This document shows positions 1 to 64,000 of a DNA stretch of 64,000 nucleotides, piece by piece. The stretch lies in the NCBI GenBank assembly GCA_019454045.1, contig SKCR01026830.1, positions 1 through 64,000 of the forward strand, written 5' to 3'. The stretch's first letter is position 1. Each line of letters opens with the position of its first letter. Origin of the DNA: Zanthoxylum bungeanum. Lineage: Eukaryota; Streptophyta; Magnoliopsida; Sapindales; Rutaceae. Both the position numbers and the translations under genes were made by a program. Under the pieces are notes generated by a model, which did not search any database, had not been told where the DNA came from, and saw nothing but the letters and a program-made list of their open reading frames with translations.

Positions 1-1041
1 GTGCGAGTCATACGTCATCGGTGAATCTTCGGGAAGCGACCCATGAGATCCCCATATATGTTGGCAATAATACGGTTGTCGGACTACCCGAACACGTACG
101 TACCTAGTACTACGTTTTTACCGATTTACAAGACATGGTTGGCTTCTAGCAAAGCACTGTGCCTACCCAATTCTCCAGAAATATTCTTAAAGGAATATCT
201 AATCTATATCAGGCGTAGTATACCTAGTATTGTGTATTGCGATCCAGTATCAGATGTCACGTGCTAGGCCTGGGGCTGGAATTGTGTCTGCCCCGTACGA
301 AGCACATATCGGATCTCTGGTAACTAGTCTCTATAATCGGATAAACATGACCTAGTCATATTATCCCGATAGCTGCAGCATATAAGAGCACCAGTTCCGT
401 ATCCTACGTGACCGTCATCTCCATATGACTGGAGTGATACTTCCATCTTGACATCACACCCAATACACTACGATTCTCAATATACCCAGAAGAGGCGTAC
501 ACAGAACCTGCTAAAGCTCTGAATGATCAAAACCAAAGTATATTGATTGTCGCAAGTCTTAACGGTGCAAGTCTCAGGTTAAGACCAAATACATCTACCT
601 TGATTCAGACTTCCATAGACACATAGTCATACTACCAATGGAATTCTGAGGGGTCTATCCAGAGCGAAGCTGTTTCCGTACCATCGGTTAAACACAACCT
701 CTTATTACACTTGCATGAGTATCCAATACCCAAATATATGAGAACTATGCCGTTATGCTCCCATAATACGCACAAGTGCAATACTAGTCTATTCCGCATT
801 ATCGATGTCCAATCTCGATAATACTACGACTATGGATGTTTTAATGATTAAACCTTAGTGGATTAATACTGTCTCATATCTTATTAATCCGGAACTAATC
901 ATATGGACTTTTATCATTAATGTATCTTGGTAATCCAATTACAAATGATAATAGAGCAATTTCCTTTGTCATATAGTTAATTTGTACAACAACACCATGT
1001 TCTGTACAAATAGTGATGCTATGAGTCATAATTGTCCAACA
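1..1041 (-). mobile_element. 3' LTR of element C (partial)
   Basis: Aligns by eye with the second LTR of C (for example the block around 300-840 against 3600-4140) and with the B LTR at 25640-26673. It ends GTCCAACA at 1041, where the LTR meets the interior directly and no polypurine tract follows. The short open frame at 43-267 is LTR sequence and not a gene. Confidence 0.8.
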
Positions 1042-2404
1042 AAATAAATTAATAATGATATGCAGATGGATATTTAAAACATTTTGTCCCTAGAACAAAT
1101 CTCTCCCTTTCCTCTCCTCGGCTAGCACTATTCTTACTTCTACCCAATTACATAACACTTCTAAAGAAACCTCATTTACATTGAGGGGAATATGTGAGAA
1201 GAGAAATACAAAGAATCATGAGGTAATAGGCTGGACACACAGGTCCAATTTAATAAATTCTAAATTTATTACAACAATTTCCAAAATTGCCCTCACCCAT
1301 CTAATATCCATCCGATATACATTATTCATACATCACATCCATGTATTCACACAAAACATGTTATCAATCAATCTAATCCAATTAATTAATCTTTAATTAA
1401 TGAGCATCCAATGTTCAAACAACGACTTGATTTGCGCGAGTCGAACTTGTTTTAAGAATAAGTACTCAAAGTATGAATTCTTGAATTATATCAAACTACA
1501 ATATTAAATCCATTTTAATTTGTATTCAATACTAATTCTTTATTTAATTCCAAATTAAATAATTACACTTTATTAATGAGCCTTTGCGACTTAGATTCTA
1601 AATCTAATCTTAACGGGTCTCAAAGCCCAATTAACATCCAATGTCAATTTAATTAAAGTCCAATGGACTTTCAATTAATTTATAAGGCATGGACTTTGGC
1701 AACCAAAGCCCAATAAGGAATCACCATTTGCCAAAAATCAGTTTAGGCCCAATTAAAATATTTAAAGGCCCATTTATTATATTTGGACTTTTATGGAAAT
1801 GGTTTAGGCCCAATTGGATCCGACCAATTATCCTAAACCAAACTTGGCCCAACCAAGCCCATTAAGCCCAAATACAACATTTTTAGCCCAATTCCAAATT
1901 AAGTCCAACTAATTAAATTCCAATATTCCAAATATCATAATTTAATCAATTAATGTGTATTAGCCATAATTAATTATTTAAATCAACATTTCCAAAATAC
2001 CAATTACACAATTAATCATGCTTTAATTAATCAACTTATGTCCAACATAAATTGAAGCAAAATCAATCCCAATATGCTTCCTAAGCTCTCGGCAATATGG
2101 TGATTTTTATATCAATTTTGATTTCAATCCAATTAAATCACAAACTAATATATCCCATGCATTTTAAACATATCCAATTGTCTAAATTCAAAAATCACCA
2201 AGAGATAGGGTTCCAACACTTTCGACCAAGCCTCAAATTTGGGGAAAATTCATCCAATTAATTTTTTCTTCAAATTGATCATGCACAACTCAAAGTTAAC
2301 ATATTATAAGCATGCTCAAACAAACAATTTGAATAAAACATGCTCAAATCAAAAATACCCAAATTAAAGTTAAGAACCCTAAATTCAATTTCATGCTCAA
2401 TTAT
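1042..2404 (-). other. Leader of element C, non-coding
   Basis: This is homologous to the leader of B (about 23250-24615) and, in opposite orientation, to that of A (about 10034-11590). It is AT-rich with a dense run of GGCCCA/AGCCCA motifs at about 1620-1900. No coding sequence is visible. The join to the LTR at 1041/1042 is A-rich and marks the deletion of the coding region. Confidence 0.75.
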
Positions 2405-2417
2405 GGCTCCGATACCA
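2405..2417 (-). other. Primer-binding site of element C
   Basis: Read on the minus strand this is TGGTATCGGAGCC directly beside the 5' LTR, matching the TGGTATCAGAGC initiator-Met tRNA primer site of plant copia elements with one change. Confidence 0.8.
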
Positions 2418-2418
2418 T

Positions 2419-4364
2419 TGTTGGGTTATCTAGGTCAAACCAAGATCAATTAAGCATATGAAACGTGTGAATACGCAAAGTAAGATAGCGGAAATACTCA
2501 CTTTGATTGGCTAAGTGGATGTGTAGATAACAAAAAAAAAATTCTGCTCCTTGAGTTTCGGCAAGCCCTCCTTGTGTTGATCTTCAAGCTCCAAGCTTTG
2601 AGTGTTGATTCCAAGCTCAAGGATTGGTTTCCCTATCACCTTTTTATGACTCATTGTGTGTGCTAGCACTTGAAAAATTGCAACAATTTTTCTTCATCTT
2701 CATAGCAAGATTCGGCCAAGCCAAATGGAAGAGAAAAAAAATGGCACAATGCATTGAGTGAGGGAGAGAAGATGAGATGAAGTGTGTTGTGTAATCTAAT
2801 TACCAAATTGAAAGTCATATACCAAAAATAATAAAATGGTAAATGTCATTCAATCCATCACATTTGTGTGTTTTACACACAATCACCTACCAACAACTTC
2901 CATCAACTTAAAGTGACAAAGTTGACTAGTGATGTGACTTGTGATGTGACTTGTGGGCCCCACTTGATTCAAAATCCGAGTAAGCCCGCAACACATCCTG
3001 GGGTCGGGTTCGCTAATTCTGAATTAACGAATTTTCCGTTGCGACGTAAGTAAATCAAATTTAATTAAATAATTATGCCTAGCAAAATTACTATTCACGT
3101 CGCTAGCGAATAAATTCCAAATTAACTCGTTTGCCCAAATTAAAATCTAATTTTAATTCCGCGTCAAAATCAAATTTTGTTTAATATATCGAATATAATA
3201 ATTTATCGATTAATTCCAAATTAATCGTTCTCTCTCTTCAAATAGTATTTTATCTCAGATAAAATTCTCTGTAATTAATCATAGATTAATTTTCTCTCTC
3301 TTATAATTAATCCCTGATTAATTATGTTTGAGTCATACGTCATCAGTTAATCTTCGGGAAGCGACCCATGAGATCCCTGGATATGTTGGCAGTAAATCCG
3401 GTCGTCGGACTATCCGAACACGTACGTACCTAGTACTACGTTTTTACCGATTTACAAGACATGGTTGGCTTCTAGTAAAGCACCGTGCCTACCCAATTCT
3501 CCAGATATATTCTTAAAGGAATATTTAATCTTTGTCAGGCGTCGTATACGTAGTATTGCGTATTGCGATCGAGTATCAGATGTCACATGCTAAGCCTGGG
3601 GCTGGAATTGTGTCTGCCCCGTACGAAGCATATATCAGATCTCTAGTAACTAGTCTCTATAATCGGATAACAGGACCTAGTCATATTATCCCGATGACTG
3701 CAGTACTAAAGAGTACTAGTTCCGTATCCTGCGTGATCATCATCTCCATATGACTGAAGTGATACTTCCATCTTGACATCACACCCAATACACTACGATT
3801 CTCAATATACTCAGAAGAGGCGTACATGGAACTTGTTAAAGCCCCAGACCACCAAAACCAAAGTATATTGATTGTCGCAAGTATTAGCGATGAAAGTCTC
3901 AAGTTAAGACTAAATACACCTACCCTGATTCAGAATCCATAGACACATAGTCATACTACCAATATGATTCCGAGGGGTATATCCAGAGCGAAGCTGTTTC
4001 CGTACCATCGGTAAACACAACCTCCTATCACACTTGCATAAGTATCCAATACTTAAATATATGAGAACTATGCCGTTATGCTCCCACAACGCGCACAAGT
4101 GCAATACTAGTCTATTCTGCATTATCGATGTCCAATCTCGATAATACTACGACTAAGGATATTTTAATGATTAAAACTTAGTGGATTAACACTGTCTCAT
4201 ATCTTATTAATCCGGAACTAATCATATGGACTTTTATCATTTATATATCCCGATAATCCAATTACAAATGATAAAAGAGTAATTTCCTTTGTCACATAGT
4301 TAATTTGTACAATAACATCATGTTCTGTACAAATATTGATGCTATGGGTCATAATTGTCCAACA
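2419..4364 (-). mobile_element. 5' LTR of element C
   Basis: A 1.95-kb LTR bounded by TGTTGGG and GTCCAACA. It contains the short-palindrome array typical of this family (about 3180-3325) and a TGTGACTTG direct repeat near 2935-2955. Small open frames inside it are not genes. Confidence 0.85.
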
Positions 4365-4678
4365 TCCTTGGGTACTATTCACCCAAATTTTTTATTTGTA
4401 TTTTGGACCTGTTTCTGATTCAAATTTGGAAAGTTACGGCCCAAATACCAGAGATCGTATAAAGTTCATAAAAATCAAAGATCGTATGGAAATGTTACGG
4501 CCCAAATACCACAGGCTATTCAGATTTATTCTTGGAATGAATTCTGTATCGAAATTGTGAGGAATTTACTGAATGTCAAAAAAATCATTTCATGAGTATA
4601 TACATGTTTGAACATGATTTATATCATGTATCATGCGTCCTATCATGTAATAGTCGTAAGGATTTCCGGGGTGTTACA
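4365..4678 (-). mobile_element. 3' LTR remnant of gypsy element D
   Basis: The end of the D LTR that survives right of element C. It aligns with 43965-44301 (shared blocks such as TTTTTTATTTGTATTTTGGA and GGCCCAAATACCACAGGCTA) and ends GGTGTTACA, so the sense-strand LTR begins TGTAACACC as in many plant chromoviruses. Confidence 0.8.
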
Positions 4679-6579
4679 AATTCTCCCCCCTTAAATAGGA
4701 TTCGTCCTCGAATCCCTTCTGATGTTGAACTTCTTAGGTCCGTCTTAGTTTGAAGATATCTGGTCACTGCTACTTTTATCTTCCTTTACTTGCTTTCTAT
4801 TATTGTACTCAAGAACTCAATACTATGAATTTTGAGAATATCTTATCCTTGTATACTCTATTCGATTCTTATAGCTGAAAGATTAACCCTTTGAAAGTCC
4901 ATTTGGAACCTTTCTTTCTCATGTGAAAATAAGGGTCGTGTACTATGTCTTTTATATATAGAGGTGTAAGTCCTTTATAAACTTATTATTTATGAATTCA
5001 TCTATCTCTCATACTACACTTTACGACATCCAAGAGATGTGTTAGAAGTCCTCAATCTCTTATAGTCTAAACTTAGGTTCCATTCGAACTGGTGCCCGCG
5101 TGAATTACTTTTTGTGTTTGTAACCTTATGACTGTATTTCACCTCTTCTCATTCTTTTTCTTTAATGAGTTATTACTTCCTAGGACTTCCTAGACAATCA
5201 CCCACCTTATTATTGTTTCTTCTACCCCAGCACACTTAACTTGGAAGGCCTTGACCGAATTTGATGCACAAGTGCTAATACGGTCAAGACCCACAACTAC
5301 TCCAGTTGAATCATTAATCTCTGATCTGATCAATAAGAAGTATATTCATACCAAAATCGTACTGATGTCATGTGACCTTACTGAATATGAATCTAAATTC
5401 TTCGTAGGTAGTGCTCTCACATCTTTAAGGATACTAGTGTCTCATATAGCTAGATTCTTTCATGTTCTGTCTTAACTCTGGGGTAATTGTATACAAGGTA
5501 ATCCTTGACACTATTTCAACTGATCGTACTCGATACTTCCTTGGTTTCACACGCTCAATTTAATCTTATCATTCTTCCTCATAATTTCACTATTTGACTC
5601 TCTTTCTCTCTTTATTAAGCCTCAATTACTTAATAGCTCCGTTCTTCAAGTTCTCATATCTCTGCCTATCTGTGGAGCTTAGGACCTCATAGCCCATGGT
5701 CAATTTTTCATGTACTTCTATCTTACTATTAACATCGACGCTGGCGACTCAGTTCTGGTTAGTGTTCACACTCTTTCGTATCTTTAAATTCGTTGCTATT
5801 TTGAATCTGGTTAACTATCCTTTATACCGGATTGTTCTCTTAGCCTGATTGCACTTAAGAATATCCTACTTTCAATTATTCGCATAGTTTTATTCTGTCA
5901 AGTGTTACCCTTGTCTCAACAATATCCGTATATCTAGTTTCTTTAGCCGTTTTTATGTTATATCTCAATAAATCTGTTCCAGGTCGTACTTTGCCTTGTT
6001 TCTTAGCTAGGTATATTGTATGGGAACTTATGGGTTATACTCACTACCTTTCTTTCATTTCCTATCTGATGGAATTCCAGTCTTATCTCGACGCTGAAAA
6101 AGCTTGCTATTCCGTGGTATTATTGAACTTAACCATCGAAAGTCTATCTTAGCACTTATGTACCTCTGTCATTGTTTATCTAGTATCTTTTTCTATTGTC
6201 GTCTTACCTCGACAGTTCCACCTCCAAACATTTTACTTGCTTTCGTTTTTTCTTCTTTCCTGCTCTATTCTATACCTAGAACATCTATGGTCTATGTCTC
6301 TGTATCCTTATCTAAATGATATCTTTTATATGTCCCTAGTCATGTCTAATGTCGGTTCTTTTATATTTCGTCATTGCTTGACTAATACTTTCTCTCTTCA
6401 TCGTGACAACTTCTATTCTAAATCTTTTACTTAGAGCTTTTTTCCTTTTCTATTCCACTCTTGTACTAGGTCTGAAATTTTTATATTTCGGTCTCCTTCC
6501 ACTACGCATTCACTTGTTTTTGGGAGTATCTTGAGTCGAACATCGAAGTCCTTCTTTGCTGCTGTTGTCTAACGAGGGT
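4679..6579 (-). other. Interior of element D, 3' part, no recognisable coding
   Basis: The polypurine tract lies at about 4682-4692 (plus-strand TCTCCCCCCTT) with the CCTCGAATC phrase at 4707-4716. The rest is strongly pyrimidine-rich on the plus strand, hence purine-rich in the sense direction. Only short open frames occur and none shows a retroelement domain. Confidence 0.6.
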
Positions 6580-7962
6580 TGTTGGGTCTCTAAGTTAGTT
6601 ACAAGATCAATAAGCGTAGAAATCATGTGTGGATACAATAAGAAGTATGTCAGAATCATACTTACATAGATCGGCTTTTGCGATGTGAGGAACAACAAAC
6701 ATTTTCTTGAAGCTCTTGGCAATGGTGTTTCTTTGTGCTCCATCATTTTCGGTCAACTCCATGGATGGATCTCCAAGCTCCAAGCTTTGTGTTGGTGATT
6801 CCATGCTCAAGGGTTTGTTTCCCTATCACCTTTGGATGACTCTTCATGTGCTAGCATAAGAAAAATTTGCCACAAATCTTTCTTGTTCTAGTTCTTGCTC
6901 TCGGTTTTGTGAATCAAAAAGGAGAAAGAATTGGCCCTAGGCCGAGAGATAGAAGGAGGGAGAGAGAGAGAGAGTGAGTTGGTTATTTTTGTGTAATTGT
7001 TTTATAAAAACATAAACCAAAATTGCTTTCAAAATTTAGCAAAAACTTTTCCAAAAAGCAAAACCAATTTTGGAGGCAAAAATACATTAAATGCATTCAA
7101 CAACCACCATCAACTATTCACATCAATCAATGATGACAAGCATCACTTCACTCAAAGTGATGTGACTTCCATAACTTGATTGACTAGTGATTTGATGCTT
7201 GATGTGACTTGTAGGCCGCACTTGAATACGAAATGCGAGTGGGCCCGTAAACACTCCCAGGCTCGGGTTCGCTAATTCCGAATTAACGAATTTTCCGTTG
7301 CGACGTAATTAAATCAAATTTAATTAAATAATTATGCATAGCAAAATTACTATTCACGTCGCTAACGAATTAATTCTAAATTAACTCGTTCGCCCGAATT
7401 AAATTCTAAATTTAATTCCGCGTCGAAATCTAATTTCTATAATATATCGAATATATTATTTTATCGATTAATTCCAAATTAATCGTTCTCCTCTTAAATA
7501 ATATTTTATCCCGGATAAAATATCTCCGTAATAATCCCGGATTAATTTTCTCTCTCAAATAATTAATCTCAGATTAATTAAGTGCTGTCTACGTCATCGG
7601 TGAATCTTTGGGAAGCAACCATGGGATCCCCAGATATGTTGGCAGTAAATCCGGTCGTCGGACTATCCGAACACGTACGTACCTAGTACTACGTTTTTAC
7701 CGATTTACAAGACATGGTTGGCTTCTAGCAAAGTACCGTGCCTACCCAATCTCCAGAAATATTCTTAAGGATATGTAATCTTTATCAGGCGTAATATACG
7801 GTATATTGCGTATTACGATTCAGCATCGGATGTCACGTGCTGGCCTATGGCTAGAATTGTGTCTGCCCCGTACGAAGCACATATCAGATCTTTGGTAACT
7901 AGTCTCTATAATCGGATACACATGACCTAGTCATAATATCCCGATGCTCTGCAGCATAAAAG
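6580..7962 (-). mobile_element. 3' LTR of element B, first part
   Basis: Homologous to 24631-26000. It stops at the AAAAG duplicated by element A and continues at 18113. It contains the palindrome array (about 7300-7580) and an AG-rich microsatellite at about 6958-6975. Confidence 0.85.
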
Positions 7963-10019
7963 TGTTGGACAAAATGACCCATAGCGTCACTATTTGCACA
8001 GATCATTGTGTTGTTGTAGCAAATTAACTATGTGACAAGGAAATTGCACTCTCATCATTTGTGATTAGATCACCACAGATATATAAATGAAGAGAGGTCC
8101 CTATGATTAGTACCTGGACTGAGAATGATATGAGACAGTATCAGTCCCCGAAGGTTTAATCATTAAATATCCCTAGCCGTAGTATTATCGAGACTGGACA
8201 TCGATAATGCGGAATAGGCTAGTATTGCACTTGTGCGCGTTTGTGAGGGCACAACGGCATAGTTCTCATATATATAAGTATTGGATACTTATGCAAGTGC
8301 GATAGGAGGTCGTGTTTCACCGACGGTACGGGAAACAGCTTCGCTCTGGATAGACCCCTCGGAATCCCATTGGTATTATGACTATGTGTCTATGGGAGGC
8401 CGAAATCAAGGTAGGTGTGTATGGTCTTAACCTGAGACTTACATCGCTAATACTTACGATAATCGATAAACTTTGGTCTTGGTGGTAGGGGACTTTAAAC
8501 GGGTTCTGAGTACACCACTTCTGGGTTTATCAGAGAGTCGTAGAGTATTGGGTGTGATGTCAAGATGGAAGTATCACTTCAGTCATATTGGAGATGATGT
8601 CACGCAGGATACGGTATTAGTGCTCTTAAGTGCTGGCCGGCCATCGGGATATTATGACAAGGTCATGTATATCCGATTATAGAGACTAGTTACCAGACAT
8701 CCGACATGTGCTTCGGACGGGGCAGACACTTATCCAGCCCCAGCCCTAGCACGTGACTATCCGATACTGGGCCGATATACACAATACATTAGTATACTAC
8801 GCTTGATACAGATCTTAATATTCTTAAATGGATATGTCCGGAGAATTGGATAGACTTGGTGCTTTGCTAGGAGTCGACCTTGTCTTGTAAATCGGTAGAA
8901 CGTAGTACTTGATACGTACGTGATTCGGATACTCCAACGACCGTATTTACTGCCAGATTATCCGGGGATCTCATGGGTCGCTTCCCGATAATCCACCGAT
9001 GACGCACAACTCGCACTCTTAAATAATCTGGGATTATAATAGAAGAGAGAGAAAATTAATCTAGGATTAATAACGGAGATGTTTTATCCGGGATAAAATG
9101 TCGTCTAAAGAGAGAGAACGATTAATTCGGAATTAATCGATATATTAATATATTCGATATATTAGACGAAATTAGATTTCGACGCGGAATTAAAATCAGA
9201 TTTTAATTCGGGTAAACGAGTTAATTTAGAATTAATTCGTTAGCGACGTAAATAATAATTTCGCTAGGCGCAATTATTTATTTAAATTCGATTGAATTAA
9301 CGTCGCGAAGTAAGCTCGGTATTTCGGAAATATCGAACCCGAACGCGTGAGTGCACGTGGGCCCACTTTCATTTGGAAACGTGTGGGGCCCACATGACAC
9401 ATGTCATTCTAATGCTTTGCATGTAGATTGTGTACATTGCACTCAATGTCATTGCATGTAGATAGTGTACAATGCACTCAATGTTATTGCATGGAAATTG
9501 AGTGTTTTACACTCTAAGCCATTGCATGTTTTGTGTCATAATTTTATTATTATTTAATGAAAATTATGGCATAAATATAAATTGATTTTTGGTAAATCAT
9601 TTTTAACAACTTAATACACAATTTTATCTCTCTCAAATTCTCTCTTCCTCTCACGGCAATGGTGGCCATTCTTCACTGGTTTTGAACCAGTTTGGGCGTG
9701 AATAAGGGAAGCAAGAGTGGTTTCTCATGGTGAGAAATCAAGTGCTAGCACACTTTCACAAGTCTTTGCGAAGGTGGTAGGGAGGTTCACCCATGAGGCG
9801 GGACTCATCCGATGGAGTTTGGAGCTCGTTTTGAGACCCGAAACTGCCAAGACAGTGAGCATGGACTGGTTGCAGTGCTTACCAAGGCAGTGCGTTTTTG
9901 GCATGATTCGTCTTCAAATCGACATAACCGATCAATGTAAGTATTCCGCTATCTTCGTTGGTGTATTCACGCATTTTTCATGTCTTGATTTGATCTTGGG
10001 ACCTTAGAATTAACCAACA
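7963..10019 (+). mobile_element. 5' LTR of element A
   Basis: 2057 bp, TGTTGGACAA to ACCAACA. Features include the palindrome array at 9017-9300 and an imperfect tandem repeat of about 38 bp at 9417-9495 built on GCATGTAGAT and GCACTCAATG. No promoter element is claimed. Its longest open frame (9717-10007) is also LTR sequence. Confidence 0.9.
9017..9300 (+). repeat. Array of short palindromes in the family-1 LTR
   Basis: About seven successive inverted repeats of 13-19 bp with 1-3 nt centres: ATTAATC/GATTAAT, TTTTATCC/GGATAAAA, GATTAATT/AATTAATC, ATATATT/AATATAT, GAAAT/ATTTC, ATTAAAATC/GATTTTAAT and GTTAATT/AATTAAT. The same array occurs at 3180-3325, 7300-7580, 17110-17400, 25340-25640 and 30270-30560. 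Stems are constant among copies while the centres vary. Confidence 0.8.
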
Positions 10020-10020
10020 A

Positions 10021-10033
10021 TGGCATCATGAGC
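10021..10033 (+). other. Primer-binding site of element A (degenerate)
   Basis: TGGCATCATGAGC follows the 5' LTR after one base and resembles the initiator-Met tRNA primer site TGGTATCAGAGC, with changes. Confidence 0.65.
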
Positions 10034-12375
10034 TAATGTTGCAAGCATGAAATTTGTAGGGTTTAAAATTTGGGTAAATGTGATTTGAGCATGATTTGAA
10101 TAAATTGCTTGTTTGAGTATGCTTATAACATGTTTAAATTCATTTTGGTTGGACTAATTTGATGAAAATGATTTGGAATTATTTTCCCCAAAATTAACAC
10201 CTTGGCCGAATGTATAATGATTTTTGGGATCTTGGATTTTCATTATTAATTCATTGGATGAGTTGTAATGGGTAGGATGATGTTAATTTAAGAATTGAAT
10301 TGGATTAATTTTAAATTGAACAAAAACCCTAAATTCTATATGTTGGCCGAATGGTGCCTTTGCCCTAATGTCTTGGTGTTTTTGGTTTTGTGACATTGGA
10401 TGTGTATGAAATCAAATCGGATGTTGATTTGATGTCGATTGTAGGTTCGATTGGATCGAAACCGAATCGGACACAAAATCACCTTCCTTGGCCGAGAGCT
10501 TGAAGCATGTTTATGGGTTTGATTTTTCATTATGTGTGTTTGACATGTAATAATGAATTAAGTATGATTAATTGGACTAATTTAGTGTTTTGGAAATGTT
10601 GATTTAGTTGATTAATCATATAATGCACTTTTGGTAATTAAATTGTGAAAATTGGATTTTTGGATTTAATTAATTGGGCCTAATTTTGGAAATTAGAATT
10701 TAAAGTTGTAATTGGGCCTATTGGGCTTGATTTATCAAGTTTGGTTTAGGCCAAGTGGATTGGATCCAATTGGGCCCAAAACCTTAACCATAAAGCCCAA
10801 TTGCGACTAATGAACCTTTAAAGTTCAATTGGGCCTAATGGGCCAAGATTGATTTATGGGCTTATGGGGTAAATCCCGGATTGGACTTTGGTTATCGGTT
10901 TGACCCGAGTTGACCAAAAGTCCACGCCTTAAGAAATCAATCAAAAGCCCATTGGACTTTAATTGAATTGACGTTGGACGTTATTCGGACTTTGAGTCCC
11001 GCGACGATTGAATTTGGAATTTAAATCGTAAAGGTTTATTAATATAAAGTGCAATATTTAATTTAGAATTGAATAATGAATTAGTATTAATACATGTTAA
11101 ATTGGATTTAATTATGTAGTTTAATTTAATTCATGAATTCGTACTTTAAGTACTTATTCGCAAAAACGAGTTTGACTCGAACAAAATCAAATCGTTGTTT
11201 GAACATTGGATGATCACTTAATTATCAGATTAATTAATTTGATTAGATTGATTGATAGCATGCTTATGTGTGTGAATACGTGGTTGTGTTGAATGAATAA
11301 TGTATATCGGATGGATATTAGTCGGGTGGGCAATTTTAGAAATTGTTGTAATAAATTCGATTTATTAAATTGGACCTGCGTGTCCAGCCTTATCACCTTC
11401 TTTCTCTTTGTATTCTCTTCTCACCTATTCCCCTCTACATATATGAGGTTTCTTTAGAAGTGTAGTGTAACGGGTAGAAGTAGTACAAGTGCTAGCTTGA
11501 GTGAGAAAGGGAGAGATTTGATCTAGGATCAATGTGTTAAGTATCCATCCGCATATCATTATTATTTTATTTCATACTCGCTTTATTATGTATTTAGAAT
11601 GCATGTTTAAGGGTGTATGATGATGAGACCTTAACAAAGATAATTAAATTGGTAGCCAATTTGCACGCGAAAATCCCTCAATCTATATTAAGCAAATATC
11701 CTTCCATTGAATGATTCTTGTTCAAGATCCGAAGTTGGCATTGGTTTGTTTTTGACCAAAGTCAAGACCTTTGTCAATCAAGGATGTACTTGAATCATGA
11801 GAGTTTTGTTGCATATCGGTGTCTTGTCCAAATCGTGATTTTTATTGACCAAAGTCAGATCACTTTTTGTCCAATGACATTGATTACGAAACTTTCCTCG
11901 TCAATGGGTCCCGCTAACTGGAATCATTAGGTTTGTGTTTGGCCAAAGCCAAGGCCTAAATGATTCAGAGGATATGGTTAGGAAAATGTATTGGATACAT
12001 TGACATTATACATATGTTTCGGACTTGGATGTCCACCTAACCGGATCTAGGAATTGGATGAGATCCAATTGATCTGTGAGATCTACCTAGTTAAATAGCA
12101 TACAGCTTTTTATTGGCCAAAGTCAGGGTTGTGTGTTATTTAATAGGATCCTAGCCCACTAGGAAACACGGTTTCCCGAGTACTCCACAGAGGGTTAGAC
12201 TCGACGAAAAATAGTGGGAGGCAAGTATTGAATTTGCAACATTCGTTCGAATACTCGCTAAACACGCTCATTTACATTTTACTCGTCGTATTAATCAAAA
12301 GTATTAGTTGGACTAATATTTTATGTTGTTTTAAATTATATATATAGTTGGACTATATACAAACTCATTCAATAT
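10034..12375 (+). other. Leader of element A, non-coding
   Basis: No gene is visible. Up to about 11590 the sequence is homologous (inverted) to the interior of C. It contains TGGGCC/TGGGCT motifs at 10676-10960. From 11740 to 12130 there are four dispersed copies of a motif around GACCAAAGTCA or GGCCAAAGTCA, also kept in B. The open frame at 11718-11930 spans these repeats and is probably not a gene. Confidence 0.65.
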
Positions 12376-12605
12376 ATAGTTGATTTTATAATTGGATTAT
12401 AGTAATCAATATAATTGAATTAAATGATAGTTGATTTTATAATGGGATTATAGTAATCAATGTTAAATTATAGTTGATTTTATAATTGGATTATAGTAAT
12501 CAATATAATTGAATTAATGATAGTTGATTTTATAATGGGATTATAGTAATCATATTAAAATTATAGTTGATTAATAATTGGATTATTGTAATCATTATAT
12601 AAATA
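12376..12605 (+). repeat. AT-rich tandem repeat in element A
   Basis: About five units beginning ATAGTTGATTTTATAA, alternating between roughly 50 and 43 bp, so a dimer of about 94 bp may be the true unit. Element B has only two or three recognisable copies at about 22340-22500. It sits where a complete copia gag would be expected, and no gag N-terminal coding is seen here. Confidence 0.8.
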
Positions 12606-12649
12606 GTACCTTAATAATTTGATTAAATAGTTGGACTATTAAAATCAAG

Positions 12650-15600
12650 TAAAGAATTGAAAGGTTGAATATTTAAAATATATAATCCTTGGATTAAATG
12701 TTTTAAATGATTTAATTTTCAATTGGGAATTAATAATAGGTTAATTTATTTGATAAAATAACTTATTATTACTAAGCCCATAATTAAGCAAATAGTAGAG
12801 CATAAAGTCTTTGGAAGATTTATGTGATGATGACTTTAGTGCTTAATTAATATACTTACAATAAATCTATCTTTAGATTTAAAAGTATTAAAATTGCAAT
12901 TAATAATTCTTGGAGAATTAATTGACTATTCTAGTGGAGAAAAGTCAAAGTTTGCAATTAGGGCATGTAGCACAAGGTGCACATCGTTTCGATATTCCGA
13001 AACCCAAGGCTTGGCCAAAGGTTTGTGAAATATTGAAAAGGATAATTGACATATCTCAAAGTGACTACCATTTGGATATGGAAGACACGAAGGAATTAAA
13101 GAAGGGCGAGGCTCTAACTTAAATAAAACTCTAACTTTAAAAATATTGTCAAAGTTATGTTCACAACTAGTATTAAAATTAGATTTTAAATACTTAGTGT
13201 GGTACATAAAATATATGTATTGACGTTCAGAATCCGCTGTGAGCTGGATACTGGCTTCAAGCCGAGATTTCTCTGCAAATCGGAAAACGGGACGAAAGTC
13301 GCTGTTTCGACCGTAGATACCTAATTTAGGAACTACCATTTGGGTATGTACTTAAATTAGGAAATGTTATAATGTAACTAGTTAGACTAGAGACATTATC
13401 TCTATATCAGTGTTTAATCCGATGCGGATAAAACCTTTATATTCTAGAACACTAAAGTGTTTCATTATATAAAGATGATACTGAGATAAATACATTGGAT
13501 GTAAATAACAGAATTTATATTTTGAATATAAAATCTCAAAACATATAAATGACAAATAAATAGCTCAATTGATTTGATCAATAGAGACTTATTTGTGGCA
13601 TTGTTGTCTGGGACACAATTAAACAAGACTCGTATATCCACACTTTTGAAGAGTGGGTACTAGGACTGATTTGACTATTCAAATAAGGTCTACGAATCTA
13701 GTTTATTAAACAAGACTCGTATATCCACACTTTTTGAAGAGTGGGTACTAGGACTGATTTGACTATTCAAATAAGGTCTACGAATCTAGTTTATTAGGTT
13801 AAATACCTAAAATACTATTTACTTGGTAATAGTAAAAGGGCCACCGATCTGTTAGCCCTATTCATGGTGAAGTAAGTGGGCCCATATCTAGCTAGGCTAG
13901 ATGTGAACATGAATATTTCGTGACCTTAACGGATGTGACATCACGTTATGGTTATGTGTTTCTTTTGAAGAACACAGATCGGAAACTTTAGAGTTTCGAC
14001 ACGAAGTAGACAAACAGATCGGCTATAGTATTATTCCGCCACGGTAAGACCGATATGGAAAATACTTAAGCAGTAAGTTTCATATATAAATGAAAGAGTA
14101 CGGTATTCTTTCATATGAGGACTCCTCCCGAGACACGTTAGTTAGATGGTGTGTCCGAACCAAAAACCGAATTTTTGTTGGACATGATAAGGTTTATCAC
14201 GAGTCGCTCTGAGCTATAATTTCCTTCAACAAGATATGTATTAACAGTGCAAAACTTATTTAGAATAAGGTTCCATATAAATCTGTTTGACAGATATCAT
14301 ATAGGATATGAACAGGGAAGAAACGAGGTTTCTCATTCCTGATAATTTGGGTATGCCAGGCATGACGTTTGGATGATACCAAACTAAAGGACCCAAATTG
14401 GATTAGTGCCAATATAGGTTATCCTAAGGGAAACCATAAGTATAGTACTTATAAATCCCACATGAGAACAATGTGATTGTTGCTCACCATGCGGTTTTCC
14501 TGAGAGGAATACCGATATGCAGTGGTCAGTGGGAGGATAGTGATACTCGATGAAAATCGGAGTAATACTATTCAAAGCACGAAGTCCTTTATGGAACACA
14601 AATAGTTCATCAATGATGAATCTATACCATTAATCTTCAAATACACAAGAAACCGCGTAGATCAGAGAGAGTCAGAAAACAACCTGGGGTATGGGTTTCT
14701 GATCTCACCTCATAAAGATTTTAATCTTTTAAGGTACACCAACTGATTACGTTGAGGAAGTGATACGAGGTATCGACTCCCTGTTATGGCAAAGTGCCAT
14801 GAAACCGAAATGGATTCCATGTATAACAACTATTTTGGATACTAGTTGTTGTACCACAAGGCATTTTGCCTATGGTACATTAAACGTCTTCAAGGAAGAC
14901 ATACATGGAAGGCAACATACCAACGTACAAAGCAGGCTTTTGACGGAAAGGTATCGTTATCAACATTATGTTAATAACGGTTCAACCTTTTACCTGTTGC
15001 CATGGTAAGTCCATTTTGAAGATGCTTGTTGATAACTGTATATTTCATTTATGGAATATGTCAGTTACAGATCAAAATCGCTTTCTTGAAAAGGAAACCT
15101 TTTGGAGGATGCTTTCAACATCCTGACGATTTTGTATAACCGACAAACAAGGTTTGCGGGTTATTCGATCCATGTTTGGATTGATGCAAGCATAAGGTTC
15201 TTGGAACTGTTATTTTGAAATAATCATAATGGTTTATGATTTGACTCAAAACTAAATAATTCTTGTGTATATAAGGAGGTTAGTGGGAGAGCGCACTGAC
15301 AGTGAAATTCCCATAAAGCAATTGGTGAAAGCTTGGCTTTCAATAGAAATTCTCCGTAGAATTCTGGGGAGTAACAACCTTTATTCAAGGAATAAAGATC
15401 TACTGGGATAGATTTGGAGTTGTTAACACTCTCTGGGAAATTGTACATTTAAAATGTACTTGTATTGGTGTCTCATACGCTTCGAGCATATGGAGTCACA
15501 ATCGGGTCAATCCAAGTGATAGTCACTGGATTGAAGATTAAGAACATCTGGTAGTATCTGAGAGAACTAAAGATGTTGTCTTAAACTATGGAGATGGAGA

Positions 15601-15980
15601 ACTTGAAGTGACTGGGATCACTACTGCAAGTTTCCAAACAATTAAAATACTACGGTACTATAAAGTTTGAATAACCGGGACAGTGAGCTGGAAATCTTCC
15701 GAGCAAGATAACTGTTGCCGAATTAACCAAAAGCGGATTATTGCTGCAGCTGAGGCAGCAATAGAAGCCATTTGGATCGATAATAAATCTAATTAGATTA
15801 GATATGGTTCTGTTAGCAGCTGAGCTAGGCGTCAGCACAGGCTAAAGAATTAAAGGTCTCATCGACGATCCAGATATATACTTCTATATCATCTGATTCG
15901 TTCGGATCATACATCGTGGCGATGTGATGATCGTGTAAATCGCGTCAGACGATAATTAAGCAAATCCGCTGACGAAAACC
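12650..15980 (+). pseudogene. Decayed copia gag-pol of element A
   Basis: Fragments remain in copia order: a gag C-terminal piece at 12922-13122, an integrase stretch at about 13930-14250 (frame reading SRYGYVFLLK, then stops), reverse-transcriptase sequence at about 14750-15250 (frame EEVIRGIDSLLWQSAMK), and RNase H-like sequence to about 15950. Compared with B, many small deletions break the frame; one removes bases just before the equivalent of EFKEFQ in integrase. The zinc knuckle found in B is absent. No open frame is long enough to give a working protein. Confidence 0.75.
13619..13794 (+). repeat. 87-bp tandem duplication in element A
   Basis: Two nearly perfect copies starting TTAAACAAGACTCGTATATC at 13619 and 13706, differing by one extra T. 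Element B has a single copy (about 21107-21193), so the duplication arose in the A lineage, inside the decayed region before integrase. Confidence 0.9.
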
Positions 15981-16049
15981 TTTCCTCAGCAATTTGAGCG
16001 AACCGTACATAGTTCAGGTGTGGGACACTTGAGTGACTGGCTATGTGCC

Positions 16050-16059
16050 AAGTGGAGAT
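16050..16059 (+). other. Polypurine tract of element A
   Basis: AAGTGGAGAT directly before the 3' LTR at 16060, the usual place for plus-strand priming in copia elements. Confidence 0.8.
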
Positions 16060-18107
16060 TGTTGGACAAAATGACCCATAGCGTCACTATTTGCACAGAT
16101 CATTGTGTTGTTGTAGCAAATTAACTATGTGACAAGGAAATTGCACTCTCATCATTTGTGATTAGATCACCATAGATATATAAATGAAGAGAGGTCCCTA
16201 TGATTAGTACCTGGACTGAGAATGATATGAGACAGTATCAGTCCCCGAAGGTTTAATCATTAAATATCCCTAGCCGTAGTATTATCGAGACTGGACATCG
16301 ATAATGCGGAATAGGCTAGTATTGCACTTGTGCGCGTTTGTGAGGGCACAACGGCATAGTTCTCATATATATAAGTATTGGATACTTATGCAAGTGCGAT
16401 AGGAGGTCGTGTTTCACCGACGGTACGGGAAACAGCTTCGCTCTGGATAGACCCCTCGGAATCCCATTGGTATTATGACTATGTGTCTATGGGAGGCCGA
16501 AATCAAGGTAGGTGTGTGTATGGTCTTAACCTGAGACTTACATCGCTAATACTTACGATAATCGATAAACTTTGGTCTTGGTGGTAGGGGACTTTAAACG
16601 GGTTCTGAGTACACCACTTCTGGGTTTATCAGAGAGTCGTAGAGTATTGGGTGTGATGTCAAGATGGAAGTATCACTTCAGTCATATGGAGATGATGTCA
16701 CGCAGGATACGGTATTAGTGCTCTTAAGTGCTGGCCGCCATCGGGATATTATGACAAGGTCATGTATATCCGATTATAGAGACTAGTTACCAGACATCCG
16801 ACATGTGCTTCGGACGGGGCAGACACTTATTATCCAGCCCCAGCTAGCACGTGATTATCCGATACTGGGCCGATATACACAATACATTAGTATAACTACG
16901 CTTGATACAGATCTATATTCTTAAATGGATATGTCCGGAGAATGGGTAGACTTGGTGCTTTGCTAGGAGTCGACCTTGTCTCGTAAATCGGTAGAACGTA
17001 GTACTTGGTACGTACGTGATTCGGATACTCCGACGACCGTATTTACTGCCAGATTATCCGGGGATCTCATGGGTCGCTTCCCGATAATCCACCGATGACG
17101 CACAACTCGCACTCTTAAATAATCTGGGATTATAATAGAAGAGAGAGAAAATTAATCTAGGATTAATAACGGAGATGTTTTATCCGGGATAAAATGTCGT
17201 CTAAAGAGAGAGAACGATTAATTCGGAATTAATCGATATATTAATATATTCGATATATTAGACGAAATTAGATTTCGACGCGGAATTAAAATCAGATTTT
17301 AATTCGGGTAAACGAGTTAATTTAGAATTAATTCGTTAGCGACGTAAATAATAATTTCGCTAGGCGCAATTATTTATTTAAATTCGATTGAATTAACGTC
17401 GCGAAGTAAGCTCGGTATTTCGGAAATATCGAACCCGAACGCGTGAGTGCACGTGGGCCCACTTTCATTTGGAAACGTGTGGGGCCCACATGACACATGT
17501 CATTCTAATGCTTTGCATGTAGATTGTGTACATTGCACTCAATGTCATTGCATGTAGATAGTGTACAATGCACTCAATGTTATTGCATGGAAATTGAGTG
17601 TTTTACACTCTAAGCCATTGCATGTTTTGTGTCATAATTTTTATTAATTTAATAAAATTATGGCATAAATATAAATTGATTTTTGGTAAATCATTTTTTA
17701 ACAACTTAATACACAATTTTTATCTCTCTCAAATTCTCTCTTCCTCTCACGGCAATGGTGGCCATTCTTCACTGGTTTTGAACCAGTTTGGGCGTGAATA
17801 GGGAAGCAAGAGTGGTTTCTCATGGTGAAATCAAGTGCTAGCACACTTTCAAGTTTTGCGAAGGTGGTAGGGAGGTTCACCCATGAGGCGGGACTCATCC
17901 GATGGATTTGGAGCTTCGTTTTGAGACCCGAAACTGCCAAGACAGTGAGCATGGACTGGTTTCAGTAAGCTTACCAGGCAGTGCGTTTTTGGGCAATTCG
18001 TCTTCAATCGACATAACCGATCAATGTAAGTATTCCGCTACTTCGTTGGTGTATCACGCATTATTTCATGTCTTGATTTGATCTTGGGACCTTAGAATTA
18101 ACCAACA
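16060..18107 (+). mobile_element. 3' LTR of element A
   Basis: 2048 bp and near-identical to 7963-10019. Differences are a few substitutions and small indels, for example GGCCGGCC against GGCCGCC near 8637/16732. It is followed by the AAAAG duplication and then the rest of the B LTR. Confidence 0.9.
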
Positions 18108-18112
18108 AAAAG

Positions 18113-18754
18113 AGCACTAGTTCCGTATCCTACATGATCATCATCTCCACTATGACTGGAGTGATACTTCCATCTGACATCACACCCAATACACTACGAT
18201 TCTCAATCCCAGAGAGGCATACACAGAACTGTTAAAGCCCTGGACGACCAAACAAAGCATATTGATTGTCGCAAGTATTAGCGGTGCAAGTCTCAGGTTA
18301 AGACCAAATACACTACCCTGATTTGGACATCCCTAGACACATAGTCATACTACCATGGAATTCCGAGGGGTCTATCCAGAGCGAAGCTGTTCCCGTACCA
18401 TCGGTAAACACAACCTCCTATTACACTTGCATGAGTATCCTATACCCAAATATATGAGAACTATGAGTTATGCTCCCACACGCGCACAAGTGTAATACTA
18501 GTCTTTCCGCATTATCAATGTCCAATCTCGATAATACTTCGACTAGGGATATTTTAATGATTAAACCTTCGTGGATTGATACTTTCTCATATATCTTAAT
18601 CCGAACTAATGATAAGGACCTTTTAATCATTTATACATCTTGGTAATCCAATTACAAATGATAAAATGGGCAATTTCCTTTGTCACATAGTTAATTTGTA
18701 CAACAACACCATGATCTGTACAAATAGTGATGCTATGGATCATAATTGTCCAAA
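18113..18754 (-). mobile_element. 3' LTR of element B, second part
   Basis: Continues the B LTR after element A (AGCACTAGTTCCGTATCC), homologous to about 26018-26673. It ends at a damaged GTCCAA next to the reversed polypurine tract. Confidence 0.85.
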
Positions 18755-18755
18755 A

Positions 18756-18768
18756 ATATCCCACTTGG
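18756..18768 (-). other. Polypurine tract of element B
   Basis: Plus-strand ATATCCCACTTGG, that is CCAAGTGGGATAT in the sense direction, beside the 3' LTR. Confidence 0.7.
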
Positions 18769-18769
18769 C

Positions 18770-21700
18770 CTATAGCCAATCACTCAAGTGTCCTACACCC
18801 AACTATGTACGGTTCGCTGAACTTCTGCTGAGAAAAGGCTTTCGTCATCGGATTTGCAGTGTTATCATCTGATGTGATTTATTCGATCATCACATCGCCA
18901 CGATGTATGATCCGAACGAATCAGATGAATATTTGAAGTATATATCTGGATCGTTGATGAGACCATTAATTCTTTAGCCTGTGCTGTAGCCTAGCTCAGC
19001 TGCTAACAGAACTACTCCTAATCTGAATAGGATTATTATCAATCCAGAAGGCTTCTATTGCTGCCTTAGCTGCAGCAATATTCCGCTTTTGGCTTTTATT
19101 CTGCAACGGTATCTTGCTTGGAAGATTTCCAGCTCACTGTTCCGTTATTCAAACTATATAGTACCTTTATTACGACTTGTAGTCATTTTTATCGGTTAGG
19201 AAACTTACAGCAGTGAACCCAGTCACTTCAAGTTCTCATTCTCCATAGTATAAGAAAGCATCCTTAGTTCATCTAAGATACTAAAGGATGTTCTTAACAT
19301 CAATCCAGTGACTGTCACTTGGATTGGCTTGATTGTGACTCCATATGCTCAAAGCAAATGAGACACCAGGTCGCGTACATTTTTCAATGTACGAGTTTTC
19401 GGAGAGTGCCAACAACTTTTAGATCTATCCCAGTAGATCTTTATTTCTAGAATAAAAGTTGTCTCTCCAAAGAATTCTACGGAGAATTTTCATGAAAGCC
19501 AAGCTTTCACCGATTATATTATGGTAATATCATTTCCAAGAAATGACATATCATCATTTTTAGGCCAATCATTGTCAGTGCGCTCCCACTAACCTCTTTA
19601 TATACACAAGAATCATTTACGTTTCGAATTAAATCATATACTATTATGATTACATCAAAACGATAGTTCCAAGAACGCAATGCTTGCTTCAATCCATGAA
19701 TGGATCGAATTAACTTACAAACCTTGTTTGCTCGTTTTGGTATGACAAAATCGCCAAGATGTTGTAAACATCCTCCAAAAGATTTCCGTTTAACGAAAGC
19801 GATTTTGACGTCCAGCTGCCACATTTCATAAATGAAACATGCAACATTAGCAAGCATTATCTGAATGGATTTAACCATGGCAACGAGTAAAAGGTTCCGT
19901 CGTAATCGACACAATGTTGATAACGATACCTTTTCGCTACAAGCCCACCTTAGTACGTTGGTATGTTGCCTTCCATGTATGTCTTCCTTGAAGACTCATG
20001 TAGTACCAATAGGCACAATGCCTTCCGGTACAACAACTAGTATCTAAACTTAGTTGATATACATGGAATCCATTTCGGCTATCATGGCACTTTGCCATTA
20101 TAGGGAGTCGATACCTTGTATCACTTCCTCATACGAAGTCAGTTTGTATTACTCAATAAGATTGACATCTTCATGAGGTGAGATCAGAAACCCATACCCC
20201 ATGTTATTTTCTGACTCTCTCCGACTTACGCGGTTCTTGTGTATTTGAAGATTATTGGTATAGTTTCATCCTTGATGAACTATTTGTGTTCCATTAAGGA
20301 ATCGGTGCCCGGAACAGTATTACTCCGATTTTCATCGAGTTCTACTTTCCTCCCACTTACCACTGTATATAGGTATTCCTTTTAGGAAAACCGCATGGCG
20401 AGCAACAATTAAATTGTTCTCTTGTGAGTTGTATAAGTACTATACTTTGGTTTCCCTAGGATAACCCACAATTAGGCACTTATCTGATTTGGGTTCTGGT
20501 TTGGTATCATCCAAACTTATGCCCAGGATACCCAAATCTTCAGGATTGAGAAAACCCGGTTTCTTTCCTGTTCATATCTAATATGAAATCTGTCAAACAG
20601 ATTTTTATGGAACCTTAATCAAAATAATTTTTGCACTGTTAATGCGTATCCCTTGAAGGAAATGGTACCTCAAAGCGACTCATGATTAACCTTATCATGT
20701 CCAACAAAATTCAGTTTCTATATTCGGACACACTGTCAAATTGACGTGTTCCGGGAGGAGTCCTCTTTGAAAGAATACTATACTCTTTCAAGTTTTTTAG
20801 AAAATTATTGCTTAAGTATTTTCCATCATGGTCTAACCGTGACGGTTTAATACTTTTGCCGGTCTGTCTGTCTACTTCGTGTTGAAACTCTTTGAATTCA
20901 TCAAAAGTTTCCGATCCGTGTTTCACAAGAAACACATAACCATAGCGCGATGCCACATCCGTAAAGGTTACGAAGCGTTCATATCAACCTCTAGCCTAGC
21001 TAGACATGGGCCCACTTACGTCATTATGAACGAGGGCTAACAGATCGGTGGCACTTACACTTTTACCAAGTAAAAGGTATTTTAGGCACTTTGCCTAATA
21101 AAATAGATTCGTAGACATTATTTGAATAGAATCAAATCCGTCCTAGTATCCACTCTTCAAAACTGTGGATATACGAGTCTTGTTTATTATGTCCCAAACA
21201 ACAATGCCACAAATAGGTCTCATCTGATTAAATCAGTTTGAGCTATTTGTTTGTCCTGTTATACGTTTGAGATTTATTGATTCAAAATATAAATACTGTT
21301 ATTCACATCTAATGTGTTTATCTCAATATCATCTTTATAAAATAAAACACTTTAGTGTTCTAGAATATAAAGGTATACCCGCAACGGGTTAAACCCTGAT
21401 ATAGAGATAATGTTTCTAGTCAAACTAGTTACATTCTAACAGTTTCCTAATTTAAGTACACATCCGAAGGGTAGTTCCTAAACTTAGGTATCTACGGTTA
21501 AAACAGCGACTGTCGTCCCATTTCCGACTCACAGATAAATCTCAACTGAAGTCGGTATCCTACTTATCAACAGATTCTGCACACCAGTACGTATATTTAT
21601 GTACCACATCCAGTATCTAAAATCCAATTTTAATACTAGTAGTGAACATGTTGATGACAAACATATTTGAATTCGGAGCCTTGCCCATATTCAATTCCTT

Positions 21701-22100
21701 CATGTCTGCCTTGTCCATACGGCAGTCACGCTTCTAGTGACCCCGCTTGCTACAGTTTAGGCAGACATTTGGGATATGTCCTATGTCTTCCCAAAAGATT
21801 ATGATGATTTTGCCTTTGCCCTTTTTCCACACCCCAGAAGCCTTTGGCCAAGCCTTGGTCTTCTGGGATGTCGAAGTAAGATGCGCCTTGCGCTTCTTGC
21901 CCTATTGCAAACTCTGTCTTTGTCTCTTTGAGTATAGCCATTAACTCTCCAAGAGTTTTCTATTGCAACTTGTACTTCTTATATCTAAGGATAGATCTAT
22001 GAAGATCCTTCAATTTCAATATCATACTATAAGGATCTAATCCTTAGTTCTGACTAAGAAATTAAGGAGTCTTTGCGGCAAGCATAACGGATTAAGCACT
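18770..22100 (-). pseudogene. Decayed copia gag-pol of element B
   Basis: Read on the minus strand, from right to left: gag C-terminal piece and CCHC knuckle (21722-21763, C-X2-C-X4-H-X4-C with a stop codon just after the His), integrase (20711-20956, YGYVFLVKHGSETF and a later PPGTRQ), reverse transcriptase (19519-19914, WQLDVKIAFV and VCKLIRSIHGLKQALRSWNY), then RNase H-like sequence to about 18800. All are separated by stops and frameshifts. The longest surviving frame, 131 codons, is the reverse-transcriptase piece. Gag N-terminal coding is not recognisable. Homologous piece by piece to element A and, more distantly, to element F. Confidence 0.8.
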
Positions 22101-24615
22101 AAAGTTATTATCACATGAATATTCCAAATATCATGTTCTACTATTTGCTCAACTCCGGGCTTAGGCTCGAGACGTCACTCTATCAAATAAAGTAACTTCT
22201 CGGTCTCCAGGACTATCCTGAGATTTTATTCCCATTTGAAAATTAAAGCCGTTTAAAGAAATTTTCTCCCAGGATTATGTTCTAAACGCTAATATTTCAA
22301 TTATCTTGATTCCAATAGTCTAACTATCAAATATACGATTTTAGGTACTATTTAATATAATGATTACTATAGTCCAACTATCTAATCAACTATAATTTAA
22401 TAGGTTAATTCAAATATATTGATTACTATAATCTAATTATATAATCAACTATAATTTGAAGTAGTTTAAATACATTCCAACTGTTTAATTAAAACAACGA
22501 TTAAATATTAGTCCAACTAATATATTAATTTATTTGACGAAAAATTGAAATGAGCACATATTGGCAAGTAACTAAACGAATATTGAAAATTTAATACTTG
22601 CCTCCTACTATTTTTCGGCCAGCCTCTAACCCTATGTGGAGTACTCGGGAAACCTTGTTTTCTAGTGGGCTATGATCTCGTTAAATAACACACAATCTTG
22701 ACTTTGGCCAACAAATTGTATGATAATTAACTAGGTAGATCACTAAGATCAATTGGATCTCATCCAATTCCTAGATCCAGTAGGTGGAAATCCAAGTCCG
22801 AAATATATATCTTATATATGCCAATATATCCAATATATTCCCTAACCTTTTTCCTCTGAATCAACTAAGCATTGGCTTTGGCACAACAAACTTAATGATC
22901 CCAGTTAAGCGGAACCCATTGACCTTGGAAAGCTTCGTAATCGATGTCGATGGACAAGAAGTGATCTTGAATTTGGCCAACAAATCACAACTTGGACAAG
23001 ACACCTATATGGAACAAAGCCTTCATGATTCAAACAAATACGCGATGGACAAAGGTCTTGACTTTGGCCAACAAACCAGTGCCAATCTTGGATCTTGAGT
23101 AAGAATCACTCAATGGAAGGAAAAACACTTAATATATTTTGAGGTTTTTTTTTCCGCGTAATTGGCAACCATTTAATTATATTTGTCAGGTCTCATCATC
23201 ATACACCCTTAAACATGCATTCTAAAAACATAATAAGGCGTGTATAAATAAAATAATAATGATATGCGGATGGATACTTAACACATTGTTCCTAGAACAA
23301 ATCTCTCTATTTCCTCTCTCCCGCTAGCACAAATATTACTTCTACCCAATTACATAACACTTCTAAAGAAACCTCATTTACATTGAGGGGAATAGGTGAG
23401 AAGAGAAATACAAAGAGTCAAGAGGTAATAGGCTGGACACGCAGGTCCAATTTAATAAATTCTAAATTTATTACAACAATTTCCAAAATTGCCCTCACAC
23501 ATCTAATATCCATCCAATATGCATTATTCATACATCGCATCCATGTATTCACACAAAGCATGTTATCAATCAATCTAATCCAATTAATTAATCTGAAATT
23601 AATGACCATCCAATGTTCAAACAACGATTTGATTTTGCGCGAGTCAAACTCGTTTTGCAAATAAGTACTCAAAGTACGAATTCACGAATTATATTAAACT
23701 ACAATATTAAATCCAATTTAATTTGTATTTAATACTAATTCTATATTTAATTCTAAATTAAATAATTACACTTTTAATGTGCCTTTACGACTTAGATTCC
23801 AAATCTAATCGTTACGGGTCTCAAAGCCCAATTAACATCCAATGTCAATTTAATTAAAGTCCAATGGGCTTTTAATTAATTTCATAAGGCATGGACTTTG
23901 GTCAATATGGGTCAAACCCAAATACCAAAACCCATTTAAGGAATCACCCTTATTTGCCAAGAAATCAATTTAGGCCCATTAGGCCCAATTAAAATTAAAG
24001 GTCCATTAGTTATATTTGGACTTTATGGAAATGGTTTTGGGCCCAATTGGATCCAACCAATTAGCCTAAACCAAACTTGGCCCAACCAAGCCCATTACTT
24101 TACAAGCCCAATTCCAAATTTGGCCCAATTAATTAAATTACAAAATTCCAAATTTCACAATTAAATTAATTAAAGTGTATAGCCATAATTAATTAACTAA
24201 ATTAACATTTCCAAAACACTAATTTACTCAATTAATTATGCTTATCATCATCAACTTATGTCCAACACAATTGAATCAAAAAATCATATCATTTTACATG
24301 CTACAAGTCACGGCATTTAGGGGAATTTTTGTTCGATTCCGAATTCAATCCAATTAAATCCTAAATCAACATTTCCCAAATGATTTCAACTAATCCAATG
24401 ATCAAAATCAAAAAACACCATGACTTAGGGCAAGCATATGTTTCGGCCAAGCCTCAAATTTGGGGAAAAATTGATCCAATCCATTTTTCACAAAATTGAT
24501 CACAAACAACTCCAAGTCATCCATATACAAGCATGCTCAAACAAGTAATTTAGTCAAAACATGCTCAAATCCTATTAACCCAAATTTTACCCTAAGTATA
24601 TTTCATGCTCAAAAT
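22101..24615 (-). other. Leader of element B, non-coding
   Basis: It contains AT-rich repeats (22340-22500), four copies of a motif around TTTGGCCAACAAA (22695-23075) and a GGCCCA-motif cluster (23820-24125). A plus-strand frame at 22784-23098 lies antisense across the repeats and has no recognisable domain. The part from about 23250 is the sequence kept in C. Confidence 0.65.
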
Positions 24616-24629
24616 GGCTCAAGATACCA
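24616..24629 (-). other. Primer-binding site of element B
   Basis: Sense-strand TGGTATCTTGAGCC beside the 5' LTR, close to the initiator-Met primer site. Confidence 0.8.
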
Positions 24630-24630
24630 T

Positions 24631-26673
24631 TGTTGGGTTTCTAAGTTAGTCCCAAGATCAATAATCATAGAAATCATGTGTGAATACAATAAGAAGTATG
24701 GCAGAATCATACTTACATAGATCGGATTTTGCGATGTGAGGAACAACAAAACTTTTCTTGAAGCTCTCGGTAATGGTGCTTCTTTGTGCTCCATCATTTT
24801 CGGTCAACTCCATGGATGGATCTCCAAGCTCCAAGCTTTGTGTTGGTGATTCCATGCTCAAGGGTTTGTTTCCCTATCACATTTGGATGACTCTTCATGT
24901 GCTAGCATAAGAAAAATTTACCACAAATCTTTCTTGTTCTAGTTCTTGCTCTCGGTTTTTTGAAGCAAAAAGGAGAAGAATTGGCCCTAAGCCGAGAGAT
25001 AGAAGGAGGGAGAGAGAGAGAGTGAGTTGGTTATTTTTGTGTAATTGTTTTCTAAAAACATATACAAAAATTGCTTTCAAAATTTAGTCAAAACTTTTCT
25101 AAAAAGCAAAACCAATTTTGGAGGCAAAAATACATTAAATGCATTCAACAACCACCATCAACTATTCACATCAATCAATGATGACAAGCATCACTTCACT
25201 CAAAGTGATGTGACTTTCATCACTTGATTGACTAGTGATTTGACGCTTGATGTGACTTGTGGGCCGCATTTGAATACGAAATACGAGTGACCCCATAAAC
25301 ACTCCCGGGCTTTGGTTCGCTAATTCTGAATTAATGAATTTTTTGTTGCGACGTAATTAAATCAAATTTAATTAAATAATTATGCCTAGCAAAATTATTA
25401 TTCACATCGCTAACGAATTAATTCTAAATTAACTCGTTCGCCCGAATTAAAATCTAATTTTCATTCTGCGTCAAAATCTAATTTCGTATAATATATCGAA
25501 TATATTATTTTATCGATTAATTCCAAATTAATCGTTCTCTCTCTTTAAATAATATTTTATCCTAGATAAAATATCTCCGTAATTAATCCCAGATTAATTT
25601 TCTCTCTTTAATAATTAATCCCAGATTAATTAAGTGCGAGTCATACGTCATCGGTGAATCTTCGGGAAGCGACCCATGAGATCCCCGGATATGTTGGCAG
25701 TAAATCCGGTCGTCGGACTATCCGAACATGTACGTACCTAGTTCTACGTTTTTACCGATTTACAAGACATGGTTGGCTTCTAGCAAAGCACCGTGCCTAC
25801 CCAATTCTCCAGAAATATTCTTAAAGGAATATGTAATCTTTATCAGGCGTAATATACGTAGTATTGCGTATTACGATAGCATCGGATATCACGTGCTAGG
25901 CCTGGGGCTGGAATTGTGTCTGCCCCGTACAAAGCACATATCGGATCTTTGGTAACTAGTCTCTATAATCGGATAAACATGACCTAGTCATAATATCCCG
26001 ATAGCTGCAGCATAAAAGAGCACCAGCTCCGTATCCTACGTGATCATACTCTCCACTATGACTGGAGTGATACTTCCATTTTGACATCACACCCAATACA
26101 CTACGATTCTCAATATACCCAGAAGAGGCGTACACAGAACCTGTTAAAGCCCTGGACGACCAAAACCAAAGCATATTGATTGTCGTAAGTATTAGCGGTG
26201 CAAGTCTCAGGTTAAGACCAAATACACCTACCCTGATTCAGACTTCCATAGACACATAGTCATACTACCAATGGAATTTCGAGGGGTCTATCCAGAGCGA
26301 AGCTGTTCCCGTACCATCGGTAAACACAACCTCCTATTACACTTGCATGAGTATCCTATACCCAAATATATGAGAACTATGACGTTATGTTCCCACAACG
26401 CGCACAAGTGTAATACTAGTCTTTTACGCATTATCGATGTCCAATCTCGATAATACTCCGACTAGGGATATTTAATGATTAAACCTTCGTGGATTGATAC
26501 TGTTTCATATCATCTCAATCTGGAACTAATCATAAGGACCTTTTATCATTTATACATCTTGGTAATCCAATTACAAATGATAAAAGAGTAATTTCCTTTG
26601 TCACATAGTTAATTTATACAACAACACCATGATCTGTACAAATAGTGATGCTATGAGTCATAATTGTCCAACA
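24631..26673 (-). mobile_element. 5' LTR of element B
   Basis: 2043 bp, TGTTGGG to GTCCAACA. Contains the palindrome array at 25340-25640 and an intact version of the target site of element A (AAAAGAGCACCAG near 26015), which fixes where A entered the other LTR. Confidence 0.9.
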
Positions 26674-27590
26674 GGTTGGGTATGTAGGATTGGTCCTGAA
26701 GCCTTTCCGGTTATGGTGATCTCAATAGCTACCCGTGTTGCTCATCTATAAGCCTAGGACTCCCGTGTTTACATATCTGGTGTTGGCTCCCACAGTAAGG
26801 TACTTATGCTAGGTATTATATGAATTTCCTTCTTCGACTTTACTCCTAATTTGTTTCCGACTATTGGTCTTTACTCCTTAAGGGTCATGCTCTTTCAAAC
26901 TCCTTCGGTACAACTTCTGTTATTCTTCATACTAATCTTAGTTTCTTAACTCTCTTAAGTCATTACTTCCCTGGAAGCTCTACATCATCTTTGATAGGTT
27001 AGGGTATCACCACTAATACTTTTGGTTCAGGTTGTTATTCTCTTACTAGTCATTCCATTCGAGAATAATAGAGGGTTCTTTATAAATCGTATCTTTAACT
27101 CCTAGGGGTCATTCTCTGCATTTTTTACTCTAGCTCCTTACTCCTTGGAGCCTTTACTTTCTCGAAGGCTGTTCGTTGTACGATAGGGCGGTTTCTTTTT
27201 TTTTAGATCTGGCTAGACATACCGTTAATTCAATTCACTCGATCTCATACAAAATATTACCATTTCATGATTCTTATCTAGGTTCCGTTGACTTATCGGT
27301 TCAGCTATTTAGCCTTCTCGTGATATGTCTATTCCACCAGATACTCTTATTTACATGTTCTTCTCTTTACTAGGCTCTAACTTGAGGGGTGAATACATGC
27401 ATTCCACAGAGATCTATGAATACACATTTTTGTTATTTAGTTATGCTTGGTGATGGTCTGGTTAAGCGTATATATACTTACTAGAGTCAGGGCTACTGGA
27501 AGGAAGAATTACTATTCGTTCTGTTGGGATCTACATCGATTACCACATGTCTTTAAAGTTTCTCAACTTTTATCACTATTCTGAGGCCTC
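26674..27590 (-). other. Interior of element D, middle part
   Basis: Lies between insertions B and G. Pyrimidine-rich on the plus strand; no coding domain recognised. The last five bases, GCCTC (27586-27590), are the target duplication of G. Confidence 0.55.
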
Positions 27591-28853
27591 TGAAATGCTC
27601 ACAAAGTGGTCTTTTACACCCAATTATAAGAGTTTCGAAGTAATAAAATAACCCGATAAGTCCGGGGTCGATCCATGGGGAATAGATTTAGTAAAATAGA
27701 ATGATAAGTAGAGTGAAAAGAAAAAGGTTTGATTTGTTGAAGTTGTTGGAAATTTCTAAGTGCAAATGCAATAATAAAATGAAATACTAGAGTTACGGGA
27801 TCCACTTATAATATTTCAAATCTAGAAATCTCACTTCTTATAATATATAAATTGTCATTGTTACCCAGTTAATTTATCTTAGGAATTACTTATGCCAATA
27901 TATAGAACCGGCCAAAAAGGCGGTAGTCATTTCTATCGATAACTAGTCATGCCAAGGTACTAAATATGCCAAAAATATAAAACCAGCCATAAAGGCAGTG
28001 ATACTGTATAAAACCAGCCATAAAGGCGGTGATACTGTTTGTCTATAATAAGTCCAGTTAGGTACACAATTATGCCAAAATCGGATAAAACCAGCTAATA
28101 GGAAGTAACAAGATATAACCAGCCGTATAGGTGGCAATCAATTTTGTCAATAATTAATCCAGATCTAAATCAAGTTTTTATCATTAGATTAAAATTTATT
28201 TATTATAATGTAAGCGAGATTGATCAAAGTTTTTATTATAAAAGCTTCACCTTTTACCCCAGTAAAAAGAAACTAGCTACTCATTTTGTAATTAAAAATA
28301 CTCGTAATTTTATTGCCGAAAGACAAAGATATTACGAAAAGTTTTAAATAAATAAACACACAAGACACTATCTTCCAAAGTCTATAGAGAAATTGGAAAG
28401 AAAGCATGAAAATTTCTTCTGCTGGAAGCTTCAATTAATAGGTAAAATTTTGTCAACGCGTCGCAACGCCAAAGCTGTGCGCATCACGACGCTGATGCCA
28501 GCTGTGTACACATGTCGAAAGATTAGCGCGTCAGGACGCTAAAGTCTTACGTGTCACGACGTGAAAGGCGGTGCCCGCAATGTTGTTCTTATAGGCATGT
28601 CGCGACGCTGAGGCCTTGCGCGTCGCGTCGCGCATGCTGAAATTCCGTTTTTGTCTTTTTCCAAGTCTGGTTTTTCCTGTCGAGCTTCCGAGCAGTATTT
28701 TACCTACCAAATAAAAAATACACAATAAAAATGTACAAAATATAATTTAGAATATTATTTCACAGACATGTTAAATTAAGGGGATTAGTGAAACTACAAG
28801 TGTAAAATGATTGATTTTATGTATAATAAATATGTATTTTTTAGTATTCATCA
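27591..28853 (-). mobile_element. 3' LTR of element G
   Basis: 1263 bp, TGAAATGCTCAC to ATTCATCA. It carries about five spaced copies of a motif near AACCAGCCATAAAGGCGGT (27905-28135) and CpG-rich palindromic motifs such as GTCGCGACGC (28445-28630). It differs from the other LTR of G at many sites, so the insertion is old. Confidence 0.85.
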
Positions 28854-29225
28854 CACCCCCTAGCCAGCTTATTACTAATCCCTTTTAATTCAAGCGAAAA
28901 CTGAAAGAAAAATTCTTATCCAAGTTAATAATTTTTTTCTTTCTTTCTAAATGATCAAATAAATAAATTCTCCTGTTTTTTTTACCATTCTTCCATACAC
29001 TCAAAAATAAGGTATTAATCAATTGATTGTGCCAACAATATTCACATGTATTTGTTGAAAAGAGAGTAATATTTTTATCCTAAGATTACATTAGAGTTCG
29101 CACCTATTGGCAATGAAAGTTTATTTACAAATACATCTTCAATCCTTGTATCGAGCTTTGGGCTAGTGACTCCCAAACCAGTTAGCCTTATGGTGCTAGG
29201 TGTTAAGACACCCCTACGAACTTAA
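28854..29225 (-). other. 3' untranslated region of element G, LTR-proximal part
   Basis: Begins with the polypurine tract (plus-strand CACCCCCTAGCC) and is homologous to 62411-63060 of element H. One copy of a repeat of about 120 bp containing AGCTTTGGGCTAGTGACTCC lies at 29155-29225. No coding seen. Confidence 0.75.
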
Positions 29226-31306
29226 TGTTGGACAATTATGACCCATAGTGTCACTATTTGTACAGATCATGGTGTTGTTGTACAAATTAACTATGTGACA
29301 AAGGAGATTGCACTCTTATCATTTGTGATTAGATCACCTAGATGTATAAATGATAGGAGGTCCCTATGATTTGTTCCTGGATTGAGAATGATATGAGACA
29401 GTATCAGTCCACGAAGGATAAATCATTAAATATCCATAGTCAGAGTATTATCGAGATTGGACATCGATATATACGTAAAAGACTAGTATTATACTTGTGC
29501 GTGTTGTGAGGGCACAATAGTATAGTTCTCATATATTTGGGTATAGGATACTCATGCAAGTGTAATAGGAGGTTGTGTTTACCGATGGTACGGGAAACAG
29601 CTTCGCTCTAGATAGACCCCCTCGAAATTCCATTGGTAGTATGACTATGTGTATATAGAAGTCCGAAATCAGGGTAGGTGTATTTGGTCTTAACCTGAGA
29701 CTTGCAATGCTAACACTTGCGACAATCAATATACTTTGGTTGCGGTCGTCCAGAGCTTTAACAGGTTCTGTGTACGGCTATGCTAGATATATTGAGAATC
29801 GTAGTGTGTTGGGTGTGATGTTAAGACGGAAGTGTCACTCCAGTCATATGGAGTTGATGATCATGCAGGGATACAGAACTGGTTCTCTAAAAGGGTTGCA
29901 ACCGTCAGGATAATATGACTTGGTCATGATTATCCGATATTAAAGAGACTAGTTGCTCGTTATCCGATATATGCTTCGTATGGGGCAGACACCGTACCAG
30001 CCATAGGCCTTGCATGTGATCATCCGATACTGGATAGAAATATGCAATACTACATATACTACGCCTGATATAGATCCTTTATTTCTGTAAGGATATTTCT
30101 GGAGAATTGGGTAGGCATGGCGCTTTGCTAGAAGCCAACCTTGTCTTGTAAATCGGTATAAACGTAGTACGAGGTACTTACATGTTCGGATAGTCCGACG
30201 ACCGAATTTACTGCAAACATATCCGGGGATCTCATGGGTCGCTTCCCGAAGATTCACCGATGACGTATGACTCGCACTTTTAATTAATCTGGGATTAATT
30301 AAAAGAGAGAGAAAATTAATCTGGGATTAATTGCAGAGATATTTTATCTGGGATAAAATATCATTTAAAGAGAGATAACGATTAATTTGGAATTAATCGA
30401 TTAATTAATATATTCGATATATTAAACGAAATTGGATTTCGACGCGGAATTGAAATTAGATTTTAATTCGGGCGAACGAGTTAATTTAGAATTAATTCGT
30501 TAGCGATGTGAATAGTGACTTCGCTAGGCGTAATCATTTAATTACGACGCAACGGAAAATTCGTTAATTTGGAATTAGCGAACCCGAGCCTGGGATTATT
30601 TGCGAGCGCATTCACATTTCGAATTCGAGTGCGGCACGCAAGTTAAATCAAGCGTCAAATCGTTAGTCACATCAAGCGTCAAATCATTAGTCACTTTGAG
30701 TGATGTGACAACTTGTCACTTGATTTGATTGATTGATGTGAATTGATGGTGGAGTGTAATACACTCAAGTGTGATGTGTGATAGACATTAAATATATTTT
30801 AAATGTTTGGTATTTGTTTTGATTTTAGAAATCAATTATTTGATTTTTGAAAAGTAAAATAATTATGTATTAGATACACTTTTCTTACCAACCATCACAC
30901 AACACTTCCTCTCTCTTTTCTCTTCATCTTTCTCACGCCCAAGGGGCTGAAACTTTATGGTTTCTGGTTTGCAAAAAATCGTGAGAAGGGAAGCCAAAGT
31001 GCTTGGTTTTTGTGGCAAAAATCAAGAGAGCTAGCACTCCGAGAGATATGCGAAGGTGATAAGGAAGTCCGCCCATGAGCCGGGAATCATTTGACGAAGC
31101 TTGGAGCTTGTTCAAGGACCTCCAATGGCCGAAAATGAGGAGCAAAATGCAGTGCACTGCCGTGAGCAGTAAATAGGGCAATGAAGATTTTTGTTGCCTC
31201 GCGCGTCGCTCAACCGATCGATGTGAGTATTCCACAACTCCCTCGTTGTATTCACTTATGTTTCATGCTTGTTTATTGATCCTTGAGACCTTAGTAAACT
31301 TCAACA
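29226..31306 (+). mobile_element. Solo LTR of copia family 1 inside element G
   Basis: 2081 bp, TGTTGGACAA to TTCAACA, flanked by the perfect duplication CTTAA (29221-29225 and 31307-31311), with no interior. This is the mark of LTR-LTR recombination after insertion. Palindrome array at 30270-30560; GCGTCAAATC direct repeats near 30652-30690. The host sequence joins across it to match element H. Small frames in it are LTR sequence. Confidence 0.93.
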
Positions 31307-31521
31307 CTTAATTGGTCGAATCTCATATATTTAATAAAAAATGTGTCTGATTTCTTTAAGCTTTCTTTTTAACCCTTGTAAAGAGCTTTGGGCCAGTGAC
31401 TCCCAGACCAGTTGGCCTTAAGGCATTAAGTGTTAAGACACCCCAACAGACTTAATTGCTCGAGTTAAAAAGGTTACGAAAATGAACTTATTCAAACTCT
31501 AATTTTTTTTTATTATTATAA

Positions 31522-31691
31522 CAAGCTCTACCGTTTTACGCGAACAATCACTGCTTGCTGAGGCAAGATGTCCGGTTACTGAGTAAAAGCTTTATTATAT
31601 TTTTTATTAAAGTAAATCAAGCTCTACCATTTTACGCAAACAATCAATACCTGCTGAGGCAAGATGTCCGATTATTAAGTAAAAGCATGAT
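31522..31691. repeat. 96-bp tandem pair in element G
   Basis: Copies start CAAGCTCTACC at 31522 and 31618 and share GCTGAGGCAAGATGTCC and GTAAAAGC. Confidence 0.85.
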
Positions 31692-31705
31692 TAGTTGTTT
31701 ATAAT

Positions 31706-31720
31706 ACACACACACACACA

Positions 31721-31753
<33 letters not shown>
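31706..31753. repeat. CA/TA microsatellite
   Basis: A run of AC dinucleotides, broken once, followed by AT dinucleotides. Confidence 0.95.
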
Positions 31754-32282
31754 AACACATTTCACTGCCTTTAGGTGTTACCTCCAACAAACTAGAGAAC
31801 TGAATATTACCAAATTTTCACTTACTACATATGAGCATATGTTACCATGTCGCTGATAATATCTGTCAAATGAGCATAAAAAAATCAAATTTAATCAATA
31901 TTATGGAGAATTCAAAAATTTAAATGATTCAAAAAGAAAGGAACAACAAATAACTTGTTACGAATTATTTTGAGATGCGTCTCAGGAGCAAAAAAATCCT
32001 TACACAACCACCTCCGAACAATAATTCCATTTGGTTTAGAAAATAATTTGTTGTTAGTTTGTGTGTATATATATGGATATATATTCTTACACACAAAATA
32101 ACACAAAGTAATTTTTTTATATATTAAAAACAGCAAAAAAAAATGAAAATTATCTTTATAAACTGTCCCATTGGCCCAACCAAAATGAGACATTCTCCCC
32201 AATGTTTAAGGGAAAGAGAAGTAGAGTTTAGAAGATATCACCTGATTAGTGCAGAATTGACAATTGCATCTACGACTAAAGA

Positions 32283-32919
32283 TTACAAATTAAGGTCCAT
32301 GTTTACTCTATGCTTTTTGCCACGATCGTTACCGGTCTGGTTCAATTTGGAAAGGATATGATCGATTTTTGGTTCATAAGCTAAGAGTTGGTCAAATAAA
32401 TTATCAGATTTTCTTCCAGTTAGGAAGATATCTCTTACTGGTTTTGAAATAAATCCATTTCTTTTGGCATCTTCAAGAAATACAAAAAGAAAATCGAAAA
32501 AACCATTAATATTAAACAGCCCAATGGGTTTTTGGTGAATAGTGAAGTTTGCCCATGACGCAACTGTGAATATTTCTTCCATCGTGCCCAGCCCACCTGT
32601 AAAGAAATAAAAACGTCAGCTTGATTCATCATTTCAGTGAGTCTTTCAGACATACCTGAGACAATACATTCTTCTCCATTTGATTTTCCGACGTTGTTGT
32701 CATATGTTAAGGGTTTTGGAATGATCCCCAAAACCTGACTGCCACCTTCTTGTATAGCCTTTGAAATACACCCATCAATCCAAGATTGCCACCGCCATAT
32801 ACTAAGTGCCTAACTCTACCCAATTCTCTCGCAGCCTCAACAAATTCTGGTTTAGTTTCAGAGCTAGTTCTATAAAACACACAGATATTAATGACTCGTC
32901 GTTTTGAAGTTGTCTCCAT
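32283..32919 (-). pseudogene. LOG-family (cytokinin riboside 5'-monophosphate phosphoribohydrolase-like) gene carried by element G
   Basis: LOG enzymes cut the ribose phosphate from cytokinin nucleotides to give active cytokinin, in the cytosol. Start ATG at 32919, stop at 32283-32285, about 212 codons, matching the usual LOG length of around 210-220. Visible in order: N-terminal ICVF strand followed by SSETKPEFVEAARELG, the nucleotide-binding GGGNLGLMG, GIIPKP, MSER, and the family motif GGLGTMEE (the Pro before it is lost at a frameshift), then WANFTIHQKPIGLFN and a C-terminal tail ending MDLNL. Two single-base losses break it, after GLMG and just before GGLGTMEE; no in-frame stop was seen. 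It has no introns, whereas typical plant LOG genes have several, which suggests capture from an mRNA. It lies on the coding strand of G between integrase and the 3' LTR, and H has a related copy. It could be a chance processed pseudogene, but the second copy in the same position argues against that. Confidence 0.88.
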
Positions 32920-33149
32920 TTGTGCTATCTCTCTTAGCTAAATGTTTTGAAGAGAGAGAAGTGACGAGCTGAATTTATAGATCTTGAAAAAGGTGTGAGT
33001 AATAAATACACTAGTACCTACAAATGACAATTGTCAGTAAAATAGATTGTGAACAAAAAAGGTTAGATACTGTAGCCAAAAGTAAAGAACAGTAAAGTAA
33101 ATCAAAACAGTAATTGAAATCAAAGCAATAAATATATACTGGTAGTTGT

Positions 33150-33751
33150 GATTATGGCTCACATCTTCCTCTGGTTTTACGTAAAGTAATGGCTTGAACG
33201 CCATCTATGGGTCGGGGATAGGCTTCCCATCCAACTTTTTTATAAATTGGCTAACATAGTCTTTTAAAATCAGATTCCCGAGACTGTATTGTTGTCTTTT
33301 TTATGAAATTGTGTATGTAACTTGTGAATCTCACGATGAACATATCCATTAGGATGCGTCTCAAGAGTCAATGATATATCATTTTAAGACTCCTTACTCA
33401 AGCCATCTCTAATGAATTGAATTTTATCTTCGCGATTTTCAGACACCATTCCTAAAGAACGACAACGAGTGTTGCACGTACAACGTGCATATTTATAAAA
33501 AACACCTAATTGTTAAGCTTTTCATTTTTAGCATAGGTGTTTTTCCCTAAACCAGACATGTAAGAAATGAAAGAGCCAGATGACTCACCTGCAAAGTGAA
33601 CTTTTTCTTCAATTAACTAACGAATATCACTAGGAATACCATGAATCATAAGAAACCTCATTCTTTCTGTGCGTGCTTTGTAAATTTTTGTCAGAGCATT
33701 TTGAGGAAGAGAAGGAAAATGTTTGCATAGGTTTGCGAGAGTTTCTTCCAT
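33150..33751 (-). pseudogene. Unrecognised decayed frame between integrase and the LOG-like gene
   Basis: Starting at an ATG at 33751 the minus strand reads MEETLANLCKHFPSLPQNAL and continues with RMRFLMIHGIPSDIR, a stop, LIEEKVHFAGESSGSF and GLGKNTYAKNEKL. After a frameshift it continues with YKYARCTCNTRC, ENREDKIQFIRDGLSKES and THPNGYVHREIHKLH before decaying. The first frame is about 90 codons with one stop, and the continuation about 90 more. A Cys cluster (C-X-C-X3-C) stands out. I do not recognise the family. It could be an element-specific accessory protein or another captured host fragment. Confidence 0.5.
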
Positions 33752-33930
33752 GCCTTAGTTGTAGGGTATCAGTATTTTTAGGAGACTGAAATAATCGACT
33801 TTGAGTCACGGAGTACCATTATCCGCTGCTTAACCGGGGTGTGAGATTAAAAGGAAAAAGACAAAAATGCTACAAAACTAAGAAAAATGGAAATTAGAAA
33901 AATATTAAACAGAAAAGAAAAGAAATTACA

Positions 33931-35000
33931 TCAATCACAGTACACTAGGTTTGACAGGAAAAAAGATTCTCGAAAATTTGAACACTCCAAAAATGGTTTC
34001 AGACGTTGTCCATTCACTTTAAATATATCACCATCCCTAGGATTCTCAATGTCAATAACCCCATATGGATAAATGTGTTTCACAATAAATGGGCCACTCC
34101 ATTTGGTTTTTAATTTTCCAGGAAATAAATAAAGACGAGAATTATAAAACAAAACCTTTTGACCAACTTCAAATATTTTTCGTGAAATTCGACTATCATG
34201 AAAGGCCTTAGTTTTACCTTTAAAAATTTTCATATTCTCATATTAATCATTCCTTAACTCTTCAAGTTCATTTAATTGCAATTTACGTTCATGACTGGCA
34301 TTTTCAAGGTTTGAATTAAATGTTTTAATAGCCCAATATGCTTTATGTTCAATTTCTACAGGAAAATGACAAGGTTTTCCATAAATTAGATGATAGGGTG
34401 ACATTCCCAAAGATGTTCTGAAAGCTGTTCGGTATGCCCAAAATACATCAGTTATTCGAAGAGACCAATTTTTGCGATTTGGGTTAACCGTTTTTCCTAA
34501 AATTTATTTAAATTCCCTATTTGCTGGTTCAACTTGACCATTTGTCTGAGGGTGATAGAAGGTGGAAACTTTATGTGTGACTCCATATTTTTCATTAAGG
34601 ACTCAAAGGGTCCGTTACAAAAGTATTTACCTCTATCATTTATAATGGCCCGAGGGATTCCAAATCGACTTAAAATATTTTCTTTTAAAAATTTGATCAC
34701 AGTTGTCTGATCATTATTCCGACTAGGAATTGTCTCGACCAATTTTGATACATAATCGACTGCAACTAAAATATATAAAAATTCAAATGATGGTGGAAAT
34801 GGGCCCATGAAATCTATCCCCCAACAATCAAAGATTTCGACGACAAAGATGAGATTTAAAGGCATCGTGTTTCTTTTTGAAATGGATCCCAACTTTTGAC
34901 AGTTTTCGCAAGTTTTGCAGAAAGTGTGTGTATCTTTAAAAATGGTGGGCCAATAAAATCCACACTGCAACATTTTTACAACGGTTTTCTTAGATTAAAA
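33931..35000 (-). pseudogene. Gypsy integrase of element G, broken
   Basis: Inserts the element cDNA into chromosomal DNA. The 158-codon piece at 34497-34973 begins in the zinc-binding region (FCKTCENC), then the catalytic core with the first Asp in GIDFMGPF, DYVSKLVE, and the second Asp in NDRGKYF. The C-terminal piece (33931-34233) has [12 protein letters not shown] and KWSGPFIV followed by YGVIDIENP, typical of Athila/Tat integrase C-termini. The pieces are separated by frameshifts and stops between about 34234 and 34496. Confidence 0.85.
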
Positions 35001-35183
35001 ATGACCTTCACTTGTTTCTGAATGAAAAAACTGAATAACACCACTTATCTCACTGTCCGGTATGCATCGTCTAAAAATCTGATCAGGGTAACACTTAAAC
35101 AAATATGGATCATCCCAATAGAATCTTTTGACTTCGGTCAAAAATTTCCTCCCGTCTTGCTGGCTCAAGTCTAGAAGTATCTT

Positions 35184-35705
35184 TCATGTTGCAAGAAAAT
35201 TGACAATATTAGCATACCAAGGCATTGTGTTTACAGAGAATAAAAACTCATCGGAAAATGAGTCATTGATGAGAGTTGTATCAATTAGTGACTCGTTTGT
35301 GAGTCTCGATAAATGATCTACAACCACGTTCTCTGCCCCTTTCTTATATTCGATTATGAGATTGAATTCTTGAAGTAACAAAATCCACCATATTAATCTT
35401 GGCTTTGCATCCTGTTTAGATATGAAATATCTAACAGCAGAATTATCAGAATAGAAAATGGTTGAAAAACCAATTAAATATGATCAAAATTTATCCAATA
35501 CAAATATTACAGCAAATAGTTCTTTTTCTGTGGTAGTGTAATTCATTTGTGCACTGTTTAAAGTTCTACTTGCGTAATATATTACATGCGGCTTGCCTTG
35601 CTTTCTATATCCTAGCATTGCACCAACTGCATAATCACTAGCATCATACATTAGCTCAAAAGGCAATGACCAATCAGAGGATTGCATAATAGGAGCAGAA
35701 GTCAA
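35184..35705 (-). pseudogene. Gypsy RNase H of element G, broken
   Basis: Piece 35484-35705 contains FELMYDASDYAVGAMLG and HVIYYASRTL, then TEKELFAVIF: the conserved start of Ty3/gypsy RNase H with its catalytic Asp and Glu. Piece 35184-35381 has [17 protein letters not shown], the usual RNase H end (the ADALSR region), and runs on to the integrase linker. A stop and frameshift lie between them. Confidence 0.87.
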
Positions 35706-36002
35706 AAAATTGATAATGTTCTCAAATGATTTTTGACATTCTTCTGTCCATTCAAATGTTGCATCTTTTAAAAGAAGGTTACATAAGGGTCTGGATATGG
35801 TAGTAAAGTTTTTAATGAAACTTCTATAAAATCATGCTTGTCCTAAGAAAGAATGGATTTCCCTGACTGTTTTTGGTGATGATAATTTAGAAATTACCTA
35901 TATTTCTTCCTTGTCAACCTCAATAAATTTAGTCTATACAATGTGACCAAAAACAATTCCTGAATTAGTCATGAAATGATATTTTTCTCAGTTTAACACA
36001 AG

Positions 36003-36827
36003 TCATTTTTCTTCACATCTTTTCAAAATATTTTCCAAGTTATTCAAGTAATTATCAAATGAATTCCCAAGAACAGTTATATCATCCATAGAGACCTCTA
36101 AACAGTGTTCAACAATATCACTAAATATGCTTAACATGCACCGTTGGAATGTTACAGGTGCATTTATAAGTCCAAAATGCATTTTCCTAAATACAAATGT
36201 TCCAAAGGGACATGTGAATGTGGTCTTTTCTTGGTCTTCTAAAGCAATGGGAATATGATAATAACCCGAGTAACCATCAAGAAAATAATAGTATGGATGT
36301 CCAACTACCCTATCCAAAATTTGGTCAAGAAATGGTAAAGGAAAATGATCTTTTCTTGTTGCGTCATTTAGTTTTCTATAATCAATGCACATACGGCAAC
36401 TAGATGGGATGCGAGTTGGGATTAATTATCCTTTATCATTTTTTACAATAGTAATTCCAGACTTTTTGGGTACAACTTATGTAGGACTTACCCATTTACT
36501 ATCAGAGATAGGGTAGATAATGCCTACATCAAGAAGTTTAAGGACCTCAATTTTTACTACTTCTTTCATATGAATGTTTAATCTTCTTTGGGGTTGATGA
36601 TATGTCCTAGCATTATCTTCTAAATGTATTCGGTGTGTGAAGATTAATGGATTAATGCCTTTTATGTCTTTTAAAGCCCATCCAATTGCTAGTTTGTGTT
36701 CTTTCAACATATTTAACAGCTTACCTTCTTGATTGCTTGTAAGAAGAGAAGAAATTACCACATGGTAAGTTTTTTTATCTTCTAGAAATGCATATTTCAG
36801 TCCTTCTATCAAAGCTTTTAACTCCAA
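36003..36827 (-). pseudogene. Gypsy reverse transcriptase of element G, broken
   Basis: Piece 36477-36827 holds the N-terminal part (HKLAIGWALKDIKGI and FTHRIHLEDNA). Piece 36003-36392 holds MCIDYRKLNDATRKDHFPLP, the first catalytic Asp at FLDGYSGYYHIPI, TFTCPFGTF, MHFGLINAPVTFQRCM, and the double Asp as SMDDITV where FMDD or YVDD is usual. A frame break lies between 36393 and 36476. Confidence 0.88.
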
Positions 36828-36944
36828 ATTGGGTGCTTTTTTGTGCTTTCCTTCTTTCAGTGTTCACAGTTCTTCCAAAATTTGTATCTCTCCATCATCT
36901 TCCAATACCTACGTAGAGTCAAGTAGAAAATCATTAGTAATATC

Positions 36945-37436
36945 CTAATCCATTTGCTCACTTGAATCAACAAAATTAGTAGTACAAATTTCCATGGGAT
37001 CAGATAAACTCCACTGAATATGTTCATCCACAATTGGTTCAATTAGTTCTATGCTTTCGTTTTCATTATTCTCATCATATGGCTGTTTGTACATGTTAAA
37101 AATATTTAGTTCCAATGTCATGTTGCCAAAAGACAGATTCATGATTCCATTCCTACCATTAATTAAAGCATTAGTTGTTGCTAAAAATGGGCGACCAAGT
37201 ATTACAGGGATTTTCTTATAACTGTCTGCCACAGGTTCTGTTTCTAAGACAATAAAATCCACATGATATATGAATTCATCGACTTGCAATAACACATCTT
37301 CCACAATTCCTTTTGGTACCTTAACTGATCTATCGTCAAGTAAAAGAGTAGTTGAGGTTGGTTTTATCTCACCAATATTAAGTTGTTGGTAAACCGAAAA
37401 TGGAAGCAAATTGACACTGGCTCCGAGATCAAGCAA
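36945..37436 (-). pseudogene. Gypsy aspartic protease of element G
   Basis: 163 codons with active-site DLGASVNLLPFSVY, then DEFIYHVDFIVLE and IPVILGRPFLAT: the retropepsin pattern of Athila/Tat elements. The downstream Glu/Asp-rich linker to reverse transcriptase is broken. Confidence 0.87.
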
Positions 37437-38250
37437 AACATTTTCAATAATTTGATTTCCAATAATACAGGAAATAGTTGGACAACCATGGTCTTTATAT
37501 TTTATTACATTATTAGTTGATAGAATGGAGCTTACCTGTTTGGCTAGAAATTTTTTTCTTTCTTACTTGATGTTTTCTTTTAACGGTGCACAAATATTTC
37601 AGAAATTTGGCATAATATGGTATTTATTAGATGGCATCTAATAAAGGAATATTGACCTTTACTTGTTTGAATATATCATAAATCTATGGGGAATGGTCCA
37701 ATTTCTTTATTTTTAATGTTTGAGGAAATGGAGGTGCATGTGACAAATTATTATTATCAACGACGGATAATGGTTCATCAACCTCTTCCTTACCCTCTGA
37801 ATCTATTTTATTCTCAGCTTTGCGAGGTTCAAGAATAGGTCTGTGGATGTCCTTACCACTACGAAGAGTAATAACATATTTGACTTGGTTTAAGTGTTGA
37901 TTTCCAGAACTACCCTCGTGAGAATTTAAATGACTCTTGGGATTTGACTGTGGTTGTGCATGAAACTTTCATTTCTCATTAATGGTCAATGCAAAAGTAA
38001 TTTTAGCAAAAGTTTCTCTCAAATCATTCATCATTTTTACATTTTGGTTATTGATGGTTTCCTGTTTCTCCATGAATGCATTCAAGGTATCCTCAATGGT
38101 TTTCCTAGGTGGTGGGACATATGGTGCATAATTCTGGGAATTTCGGGAATTCTAGTAAACCTGGGGAGGTTGTTACGATGATTGTGTTTGGTTATCATAC
38201 CTCCAAATGAAGTTTGGATGATTTCTCCAACCAGAATTGTAGGTTTATGA
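37437..38250 (-). other. Gag-protease linker of element G
   Basis: Low-complexity and decayed. No domain is recognised; a plus-strand frame at 37954-38181 is antisense to this linker. Confidence 0.5.
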
Positions 38251-39200
38251 GTATAGGTTTGGATTTAGTCTATTGAATGTGTTTATGGAAATGACTTGGT
38301 CATGGAGGCATTCTTGTAGGGCTGGTAAGGATGGAAAATTTTGTGTGACATGTTTATTCGAATTACAGATTTGACATAGGATTTCCTGAACTGACTTGAC
38401 ATGATCACTTTTTCTGCTTCTAAAGCCTCATTTTTTTTTTATAGAGATGCATACTTGGCAGCAAGGTCATGGTCTTCCCTAAGGTTAAACAAACCTCTAC
38501 CAGATGACTGTTGTTTTACAGACGACTCATAGATGCCTACTATGTCCCATTATTGTGCATTCTCTACTATGTGTTCTAGGTAATCTAGTGCATCTTCAGG
38601 ATCTTTGTCCCTAAACTCACCATTACACATCATCCTCACTACTTGTCTACCTTGGAGTGTTAACCCTTCGTAGAAATAGGCGACCAGCCTCCATGTTTCA
38701 AACCCCCGATGTGGATAAATATTTAACATTTCTTTAAACCTCTCCTAACATTAGTAAGGTCGTTCCTCCGACTCTTGTGTGAAGGTTGTGATTCTCCTCT
38801 TAAAGGAATTTGTTCCATGAGGGGGAAAGAACTTTTTAAGAAACTGTTCTTGTAAATCATCCCATATTCTAATAGATCCCGACCTAAGATTTTGCAGCCA
38901 AAGTTTAGCTTTATCCTTTAAAGAAAAGGGAAAAACTTTAAATGAATTATATTCATGCTACAATTTTGGTCTGTGTAAGTGTTACATACCTCTTCAAACT
39001 CCCTTAAGTGCTGATAATGATTTTCTGATTCTAGACCGTAGAATGTGGGTAAAAGATGGATGACAACTTATTTAAAATTGAAGCATGTTGCATATGGTGG
39101 AAAAATAATGCAGGATGGTGATCTTGTCGTAGTGGGATTCATAAATTGTCTGAGTGTCCTAGGAAGATAAGGATCTCTATGCTGAGACTCATTTTCTTTC
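38250..39200 (-). pseudogene. Gypsy gag of element G, broken
   Basis: Structural protein that forms the particle and binds element RNA. On the minus strand from about 38950 the frame reads FKVFPFSLKDKAKLWLQNL, IRIWDDLQEQFLKKFFPP, FKRRITTFTQESEE, a stop pair, ERFKEMLNIYPHRGFETW, VAYFYEGL and then LREDHDLAAKYASL. This is the retrotransposon gag domain of Athila/Tat type. At least three stop codons and an unclear N-terminus make it non-functional. Confidence 0.8.
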
Positions 39201-39487
39201 TGATTAACTTGGTTTTCAACTTGGGAATGTGGATTTTCAACTGGATTTGCAATTTGGTTCTCGGCTATTTTGACGAACGATGAAAGTGATGGAGATTCTC
39301 TGTTTAGTCTTCCGATGGATGATCAAGACCAGTGTCTTATACAACCTAAACAAAAATAAAAAAAATACAAATACAATATTTACTAAAAGGAAATAAATGA
39401 CAATATAAAAAAATAAACTAGAAAATAAAATGAAAATAAAATAAAGAAAAAGAAATAGAAAATTTATTCTATATACTAAATAATAAT

Positions 39488-39503
39488 CCCCGTAACGGCG
39501 CCA
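39488..39503 (-). other. Primer-binding site of element G
   Basis: Sense-strand TGGCGCCGTTACGGGG, six bases from the 5' LTR; the Athila/Tat-type primer site. Confidence 0.85.
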
Positions 39504-39509
39504 AAAACT

Positions 39510-41101
39510 TGACACGCTCACAAAGTGGTCTTTTACTCCCAAGTATAAATGTGTCGAAGTAATAAAATAACTCGATAAGTCCGGGGTCGATCCACAGGGA
39601 ATAGATTTAGTAAAACAGAATGATAAGTAGAGCGAAAATAAAAAGGTTTGATTTGTTGAAGTTGTTGGAAACTTTTAAGTGAAAATGCAATAATAAAATG
39701 AAATGCTGGAGTTAGGGGATCCACTTTTAATATTTCAAATCTAGAAATCTCGCTTCATATAATATATATATTTTCCTTATTACCCAGTTAATTTATCTCA
39801 GGAATTCATTATGCCAATATGTAGAACCGACCATAAAAGCGGTAGTCATTTCTGTCGATAACTAGTCCTGTCAAGGTACTAAATATAAAATCAGCCATAA
39901 AGGCGGTGATATTGTATAAAACCAGCCATAAAGTCGGTGATACTGTTTTTCTATAATAAGTCCAGTTAGGTATTCAATTATGCCAAAATCGTATAAAACC
40001 AGCCATATAGGCGGTAGCTAGTTATAACCAGCCATATAGGTGGTAGCCAAATTTGTAAATAATTAATCCAGATCTAAATCAAGTTTTAATCATTATATTA
40101 CAATTTATTTATTATAATGTAAGCGAGATTGATCTAAGTTTTTATTATAAAATCTTCACCATTTTCCCCAGTAAAAAGAAACTAGCTACTCATTTTGTAA
40201 TTAAAAATATTCATAATTTTATTACTGAAAGAAAAATATATTACAGAAAGCTTTAAATAAATAAACACAAAAGACAATATCTTCCAAAGTCTATAGAGAA
40301 ATCAGAAAGAAAGCATGAAAATTTCTTCTACTGGAAGCTTCAATTTACAGGCAAAATTTTATCCATGCGTCGTGACGTCAAAACTGTGTGCGTCTAAGGG
40401 TGGCAGTTTAGCCCGCGGCCCTGCCCGGGCCAAATTTTTTTTTAAAAAAAATATAAAAATATAAAAATATAAAAATATATATATTTTTTAATATGTTTGT
40501 ATCATTTTTATTTATTTTTAACATTTAAATGTTAATTTATCAATGAAACTTGTGATTTATATATAAATTGTCTTTGTATATAGTGTAACTATATTTTATA
40601 TTTATATATTTTAAAATTTTAAATTTTTTTTAAATTCGGGCCCAAAAAAAAGCCTGGGCCCAAGCCCGGCCCGAGTCGGGCCAGGGCCTTTTTTTTTTGT
40701 CGGTCGGGCTCGGGCCGGGCTTGCAAAGATTAGCGCATGCCGACGCTGATACACGTGTCGAAAGATTAGCGCGTCGCGATGCTAAAGTTCTGTGTGTCAC
40801 GACGCGAAAAGCGGTGCCCGCAGTGTTGTTGTCCTTATAGGCGCATCGCGACGCTGAGGCCTTGTGTGTTGCAACGCGCTTGCTGAAATTTTGTTTTTGC
40901 CATTTTCCAAGTCTGGTTTTTCCTGTCGAGCTTCCGAGCAGTATTTTACCAACCAAATAACAAAAATATACAATAAAAATATACAAAACATAACTTATAA
41001 TATTATTTCACATACGTGCTAAATTAAGGGGATTAATGAAACTACAAGTGTAAAACGATTGATTTTGCGTACAATAAATATGCACTTTTTAGTATTCATC
41101 A
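39510..41101 (-). mobile_element. 5' LTR of element G
   Basis: 1592 bp, TGACACGCTCAC to ATTCATCA. It is longer than its partner because of a GC-ended insertion at about 40396-40727. It has five copies of the ACCAGCCATAAAGGCGGT-type motif (39828-40050) and CpG-rich palindromes near 40370 and 40760-40880. Confidence 0.85.
40396..40727. mobile_element. Probable truncated hAT-like insertion in the G LTR
   Basis: Absent from the other G LTR. The left end AGGGTGGCAGTTTAGCCCG resembles the AGGGATGGCA start of the hAT element at 60686. Both ends are rich in GGGCC/GGCCC and the middle is AT-rich. The right end stops after GGGCCGGGCTTGC without the expected GCCACCCT, and no target duplication is clear. 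Confidence 0.45.
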
Positions 41102-41636
41102 GCCTCCATCTACGTTACTGTCTTCAAGCTACTTAATCTATGCTATTATACGTACTGTACTCTCTTGTCACTTTCTGTATCCTTCTTATTGTTTCCATAT
41201 CCCATGTCTTGGCTTTAAGTCCTGTTACCGAGGCTAGTGGTGGTTCATTCTTCTGGGCTACTTCCTAGATCTCTTCTATCTTCTCTTGCTAAAGGCTACA
41301 ACTATGCCTGGTACTCTTGCTAACTTTCGAATGTCTTCAATCTCATAGGTCTGCCCTTTTAAACTTTCAAGGATTCCAATTAGCATTGGTCCGATCTATG
41401 GGTTCTTACTGGTACTATAAACTTATCCATTTTGACTTGGGTCGGGTTCTTTCTTTTCTATCCTTTGAAACCTCATTGGTTCTTCTCTGGGTGGTCTATC
41501 TTTCAGTGTTCTCTATTTCTTGCTTAGGATAAATTCTCATTGAGCTTCCTTACGGTTATATTTATCTAAACTGGTAAAGGGTGGGGCAAGCTTGTACATC
41601 TCGACGGATATTGACATACTTGTTTTGGTATTCTAT

Positions 41637-41693
41637 GTCCTGGTAGAGTCTATTACTCATGTAAGATAAATATGAGATAGACTCTGTCAGGAC
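41637..41693. repeat. Imperfect inverted repeat (hairpin) in element D
   Basis: Arms GTCCTGGTAGAGTCTAT and ATAGACTCTGTCAGGAC pair at 15 of 17 positions, and an inner CTCAT/ATGAG pair extends the stem. The loop is about 11 bases. Confidence 0.75.
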
Positions 41694-42512
41694 AGTTTCC
41701 TTAACCAGTATCGTTTAGAGGTTCAAAATCTGGGTAGCTTGGGGCCGTATCTATATCGGGTTTCTTAACTAAAGAAACTAATCAGCTTTCTTTATGACAT
41801 TCATTATTATTTGCTTACGATCCTGGGTTTGAGTGACTATAATCTCTACATCCTTCGTGGCACCTCATGTCTATTGGAAAATTTTCATGGCTAATAATGA
41901 TTTCTTGCTTCTTTTATCTTTCTGTTTATTCTTCGTGATTCGAAAAACTTGCTATCTTTACGAGGTACTTGAAAACTATTGGATCGGCTATGAGAAATTT
42001 TCCGAGGAGGAAAAAAATCTTACTTGGCGGGATGAAACCTTACTTAGGTCTACTAGATATTTTACTCTTGCTCAGGCTTATTCTATTCTCCTTACTACTA
42101 TAGGTTCTGACACTTTCTTATCTATTTGATTCTCTATCTCTATCTCTTATTGTCTCTGGTTGTTTAAGCATCTATACATCTTTCCTTACTTTTCTTATAG
42201 CTTTTTCTTTCTAATCTGTTGGGGAATACTCTTAGAACTTTAATATATGTTCTTATAGCTTATCTTGAACTTCTGTGATAAACTAAGATGACTACAGAAG
42301 GATTCTCTGTTGGGGGAAGGATTATAGTTGCTTTAATAAGGAATGATATTCGAACGATTTTTGGGAATCTTACTAACCTTTTTGTAGAACTTGAGGACGT
42401 ATTAGAGGATCAGATATTGGAGAGGTAGTGCCTCACATACTAGTATCCTGGGCATACTTCGTATACAAGACCCCAACACTATACCCACTGTAGTCACTGA
42501 CTCCATAGACCA

Positions 42513-42525
42513 TGCTCTGATATCA
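42513..42525 (-). other. Primer-binding site of element D
   Basis: Sense-strand TGATATCAGAGCA four bases from the LTR; matches the initiator-Met site with one change. The downstream sense sequence (ATGGTCTATGGAGTCAGTGA) is also found in E at about 59243-59263. Confidence 0.8.
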
Positions 42526-42529
42526 TTTT

Positions 42530-44301
42530 TGCAACATCCCTCACTCGGAGATGCTATTGGCAGAGAATAAACTGATCTATCCCCCTGAGCCTCTGAATTT
42601 CTGATTGTGATCAATACTACTAAACTCATCTGGAGATACAAACTCATGCATAGGGACCATTGCCCAACTCATAACTATGAATTGCAAATCAGAACTCATA
42701 ATTGTACTCTTATAAATACTTCTCTTTACAACTATGTTCATGAACAGCTTGACTTATTACACACACACATTCACAACTATACATGTGTCCACACATGACT
42801 TTACTTGACTACGAGTGTACTATGACTCGATCTGGTGGACTCGGACCCTCTAATGACTTCCATCGGTATCCATCCTCTCGAGCTCATCCTACAGGTATAC
42901 CTGTAAAACAAGAAACTAGGAATGATGGGGATTAGATCTTTTGAACGATCTAGTGAGTGGACAGTTTAAAATAAATTGATTCTTTCTGAAAATTTATGGT
43001 TCTAAAAACAGGAAATTCTCCCAGAAAATAATCTTTTCTGAAATCTCTTTCTTATATGAAACATAACTCTTTCTGCAAAACTATTCTGGAAATCATTCCG
43101 GAAAACTCGTTCATAAAACTTATCATTTTTGGAAAATCTGTTTCTGAAAATTTGTTTCTGAGAAATCTGTATCTGAAAAATTTGTACATGAATATCTGGC
43201 GCATGGGGGAGTTACGTCTTGTCGTCCCCTCATACGCATAATCTGGTGGTCTTGGGACATTACGTATCGTTGTCCCCCAAGCTTCGAAATTGAAGCCGAG
43301 GGTGTGGATCTATACTACCCTCCTGACTTAAAATCTGGGATCTAGGGGCATCTGTCATCCCTACTCCTGAATTGCGTGTGCACACGATATATGTATCTGT
43401 CAATTCCAAATATGTGTCAAGTTACATATTAGGTTGGTTTTTCCTCCATGCCTCCAAAAATCATCAAAATCACGTTTTTAAAATCATCATTTTCTAAAAC
43501 ATTTCTCAAAATATTCTTAATCAAAATATATTTGAAAGCACACTTAGCTAACGCTTTAAGTGCGTTAAGTAAGTTTCAATTCAAAACATATAAGTAAAAA
43601 TAACTTAAGAAATTGGTCCACTCACTGATTTGGAATCTGGCTAACATTACTTTGTTTCACCGAAGGAAGTCACGATTCTTGCGATGATCTTGCTTACTTG
43701 ATATCCTTCACAATTTAATTCTTATAAGCTTGATATCCATTTTTCTAGCTTGTTGTGGTTTGAATTGTATTATTCTCTTTAGTTTTGGTAAGAGAAAGGC
43801 CTCTCTCTTATTTCTTCTTCTTCTTTCTTTCTCTCCCCCTTTCACATTTCTCTTTTTCTTCCAATTTTTTAGGGATGACTGAATAGTGCTCCCTTTTATA
43901 CTAGGGGGATAAATATTTAATGATTAAATGAAAAAATCAGAAGTTTTGAGAATTTTGTAGATAGGTCCCCGGGTATTATTCATCTGAATTTTTTATTTGT
44001 ATTTTGGACCTTTTTCTGATTGAACTTTAGAAAAATATCCAACGCGGAAGTTGTAGGTCTCAGTCTTAGATTTATAACAATATAAATTTCATAAAACTCA
44101 GAGATTGTATGAAAACGTTACGGCCCAAATACCACAGGCTATCCGAATTTAATCTTGGAATGAATTCTGTATCGGAATTGCGAGGAATTTACCGAATTTC
44201 CAAAAAGTCATTTCATGAGTATATACGTGTTCGAAATTGATTAATATCTTGTATCATGTGTCCCATAATATAATAGTCGTCATGATTTTTGAGGTGTTAC
44301 A
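42530..44301 (-). mobile_element. 5' LTR of gypsy element D
   Basis: 1772 bp, TGCAACATCCC to GGTGTTACA on the plus strand. It contains three spaced GGGGGA..TTACGT..GTCCCC-type motifs (43201-43360), the minus-strand version of a repeat seen in E, and a run of TTTCTGAAAA-type repeats at 42980-43190. Confidence 0.82.
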
Positions 44302-46100
44302 GGTGCTCAACGTGCCAAATTTTTATGTCTTTATTGTAAATATGTTGCAATTTTATATTTTATTTTGAGTAAGATTTAGTACTTTCATCGATATAATCTT
44401 TTGAATAATGGTAAGAATATAAATAGTACTTAGAATGAGTTTTTGTAATGTAGTTACAAATGCATCGCAACAGACATTGACAAACATTGCAACTTGATTC
44501 ATTCTTATAATAGTTCCAAAATAAGGTTTACATGCATGGTCGGTCAGTAAACCTATGAGACTGGTATATGTCGTATATTGGAATAATTCTAATGGCTCAT
44601 CTCAGTTAACCATGAGTCTTAAAAACTCATATAGACGTGTAGGTATTTATTGGATAAATACTGAACTACTCTATTGAAGATTCCTAATAGATGGTACACC
44701 AAAGTCAAAAGGAATCTTCTCGAGTTGAGTATCATATTAGCTCATTTGACTTGAGATACCACTGTATATATGTAGGATATCCTCAATACTTTGATGACAG
44801 TCACATCAATAATCTTTTAAGATCAGACCTCCACTTATTTGTTGGGTGTGGACATATACTTATGATATCTTGTGATATATCAAGAGGATCTATTAGTCCT
44901 GTGTATGAGATTAAGGTATCCAATCAATGGTTCTTTGAAATTCTTGGCCGAGGTATACTGCGAAATCCATTTCTGAGTATTTATTTAGAGAATCAGGATT
45001 ATGTCGCGACATATAAAAATTGTTCATAACAGAGATTTGACGTTATTCTATATCTTTGGAATAATTCGGATAGTCTATGATAGATGGATTAAATATATGC
45101 AATGATCTCGGCTTGTATGGTTCAACTCGATTATCTGTGGTCATCGTAATTTATGAGTGGACAAATTACAGACAAAAAAATGATTTCTATGATAACTTGA
45201 ACTTAGAGAGTCCCACAATATAAAGTGTACTTATTGAGAACTTGGACAATTAATTATGGATAATTCGAATTATTGATAATTTACACATGCGTGTTATTTT
45301 TTAATATGCATTTGTATACGATACATAATTTAATTAGACACATATTAATGGCCAAATGGTTATTAAATTTTGACACTTGTTTTATTAGGGTTGATTGAAT
45401 TAATTAAATGTTAATTAATTATTAATCATGATAAAAAGAGAATATTCTTGAAATATTTTCGCATAACCTTATTTTATCATTTAGTGAAAGGAAATTCAAA
45501 TTAATTAAATTATTAATTAATTTTAGCTTTCTAGAAGAAAGAATATTCTTGGCATATTCTTAATATTTGGCTAATTGTGATTGGCCAACCATGTGTGTGT
45601 GACACATGTACTCCACCAACTCAAAATTAGTTAATTAATCTTATTTACATAAGATAAAAGATGTGTAATTTTTGGACTAAGTATTGGACTTGGTAAATGA
45701 TCAAAAGGGCTCAAAATTTTCGGCCAAACTAGTTCAAAATGGAAAAAGTATTTTCTTTTTTTAGTTAGCATCACGACGCCGAATATGTGAATGTTCTCTG
45801 CCTCGGGTCAGGTCGTATGGGAGTCGCGAGTCTCAACACTTGGCGTCACGTCGCGGATCATGAGGATGCTCTCTCCCTCGGGTCTGATTATATGAGAGTG
45901 GCGATGATCAACACCCAACATCGCGACATGTAGCAAGAAAATGCTCTCTACCTCGGTATGCTAGTATGGGCGTCACGACGCGCAAGACCTGGCATCGCGA
46001 CACGTGACATAAACAGTTTCAGCCCATTTCAATTTCCTCTTATGATGTTATAGGGCACCCTAAATGTTTAGTATACTGCACACATGTGCATTCATCACAT
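44302..46100 (+). mobile_element. Diverged copia-like LTR related to element F, boundaries uncertain
   Basis: Sequence at 44677-44765 (CCTAATAGATGGTACACC, CGAGTTGAGTATCATATTAG, CTCATTTGACTTGAGATACC) and at 45113-45160 aligns with the sense strand of the F LTR. It is therefore probably a solo or broken LTR in plus orientation. The open frame at 44691-45029 falls in this homologous part and is likely not a gene. A GC-rich block of three or four units of about 75 bp with ATGCTCTC(T)..CCTCGG and CACGACGC lies at 45765-46010. No clean ends or target duplication found. Confidence 0.45.
45765..46010. repeat. CpG-rich imperfect tandem repeat
   Basis: Three to four units with CATCACGACGCC or GGCGTCACGTCGC followed by TGCTCTCTCCCTCGG, about 75 bp apart, in otherwise AT-rich DNA. 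Confidence 0.6.
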
Positions 46101-46109
46101 CCATGATCA

Positions 46110-46578
46110 TGATTAGCTTCCAAGTTTAAATATACTAACCATACTCGAATACATGACGGATTAGCTTTTCCGCATGAATCTCTTCAGTCGCATCCAGGAT
46201 CATTGGCAATAGTTGTTGATCAGTGAGTGGACCTTTCTTTTTCAAGTTGATATTTAATTTCTGTTTTTATTTGAGACTTAATTTTACGCACATCAGGGCA
46301 TTAGCCATGCTTATTTCAGTTACTTTATGAATGTGAATGTTTTAAGAAGTTTTGATTTTACAAGTATGATTCTTTTGATTTTTGAATGCATGTGGGAAAA
46401 ACCCAGCTTAGATTTGACTTATGAAATTGACGGATATAACATTTGCATATGTAGATCAGGACTAGGGGGACAACGATACGTAACGCCCATAGATCCTAGA
46501 TTTTAGGACTAGGGGGACGGTGATATATAACGCCCCAGACCCTAGATTCAGGGAAATGATGGTGGCATGCATTGAGGG
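46110..46578 (+). mobile_element. 5' LTR of gypsy element E, first part
   Basis: Homologous to the D LTR in opposite orientation (ATCAGTGAGTGGACC near 46220 against 43610-43632). Contains two of five GGGGGACRRCGATAC repeats (46470, 46511). It is split by element F at GAGGG and continues at 58483. Left limit approximate. Confidence 0.6.
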
Positions 46579-49150
46579 TGTTTAGTGAGGAATAGACAAA
46601 CCTGAGCGCAGCGGAAACCCGCCTGAGATCAAATCGCGAGCGAGTAAAATATAGATATATATTTTTTTTTAATTTTCGGCAGTCCTTAAAAAAAGGGGGT
46701 AAAATTTTTAATTACAAACTTAAAATTTCCAATGCATTAAAACATTTTCATGTATTAAAAATTACCATAAGTCCATTTAAAAATTTCAACACACTTTAAT
46801 CAATTTATCAACTATTGACAAATTAAAACTAAGCATCCTAATTATTTTCAACACTTGAAAATAATCCAAACATACTAAAATTAATTTTCCAACACTTTTG
46901 AAAAAATTAATTCAAGCATACAAAATAATTTTCCAACTCTTGAAAAAATAAATCCAAGCATTCAAAATTAACATATCAATTATATACTAATTTTCAGCAC
47001 TCAAATGCTTCTAATTCCTCACTAACATGCTTCCTATTAATCCAACAAATCCACAACATTTTTTCTCAACTACAATCATCAAGAATTTGAACAATAAATT
47101 TACAAATTAAATTTACCACAAGCTTTGCCAATTGATTGGAACTTTTGCCTCCAAGCTTTTCCAATTGATTGAAACTTTTGCCTCCAAGCTTTGAGTCCTT
47201 TCAAATCCCTTATTCCTCCACCAAATTGAGCTTCTCCAAGAACAAATCTTGGTGATCAAAAGGTGGTTTGATCACTCAAGAATGGCAACAAGATTTTCCC
47301 CAAAATTTAACTCTTAAACCCTAGGAAAAATCCAAGCTCTTCAAAAACACAAATTAACCATTAACTTGATTTTTGTAGGGTAATATATGGTGAGATTTTG
47401 GCTTGATTTGAAGCAAACCAAAAAAACAAAAGCTTTTTTCCCTTTTCAAAATCGGCAGTGAGGGGTTGCTTTTCTTTCTTGTTTTTGCTTGGCAGTAGCT
47501 TGTAAGCAAAAAGCAAAATGCTTTTCCTTTGTTTTTGTTTTGTCAACGGCAGTGGCTTGTAAGAATGAGCAAAAGTTTTGTTTTTATTAAAATAAAATAA
47601 TGAAAAACAAAAACAAAACATTTAATAAACCATGGTAAGAAAGCATCTTTTATCTACACCACTTGTTTCAAAAAACAACTCAACCATAGTTAAATTATCT
47701 CACTAACCAAGGTAACTAAATTGCAATTAAAAGATTTTAGTTACTTTAACTAAAAATATTCAATTACATTAACTAAAGTTACTTTAATTAATTAAAACCT
47801 TTATTTGTATAAACCAAGTAACTAATTTTATATATTAATTTAACAATTAAATTAATTTCATAAAATAATTACTAATTTAATGTAAATCAAATTTACATTT
47901 ATTATACAATAAAAATTATATCAACTCTTGATATAAAATTAATTAATTCAATTCATCTCATGAATTATCGGATTAAACAATTTAATCCTAAAAACCCAAA
48001 AAATACTTTGTCAATATTTGACGAAAGGTCGCCCTAGTGCTCAACGAGTAAACTCAATATAATGGAACTCTTTAGGTTCACGTTCAGTTGTTATATATAT
48101 ATATATATATATACACATATCTCATATACATGTATACATATTTCATGAAGGACTGTCCACCTACAAATCATGACTAAACAACACGACACGTCGAACCATA
48201 CAAGTCGAGGTTAAAACGCTAATGTATAATCCCTTCGTCATCAATGTTTCCAATTGAGTAAGGTTATAGTTATACTGTCAAAACCTTATCTACTCAATAT
48301 AAACTAATCTTTCAAAGCTATATTCCATTAATAAATAATATATGCGAAACTCTTTTCAATATTATATATAATGTCAAAGAAACAATTTCTTCGATGAACT
48401 CTCGGCCGAAAGATTTCCGGAATATACTCTGAAAATTATCTGGAAACATAATCCAACCATATGGACTGACGAATCCTCATATTAACACACACCGACCTTG
48501 GTGAGCATCGGTCTATACCTAACAGACATCCAGCGGTCAGACCATGAAAGGTCTCTGACATGCATGGTATCAGGCATAGAGGATCACTCACAAGACCACC
48601 GTGGTGTCTCAAGTCAAATGACCACAATAACTACTCAACTCGAAAAAACAACTATTGACAGTTTTATGGAATATCTATTAGTCATCTTTTATGAGTTAAT
48701 TCAATATTCATTCAACTAATGAATATCTGCATTTCTATAAGAACTTCCGCTAAGCTCACAGTCTGTTGAGACAAACCATATGTCCATTACATATATAGAC
48801 AATGCACTAGTCTTACCAATATAATGACCGACCCATGTCAATATAACTAGACTATGAATAATTTATATTCGAGAGAATGTTTGATATTTCTCAACATCAT
48901 TTGCAACTCTTGCAACTATATCATCATATGTTGTAACTCTCGGGTCTTTACTAAATTCATATAAGGTTCCGAGTATAACTCGAAATCTCTAACTCTTAGA
49001 GTAATCTAACTCTTAGATTTACAATATATAAATAAAGTAAGAGTTTTACCATATTAATAAATAAATAACCATGATAAAATAAATATTATATTCCATAAAT
49101 ATCAAATATTTCTACAAAATGTGAATGGTGCTCGATCACCATTTTCAACA
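46579..49150 (-). mobile_element. 3' LTR of element F
   Basis: TGTTTAGTGAGG to TTTTCAACA. It contains a 32-bp tandem pair (CCAATTGATTGGAACTTTTG type, 47128-47195), present in both LTRs, and a TA microsatellite at 48091-48112. The small frames it contains recur in the other LTR and show no domain. Confidence 0.92.
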
Positions 49151-49162
49151 CTCCCACTTGAT
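49151..49162 (-). other. Polypurine tract of element F
   Basis: Sense ATCAAGTGGGAG directly before the 3' LTR. Confidence 0.85.
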
Positions 49163-52100
49163 CTAGTGCCATTCACGATGGTATCTAATACCCATAGACT
49201 CCACGTGTTTCTCAAACACCTTGGGAGTTAAGGATTTAGTTAGTGGATCTGCTACATTTTCTTCAGTTCGTACTTTACAAACTACAATATCACCTCTAGC
49301 CAAAATTTCTCTAATTATGTGATACTTTCGTTCCACATGCTTAGATTTCTGCTGAGCGCGAGGTTCCTTGGCTTGAGCTATCGCACCATTGTTGTCACAT
49401 AATAACATAATAGGATCTACTATAGATGGGACTACTCCAAGCTCCGCAACAAACTTTTTGATCTAGACAGCTTCCTTTGCGGCTTCTGAAGCAGCAATGT
49501 ATTCTGCCTCGGTGGTGGAATCAGCAGTCGAACTATGTTTGGTGCTTTTCCAACTAATGGCACCACCATTGAGAGTAAATACAAACCCAGATGTAGACTT
49601 TCTATCATCTGGATCAGATTGAAAATCTGAATCCGTGTAACCTCTCAATTGTATGTCATTTTCTCCATAAATGAGAAACTTATCCTTTGTACCCTTAAGG
49701 TATTTCAGAATATGTTTCACAGCCATCCAATGGTCCTGACCCGGATCAGACTGATAACGGCTTGTAACACTTATAGCCATGCTGATATCAGGTCTAGTAC
49801 ATAACATGGCATACATTATGCTACCAATAGCGGAAGCATAAGGCTGGCTAAGCATTTTAGCCTTTTCATCATCTGTCTTAGGACACATTTTCTTAGACAG
49901 ATGAATACCATGTTTGAAAGGCACATTGACCGTCTTACAGTCAACAAAGTTGTACCTTTCTAAGATCAAATCAATGTACTTGGACTGAGAGAGTCCTATC
50001 AACCTCCTCGCTCTATCTCTCTATAAAGCTTTATACCTAGTATATAAGAGGCCTCTCCCAAATCCTTCATGGAGAAATTTTACTGAGATAGGCTTTGACA
50101 GATTGTAACATACCTATATCGTTTCCGATAATAAGTATATCATCAACATAAAGCACTAAAAATACTACCATGCTCCCATTAACCTTTTTAGACACATAAT
50201 TCCTCTCCATTCTTAATGAAACCAGACGATCTGATCACATCATCAAAATGAAGATTCCAACTACGGGAAGCTTGTTTAAGTCCATAAATAGACCTTTTAA
50301 GCTTACATACCAGATTAGGATCTTTGGCGAATGCGAATCCCTCGGGTTGTTCCATATGGATATTTTCCTCAAGATTTCCATTCAGAAAAGCCGTTTTCAC
50401 ATCCATCTGCCAAATTTCATAATCATAGTGTGTGGCAATAGCTAATAAAATCCTGATTGACTTAAGCATGTCTACAGGAGAAAAGGTTTCCTCATAATCA
50501 ATACCTGATTTCTGAGTATATCCTTTTGCTACCAGTCGGGCCTTAAAGGTTTCAACCTTTCCATCGGGCCCCCGCTACCTCTTGTAACCCATTTACAATC
50601 GATAGGAATAATTCCGTCGGGAAGCGGAACCAAGTCCCAGACTTGATTATCATGCATTGAGGCAATCTCGGATTTCATAGCTTCCAGCCATTTCTCCGCA
50701 TCGATGTCTAACATCGCCTCTCTGTAAGTTAAAAGATCTTTTTCTTCAATTAAGAAAACATCGAGCGTATCATCAGATGACGTCATGTACCTGACAGGGG
50801 GTCTCGATATCCTTTGTGACCTACGAGATGGTTGTGTCAAAGGTATCTCATCTTCTTGAACTTCTGGTTCTATCGTCGATTCAATGTTACTTTGATTGAC
50901 TTCATCTAAATCAATCATTCTATGATCTGCACTTTCTAACACAAATTGTGTTTCTAAGAAAGTTGTTTTCCGAGCAACGAACACATTTCGATTCTCGGGA
51001 TCATAGAACTGATATCCCATGGAATTTTTAGGATATCCAATGAATCGATACTTGTACCCTCTAGGTGCAAGTTTATCCCGTTGTGCAACTCTTACATAGG
51101 CAGGACAACCCCAAATCTTAACATACTTAAGACTCGGTTTCTTTCCAGTCCATAACTCATACGGAGTAGTCGGAACGGCTTTCGATGGAAATTTGTTCAA
51201 AAGACGAGCGGCAGTGTCTAGAGCATGGCCCCACAAGTATATTGGTAGATCAGTAAAACCCATCATCGATCGAACCATATCTAATAAAGTTCGATTCCTC
51301 ATCTCCGAAACACCATTGTGTTGAGGAGTGCCTGGAGGAGCATACTGAGTGAGAATCCTATTCTCTTTTAAATAACTCACGAACTCACTGCTCATGTACT
51401 CACCGCCCCGATCTGATCGAAGGCATTTCAAGAGTTTTCCGGTTTGTTTCTCTACTTCAAATCGATATTCTTTGAACTTTTCAAAAGTTTCCGATTTGTG
51501 TTTCATAAGAAACACATAATCATATCGTGAAAAAACATTGATAAAAGTTACAAAGTATTGAAACCCACCCTTGGCAGCATGATTTATAGGACCACATACA
51601 TCGGAATGCACAAGTTCCAATAAATCATTAGCACGGTGTCCAACACCACTAAATGAGGATTTGGTCATTTTACCTTGAATACAATATTCGCAAACAGGTA
51701 AGGGTTCTATGGTTAGATCATCTATCACACCATCCTTAACTAGTTTGGTTAGGCGTTTTATGCCTATATGACCTAATCTCATATGCCAAAGTTCTGTGTT
51801 ATTTATTTCTTCCGATCTTTTCCTTTTAGATTTCTCTATATTAAAGACATCACGATTTTTGGTAAGAATGTAATGACCATCAACCATGGGACATGAAACA
51901 AGCAAAACATTCATATTATCATATAAATTCAAAAGACCATCTTTAATATTTACATGAAATCCTTCGCTGTCAAGTACAGGAAGTGAGATGATTTGCCGTA
52001 TCATAGTCGGCACAAAATAACAGTTATTAAGTTTAATATTACATTCATCAGAGAGTTTCAAAAATAAAATTCCTACTACTTCAACTTGTAGAGAATCTAC

Positions 52101-52520
52101 ATTCCCTACTCGCAGCTGGATCTCTCCCGGCTTCAATCTTCTAGTTTCCCTCAGATCCTGCAACGAATTGCAAATGTGAGAGGGACAAGCGATGTCCAAC
52201 ACCCAAGTCGAACTAGAATCAAAAGCAAGTGTAATGTCAATAATAGGAAAACAAATACCTGAGGGAGCTTTCTTCAAAGAGGCTAAATATTTCAGACAGT
52301 TGCGTTTCCAGTGTCCAAGCATGTCGCAGTGGAAACATTTTCCTTTTGCAGCATCTGTCTTCACCTTTGGCTTAGAAACCCCTGCGGAAGCAACCTTTGG
52401 ACCTTTACCTTTAACTTTCTTCTTCTTTTTCTGTTTCTTCCCAGCCGGCTTTTGAGAATACTGAGAAGGTCCAGAAGAAGAACCACCAGTGACCATGAAA
52501 GCAGAACTATTCTTATTCAT
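49163..52520 (-). pseudogene. Copia pol polyprotein of element F, lightly broken
   Basis: The frame 50529-52520 (663 codons) holds, in order, the gag CCHC knuckle CFHCDMLGHWKRNC, the protease active site written LDIACPSH where D-T/S-G is usual, the pre-integrase LWHMRLGHIG, and the integrase core with Asp in SDVCGP, Asp in SDRGGEY and Glu in HNGVSEMRN. It ends at the start of reverse transcriptase (WLEAMKSEI), where small base losses shift the frame. Then 50188-50469 carries WQMDVKTAFLNG and LVCKLKRSIYGLKQASRSWN, the LYVDDIL motif lies at 50134-50153, and 49463-50002 carries the RNase H start with YTDSDFQSD and TEAEYIAAS. A TAG at 49463-49465 replaces the Trp expected after AKEAV. The end, 49163-49408, has DPLTKSL, the usual copia terminus. 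Only a handful of lesions are present. Confidence 0.92.
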
Positions 52521-52975
52521 GAAAGTAGAACCATCCTTTCAAGCTCTTCGATATAGTCTATTAGCTTCATCACATGTGGGCTAACAGGTTTTCCCTCCGG
52601 GAGGAAAGTATGAAAAAGCTTGACAGCCACCCTATGCATCTCTACCTGTGGTCGATCACTGAATAGTTCCTTCATATGCATCAAAATAGATCCGGAATCA
52701 GGCATCGGCATATATTTCCTCTGTAGTTCCGGCACCATAGATCCCAAGATGTATGACCAGACTTTCCGATCATCATCCTTCCATTTGATGAACGTCTCAC
52801 GTTCTTCATCTAAAGCATCATCCGAAACCCTTGCGGGCATTGGACGATCTAGAACATATTCAAGTTGCTCCGCTTGGCGAAGAATTCGGAGATTCATGAA
52901 CCAAACATTATAGTTAACAGCACCCTGGAGCCTATGCGTATCAAGTATACGCGAAAGCGGGTTCGACACTGACAT
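52517..52975 (-). pseudogene. Copia gag of element F
   Basis: Start ATG at 52975; 152 codons beginning MSVSNPLSRILDTHRL and including NYNVWFMNL, WSYILGSMVPEL and SPHVMKLIDYIEELER. This is the copia capsid domain. A one-base frameshift after ELER joins it to the frame with the zinc knuckle, which normally belongs to the same polyprotein. Confidence 0.88.
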
Positions 52976-53721
52976 TCTATCTACACAAGGATAAAATAAA
53001 GCAGAAATTAATATTTAAATATCATGATAAAAACACTAAATAGAATATGGATTTACTTTTTCTATAACGTGCCATCGCATAGTCTTACATATTATTTATA
53101 ATCTCTACAAACAAGAATACGGAAATTTAACTCTTAAATCTCACAAAGCAAAGTAGATCTTTCTTGACATTTACGCAAATCTCACGCTTTAGCAATATTG
53201 ACCTTTGTAAATTCGAGAAGGTAGACAACTATTGTCAATTGCATCTCATACAACTCTTATATTCGGTCCTAAATCAAATCTCATCCTCACGTTTTAGCAA
53301 TATTGGATAGTTCAATATTTTAGATCAACTTGTCTATTGCCGAAAGTAAGATACTAATATTAACCTCATACTTTAGCAATATTTGATAATACTATCTCTT
53401 AAATTCGACTCATCTCATGCTTAACCGGAATAGTAAAAAACATTATAAACAGTCCCTCACGCTTTAGCAATATTGGGAATAATTACAATGGTTTCACTAA
53501 CACCGTATAGACAAGTCGGACCATGTCATATTTTCAACTAAAATAATAACAATTAATGATCTAGTGTAGAGATTTTTCCAAAGTCAAATGCATACAAATA
53601 TATAAAATGTATGCATGTCCAAAAATGCCTAAAACATGTAATTCATAATTAAATGTATGCATGGGCATTTTATAACATTGATAAAAATTGTAAGGAAGAT
53701 GAACAATTAGAAGCACATATC
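52976..53721 (-). other. Leader of element F with four spaced 20-bp repeats
   Basis: Untranslated sequence between gag and the primer site. The motif CTCACGCTTTAGCAATATTG occurs at 53181, 53286, 53365 and 53456 with one to three changes, 79-105 bp apart. A weaker fifth copy may lie near 53411. Confidence 0.85.
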
Positions 53722-55902
53722 TGATGAGTGGTATTTATATCACTTATTCCCACTCATTTGACCTCATATTTCATATAGTTTCGCGAGTTTTGTGAACGTT
53801 TTAATGTATTTTGTGTTATTTTGCAGATAAATAAAGTTTGGAAAGCATTGGAGGCAATTTGGGGCAAAAACGGACAAAAATGCGTCAACAGGGATATTTT
53901 GGTCTTTAGCGCGTCACGACGCCAAGACTTCCGCGTCGCGACGTCTAAAATGCGCCGAACAGTGCTAACGTGCGCCGGGTCCACAAATCAGAATCTGAGA
54001 AAAGTTTGACTTTGCTAAAATGCGCCGTGCCACGTGTCACCATCACAGCCGATCTGCTAACATGCGCAGTGCCACGTGTCAGCATCCTACGGTGCCGACA
54101 GTCATCATCGCCACGTGTTCCACGTGTCATTCCATGTCATCAGCCACGTCAGCAAGTCAACAAGTCAACATTGCCACCTCACCGCCACGTCATCATCAGC
54201 CAATCAGGAAGTGACATGTGTCGCAATTCTACGGTGCGGACAGTCTCTTTCCCACGTGTCGCCACGTCACCGCCACGTAAGCGCCATGTCATCATCAATT
54301 ATTGGATATCCTATCCTTATCTGTCACGTGGCGGATAAGAATCTCAGCGACCAATCAGAAGCCGCCACGTGTCACAATAATTGAAGCCCAACAACTCTGC
54401 CACGTGTCACCTTATCAGCTTATCCAGAATCTTCAAACCAGCGAACCAGAGCGTGCCACGTCGACAAACCTGGCGTAGCGACGCTGAGGTCCTTGGCGTC
54501 GCGACGCTGAAGCCTACCGAGGCCTATAAATTGAGCTCGAGATTTCAGAATTCAATGTACCACTCTCTCTCTTATATTCTATCTAAAGAGAGAGTTTCTC
54601 TCTCTAGATTCTTTAGTTTTTAGTTTTTTTTTAGTTTTTTAATTTTTAGTTTTGTAAATAATTTTAATTACGTTTTGTATTAATAATAATTTAATTTTTA
54701 CTTTTTACTTTTTACAGTTTTAACAATTTACCATGAGGAGGTAACTTCTCCAGTTAGGGTGAAAGGTAATTCTTTTACTGTTACTATTTAGATTAATCTC
54801 CCTTAAAAATAATATATTCACTATTTAAAATCTGACTAATAAAGGATACCGCCAGATTGGTCGGTTGGTAATTCATTTTAATCTGGTTTAAACCTGACTA
54901 ATAAAGGATACCGCCAGATTGGTCGGTTGGTAATTTAATTTTGGTTCCGCCTTTATGGCTGGTTGGACTTAATTTGACTTAATCAGGTTACCGCCTATAT
55001 GGCCGGTTGGAGAAAGAATCACAAGTTTATATATTATTTTATGGGAGATATCTAAATTAGTAGTAGTAAAAGTAATTCCTTTTACCTTAGCATTTTATTT
55101 ATTTTACTTTTTAGTTTTACTTTATGTCTTTTACTTTTAAGTTGTTATTAGCCCTAGTTATGTGTTGTAACTAAATTAGTTATCTGGGGTTGTGATGAAA
55201 TCCAATATCACCGTTTTATAAGGGTTAGATTATAGCTTGGGTAATATAAAGATTTATTTATTGAGTCTTAAACTTAATGTTTTTCATTAACTGGCCATTA
55301 ATAAAATTGATCTTGTAAATCTAAAATGAACTAGACATAGGGATTTTAGGTTTCAGCCTTAGACTCAATAGCCCACGATCTTCCTTGAGGATAGAAAACC
55401 TTTAATAGATTTCCTTACAGGATAGGAATATACCTGTCGGGCGGGGGTAGCCATAATTGGGACTTAAACTTAATGAATCCAGATAATTTGGTTGACATAG
55501 ACATATGGTTCAATTGGGTTAAACTGGGTATTTGTGTCTGACCATCGACAGAGGCTTACACATAATTTAGTGTTCCAGGTTAGTAAATCAATATATTACC
55601 CAACTTTAAAATAACCACTTCATCTTTAAAATGATATTAGAATGATTCACAACCCTAGATCTTTGTGTCTTTTGTTATTTTCCTTAGTATTTTCTTTTGT
55701 CTTTTTATTTATTTATTTATTTTGTAAAACCACTTTCAACCAATCAAACAATCATTATCTTCACCCTCAATTAGATATTTGTAAATAAATAGATTCAATA
55801 ATTAATAACAACAGTAGGAATTAAGTCCTCGTGGGATCGATATTTTTATACTACTTGAACGATACGTGCGCTTGCGTTATACGTGTGTGTTTACGCCGGT
55901 CA
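53722..55902 (+). mobile_element. Solo LTR of the H gypsy family inside element F
   Basis: 2181 bp, TGATGAGTGG to CGCCGGTCA, with perfect duplication ATATC (53717-53721, 55903-55907). Homologous in opposite orientation to the H LTR (for example GATCGATATTTTTATACT and TGCGCTTGCGTTAT at its end). It contains an ACGT-core array (54031-54461), CpG palindromes and four copies of the ACCGCC...GGTTGG motif (54849-55010). A hAT insertion like that in H is absent. Confidence 0.92.
54031..54461. promoter_or_regulatory. Dense G-box / ACGT-core array in the solo LTR
   Basis: Eight perfect CACGTG at 54031, 54073, 54112, 54121, 54253, 54325, 54366 and 54401, most within CCACGTGTC, plus five more ACGT cores at 54146, 54187, 54264, 54275 and 54458. 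bZIP and bHLH factors are known to bind such sites; function here is inferred. Confidence 0.75.
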
Positions 55903-55907
55903 ATATC

Positions 55908-55921
55908 GCTCTGATACCACT
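55908..55921 (-). other. Primer-binding site of element F
   Basis: Sense AGTGGTATCAGAGC beside the 5' LTR, an exact TGGTATCAGAGC initiator-Met site. The solo LTR inserted directly beside it. Confidence 0.9.
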
Positions 55922-58477
55922 TGTTGAGTAAGGAACGGACAAACCCGAGCGTAGCGGAAACCCGCCCGAGATCAAATCGCGAGCGAGTAAAATATAATTT
56001 TTTTTTTAATTTTCGGCAGTCCTTAAAAAATGGGGGGTAAAATTTTTAATTACAAACTTAAAATTTCCAATGCATAAAAACAATTTCATGTATTAAAAAT
56101 TACCATAAGTCCATTTAAAAATTTCAACACACTTTAATCAATTTATCAACTATTGACAAATTAAAACTAAGCATCCTAATTATTTCCAACACTTGAAAAT
56201 AATCCAAGCATACTAAAATTAATTTCCAACACTTGAAAAAATTAATTCAAGCATACAAAATAATTTTCCAACTCTTGAAAAAATAAATCCAAGCATTCAA
56301 AATTAACATATCAATTATATACTAATTTTCAACACTCAAATGCTTCTAATTCCTCACTAACATGCTTCCTATTAATCCAACAAATCCACAACAATTTTTC
56401 TCAACTACAATCATCAAGAATTTGAACAATAAATTTACAAATTAAATTTACCACAAGCTTTGCCAATTGATTGGAACTTTTGCCTCCAAACTTTTCCAAT
56501 TGATTGAAACTTTTGCCTCCAAGCTTTGAGTCCTTTCAAATCCCTTCTTCCTCCACCAAATTGAGCTTCTCCAAGAACAAATCTTGGTGATCAAAAGGTG
56601 GTTTGATCACTCAAGAATGGCAACAAGATTTTCCCCAAAATTTAACTCTTAAACCCTAGGAAAAATCCAAGCTTCAAGAACACAAATTAACCATTAACTT
56701 GATTTTTGTAGGGTAATATATGGTGAGATTTTGGCTTGATTTGAGAGCAAAACCAAAAAAACAAAAGCTTTTTTCCGTTTTCAAAATCGGCAGTGAGGGG
56801 TTGCTTTTCTTTCTTGTTTTTGCTTGCAGTAGCTTGTAAGCAAAAAGCAAAATACTTTTCCTTTGTTTTTGTTTTGTCAACGGCAGTGGCTTGTAAGAAT
56901 GAGGAAAAAATTTTGTTTTTATTAAAATAAAATATGAAAAACAAAAACAAAAAACATTTAATAAACCTTGGTAAGAAAGCATTTTATCTACACCACTTGT
57001 TTCAAAAGACAACTCAACCATAGTTAAATTATCTCAGAAACCAAGGTAACTAAATTGCAATTAAAAGATTTTAGTTACTTTAACTAAAAATATTCAATTA
57101 CATTAACTAAAGTTACTTTAATTAATTAAAACCTTTATTTGTATAAACCAAGTAACTAATTTTATATATTAATTTAACAATTAAATTAATTTCATAAAAT
57201 AATTACTAATTTAATGTAAATCAAATTTACATTTATTATACAATAAAAAATTATATCAACTCTTGATATAAAATTAATTAATTCAATTCATCTCATGAAT
57301 TATCGGATTAACCATTTAATCCTAAAAACCCAAAAAATACTTTGTCAATATTTGACGAAAGGTCGCCCTAGTGCTCAACGAGTAAACTCAATATAATGGA
57401 ACTCTTTAGGCTCACGTTCGGTTGTTATTTATATATATACACATATATCTCATATACATGTATACATATTTCATGAAGGCCTGTCCACCTACAAATCATG
57501 ACTAAACAACACGACACGTCGAACCATACAGGTCGAGGTCAAAACGCTAATGTATAATCCCTTCGTCATCAATGTTTCCAATTGAGTAAGGTTATAGTTA
57601 TACTGTCAAACCTTATATACTCAATATAAAATAATCTTTCAAAGCTATATTCCATTAATAATTAATATATACGAAACTCTTTTCAATCTTATTTATAATG
57701 TCAAAGAAACAATTTCTTCGACGAACTCTCGGTTGAAAGATTTCCGGAATATACTCTGAAAAATATATGGAAACATAATCCAACAATATGGACTGACGAA
57801 TCCTCATATTAACACACACCGACCTTGGTGAGCATCGGTCTATACCTAACAGACATCCAGCGGTCAGACCATGAAAGGTCTCTGACATGCATGGTATCAG
57901 GCATAGAGGATCACTCACAAGACCACCGTGGTGTCTCAAGTCAAAGGACCACAATAACTACTCAACTCGAAAAGACAATTATTGACAGTTTTATGGAATA
58001 TCTATTAGTCATCTTTTATGAGTTAATTCAATATTCATTCAACTAATGAATATCTGCATTTCTATACGAACTTTCGCTAAGCTCACAGTCTGTTGAGACA
58101 AACCATATGTCCATTACATATATAGACAATGCACTAATCTTACCAATATAATGACCGACCCATATCAATATATCTAGACTAGGAATAATTTATATTCGAG
58201 AGAATGTGTGATATTTCTCAACATCATTTGCAACTCTTGCAACTATATCATCATATGTTGTAACTCTCGGGTCTTTACTAAATTCATATAAGGTTCCGAG
58301 TATAACTCGAAATCTCTAACTCTTAGAGTAATCTAACTCTTAGATTTACAATATATAAATAAAGTAAGAGTTTTACCATGTTAATAAATAATTAACCATG
58401 ATAAAATAAATATTATATTGCATAAATATCAAATATTTCTACAAAAAGTGAATGGTGCTAGATCACCATTTTCAACA
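55922..58477 (-). mobile_element. 5' LTR of element F
   Basis: TGTTGAGTAAGG to TTTTCAACA; closely similar to 46579-49150 throughout, including the 32-bp tandem pair (56460-56527). Confidence 0.92.
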
Positions 58478-58482
58478 GAGGG

Positions 58483-59226
58483 ACGACGATACGTAATGCC
58501 CTAATGGCATGGATTTACACACCTAGCTATAGTTAGTGGGTTGAAGGATGGCGATAGATAACGCCAAAAGACCACTAGTTAGGCGTATGGGGGGACAGCG
58601 ATACATAACGCCCCATGCGTCAGGTTTTCTGCAGATTCTCAGAGATATGATTTACAGAAAGAAAGCGGTGTATAGAAAATTTTACAGAAAGAAACTTATT
58701 TCCAAACAAGAAAAAGTGTTTTCAGACTGATTAATTTTCTTGAGATTTCTAAACAAAAAATTTATTATAAAGCATTTCAATTTCAGTTTTAAATTATCCA
58801 CTCATTAAGTCGTTCAAACAATCTAACCCCCCAACTCCCTGTAATTTTCTTTTGCAGGTTACCCGGAGGACGAGCTCAAGAGGATGGATACTGATGGCAG
58901 TCACTAGGGTGTTTGGGACCACCAAGTTGAGTCATAAGTTTAATACAGTCCGAGTCAAAGTAATGTTGCTTGCAAATGTTAATAGTGCATAAGATATTTT
59001 AACATGTTAAAAGTGTCCATTAATAAAGTTGTAAAGTGAAGCATTATTGTGAAAACAGTTATGAGTATTAAAAGAATTTTATGTTGTTGAGTTGGGCTAT
59101 GGTCCATGTGCATGGCTTTGCATTTAGATGATTTAATAGTGATGTTCATAGTCATAAAGTCAGAGGCTCAGTGGGATAGGTCTACCCATTCCTTGCTGGT
59201 AGCATCTTCGAAATGGGGATGTTACA
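58483..59226 (+). mobile_element. 5' LTR of gypsy element E, second part
   Basis: Contains three more GGGGACAGCGATACATAACG-type repeats (58482, 58547, 58590) and ends GGGGATGTTACA. The last 90 bases align with the D LTR end (CAGAGGCTCAG, TAGCATCT). Confidence 0.8.
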
Positions 59227-59324
59227 AAGATGGTATCAGAGCATGATCTATGGAGTCAGTGACTGCAGTGGGTAGAGTTCTTGGGTCTTGTATACATAGT
59301 ATGCCCGAGGTACTAGTATGCGAG
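59227..59324 (+). mobile_element. Primer site and first interior bases of gypsy element E
   Basis: The initiator-Met primer site TGGTATCAGAGCA is at 59231-59243, followed by sequence homologous to D. Interrupted at 59325 by element H; its last five bases GCGAG would be the duplication of H. Confidence 0.82.
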
Positions 59325-62300
59325 TGATCAGTTGTAATCACAAACGTTACGCAAGCGCACATATCCTGATTAAGTCAGATTTTAGATTAATTCCAACCGA
59401 CCATAAAGGCGGTATCCAATTTAGTCAGGTTAAAATCAATTTAATTAAGTCCAACCGACCATAAAGGCGGTATCCCATTAAGTCAGGTTTTAAAATAGTT
59501 TATATATTATAATTGAGGGAGATTAATCTAAATATTAGTAATAAAATCTTTACATTTGATCGGTGAAATCACACACGTAATGCAAGCGCACGTATCGCTC
59601 AAGTAGTATAAAATGTATCGATCCCACGAGGACTTAATACCTTAGCTATTAATTTAGGACGTTAAATATTTACGAGTATCTAATAGATTTGATTGTTGAT
59701 TGGATGGTGATTTTAAACTAAAGACAATTAAATAAAAAAGTACGAAAGTGAATTAAAGGTAAAATCAATATTATGAAACTATCTAGGGTTGTGAATCATT
59801 CCAATATATTTTAAAGATGAAGTGGTTATTTCATGTTTATGCAATATATAGATTTATCAACCTGGAACACGAAAATATGCAAAAGCCTCTGCTGGTGGTC
59901 AGATGCAAACACCCAAATAACCCAATTAATCATATGTCTATGTTAACCAAGTTACCTGAATTCATTAAGATTAAGTTCCAATTGCGGCTACCCCCGCCCG
60001 ACAGGTATATGTCTATCATGGAAGGAAATCTATTAATGGGTATCTAATCCTTAAGCGAGATCATGGGCTATTAAGTCTAAGGCTGAAGCCTAAAATCCAT
60101 TCATCAAGTTCATTTTAAGTTAACCAGATCAATCTTATTAATGACCAGTTAACAAGAAGCATTAAGCTTAAGACTTAATAAATAAACTTTTATATTACCC
60201 AAGACACAAAATAACACCTTATAAACCGGTGATATTGGAATTCATCACAACCCCAGATAACGGGTTTAGTTACGACACATATCTAGGACTAGTAAAAGCT
60301 TAAATAAAGTAAATGACATAAAGTAAAGCTTGGAAATTAAAAGGGTAAATAAAGCAATAAAGAAAATATTGGGGGTTAGAGGATCCACTTTTATTACTTC
60401 TATTTTAGATATCTCTCTTATTATAATATATAAACTTTGCATGATATTACCAACAGACCATATAGGCGGTATCCTGATTAAGTCAGATTTATGATTAATT
60501 CCAACCGACCATAAAGGCGATATCCAATTTAGTTAGGTCAAAATCAATTTAATTAAGTCCAACCGACCATAAAGGCGGTATCCAATTAAGTCAGGTTTTA
60601 AATAGTTTATATATTATAACTAAGGGAGATTAATCTAAATATTAGTAATAAAAGCTTAACCTTTCACCCCATCAGAGGGAGTTACCAGGGATGGCAATTT
60701 TACCCGCAAACCCGCAAAAACCCGCCCGCAATGGGTAGGATTTGGTAAATATATTAGTGGGTGCGGTGCGGGTTTGGTAATTTAAAGCAGAACCTGCTGC
60801 GGGTGCGGTGCGGGTTTGGTATTTAAGAAAAAAATACGGGTATCTGCATACCCGCAATATTATTTTTTATTAATTAATATTTTTAGGACAATATAAAAAA
60901 AATTTCATATAAAAAAAACTAACAAACCTAAACCTAAAACACTAATCCACAGTTCCACACTCCCACTCAGCCGCAGCCCGCAACCTGCCCAACTGAAGAT
61001 TTTTTGCATGACTATTATTGTTTTTTTTAATCACACTTGTTAATAAAATTATAATACAAAAATTTAGATTAAGTTCAAATGATCAGAAACGGGAGAGGAG
61101 AAAAATAAGCTAGTATTTGCTGCAACTTCAGTAGCTTTCATGTTTCTTCATTACACTTACACCACTTGAGCCTTGTAAACATCACTTTCATTACACTTAG
61201 CATAACAAATATGACCAAAGGTTGGTGATTACTTTTTAGCTTATTGTCGATTGAGTTGGCTAACTTAAATCATTATAATTATGAAGGGAAGAACTCGTTT
61301 TAATTATGTTTATATGAAAAATAAACATATGATACCGAGTCTTTCATACATTATGTTATCTATGTACTGTATATACATACATTGCATGTTGTATATGTCA
61401 AATGAAAAACAAATGTGAAAACTATAGCTAGCAATTAAAAATAAATTATTTAATTAAAAAAATATATTATTAAGAACACAAAGTAATTCAATATTTTAAA
61501 AAACCGTAAAAAAATCCGTTGGGTACCAATGCGGGTTTGGTAATTTATTTTTATATGCGGTGCGGGTTTGGTAATGAAAATTAAAACCCGTAACGGGTAT
61601 GGTGCGGGTTTGGTAATTTATTTACATATGCGGGTGCGGGTTTGGTAATGGCAAACCCGCACCATACCCTACCCACTGCCATCCCTAAGAGTTACCTCCT
61701 TATACTGATAAAGTGAAATAAAGACTGAAAAGTAAAGTAAAGAAAGAACTATTCTGTAAAATTAAAAAATTAAATACAGAAAGCTGTAAATAAACAAACA
61801 ATATACAATCTTCTTAGTATTCTTAAGGAAATCCTCAGAAGAAGGTATGGATTTTCCTTCTGATTTCAGCTTCAATTTATAGGCAAAATTCTGCCTCGCG
61901 TGTCGCGACGCAAATCACATGAGCGTTGCGACGCGCCACTGATTCAACACGATGATGACACAAGTCCATCAGCAGAATTATTGGCTCGGCATCGCGACGC
62001 AGAAGGTTGTGTGCGTCGCGATGCTGACGTCATCAATGATGTGTATTGTCGGCAACATGGGATGATGACATGTGTCCGAAGTATTTTAGCAAGATAGATG
62101 TGATGTTGACACGTGGCAGGTGCATTTTAGCAAGTGCGCATGATAGCAAGTGTCTCTAATTTTGACTCGTGCCTGGCGCACGTTATCGGTCGCGACGCAG
62201 AAGTGTTACGCGTCGCGACACAGAATTCCAATTTTGTCATTTTCATCCGATTTTCGCCTAAAAAGCCCTGATTTGATTCCAGAGAGTCCTATTATTTTAT

Positions 62301-62410
62301 TTATCTACAAAATTATACAAAACATATCAAAATATTCAAAAAACTCAAGAAACTAAACAAAATATTAAGTCAAAAGGGGCGATAAATATTGATATATTTA
62401 CCGCTTATCA
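59325..62410 (-). mobile_element. 3' LTR of element H, with internal duplication and hAT insertion
   Basis: Starts TGATCAGTTGTAATCAC and ends CCGCTTATCA. The start is present twice: 59325-59368 is followed by a copy of the 60474-60655 segment and then by a second start, TGATCGGTGAAATCAC, at 59557. Three ACCGACCATAAAGGCGGTAT-type motifs lie at 60455-60580 and two more in the duplicated block. The open frame at 59817-60047 is LTR sequence. Confidence 0.8.
60686..61687. mobile_element. Non-autonomous hAT transposon
   Basis: 1002 bp with terminal inverted repeats CAGGGATGGCA and TGCCATCCCTA (one mismatch at the last base) and an 8-bp target duplication, GGAGTTAC against AGAGTTAC. Subterminal repeats of GGTGCGGGTTTGGTAA in both orientations crowd the ends. 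No transposase frame. Such short hAT derivatives are moved by enzymes encoded elsewhere. Confidence 0.85.
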
Positions 62411-63709
62411 CACCCCTAAACCTAACATTTTGCTAGTTCTCGACCAAAACAACAAAATAAAATACAATAAACAACTTTAAAATATATCTGAGTGCTTACA
62501 AAAAATAAATTAAACTAAGCCACTTTCGTAGGGATCACAATTGGATTTAGCGTATGCAACAAGCCTTTAAACCTCTAGGTGTCCCTAGTGGACGAGTTGT
62601 AGTCTCGTGAGGGCTTATAGTGACGATACCCACAAACGTCAATCTAATGCACACAAAAGCAAAAAAACAAAAGAAAAGAGAATAAACAAGTTAGTTACTA
62701 AACAAGTGAAACTTCTTTTCCAAGTTAAGAATTGTTTTCTTTCTTTCTAAATTACCAAATAAGTAAATTCTCCTATTATTTTTACCATTCTCCATAGACA
62801 AAACTAACAAGGTATTAATCAGCTCATTGTGCCCACAATATTCATAAGTATAATTGAAAGAAAGTAATATTTTTGTCCTAAAGTTATATCATAATTCACA
62901 CTTTTTTAGCAATAGAACTTTTTCTGAATTTTATTTATTTATTTATTTACAATATCTTCAATTCTTGTAGCAAGCTTTGGGCCAATGACTCCCAAGCCAG
63001 TTGGCTTTAGGGCACTAGGTGTTAAGACACCATTACAGACTTAATTACTCGGATTTCAGATATATATATATATATATATATATTTTACAACATCTTAAAT
63101 CCATGTAGCGAGCTTTGGGCCAGTGACTCCCAAACCATTTGGCTTTAGGGCACTAGGTGTTAAGACACCATTATAGACTTAATTACTCGGATTTCAGATA
63201 TTTTTTTTATTTTGTTTTTCTTATTCCATCGCTTTTTTAGATGTTTCCTCCAATTAAACTAGAACACTGAATATTACAAACTTTTCATTTACAGCTCATA
63301 TCCGTATGTTACCATACATGTTGATAATACTTGTCAACTGAGCATAGGAAAATCCAATTTAATCAGTATTATGGAGAATTAAAAATTAAATAATTCAATG
63401 GAAATAAACAAAATTCACTTGTTACGAAATAGGTTGAGATATGTCTTCGGAGTGGAAATTCCTTACACAGCTATCTCACACCAATTTCACCTGATTAGTC
63501 AAGTTAAAAACACAAAAAAAAATTTATTATTATTTTTTAAATTTTTTTGAATTTTTGAAAATTTTTGACTAAAAACAACACAACTAAAAAAAAATAAAAA
63601 TAAGATAATAATAAACTAGTCCCCTCCCCCAAACCTGATTGAGACATTATCCCCAATGTCTAAGAAGTAGAAGAAGAGTTTAGAAAACAATACCTGGTTA
63701 GCTAAAATT
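62411..63709 (-). other. 3' untranslated region of element H
   Basis: Homologous to 28854-29225 plus 31312-32282 of G. Contains a tandem pair of about 115-120 bp (62990-63190) with TTGGGCCA(A/G)TGACTCC and TAGGTGTTAAGACACC, split by a TA microsatellite at 63060-63083. No gene seen. Confidence 0.75.
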
Positions 63710-64000
63710 CTACATCTTAAAAAGAAAATTAAGGTTAAGATCCAGATTTATCCGACGCTTCTTACCACGATCATTATCGGACTAGTTTATCTTTGAAAGG
63801 ATATGGTCAATTTATGGTTCAAAGGCTAAGATTTGGTCAATTAAATCATGGGCAGTTCTGGCAGTGACGAGGATTTATTTTACAGGTTTTGACACGAACC
63901 CATTTCTCCGGGCATCATCAAGAAACACACAAAGAAAATCATAAAATCTATCAACGTTAAATTGTCCAATTGGTTTCTGGTGTATGTTCAAGTTCGCCCA
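63710..64000 (-). pseudogene. LOG-family gene carried by element H, C-terminal part
   Basis: Second copy of the LOG-like gene, cut by the window edge. The minus strand reads from WANLNIHQKPIGQFN through DFLCVFLDDARRNGF to a tail with RGKKRRINLDLNL; stop codon at 63710-63712. Three in-frame stops interrupt it: after SKPVK, after AFEP and after LSKIN. Most differences from the copy in G are conservative (I/V, K/R, D/E, F/Y, L/I). Relative to G the C-terminus is longer by a few residues. Its catalytic motifs would lie beyond the window. Confidence 0.85.

Follow-up and report, generated by a model that had tools for sequence, protein, structure and literature searches.

A LOG-derived gene with a changed pocket and a basic, LxLxL-ending tail is an old family trait of a gypsy retrotransposon in Zanthoxylum bungeanum

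Extra open reading frames (ORFs) are common in plant gypsy elements and mostly unexplained, and two Athila-like elements with similarity to LOGL4 were reportedly found by Steinbauerova et al. in 2011. A YgdH domain, which is found in LONELY GUY (LOG) proteins, is described for the gypsy consensuses of two Citrus species and of Populus in the accessible text of a study from 2022 (PMC9289625), which cites the 2011 report of Steinbauerova et al. Since LOG-like genes have thus already been reported in gypsy elements, the kind of element described here is known, and the remark in an initial annotation of this DNA, that no element carrying LOG was known, does not hold in view of the Citrus and Populus cases. 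With these our locus shares the presence of a LOG-family domain inside a plant gypsy element; beyond what the accessible text of that study contains, it displays a high copy number, a fixed position, selection, the loss of a pocket, a basic tail ending in LxLxL and a companion ORF termed OX. The same text describes an orchid gypsy family in which an extra host-like enzyme ORF is similarly kept, although there the enzyme is an RNA demethylase whose activity was shown, whereas the LOG of the present family is known from sequence (PMC9289625). From host LOGs such as AtLOG3 (2a33), AtLOG8 (1ydh) and those of the LOG7 type, the element LOG retains the fold, the motif PGGxGTxxE and, in most proteins, the catalytic Arg and Glu; unlike them, it is intronless, resides in an element, has mostly lost Lys100 and Glu125, carries a new tail and forms a clade of its own. 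Its LxLxL, here located at the very end of the protein, is shared with EAR-motif proteins, which in the accessible literature include effectors of bacteria, fungi and oomycetes, and it differs from these effectors in being borne by a retrotransposon on a LOG fold, as a candidate for corepressor binding.

The window analysed in this study comprises 64,000 nucleotides from the start of a contig of 154 kb in a 3.96-Gb assembly. It contains a retrotransposon, element G, which occupies 41101 to 27591 of the minus strand, and at its end part of the LOG of another element, H. The features are as follows.

27586..27590, no strand: GCCTC target site duplication, low end
27591..28853, minus: 3' LTR of element G; two blocks match the 5' LTR at about 89% and 87% identity
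29226..30752, no strand: part of a nested repeat in the interval from LOG to the 3' LTR
32283..32919, minus: LOG-derived gene, dead copy
32974..32979, minus: TATAAA, 60 bases before the LOG ATG
33321..33700, minus: OX, second accessory ORF, broken in G
33934..34242 and 34246..34503, minus: C-terminal pieces of the integrase (no Pfam match; aligned to H)
34497..34994, minus: integrase core, rve and zinc-binding part (Pfam)
35187..35831, minus: RNase H (Pfam)
36003..36425, minus: reverse transcriptase (Pfam RVT_1)
36945..37562, minus: protease-like frame (conserved in related loci)
38754..38957, minus: gag piece (Pfam Retrotrans_gag)
39488..39509, minus: primer-binding-site-like stretch adjoining the 5' LTR
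39510..41101, minus: 5' LTR of element G, interrupted by about 340 inserted bases
41102..41106, no strand: GCCTC target site duplication, high end
63731..64000, minus: LOG of element H, the part in the window, continuing to contig position 64381

The presence of GCCTC on both outer sides of the LTR pair constitutes a 5-bp target duplication, and on the minus strand gag, reverse transcriptase, RNase H and integrase, all recognised by Pfam, are followed by LOG and the 3' LTR. The LTRs, the 5-bp duplication and the order of reverse transcriptase, RNase H and integrase are traits of Ty3/gypsy elements, and from its motifs and primer-binding site we take G to be Athila-like; an archaeal-type RNase H marks Tat. 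The frame at 36945-37562, which has no Pfam match, presumably encodes the protease, as judged by its motif, and the primer-binding-site-like stretch at 39488-39509 presumably corresponds to tRNA-Asp. The nested repeat at 29226-30752 has an inverted counterpart at 25152-26673, with which it shares 85.7% identity. Between the two LTRs, 129 of 1231 aligned positions carry differences, which, if rates of 1.3e-8 and 7e-9 are assumed, places the age of G at about 4-8 million years. The element is a dead copy of a high-copy family with the plan LTR-gag-(protease)-RT-RNaseH-integrase-OX-LOG-LTR, whose structure and status as a family are near certain.

The LOG-family sequence of G spans 32919-32283 on the minus strand, from an ATG at 32919 to the end VNMDLNL-stop, and, as the initial annotation had proposed, it lies within the gypsy element: inside both LTRs and the GCCTC duplication, on the sense strand and between the integrase and the 3' LTR. 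The single near full-length frame ascribed to it is contradicted by a split into three pieces that overlap and do not share a frame (32919-32770, 32776-32600 and 32612-32286), and the motifs GGGNLGLMG and GGLGTMEE, which are both present as claimed, sit in different frames. A single broken piece scores 28.4 bits with PF03641 (cut-off 27 bits), and about five codons before HLVYGGG found in other copies are missing. Element H (about 63-69 kb of the contig) contains reverse transcriptase, integrase and LOG in the same order as G, and its LOG is likewise broken and ends in INLDLNL. The ORF at 32435-32809 was rejected as the LOG frame, as it is off frame in its second half. Because this query was partly off frame, the stops found in its matches are partly an artefact, and the genome was searched again with P0001, a protein of 217 amino acids very similar to the Z. 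bungeanum copies (up to 98% identity).

The position of LOG is reproduced throughout the genome. The copies considered here were all found through LOG queries. Twenty regions were fetched, two extending the contig of the window and 18 being mostly top matches of the search with ORF 32435-32809, a set biased towards G by the nature of its query and selection. LOG is found in 19 of the 20, with the integrase upstream on the same strand in 16 of these 19, and a same-sense LTR match is located downstream of LOG in 19 of 20 copies including G, mostly at a distance of 1.2-1.4 kb, those of H and L024 being short. Two blind tests of the predicted integrase site were carried out. For 20 further matches of ORF 32435-32809, spread by hand over the list, windows of 1.1 kb contained the integrase in 12 cases, a contig end having left 162 bases of one window and one of the matches having been weak; for 20 of 150 matches of P0001, windows of 701 bases contained it in 17 cases, with one candidate near a contig start having been replaced. 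An integrase on the opposite strand was found in none of the 20 windows of either test. The search with P0001 yielded 69,800 candidates, of which 150 were scored; these cover all or nearly all of the 217 residues at 87-98% identity, and by hand count 47 of them are devoid of stops. The results thus bear out that LOG sits at the same place in many copies, that copies with an open LOG frame exist and, by its fixed offset to integrase and LTR, that it is a standing part of the element.

To place these genes among LOG proteins, three protein searches, with the best 120 matches listed for each, provided 323 sequences, which were divided by the similarity of their cores without the last 20 residues into 172 element-type proteins, with stem proteins counted among them, and 151 host proteins. 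For a first tree, 72 element-type proteins with 205-260 amino acids (of 120 listed) were combined with 29 host LOGs (every fourth of 114) and AtLOG8; here the element type is set apart by a branch that has a length of 0.83 and a support of 100/100. In a second tree of 68 hand-chosen proteins with LOG3, LOG7, LOG8 and a bacterial outgroup, element and stem types together are supported by 96/91 and the element type by 99/98. The host LOGs in both trees come from other sources than Z. bungeanum, whose own host LOG genes lie outside the sampling. The element-type LOGs thereby appear as one clade apart from host LOG1/3/7/8, which looks new. The element and stem side of the second tree includes Populus, Reevesia, Diplodiscus, Xanthoceras, Acer and Paulownia; proteins of other species presumably lie in elements as well, those seen in place being the Z. 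bungeanum copies. The Populus proteins P0041, P0044 and P0058, which are named LOGL10 (cytokinin riboside phosphoribohydrolase), are found within the element-type clade.

The predicted structure of P0001 has a LOG fold with a mean pLDDT of 84.9, and its best matches in the PDB are AtLOG3 and AtLOG8; in sequence, P0001 matches AtLOG3 with an E-value of 1e-58. The fold, PF03641 and PGGxGTxxE together place the protein in the LOG family, and no relatives of P0001 were found in viral contigs. In the numbering of CgLOG (PMC4979012), the catalytic residues are retained in most of the 172 element-type proteins (Arg99 in 154, Glu122 in 167). Conversely, the residues proposed in the accessible text on CgLOG to bind adenine and the prenyl group (PMC4979012) have been largely replaced, with Lys100 present in 21, Glu125 in 19 and His97 in 66 of 172, compared to 151 of 151 host proteins at each of the five sites. 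The replacement of Lys100 and Glu125 affects about 88% of the element-type proteins and extends to G-type copies, and the host state at all three pocket sites is found in seven of the first 120 proteins. According to the same text, alanine at the tested active-site residues of CgLOG, with the exception of S19A, nearly abolished activity (PMC4979012), which, together with the loss of pocket residues, makes plain cytokinin activation unlikely for most of the clade. The description of the gene as a cytokinin-activating LOG is thus sound with respect to its family, whereas activation is doubtful in light of the replaced Lys100 and Glu125 and of a tail that host LOGs lack. The standard cytokinin function has likely been lost in most of the clade, and the gene most likely encodes a re-purposed, nucleus-directed LOG-fold protein rather than a plain cytokinin-activating enzyme.

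The tail is a second pronounced feature that distinguishes the element type. An exact terminal LxLxL is found in 89 of 115 full-length element-type proteins compared to none of 143 host proteins, and a basic patch before the end in 109 of 115 compared to one of 143. The 26 proteins without the exact motif include near forms (IDLNR, LDFNL), stem forms ending after the basic patch and truncated proteins. Loss of the pocket and LxLxL occur together in 88 of the 115 proteins, loss of the pocket without LxLxL in 16, neither in 10 and the tail alone in one. In the model of P0001, residues 203-217 are disordered (pLDDT below 50). LxLxL corresponds to the EAR pattern as given in the accessible literature, although such short motifs can have other roles; we infer that the tail may mediate nuclear entry and binding of TOPLESS, and a role with nuclear corepressors is plausible.

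The evidence for long-term selection on LOG is strong. Between H and 19 G-type copies, the median dS of LOG codons is 1.27 and dN 0.18, with a dN/dS of 0.137 (0.118-0.167) when a local-similarity filter is applied against off-frame pieces and values of 0.12-0.30 with the filter off; for G and H, a codon bootstrap ranges from 0.086 to 0.271. Close pairs (dS below 0.15) show a dN/dS of about 0.47, in keeping with a decay of most copies once they are inserted. The 15 codons of the tail are themselves constrained: in six pairs, 9.3-10.7 synonymous sites have undergone 8.5-9.5 changes, and 34.3-35.7 non-synonymous sites have undergone 2.5-4.0 (Fisher p between 2e-7 and 8e-5, the pairs being non-independent in that they share one deep comparison). 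Counting against selection is the similarity of G and H beside LOG, which at 70-85% compares to 69-75% in LOG itself (31701-33800 vs contig 63150-65260); in part these flanks consist of the OX ORF and a promoter-like stretch, and the similarity extends to the apparently non-coding 3' flank. As our data show, the LOG-derived gene has long belonged to this family, in which selection has maintained it, and is not a recent passenger.

Upstream of LOG, 17 of 20 copies, among them H, carry a TATAAA at a distance of 55-66 bases from the ATG. A pyrimidine-rich stretch comes after it and, in most copies, a TTTTCAGG-like stretch precedes it, suggesting that this region may act either as the gene's own promoter or as a splice acceptor. 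OX, the further ORF between integrase and LOG, is present in 19 of 20 loci, with open frames at L014:3769-4248, L013:6098-6553 and L020:5979-6359. Its identity between H and L020 is 74%, and its dN/dS between H and other copies is 0.223 (0.197-0.342) at a dS of 0.66. Four of seven OX copies scanned exceed the cut-off of 20.9 bits for the Pfam family Carla_C4 (PF01623; 29.7, 25.7, 22.5 and 22.1 bits, best E-value 6.4e-7) with a match to Viral_NABP beside it, and the remaining ones score 20.8 bits, 12.9 bits or do not match. OX thus resembles the nucleic-acid-binding protein of carlaviruses, from which it differs in being retrotransposon-borne; homology is likely but not settled because the matched stretch is short. 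OX has no match in the PDB up to an E-value of 1 and only chance-level matches in PHROGs. At L020:3957-7401 there are two copies of OX and, besides one LOG, part of another, with integrase pieces in between, as if a section of the element had been doubled or nested.

The reading we tentatively prefer, at somewhat less than even confidence, is that of a LOG-fold protein which has departed from cytokinin activation, with a tail directed to the nucleus and TOPLESS and with OX as companion; the part of it that concerns identity is near certain. The LOG-derived protein would mostly keep the nucleotide-monophosphate site and the catalytic Arg and Glu, with Lys and Glu of the proposed pocket gone, while its disordered tail, by way of the basic patch and the terminal LxLxL, would direct it to the nucleus and bind corepressors of the TOPLESS type. 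While expressed, either from its own promoter, with the TATAAA at around -60, or by way of splicing, it might allow the element to alter host or its own transcription or to draw corepressors off silencing, and OX would serve as companion accessory factor. As judged from sequence, the nuclear and TOPLESS step appears as the likeliest single mechanism, although a mere adaptor would have little reason to retain the catalytic residues. A rather unlikely version, which assigns both genes to a counter-host module, would combine OX as a virus-type cysteine-rich nucleic-acid-binding protein with LOG as a nuclear, TOPLESS-recruiting effector that has lost its pocket, gained a repression tail and is old or mobile across Malvaceae, Populus, Sapindaceae and Paulownia. 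Somewhat unlikely in our estimate is a working hydrolase for a different or broader range of nucleoside monophosphates, serving reverse transcription or the particle, for example via the nucleotide pool, with a tail for nuclear import or packaging rather than for TOPLESS. The LOG fold, the retention of Arg99 and Glu122 alongside changed residues on the base side and a dN/dS of about 0.14 over the whole protein would suit such an enzyme, which by itself does not explain the terminal LxLxL and to which the loss of Lys100 may be costly, in light of the alanine mutants of CgLOG described in the accessible text of PMC4979012.

That the element supplies a LOG enzyme which releases active cytokinin in the meristem or in germ cells, along the lines of the speculation in the initial annotation, is improbable: the fold and PGGxGTxxE are kept and the seven proteins with host pocket residues would be compatible with it, but Lys100 and Glu125 are replaced in most of the clade and in G-type copies, His97 is retained in a minority, and P0001 scores 120 bits with the NCBIfam model of the cytokinin enzyme, a model designed for bacteria with a cut-off of 300. 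A passive passenger that stems from a single capture of a host transcript and is decaying unused, as might be suggested by the broken state of G, H and most sampled copies and by the dN/dS of the close pairs, is very improbable and was rejected on the low dN/dS of H versus G-type copies, the conservation of catalytic residues and tail across the clade and the 47 of the best 150 scored copies without stop. That G and H each received a host LOG gene or retrocopy in a recent event of its own has a practically negligible probability; nested insertions are common in the window, but element-type and stem proteins occupy one side of a branch in both trees (100/100; 96/91), and G and H have LOG in common at the same offset to integrase and LTR, so that this origin is refuted by the trees within their sampling.

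Returning to the re-purposed LOG-fold protein, the element-type clade, the constraint on LOG, the loss of the pocket and the basic tail with LxLxL look new. No mention of pocket loss, tail, selection or OX was found in the accessible text of PMC9289625, PMC7264820, PMC6317226, PMC11963269 and PMC4979012, and a search of the open-licence literature, as far as its accessible text extends, found no retrotransposon LOG with an EAR tail; for OX, at which this search was not aimed, we make no claim of novelty as to print. As its ancestor is known, the constraint on it has been measured, and both the loss in the pocket and the gain in the tail are specific, the role of the LOG ORF becomes testable. 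Corepressor binding by its tail would mean that a plant retrotransposon exploits a host hub which, according to the accessible literature, is also used by pathogen effectors. Some plant proteins named LOG or LOGL10, such as those of Populus in this clade, may be transposon proteins rather than hormone genes.

Elsewhere in the window, copia-type frames (about 49.2-53.0 kb) are located between direct repeats of about 2.57 kb with 96.5% identity (46579-58477), which looks like a younger copia element. The region 1-30752 is rich in related repeats of about 1-2 kb, which occur in both orientations, and in nested elements; one pair of these repeats, at 7963-10020 and 16060-18108, shows 97.9% identity.
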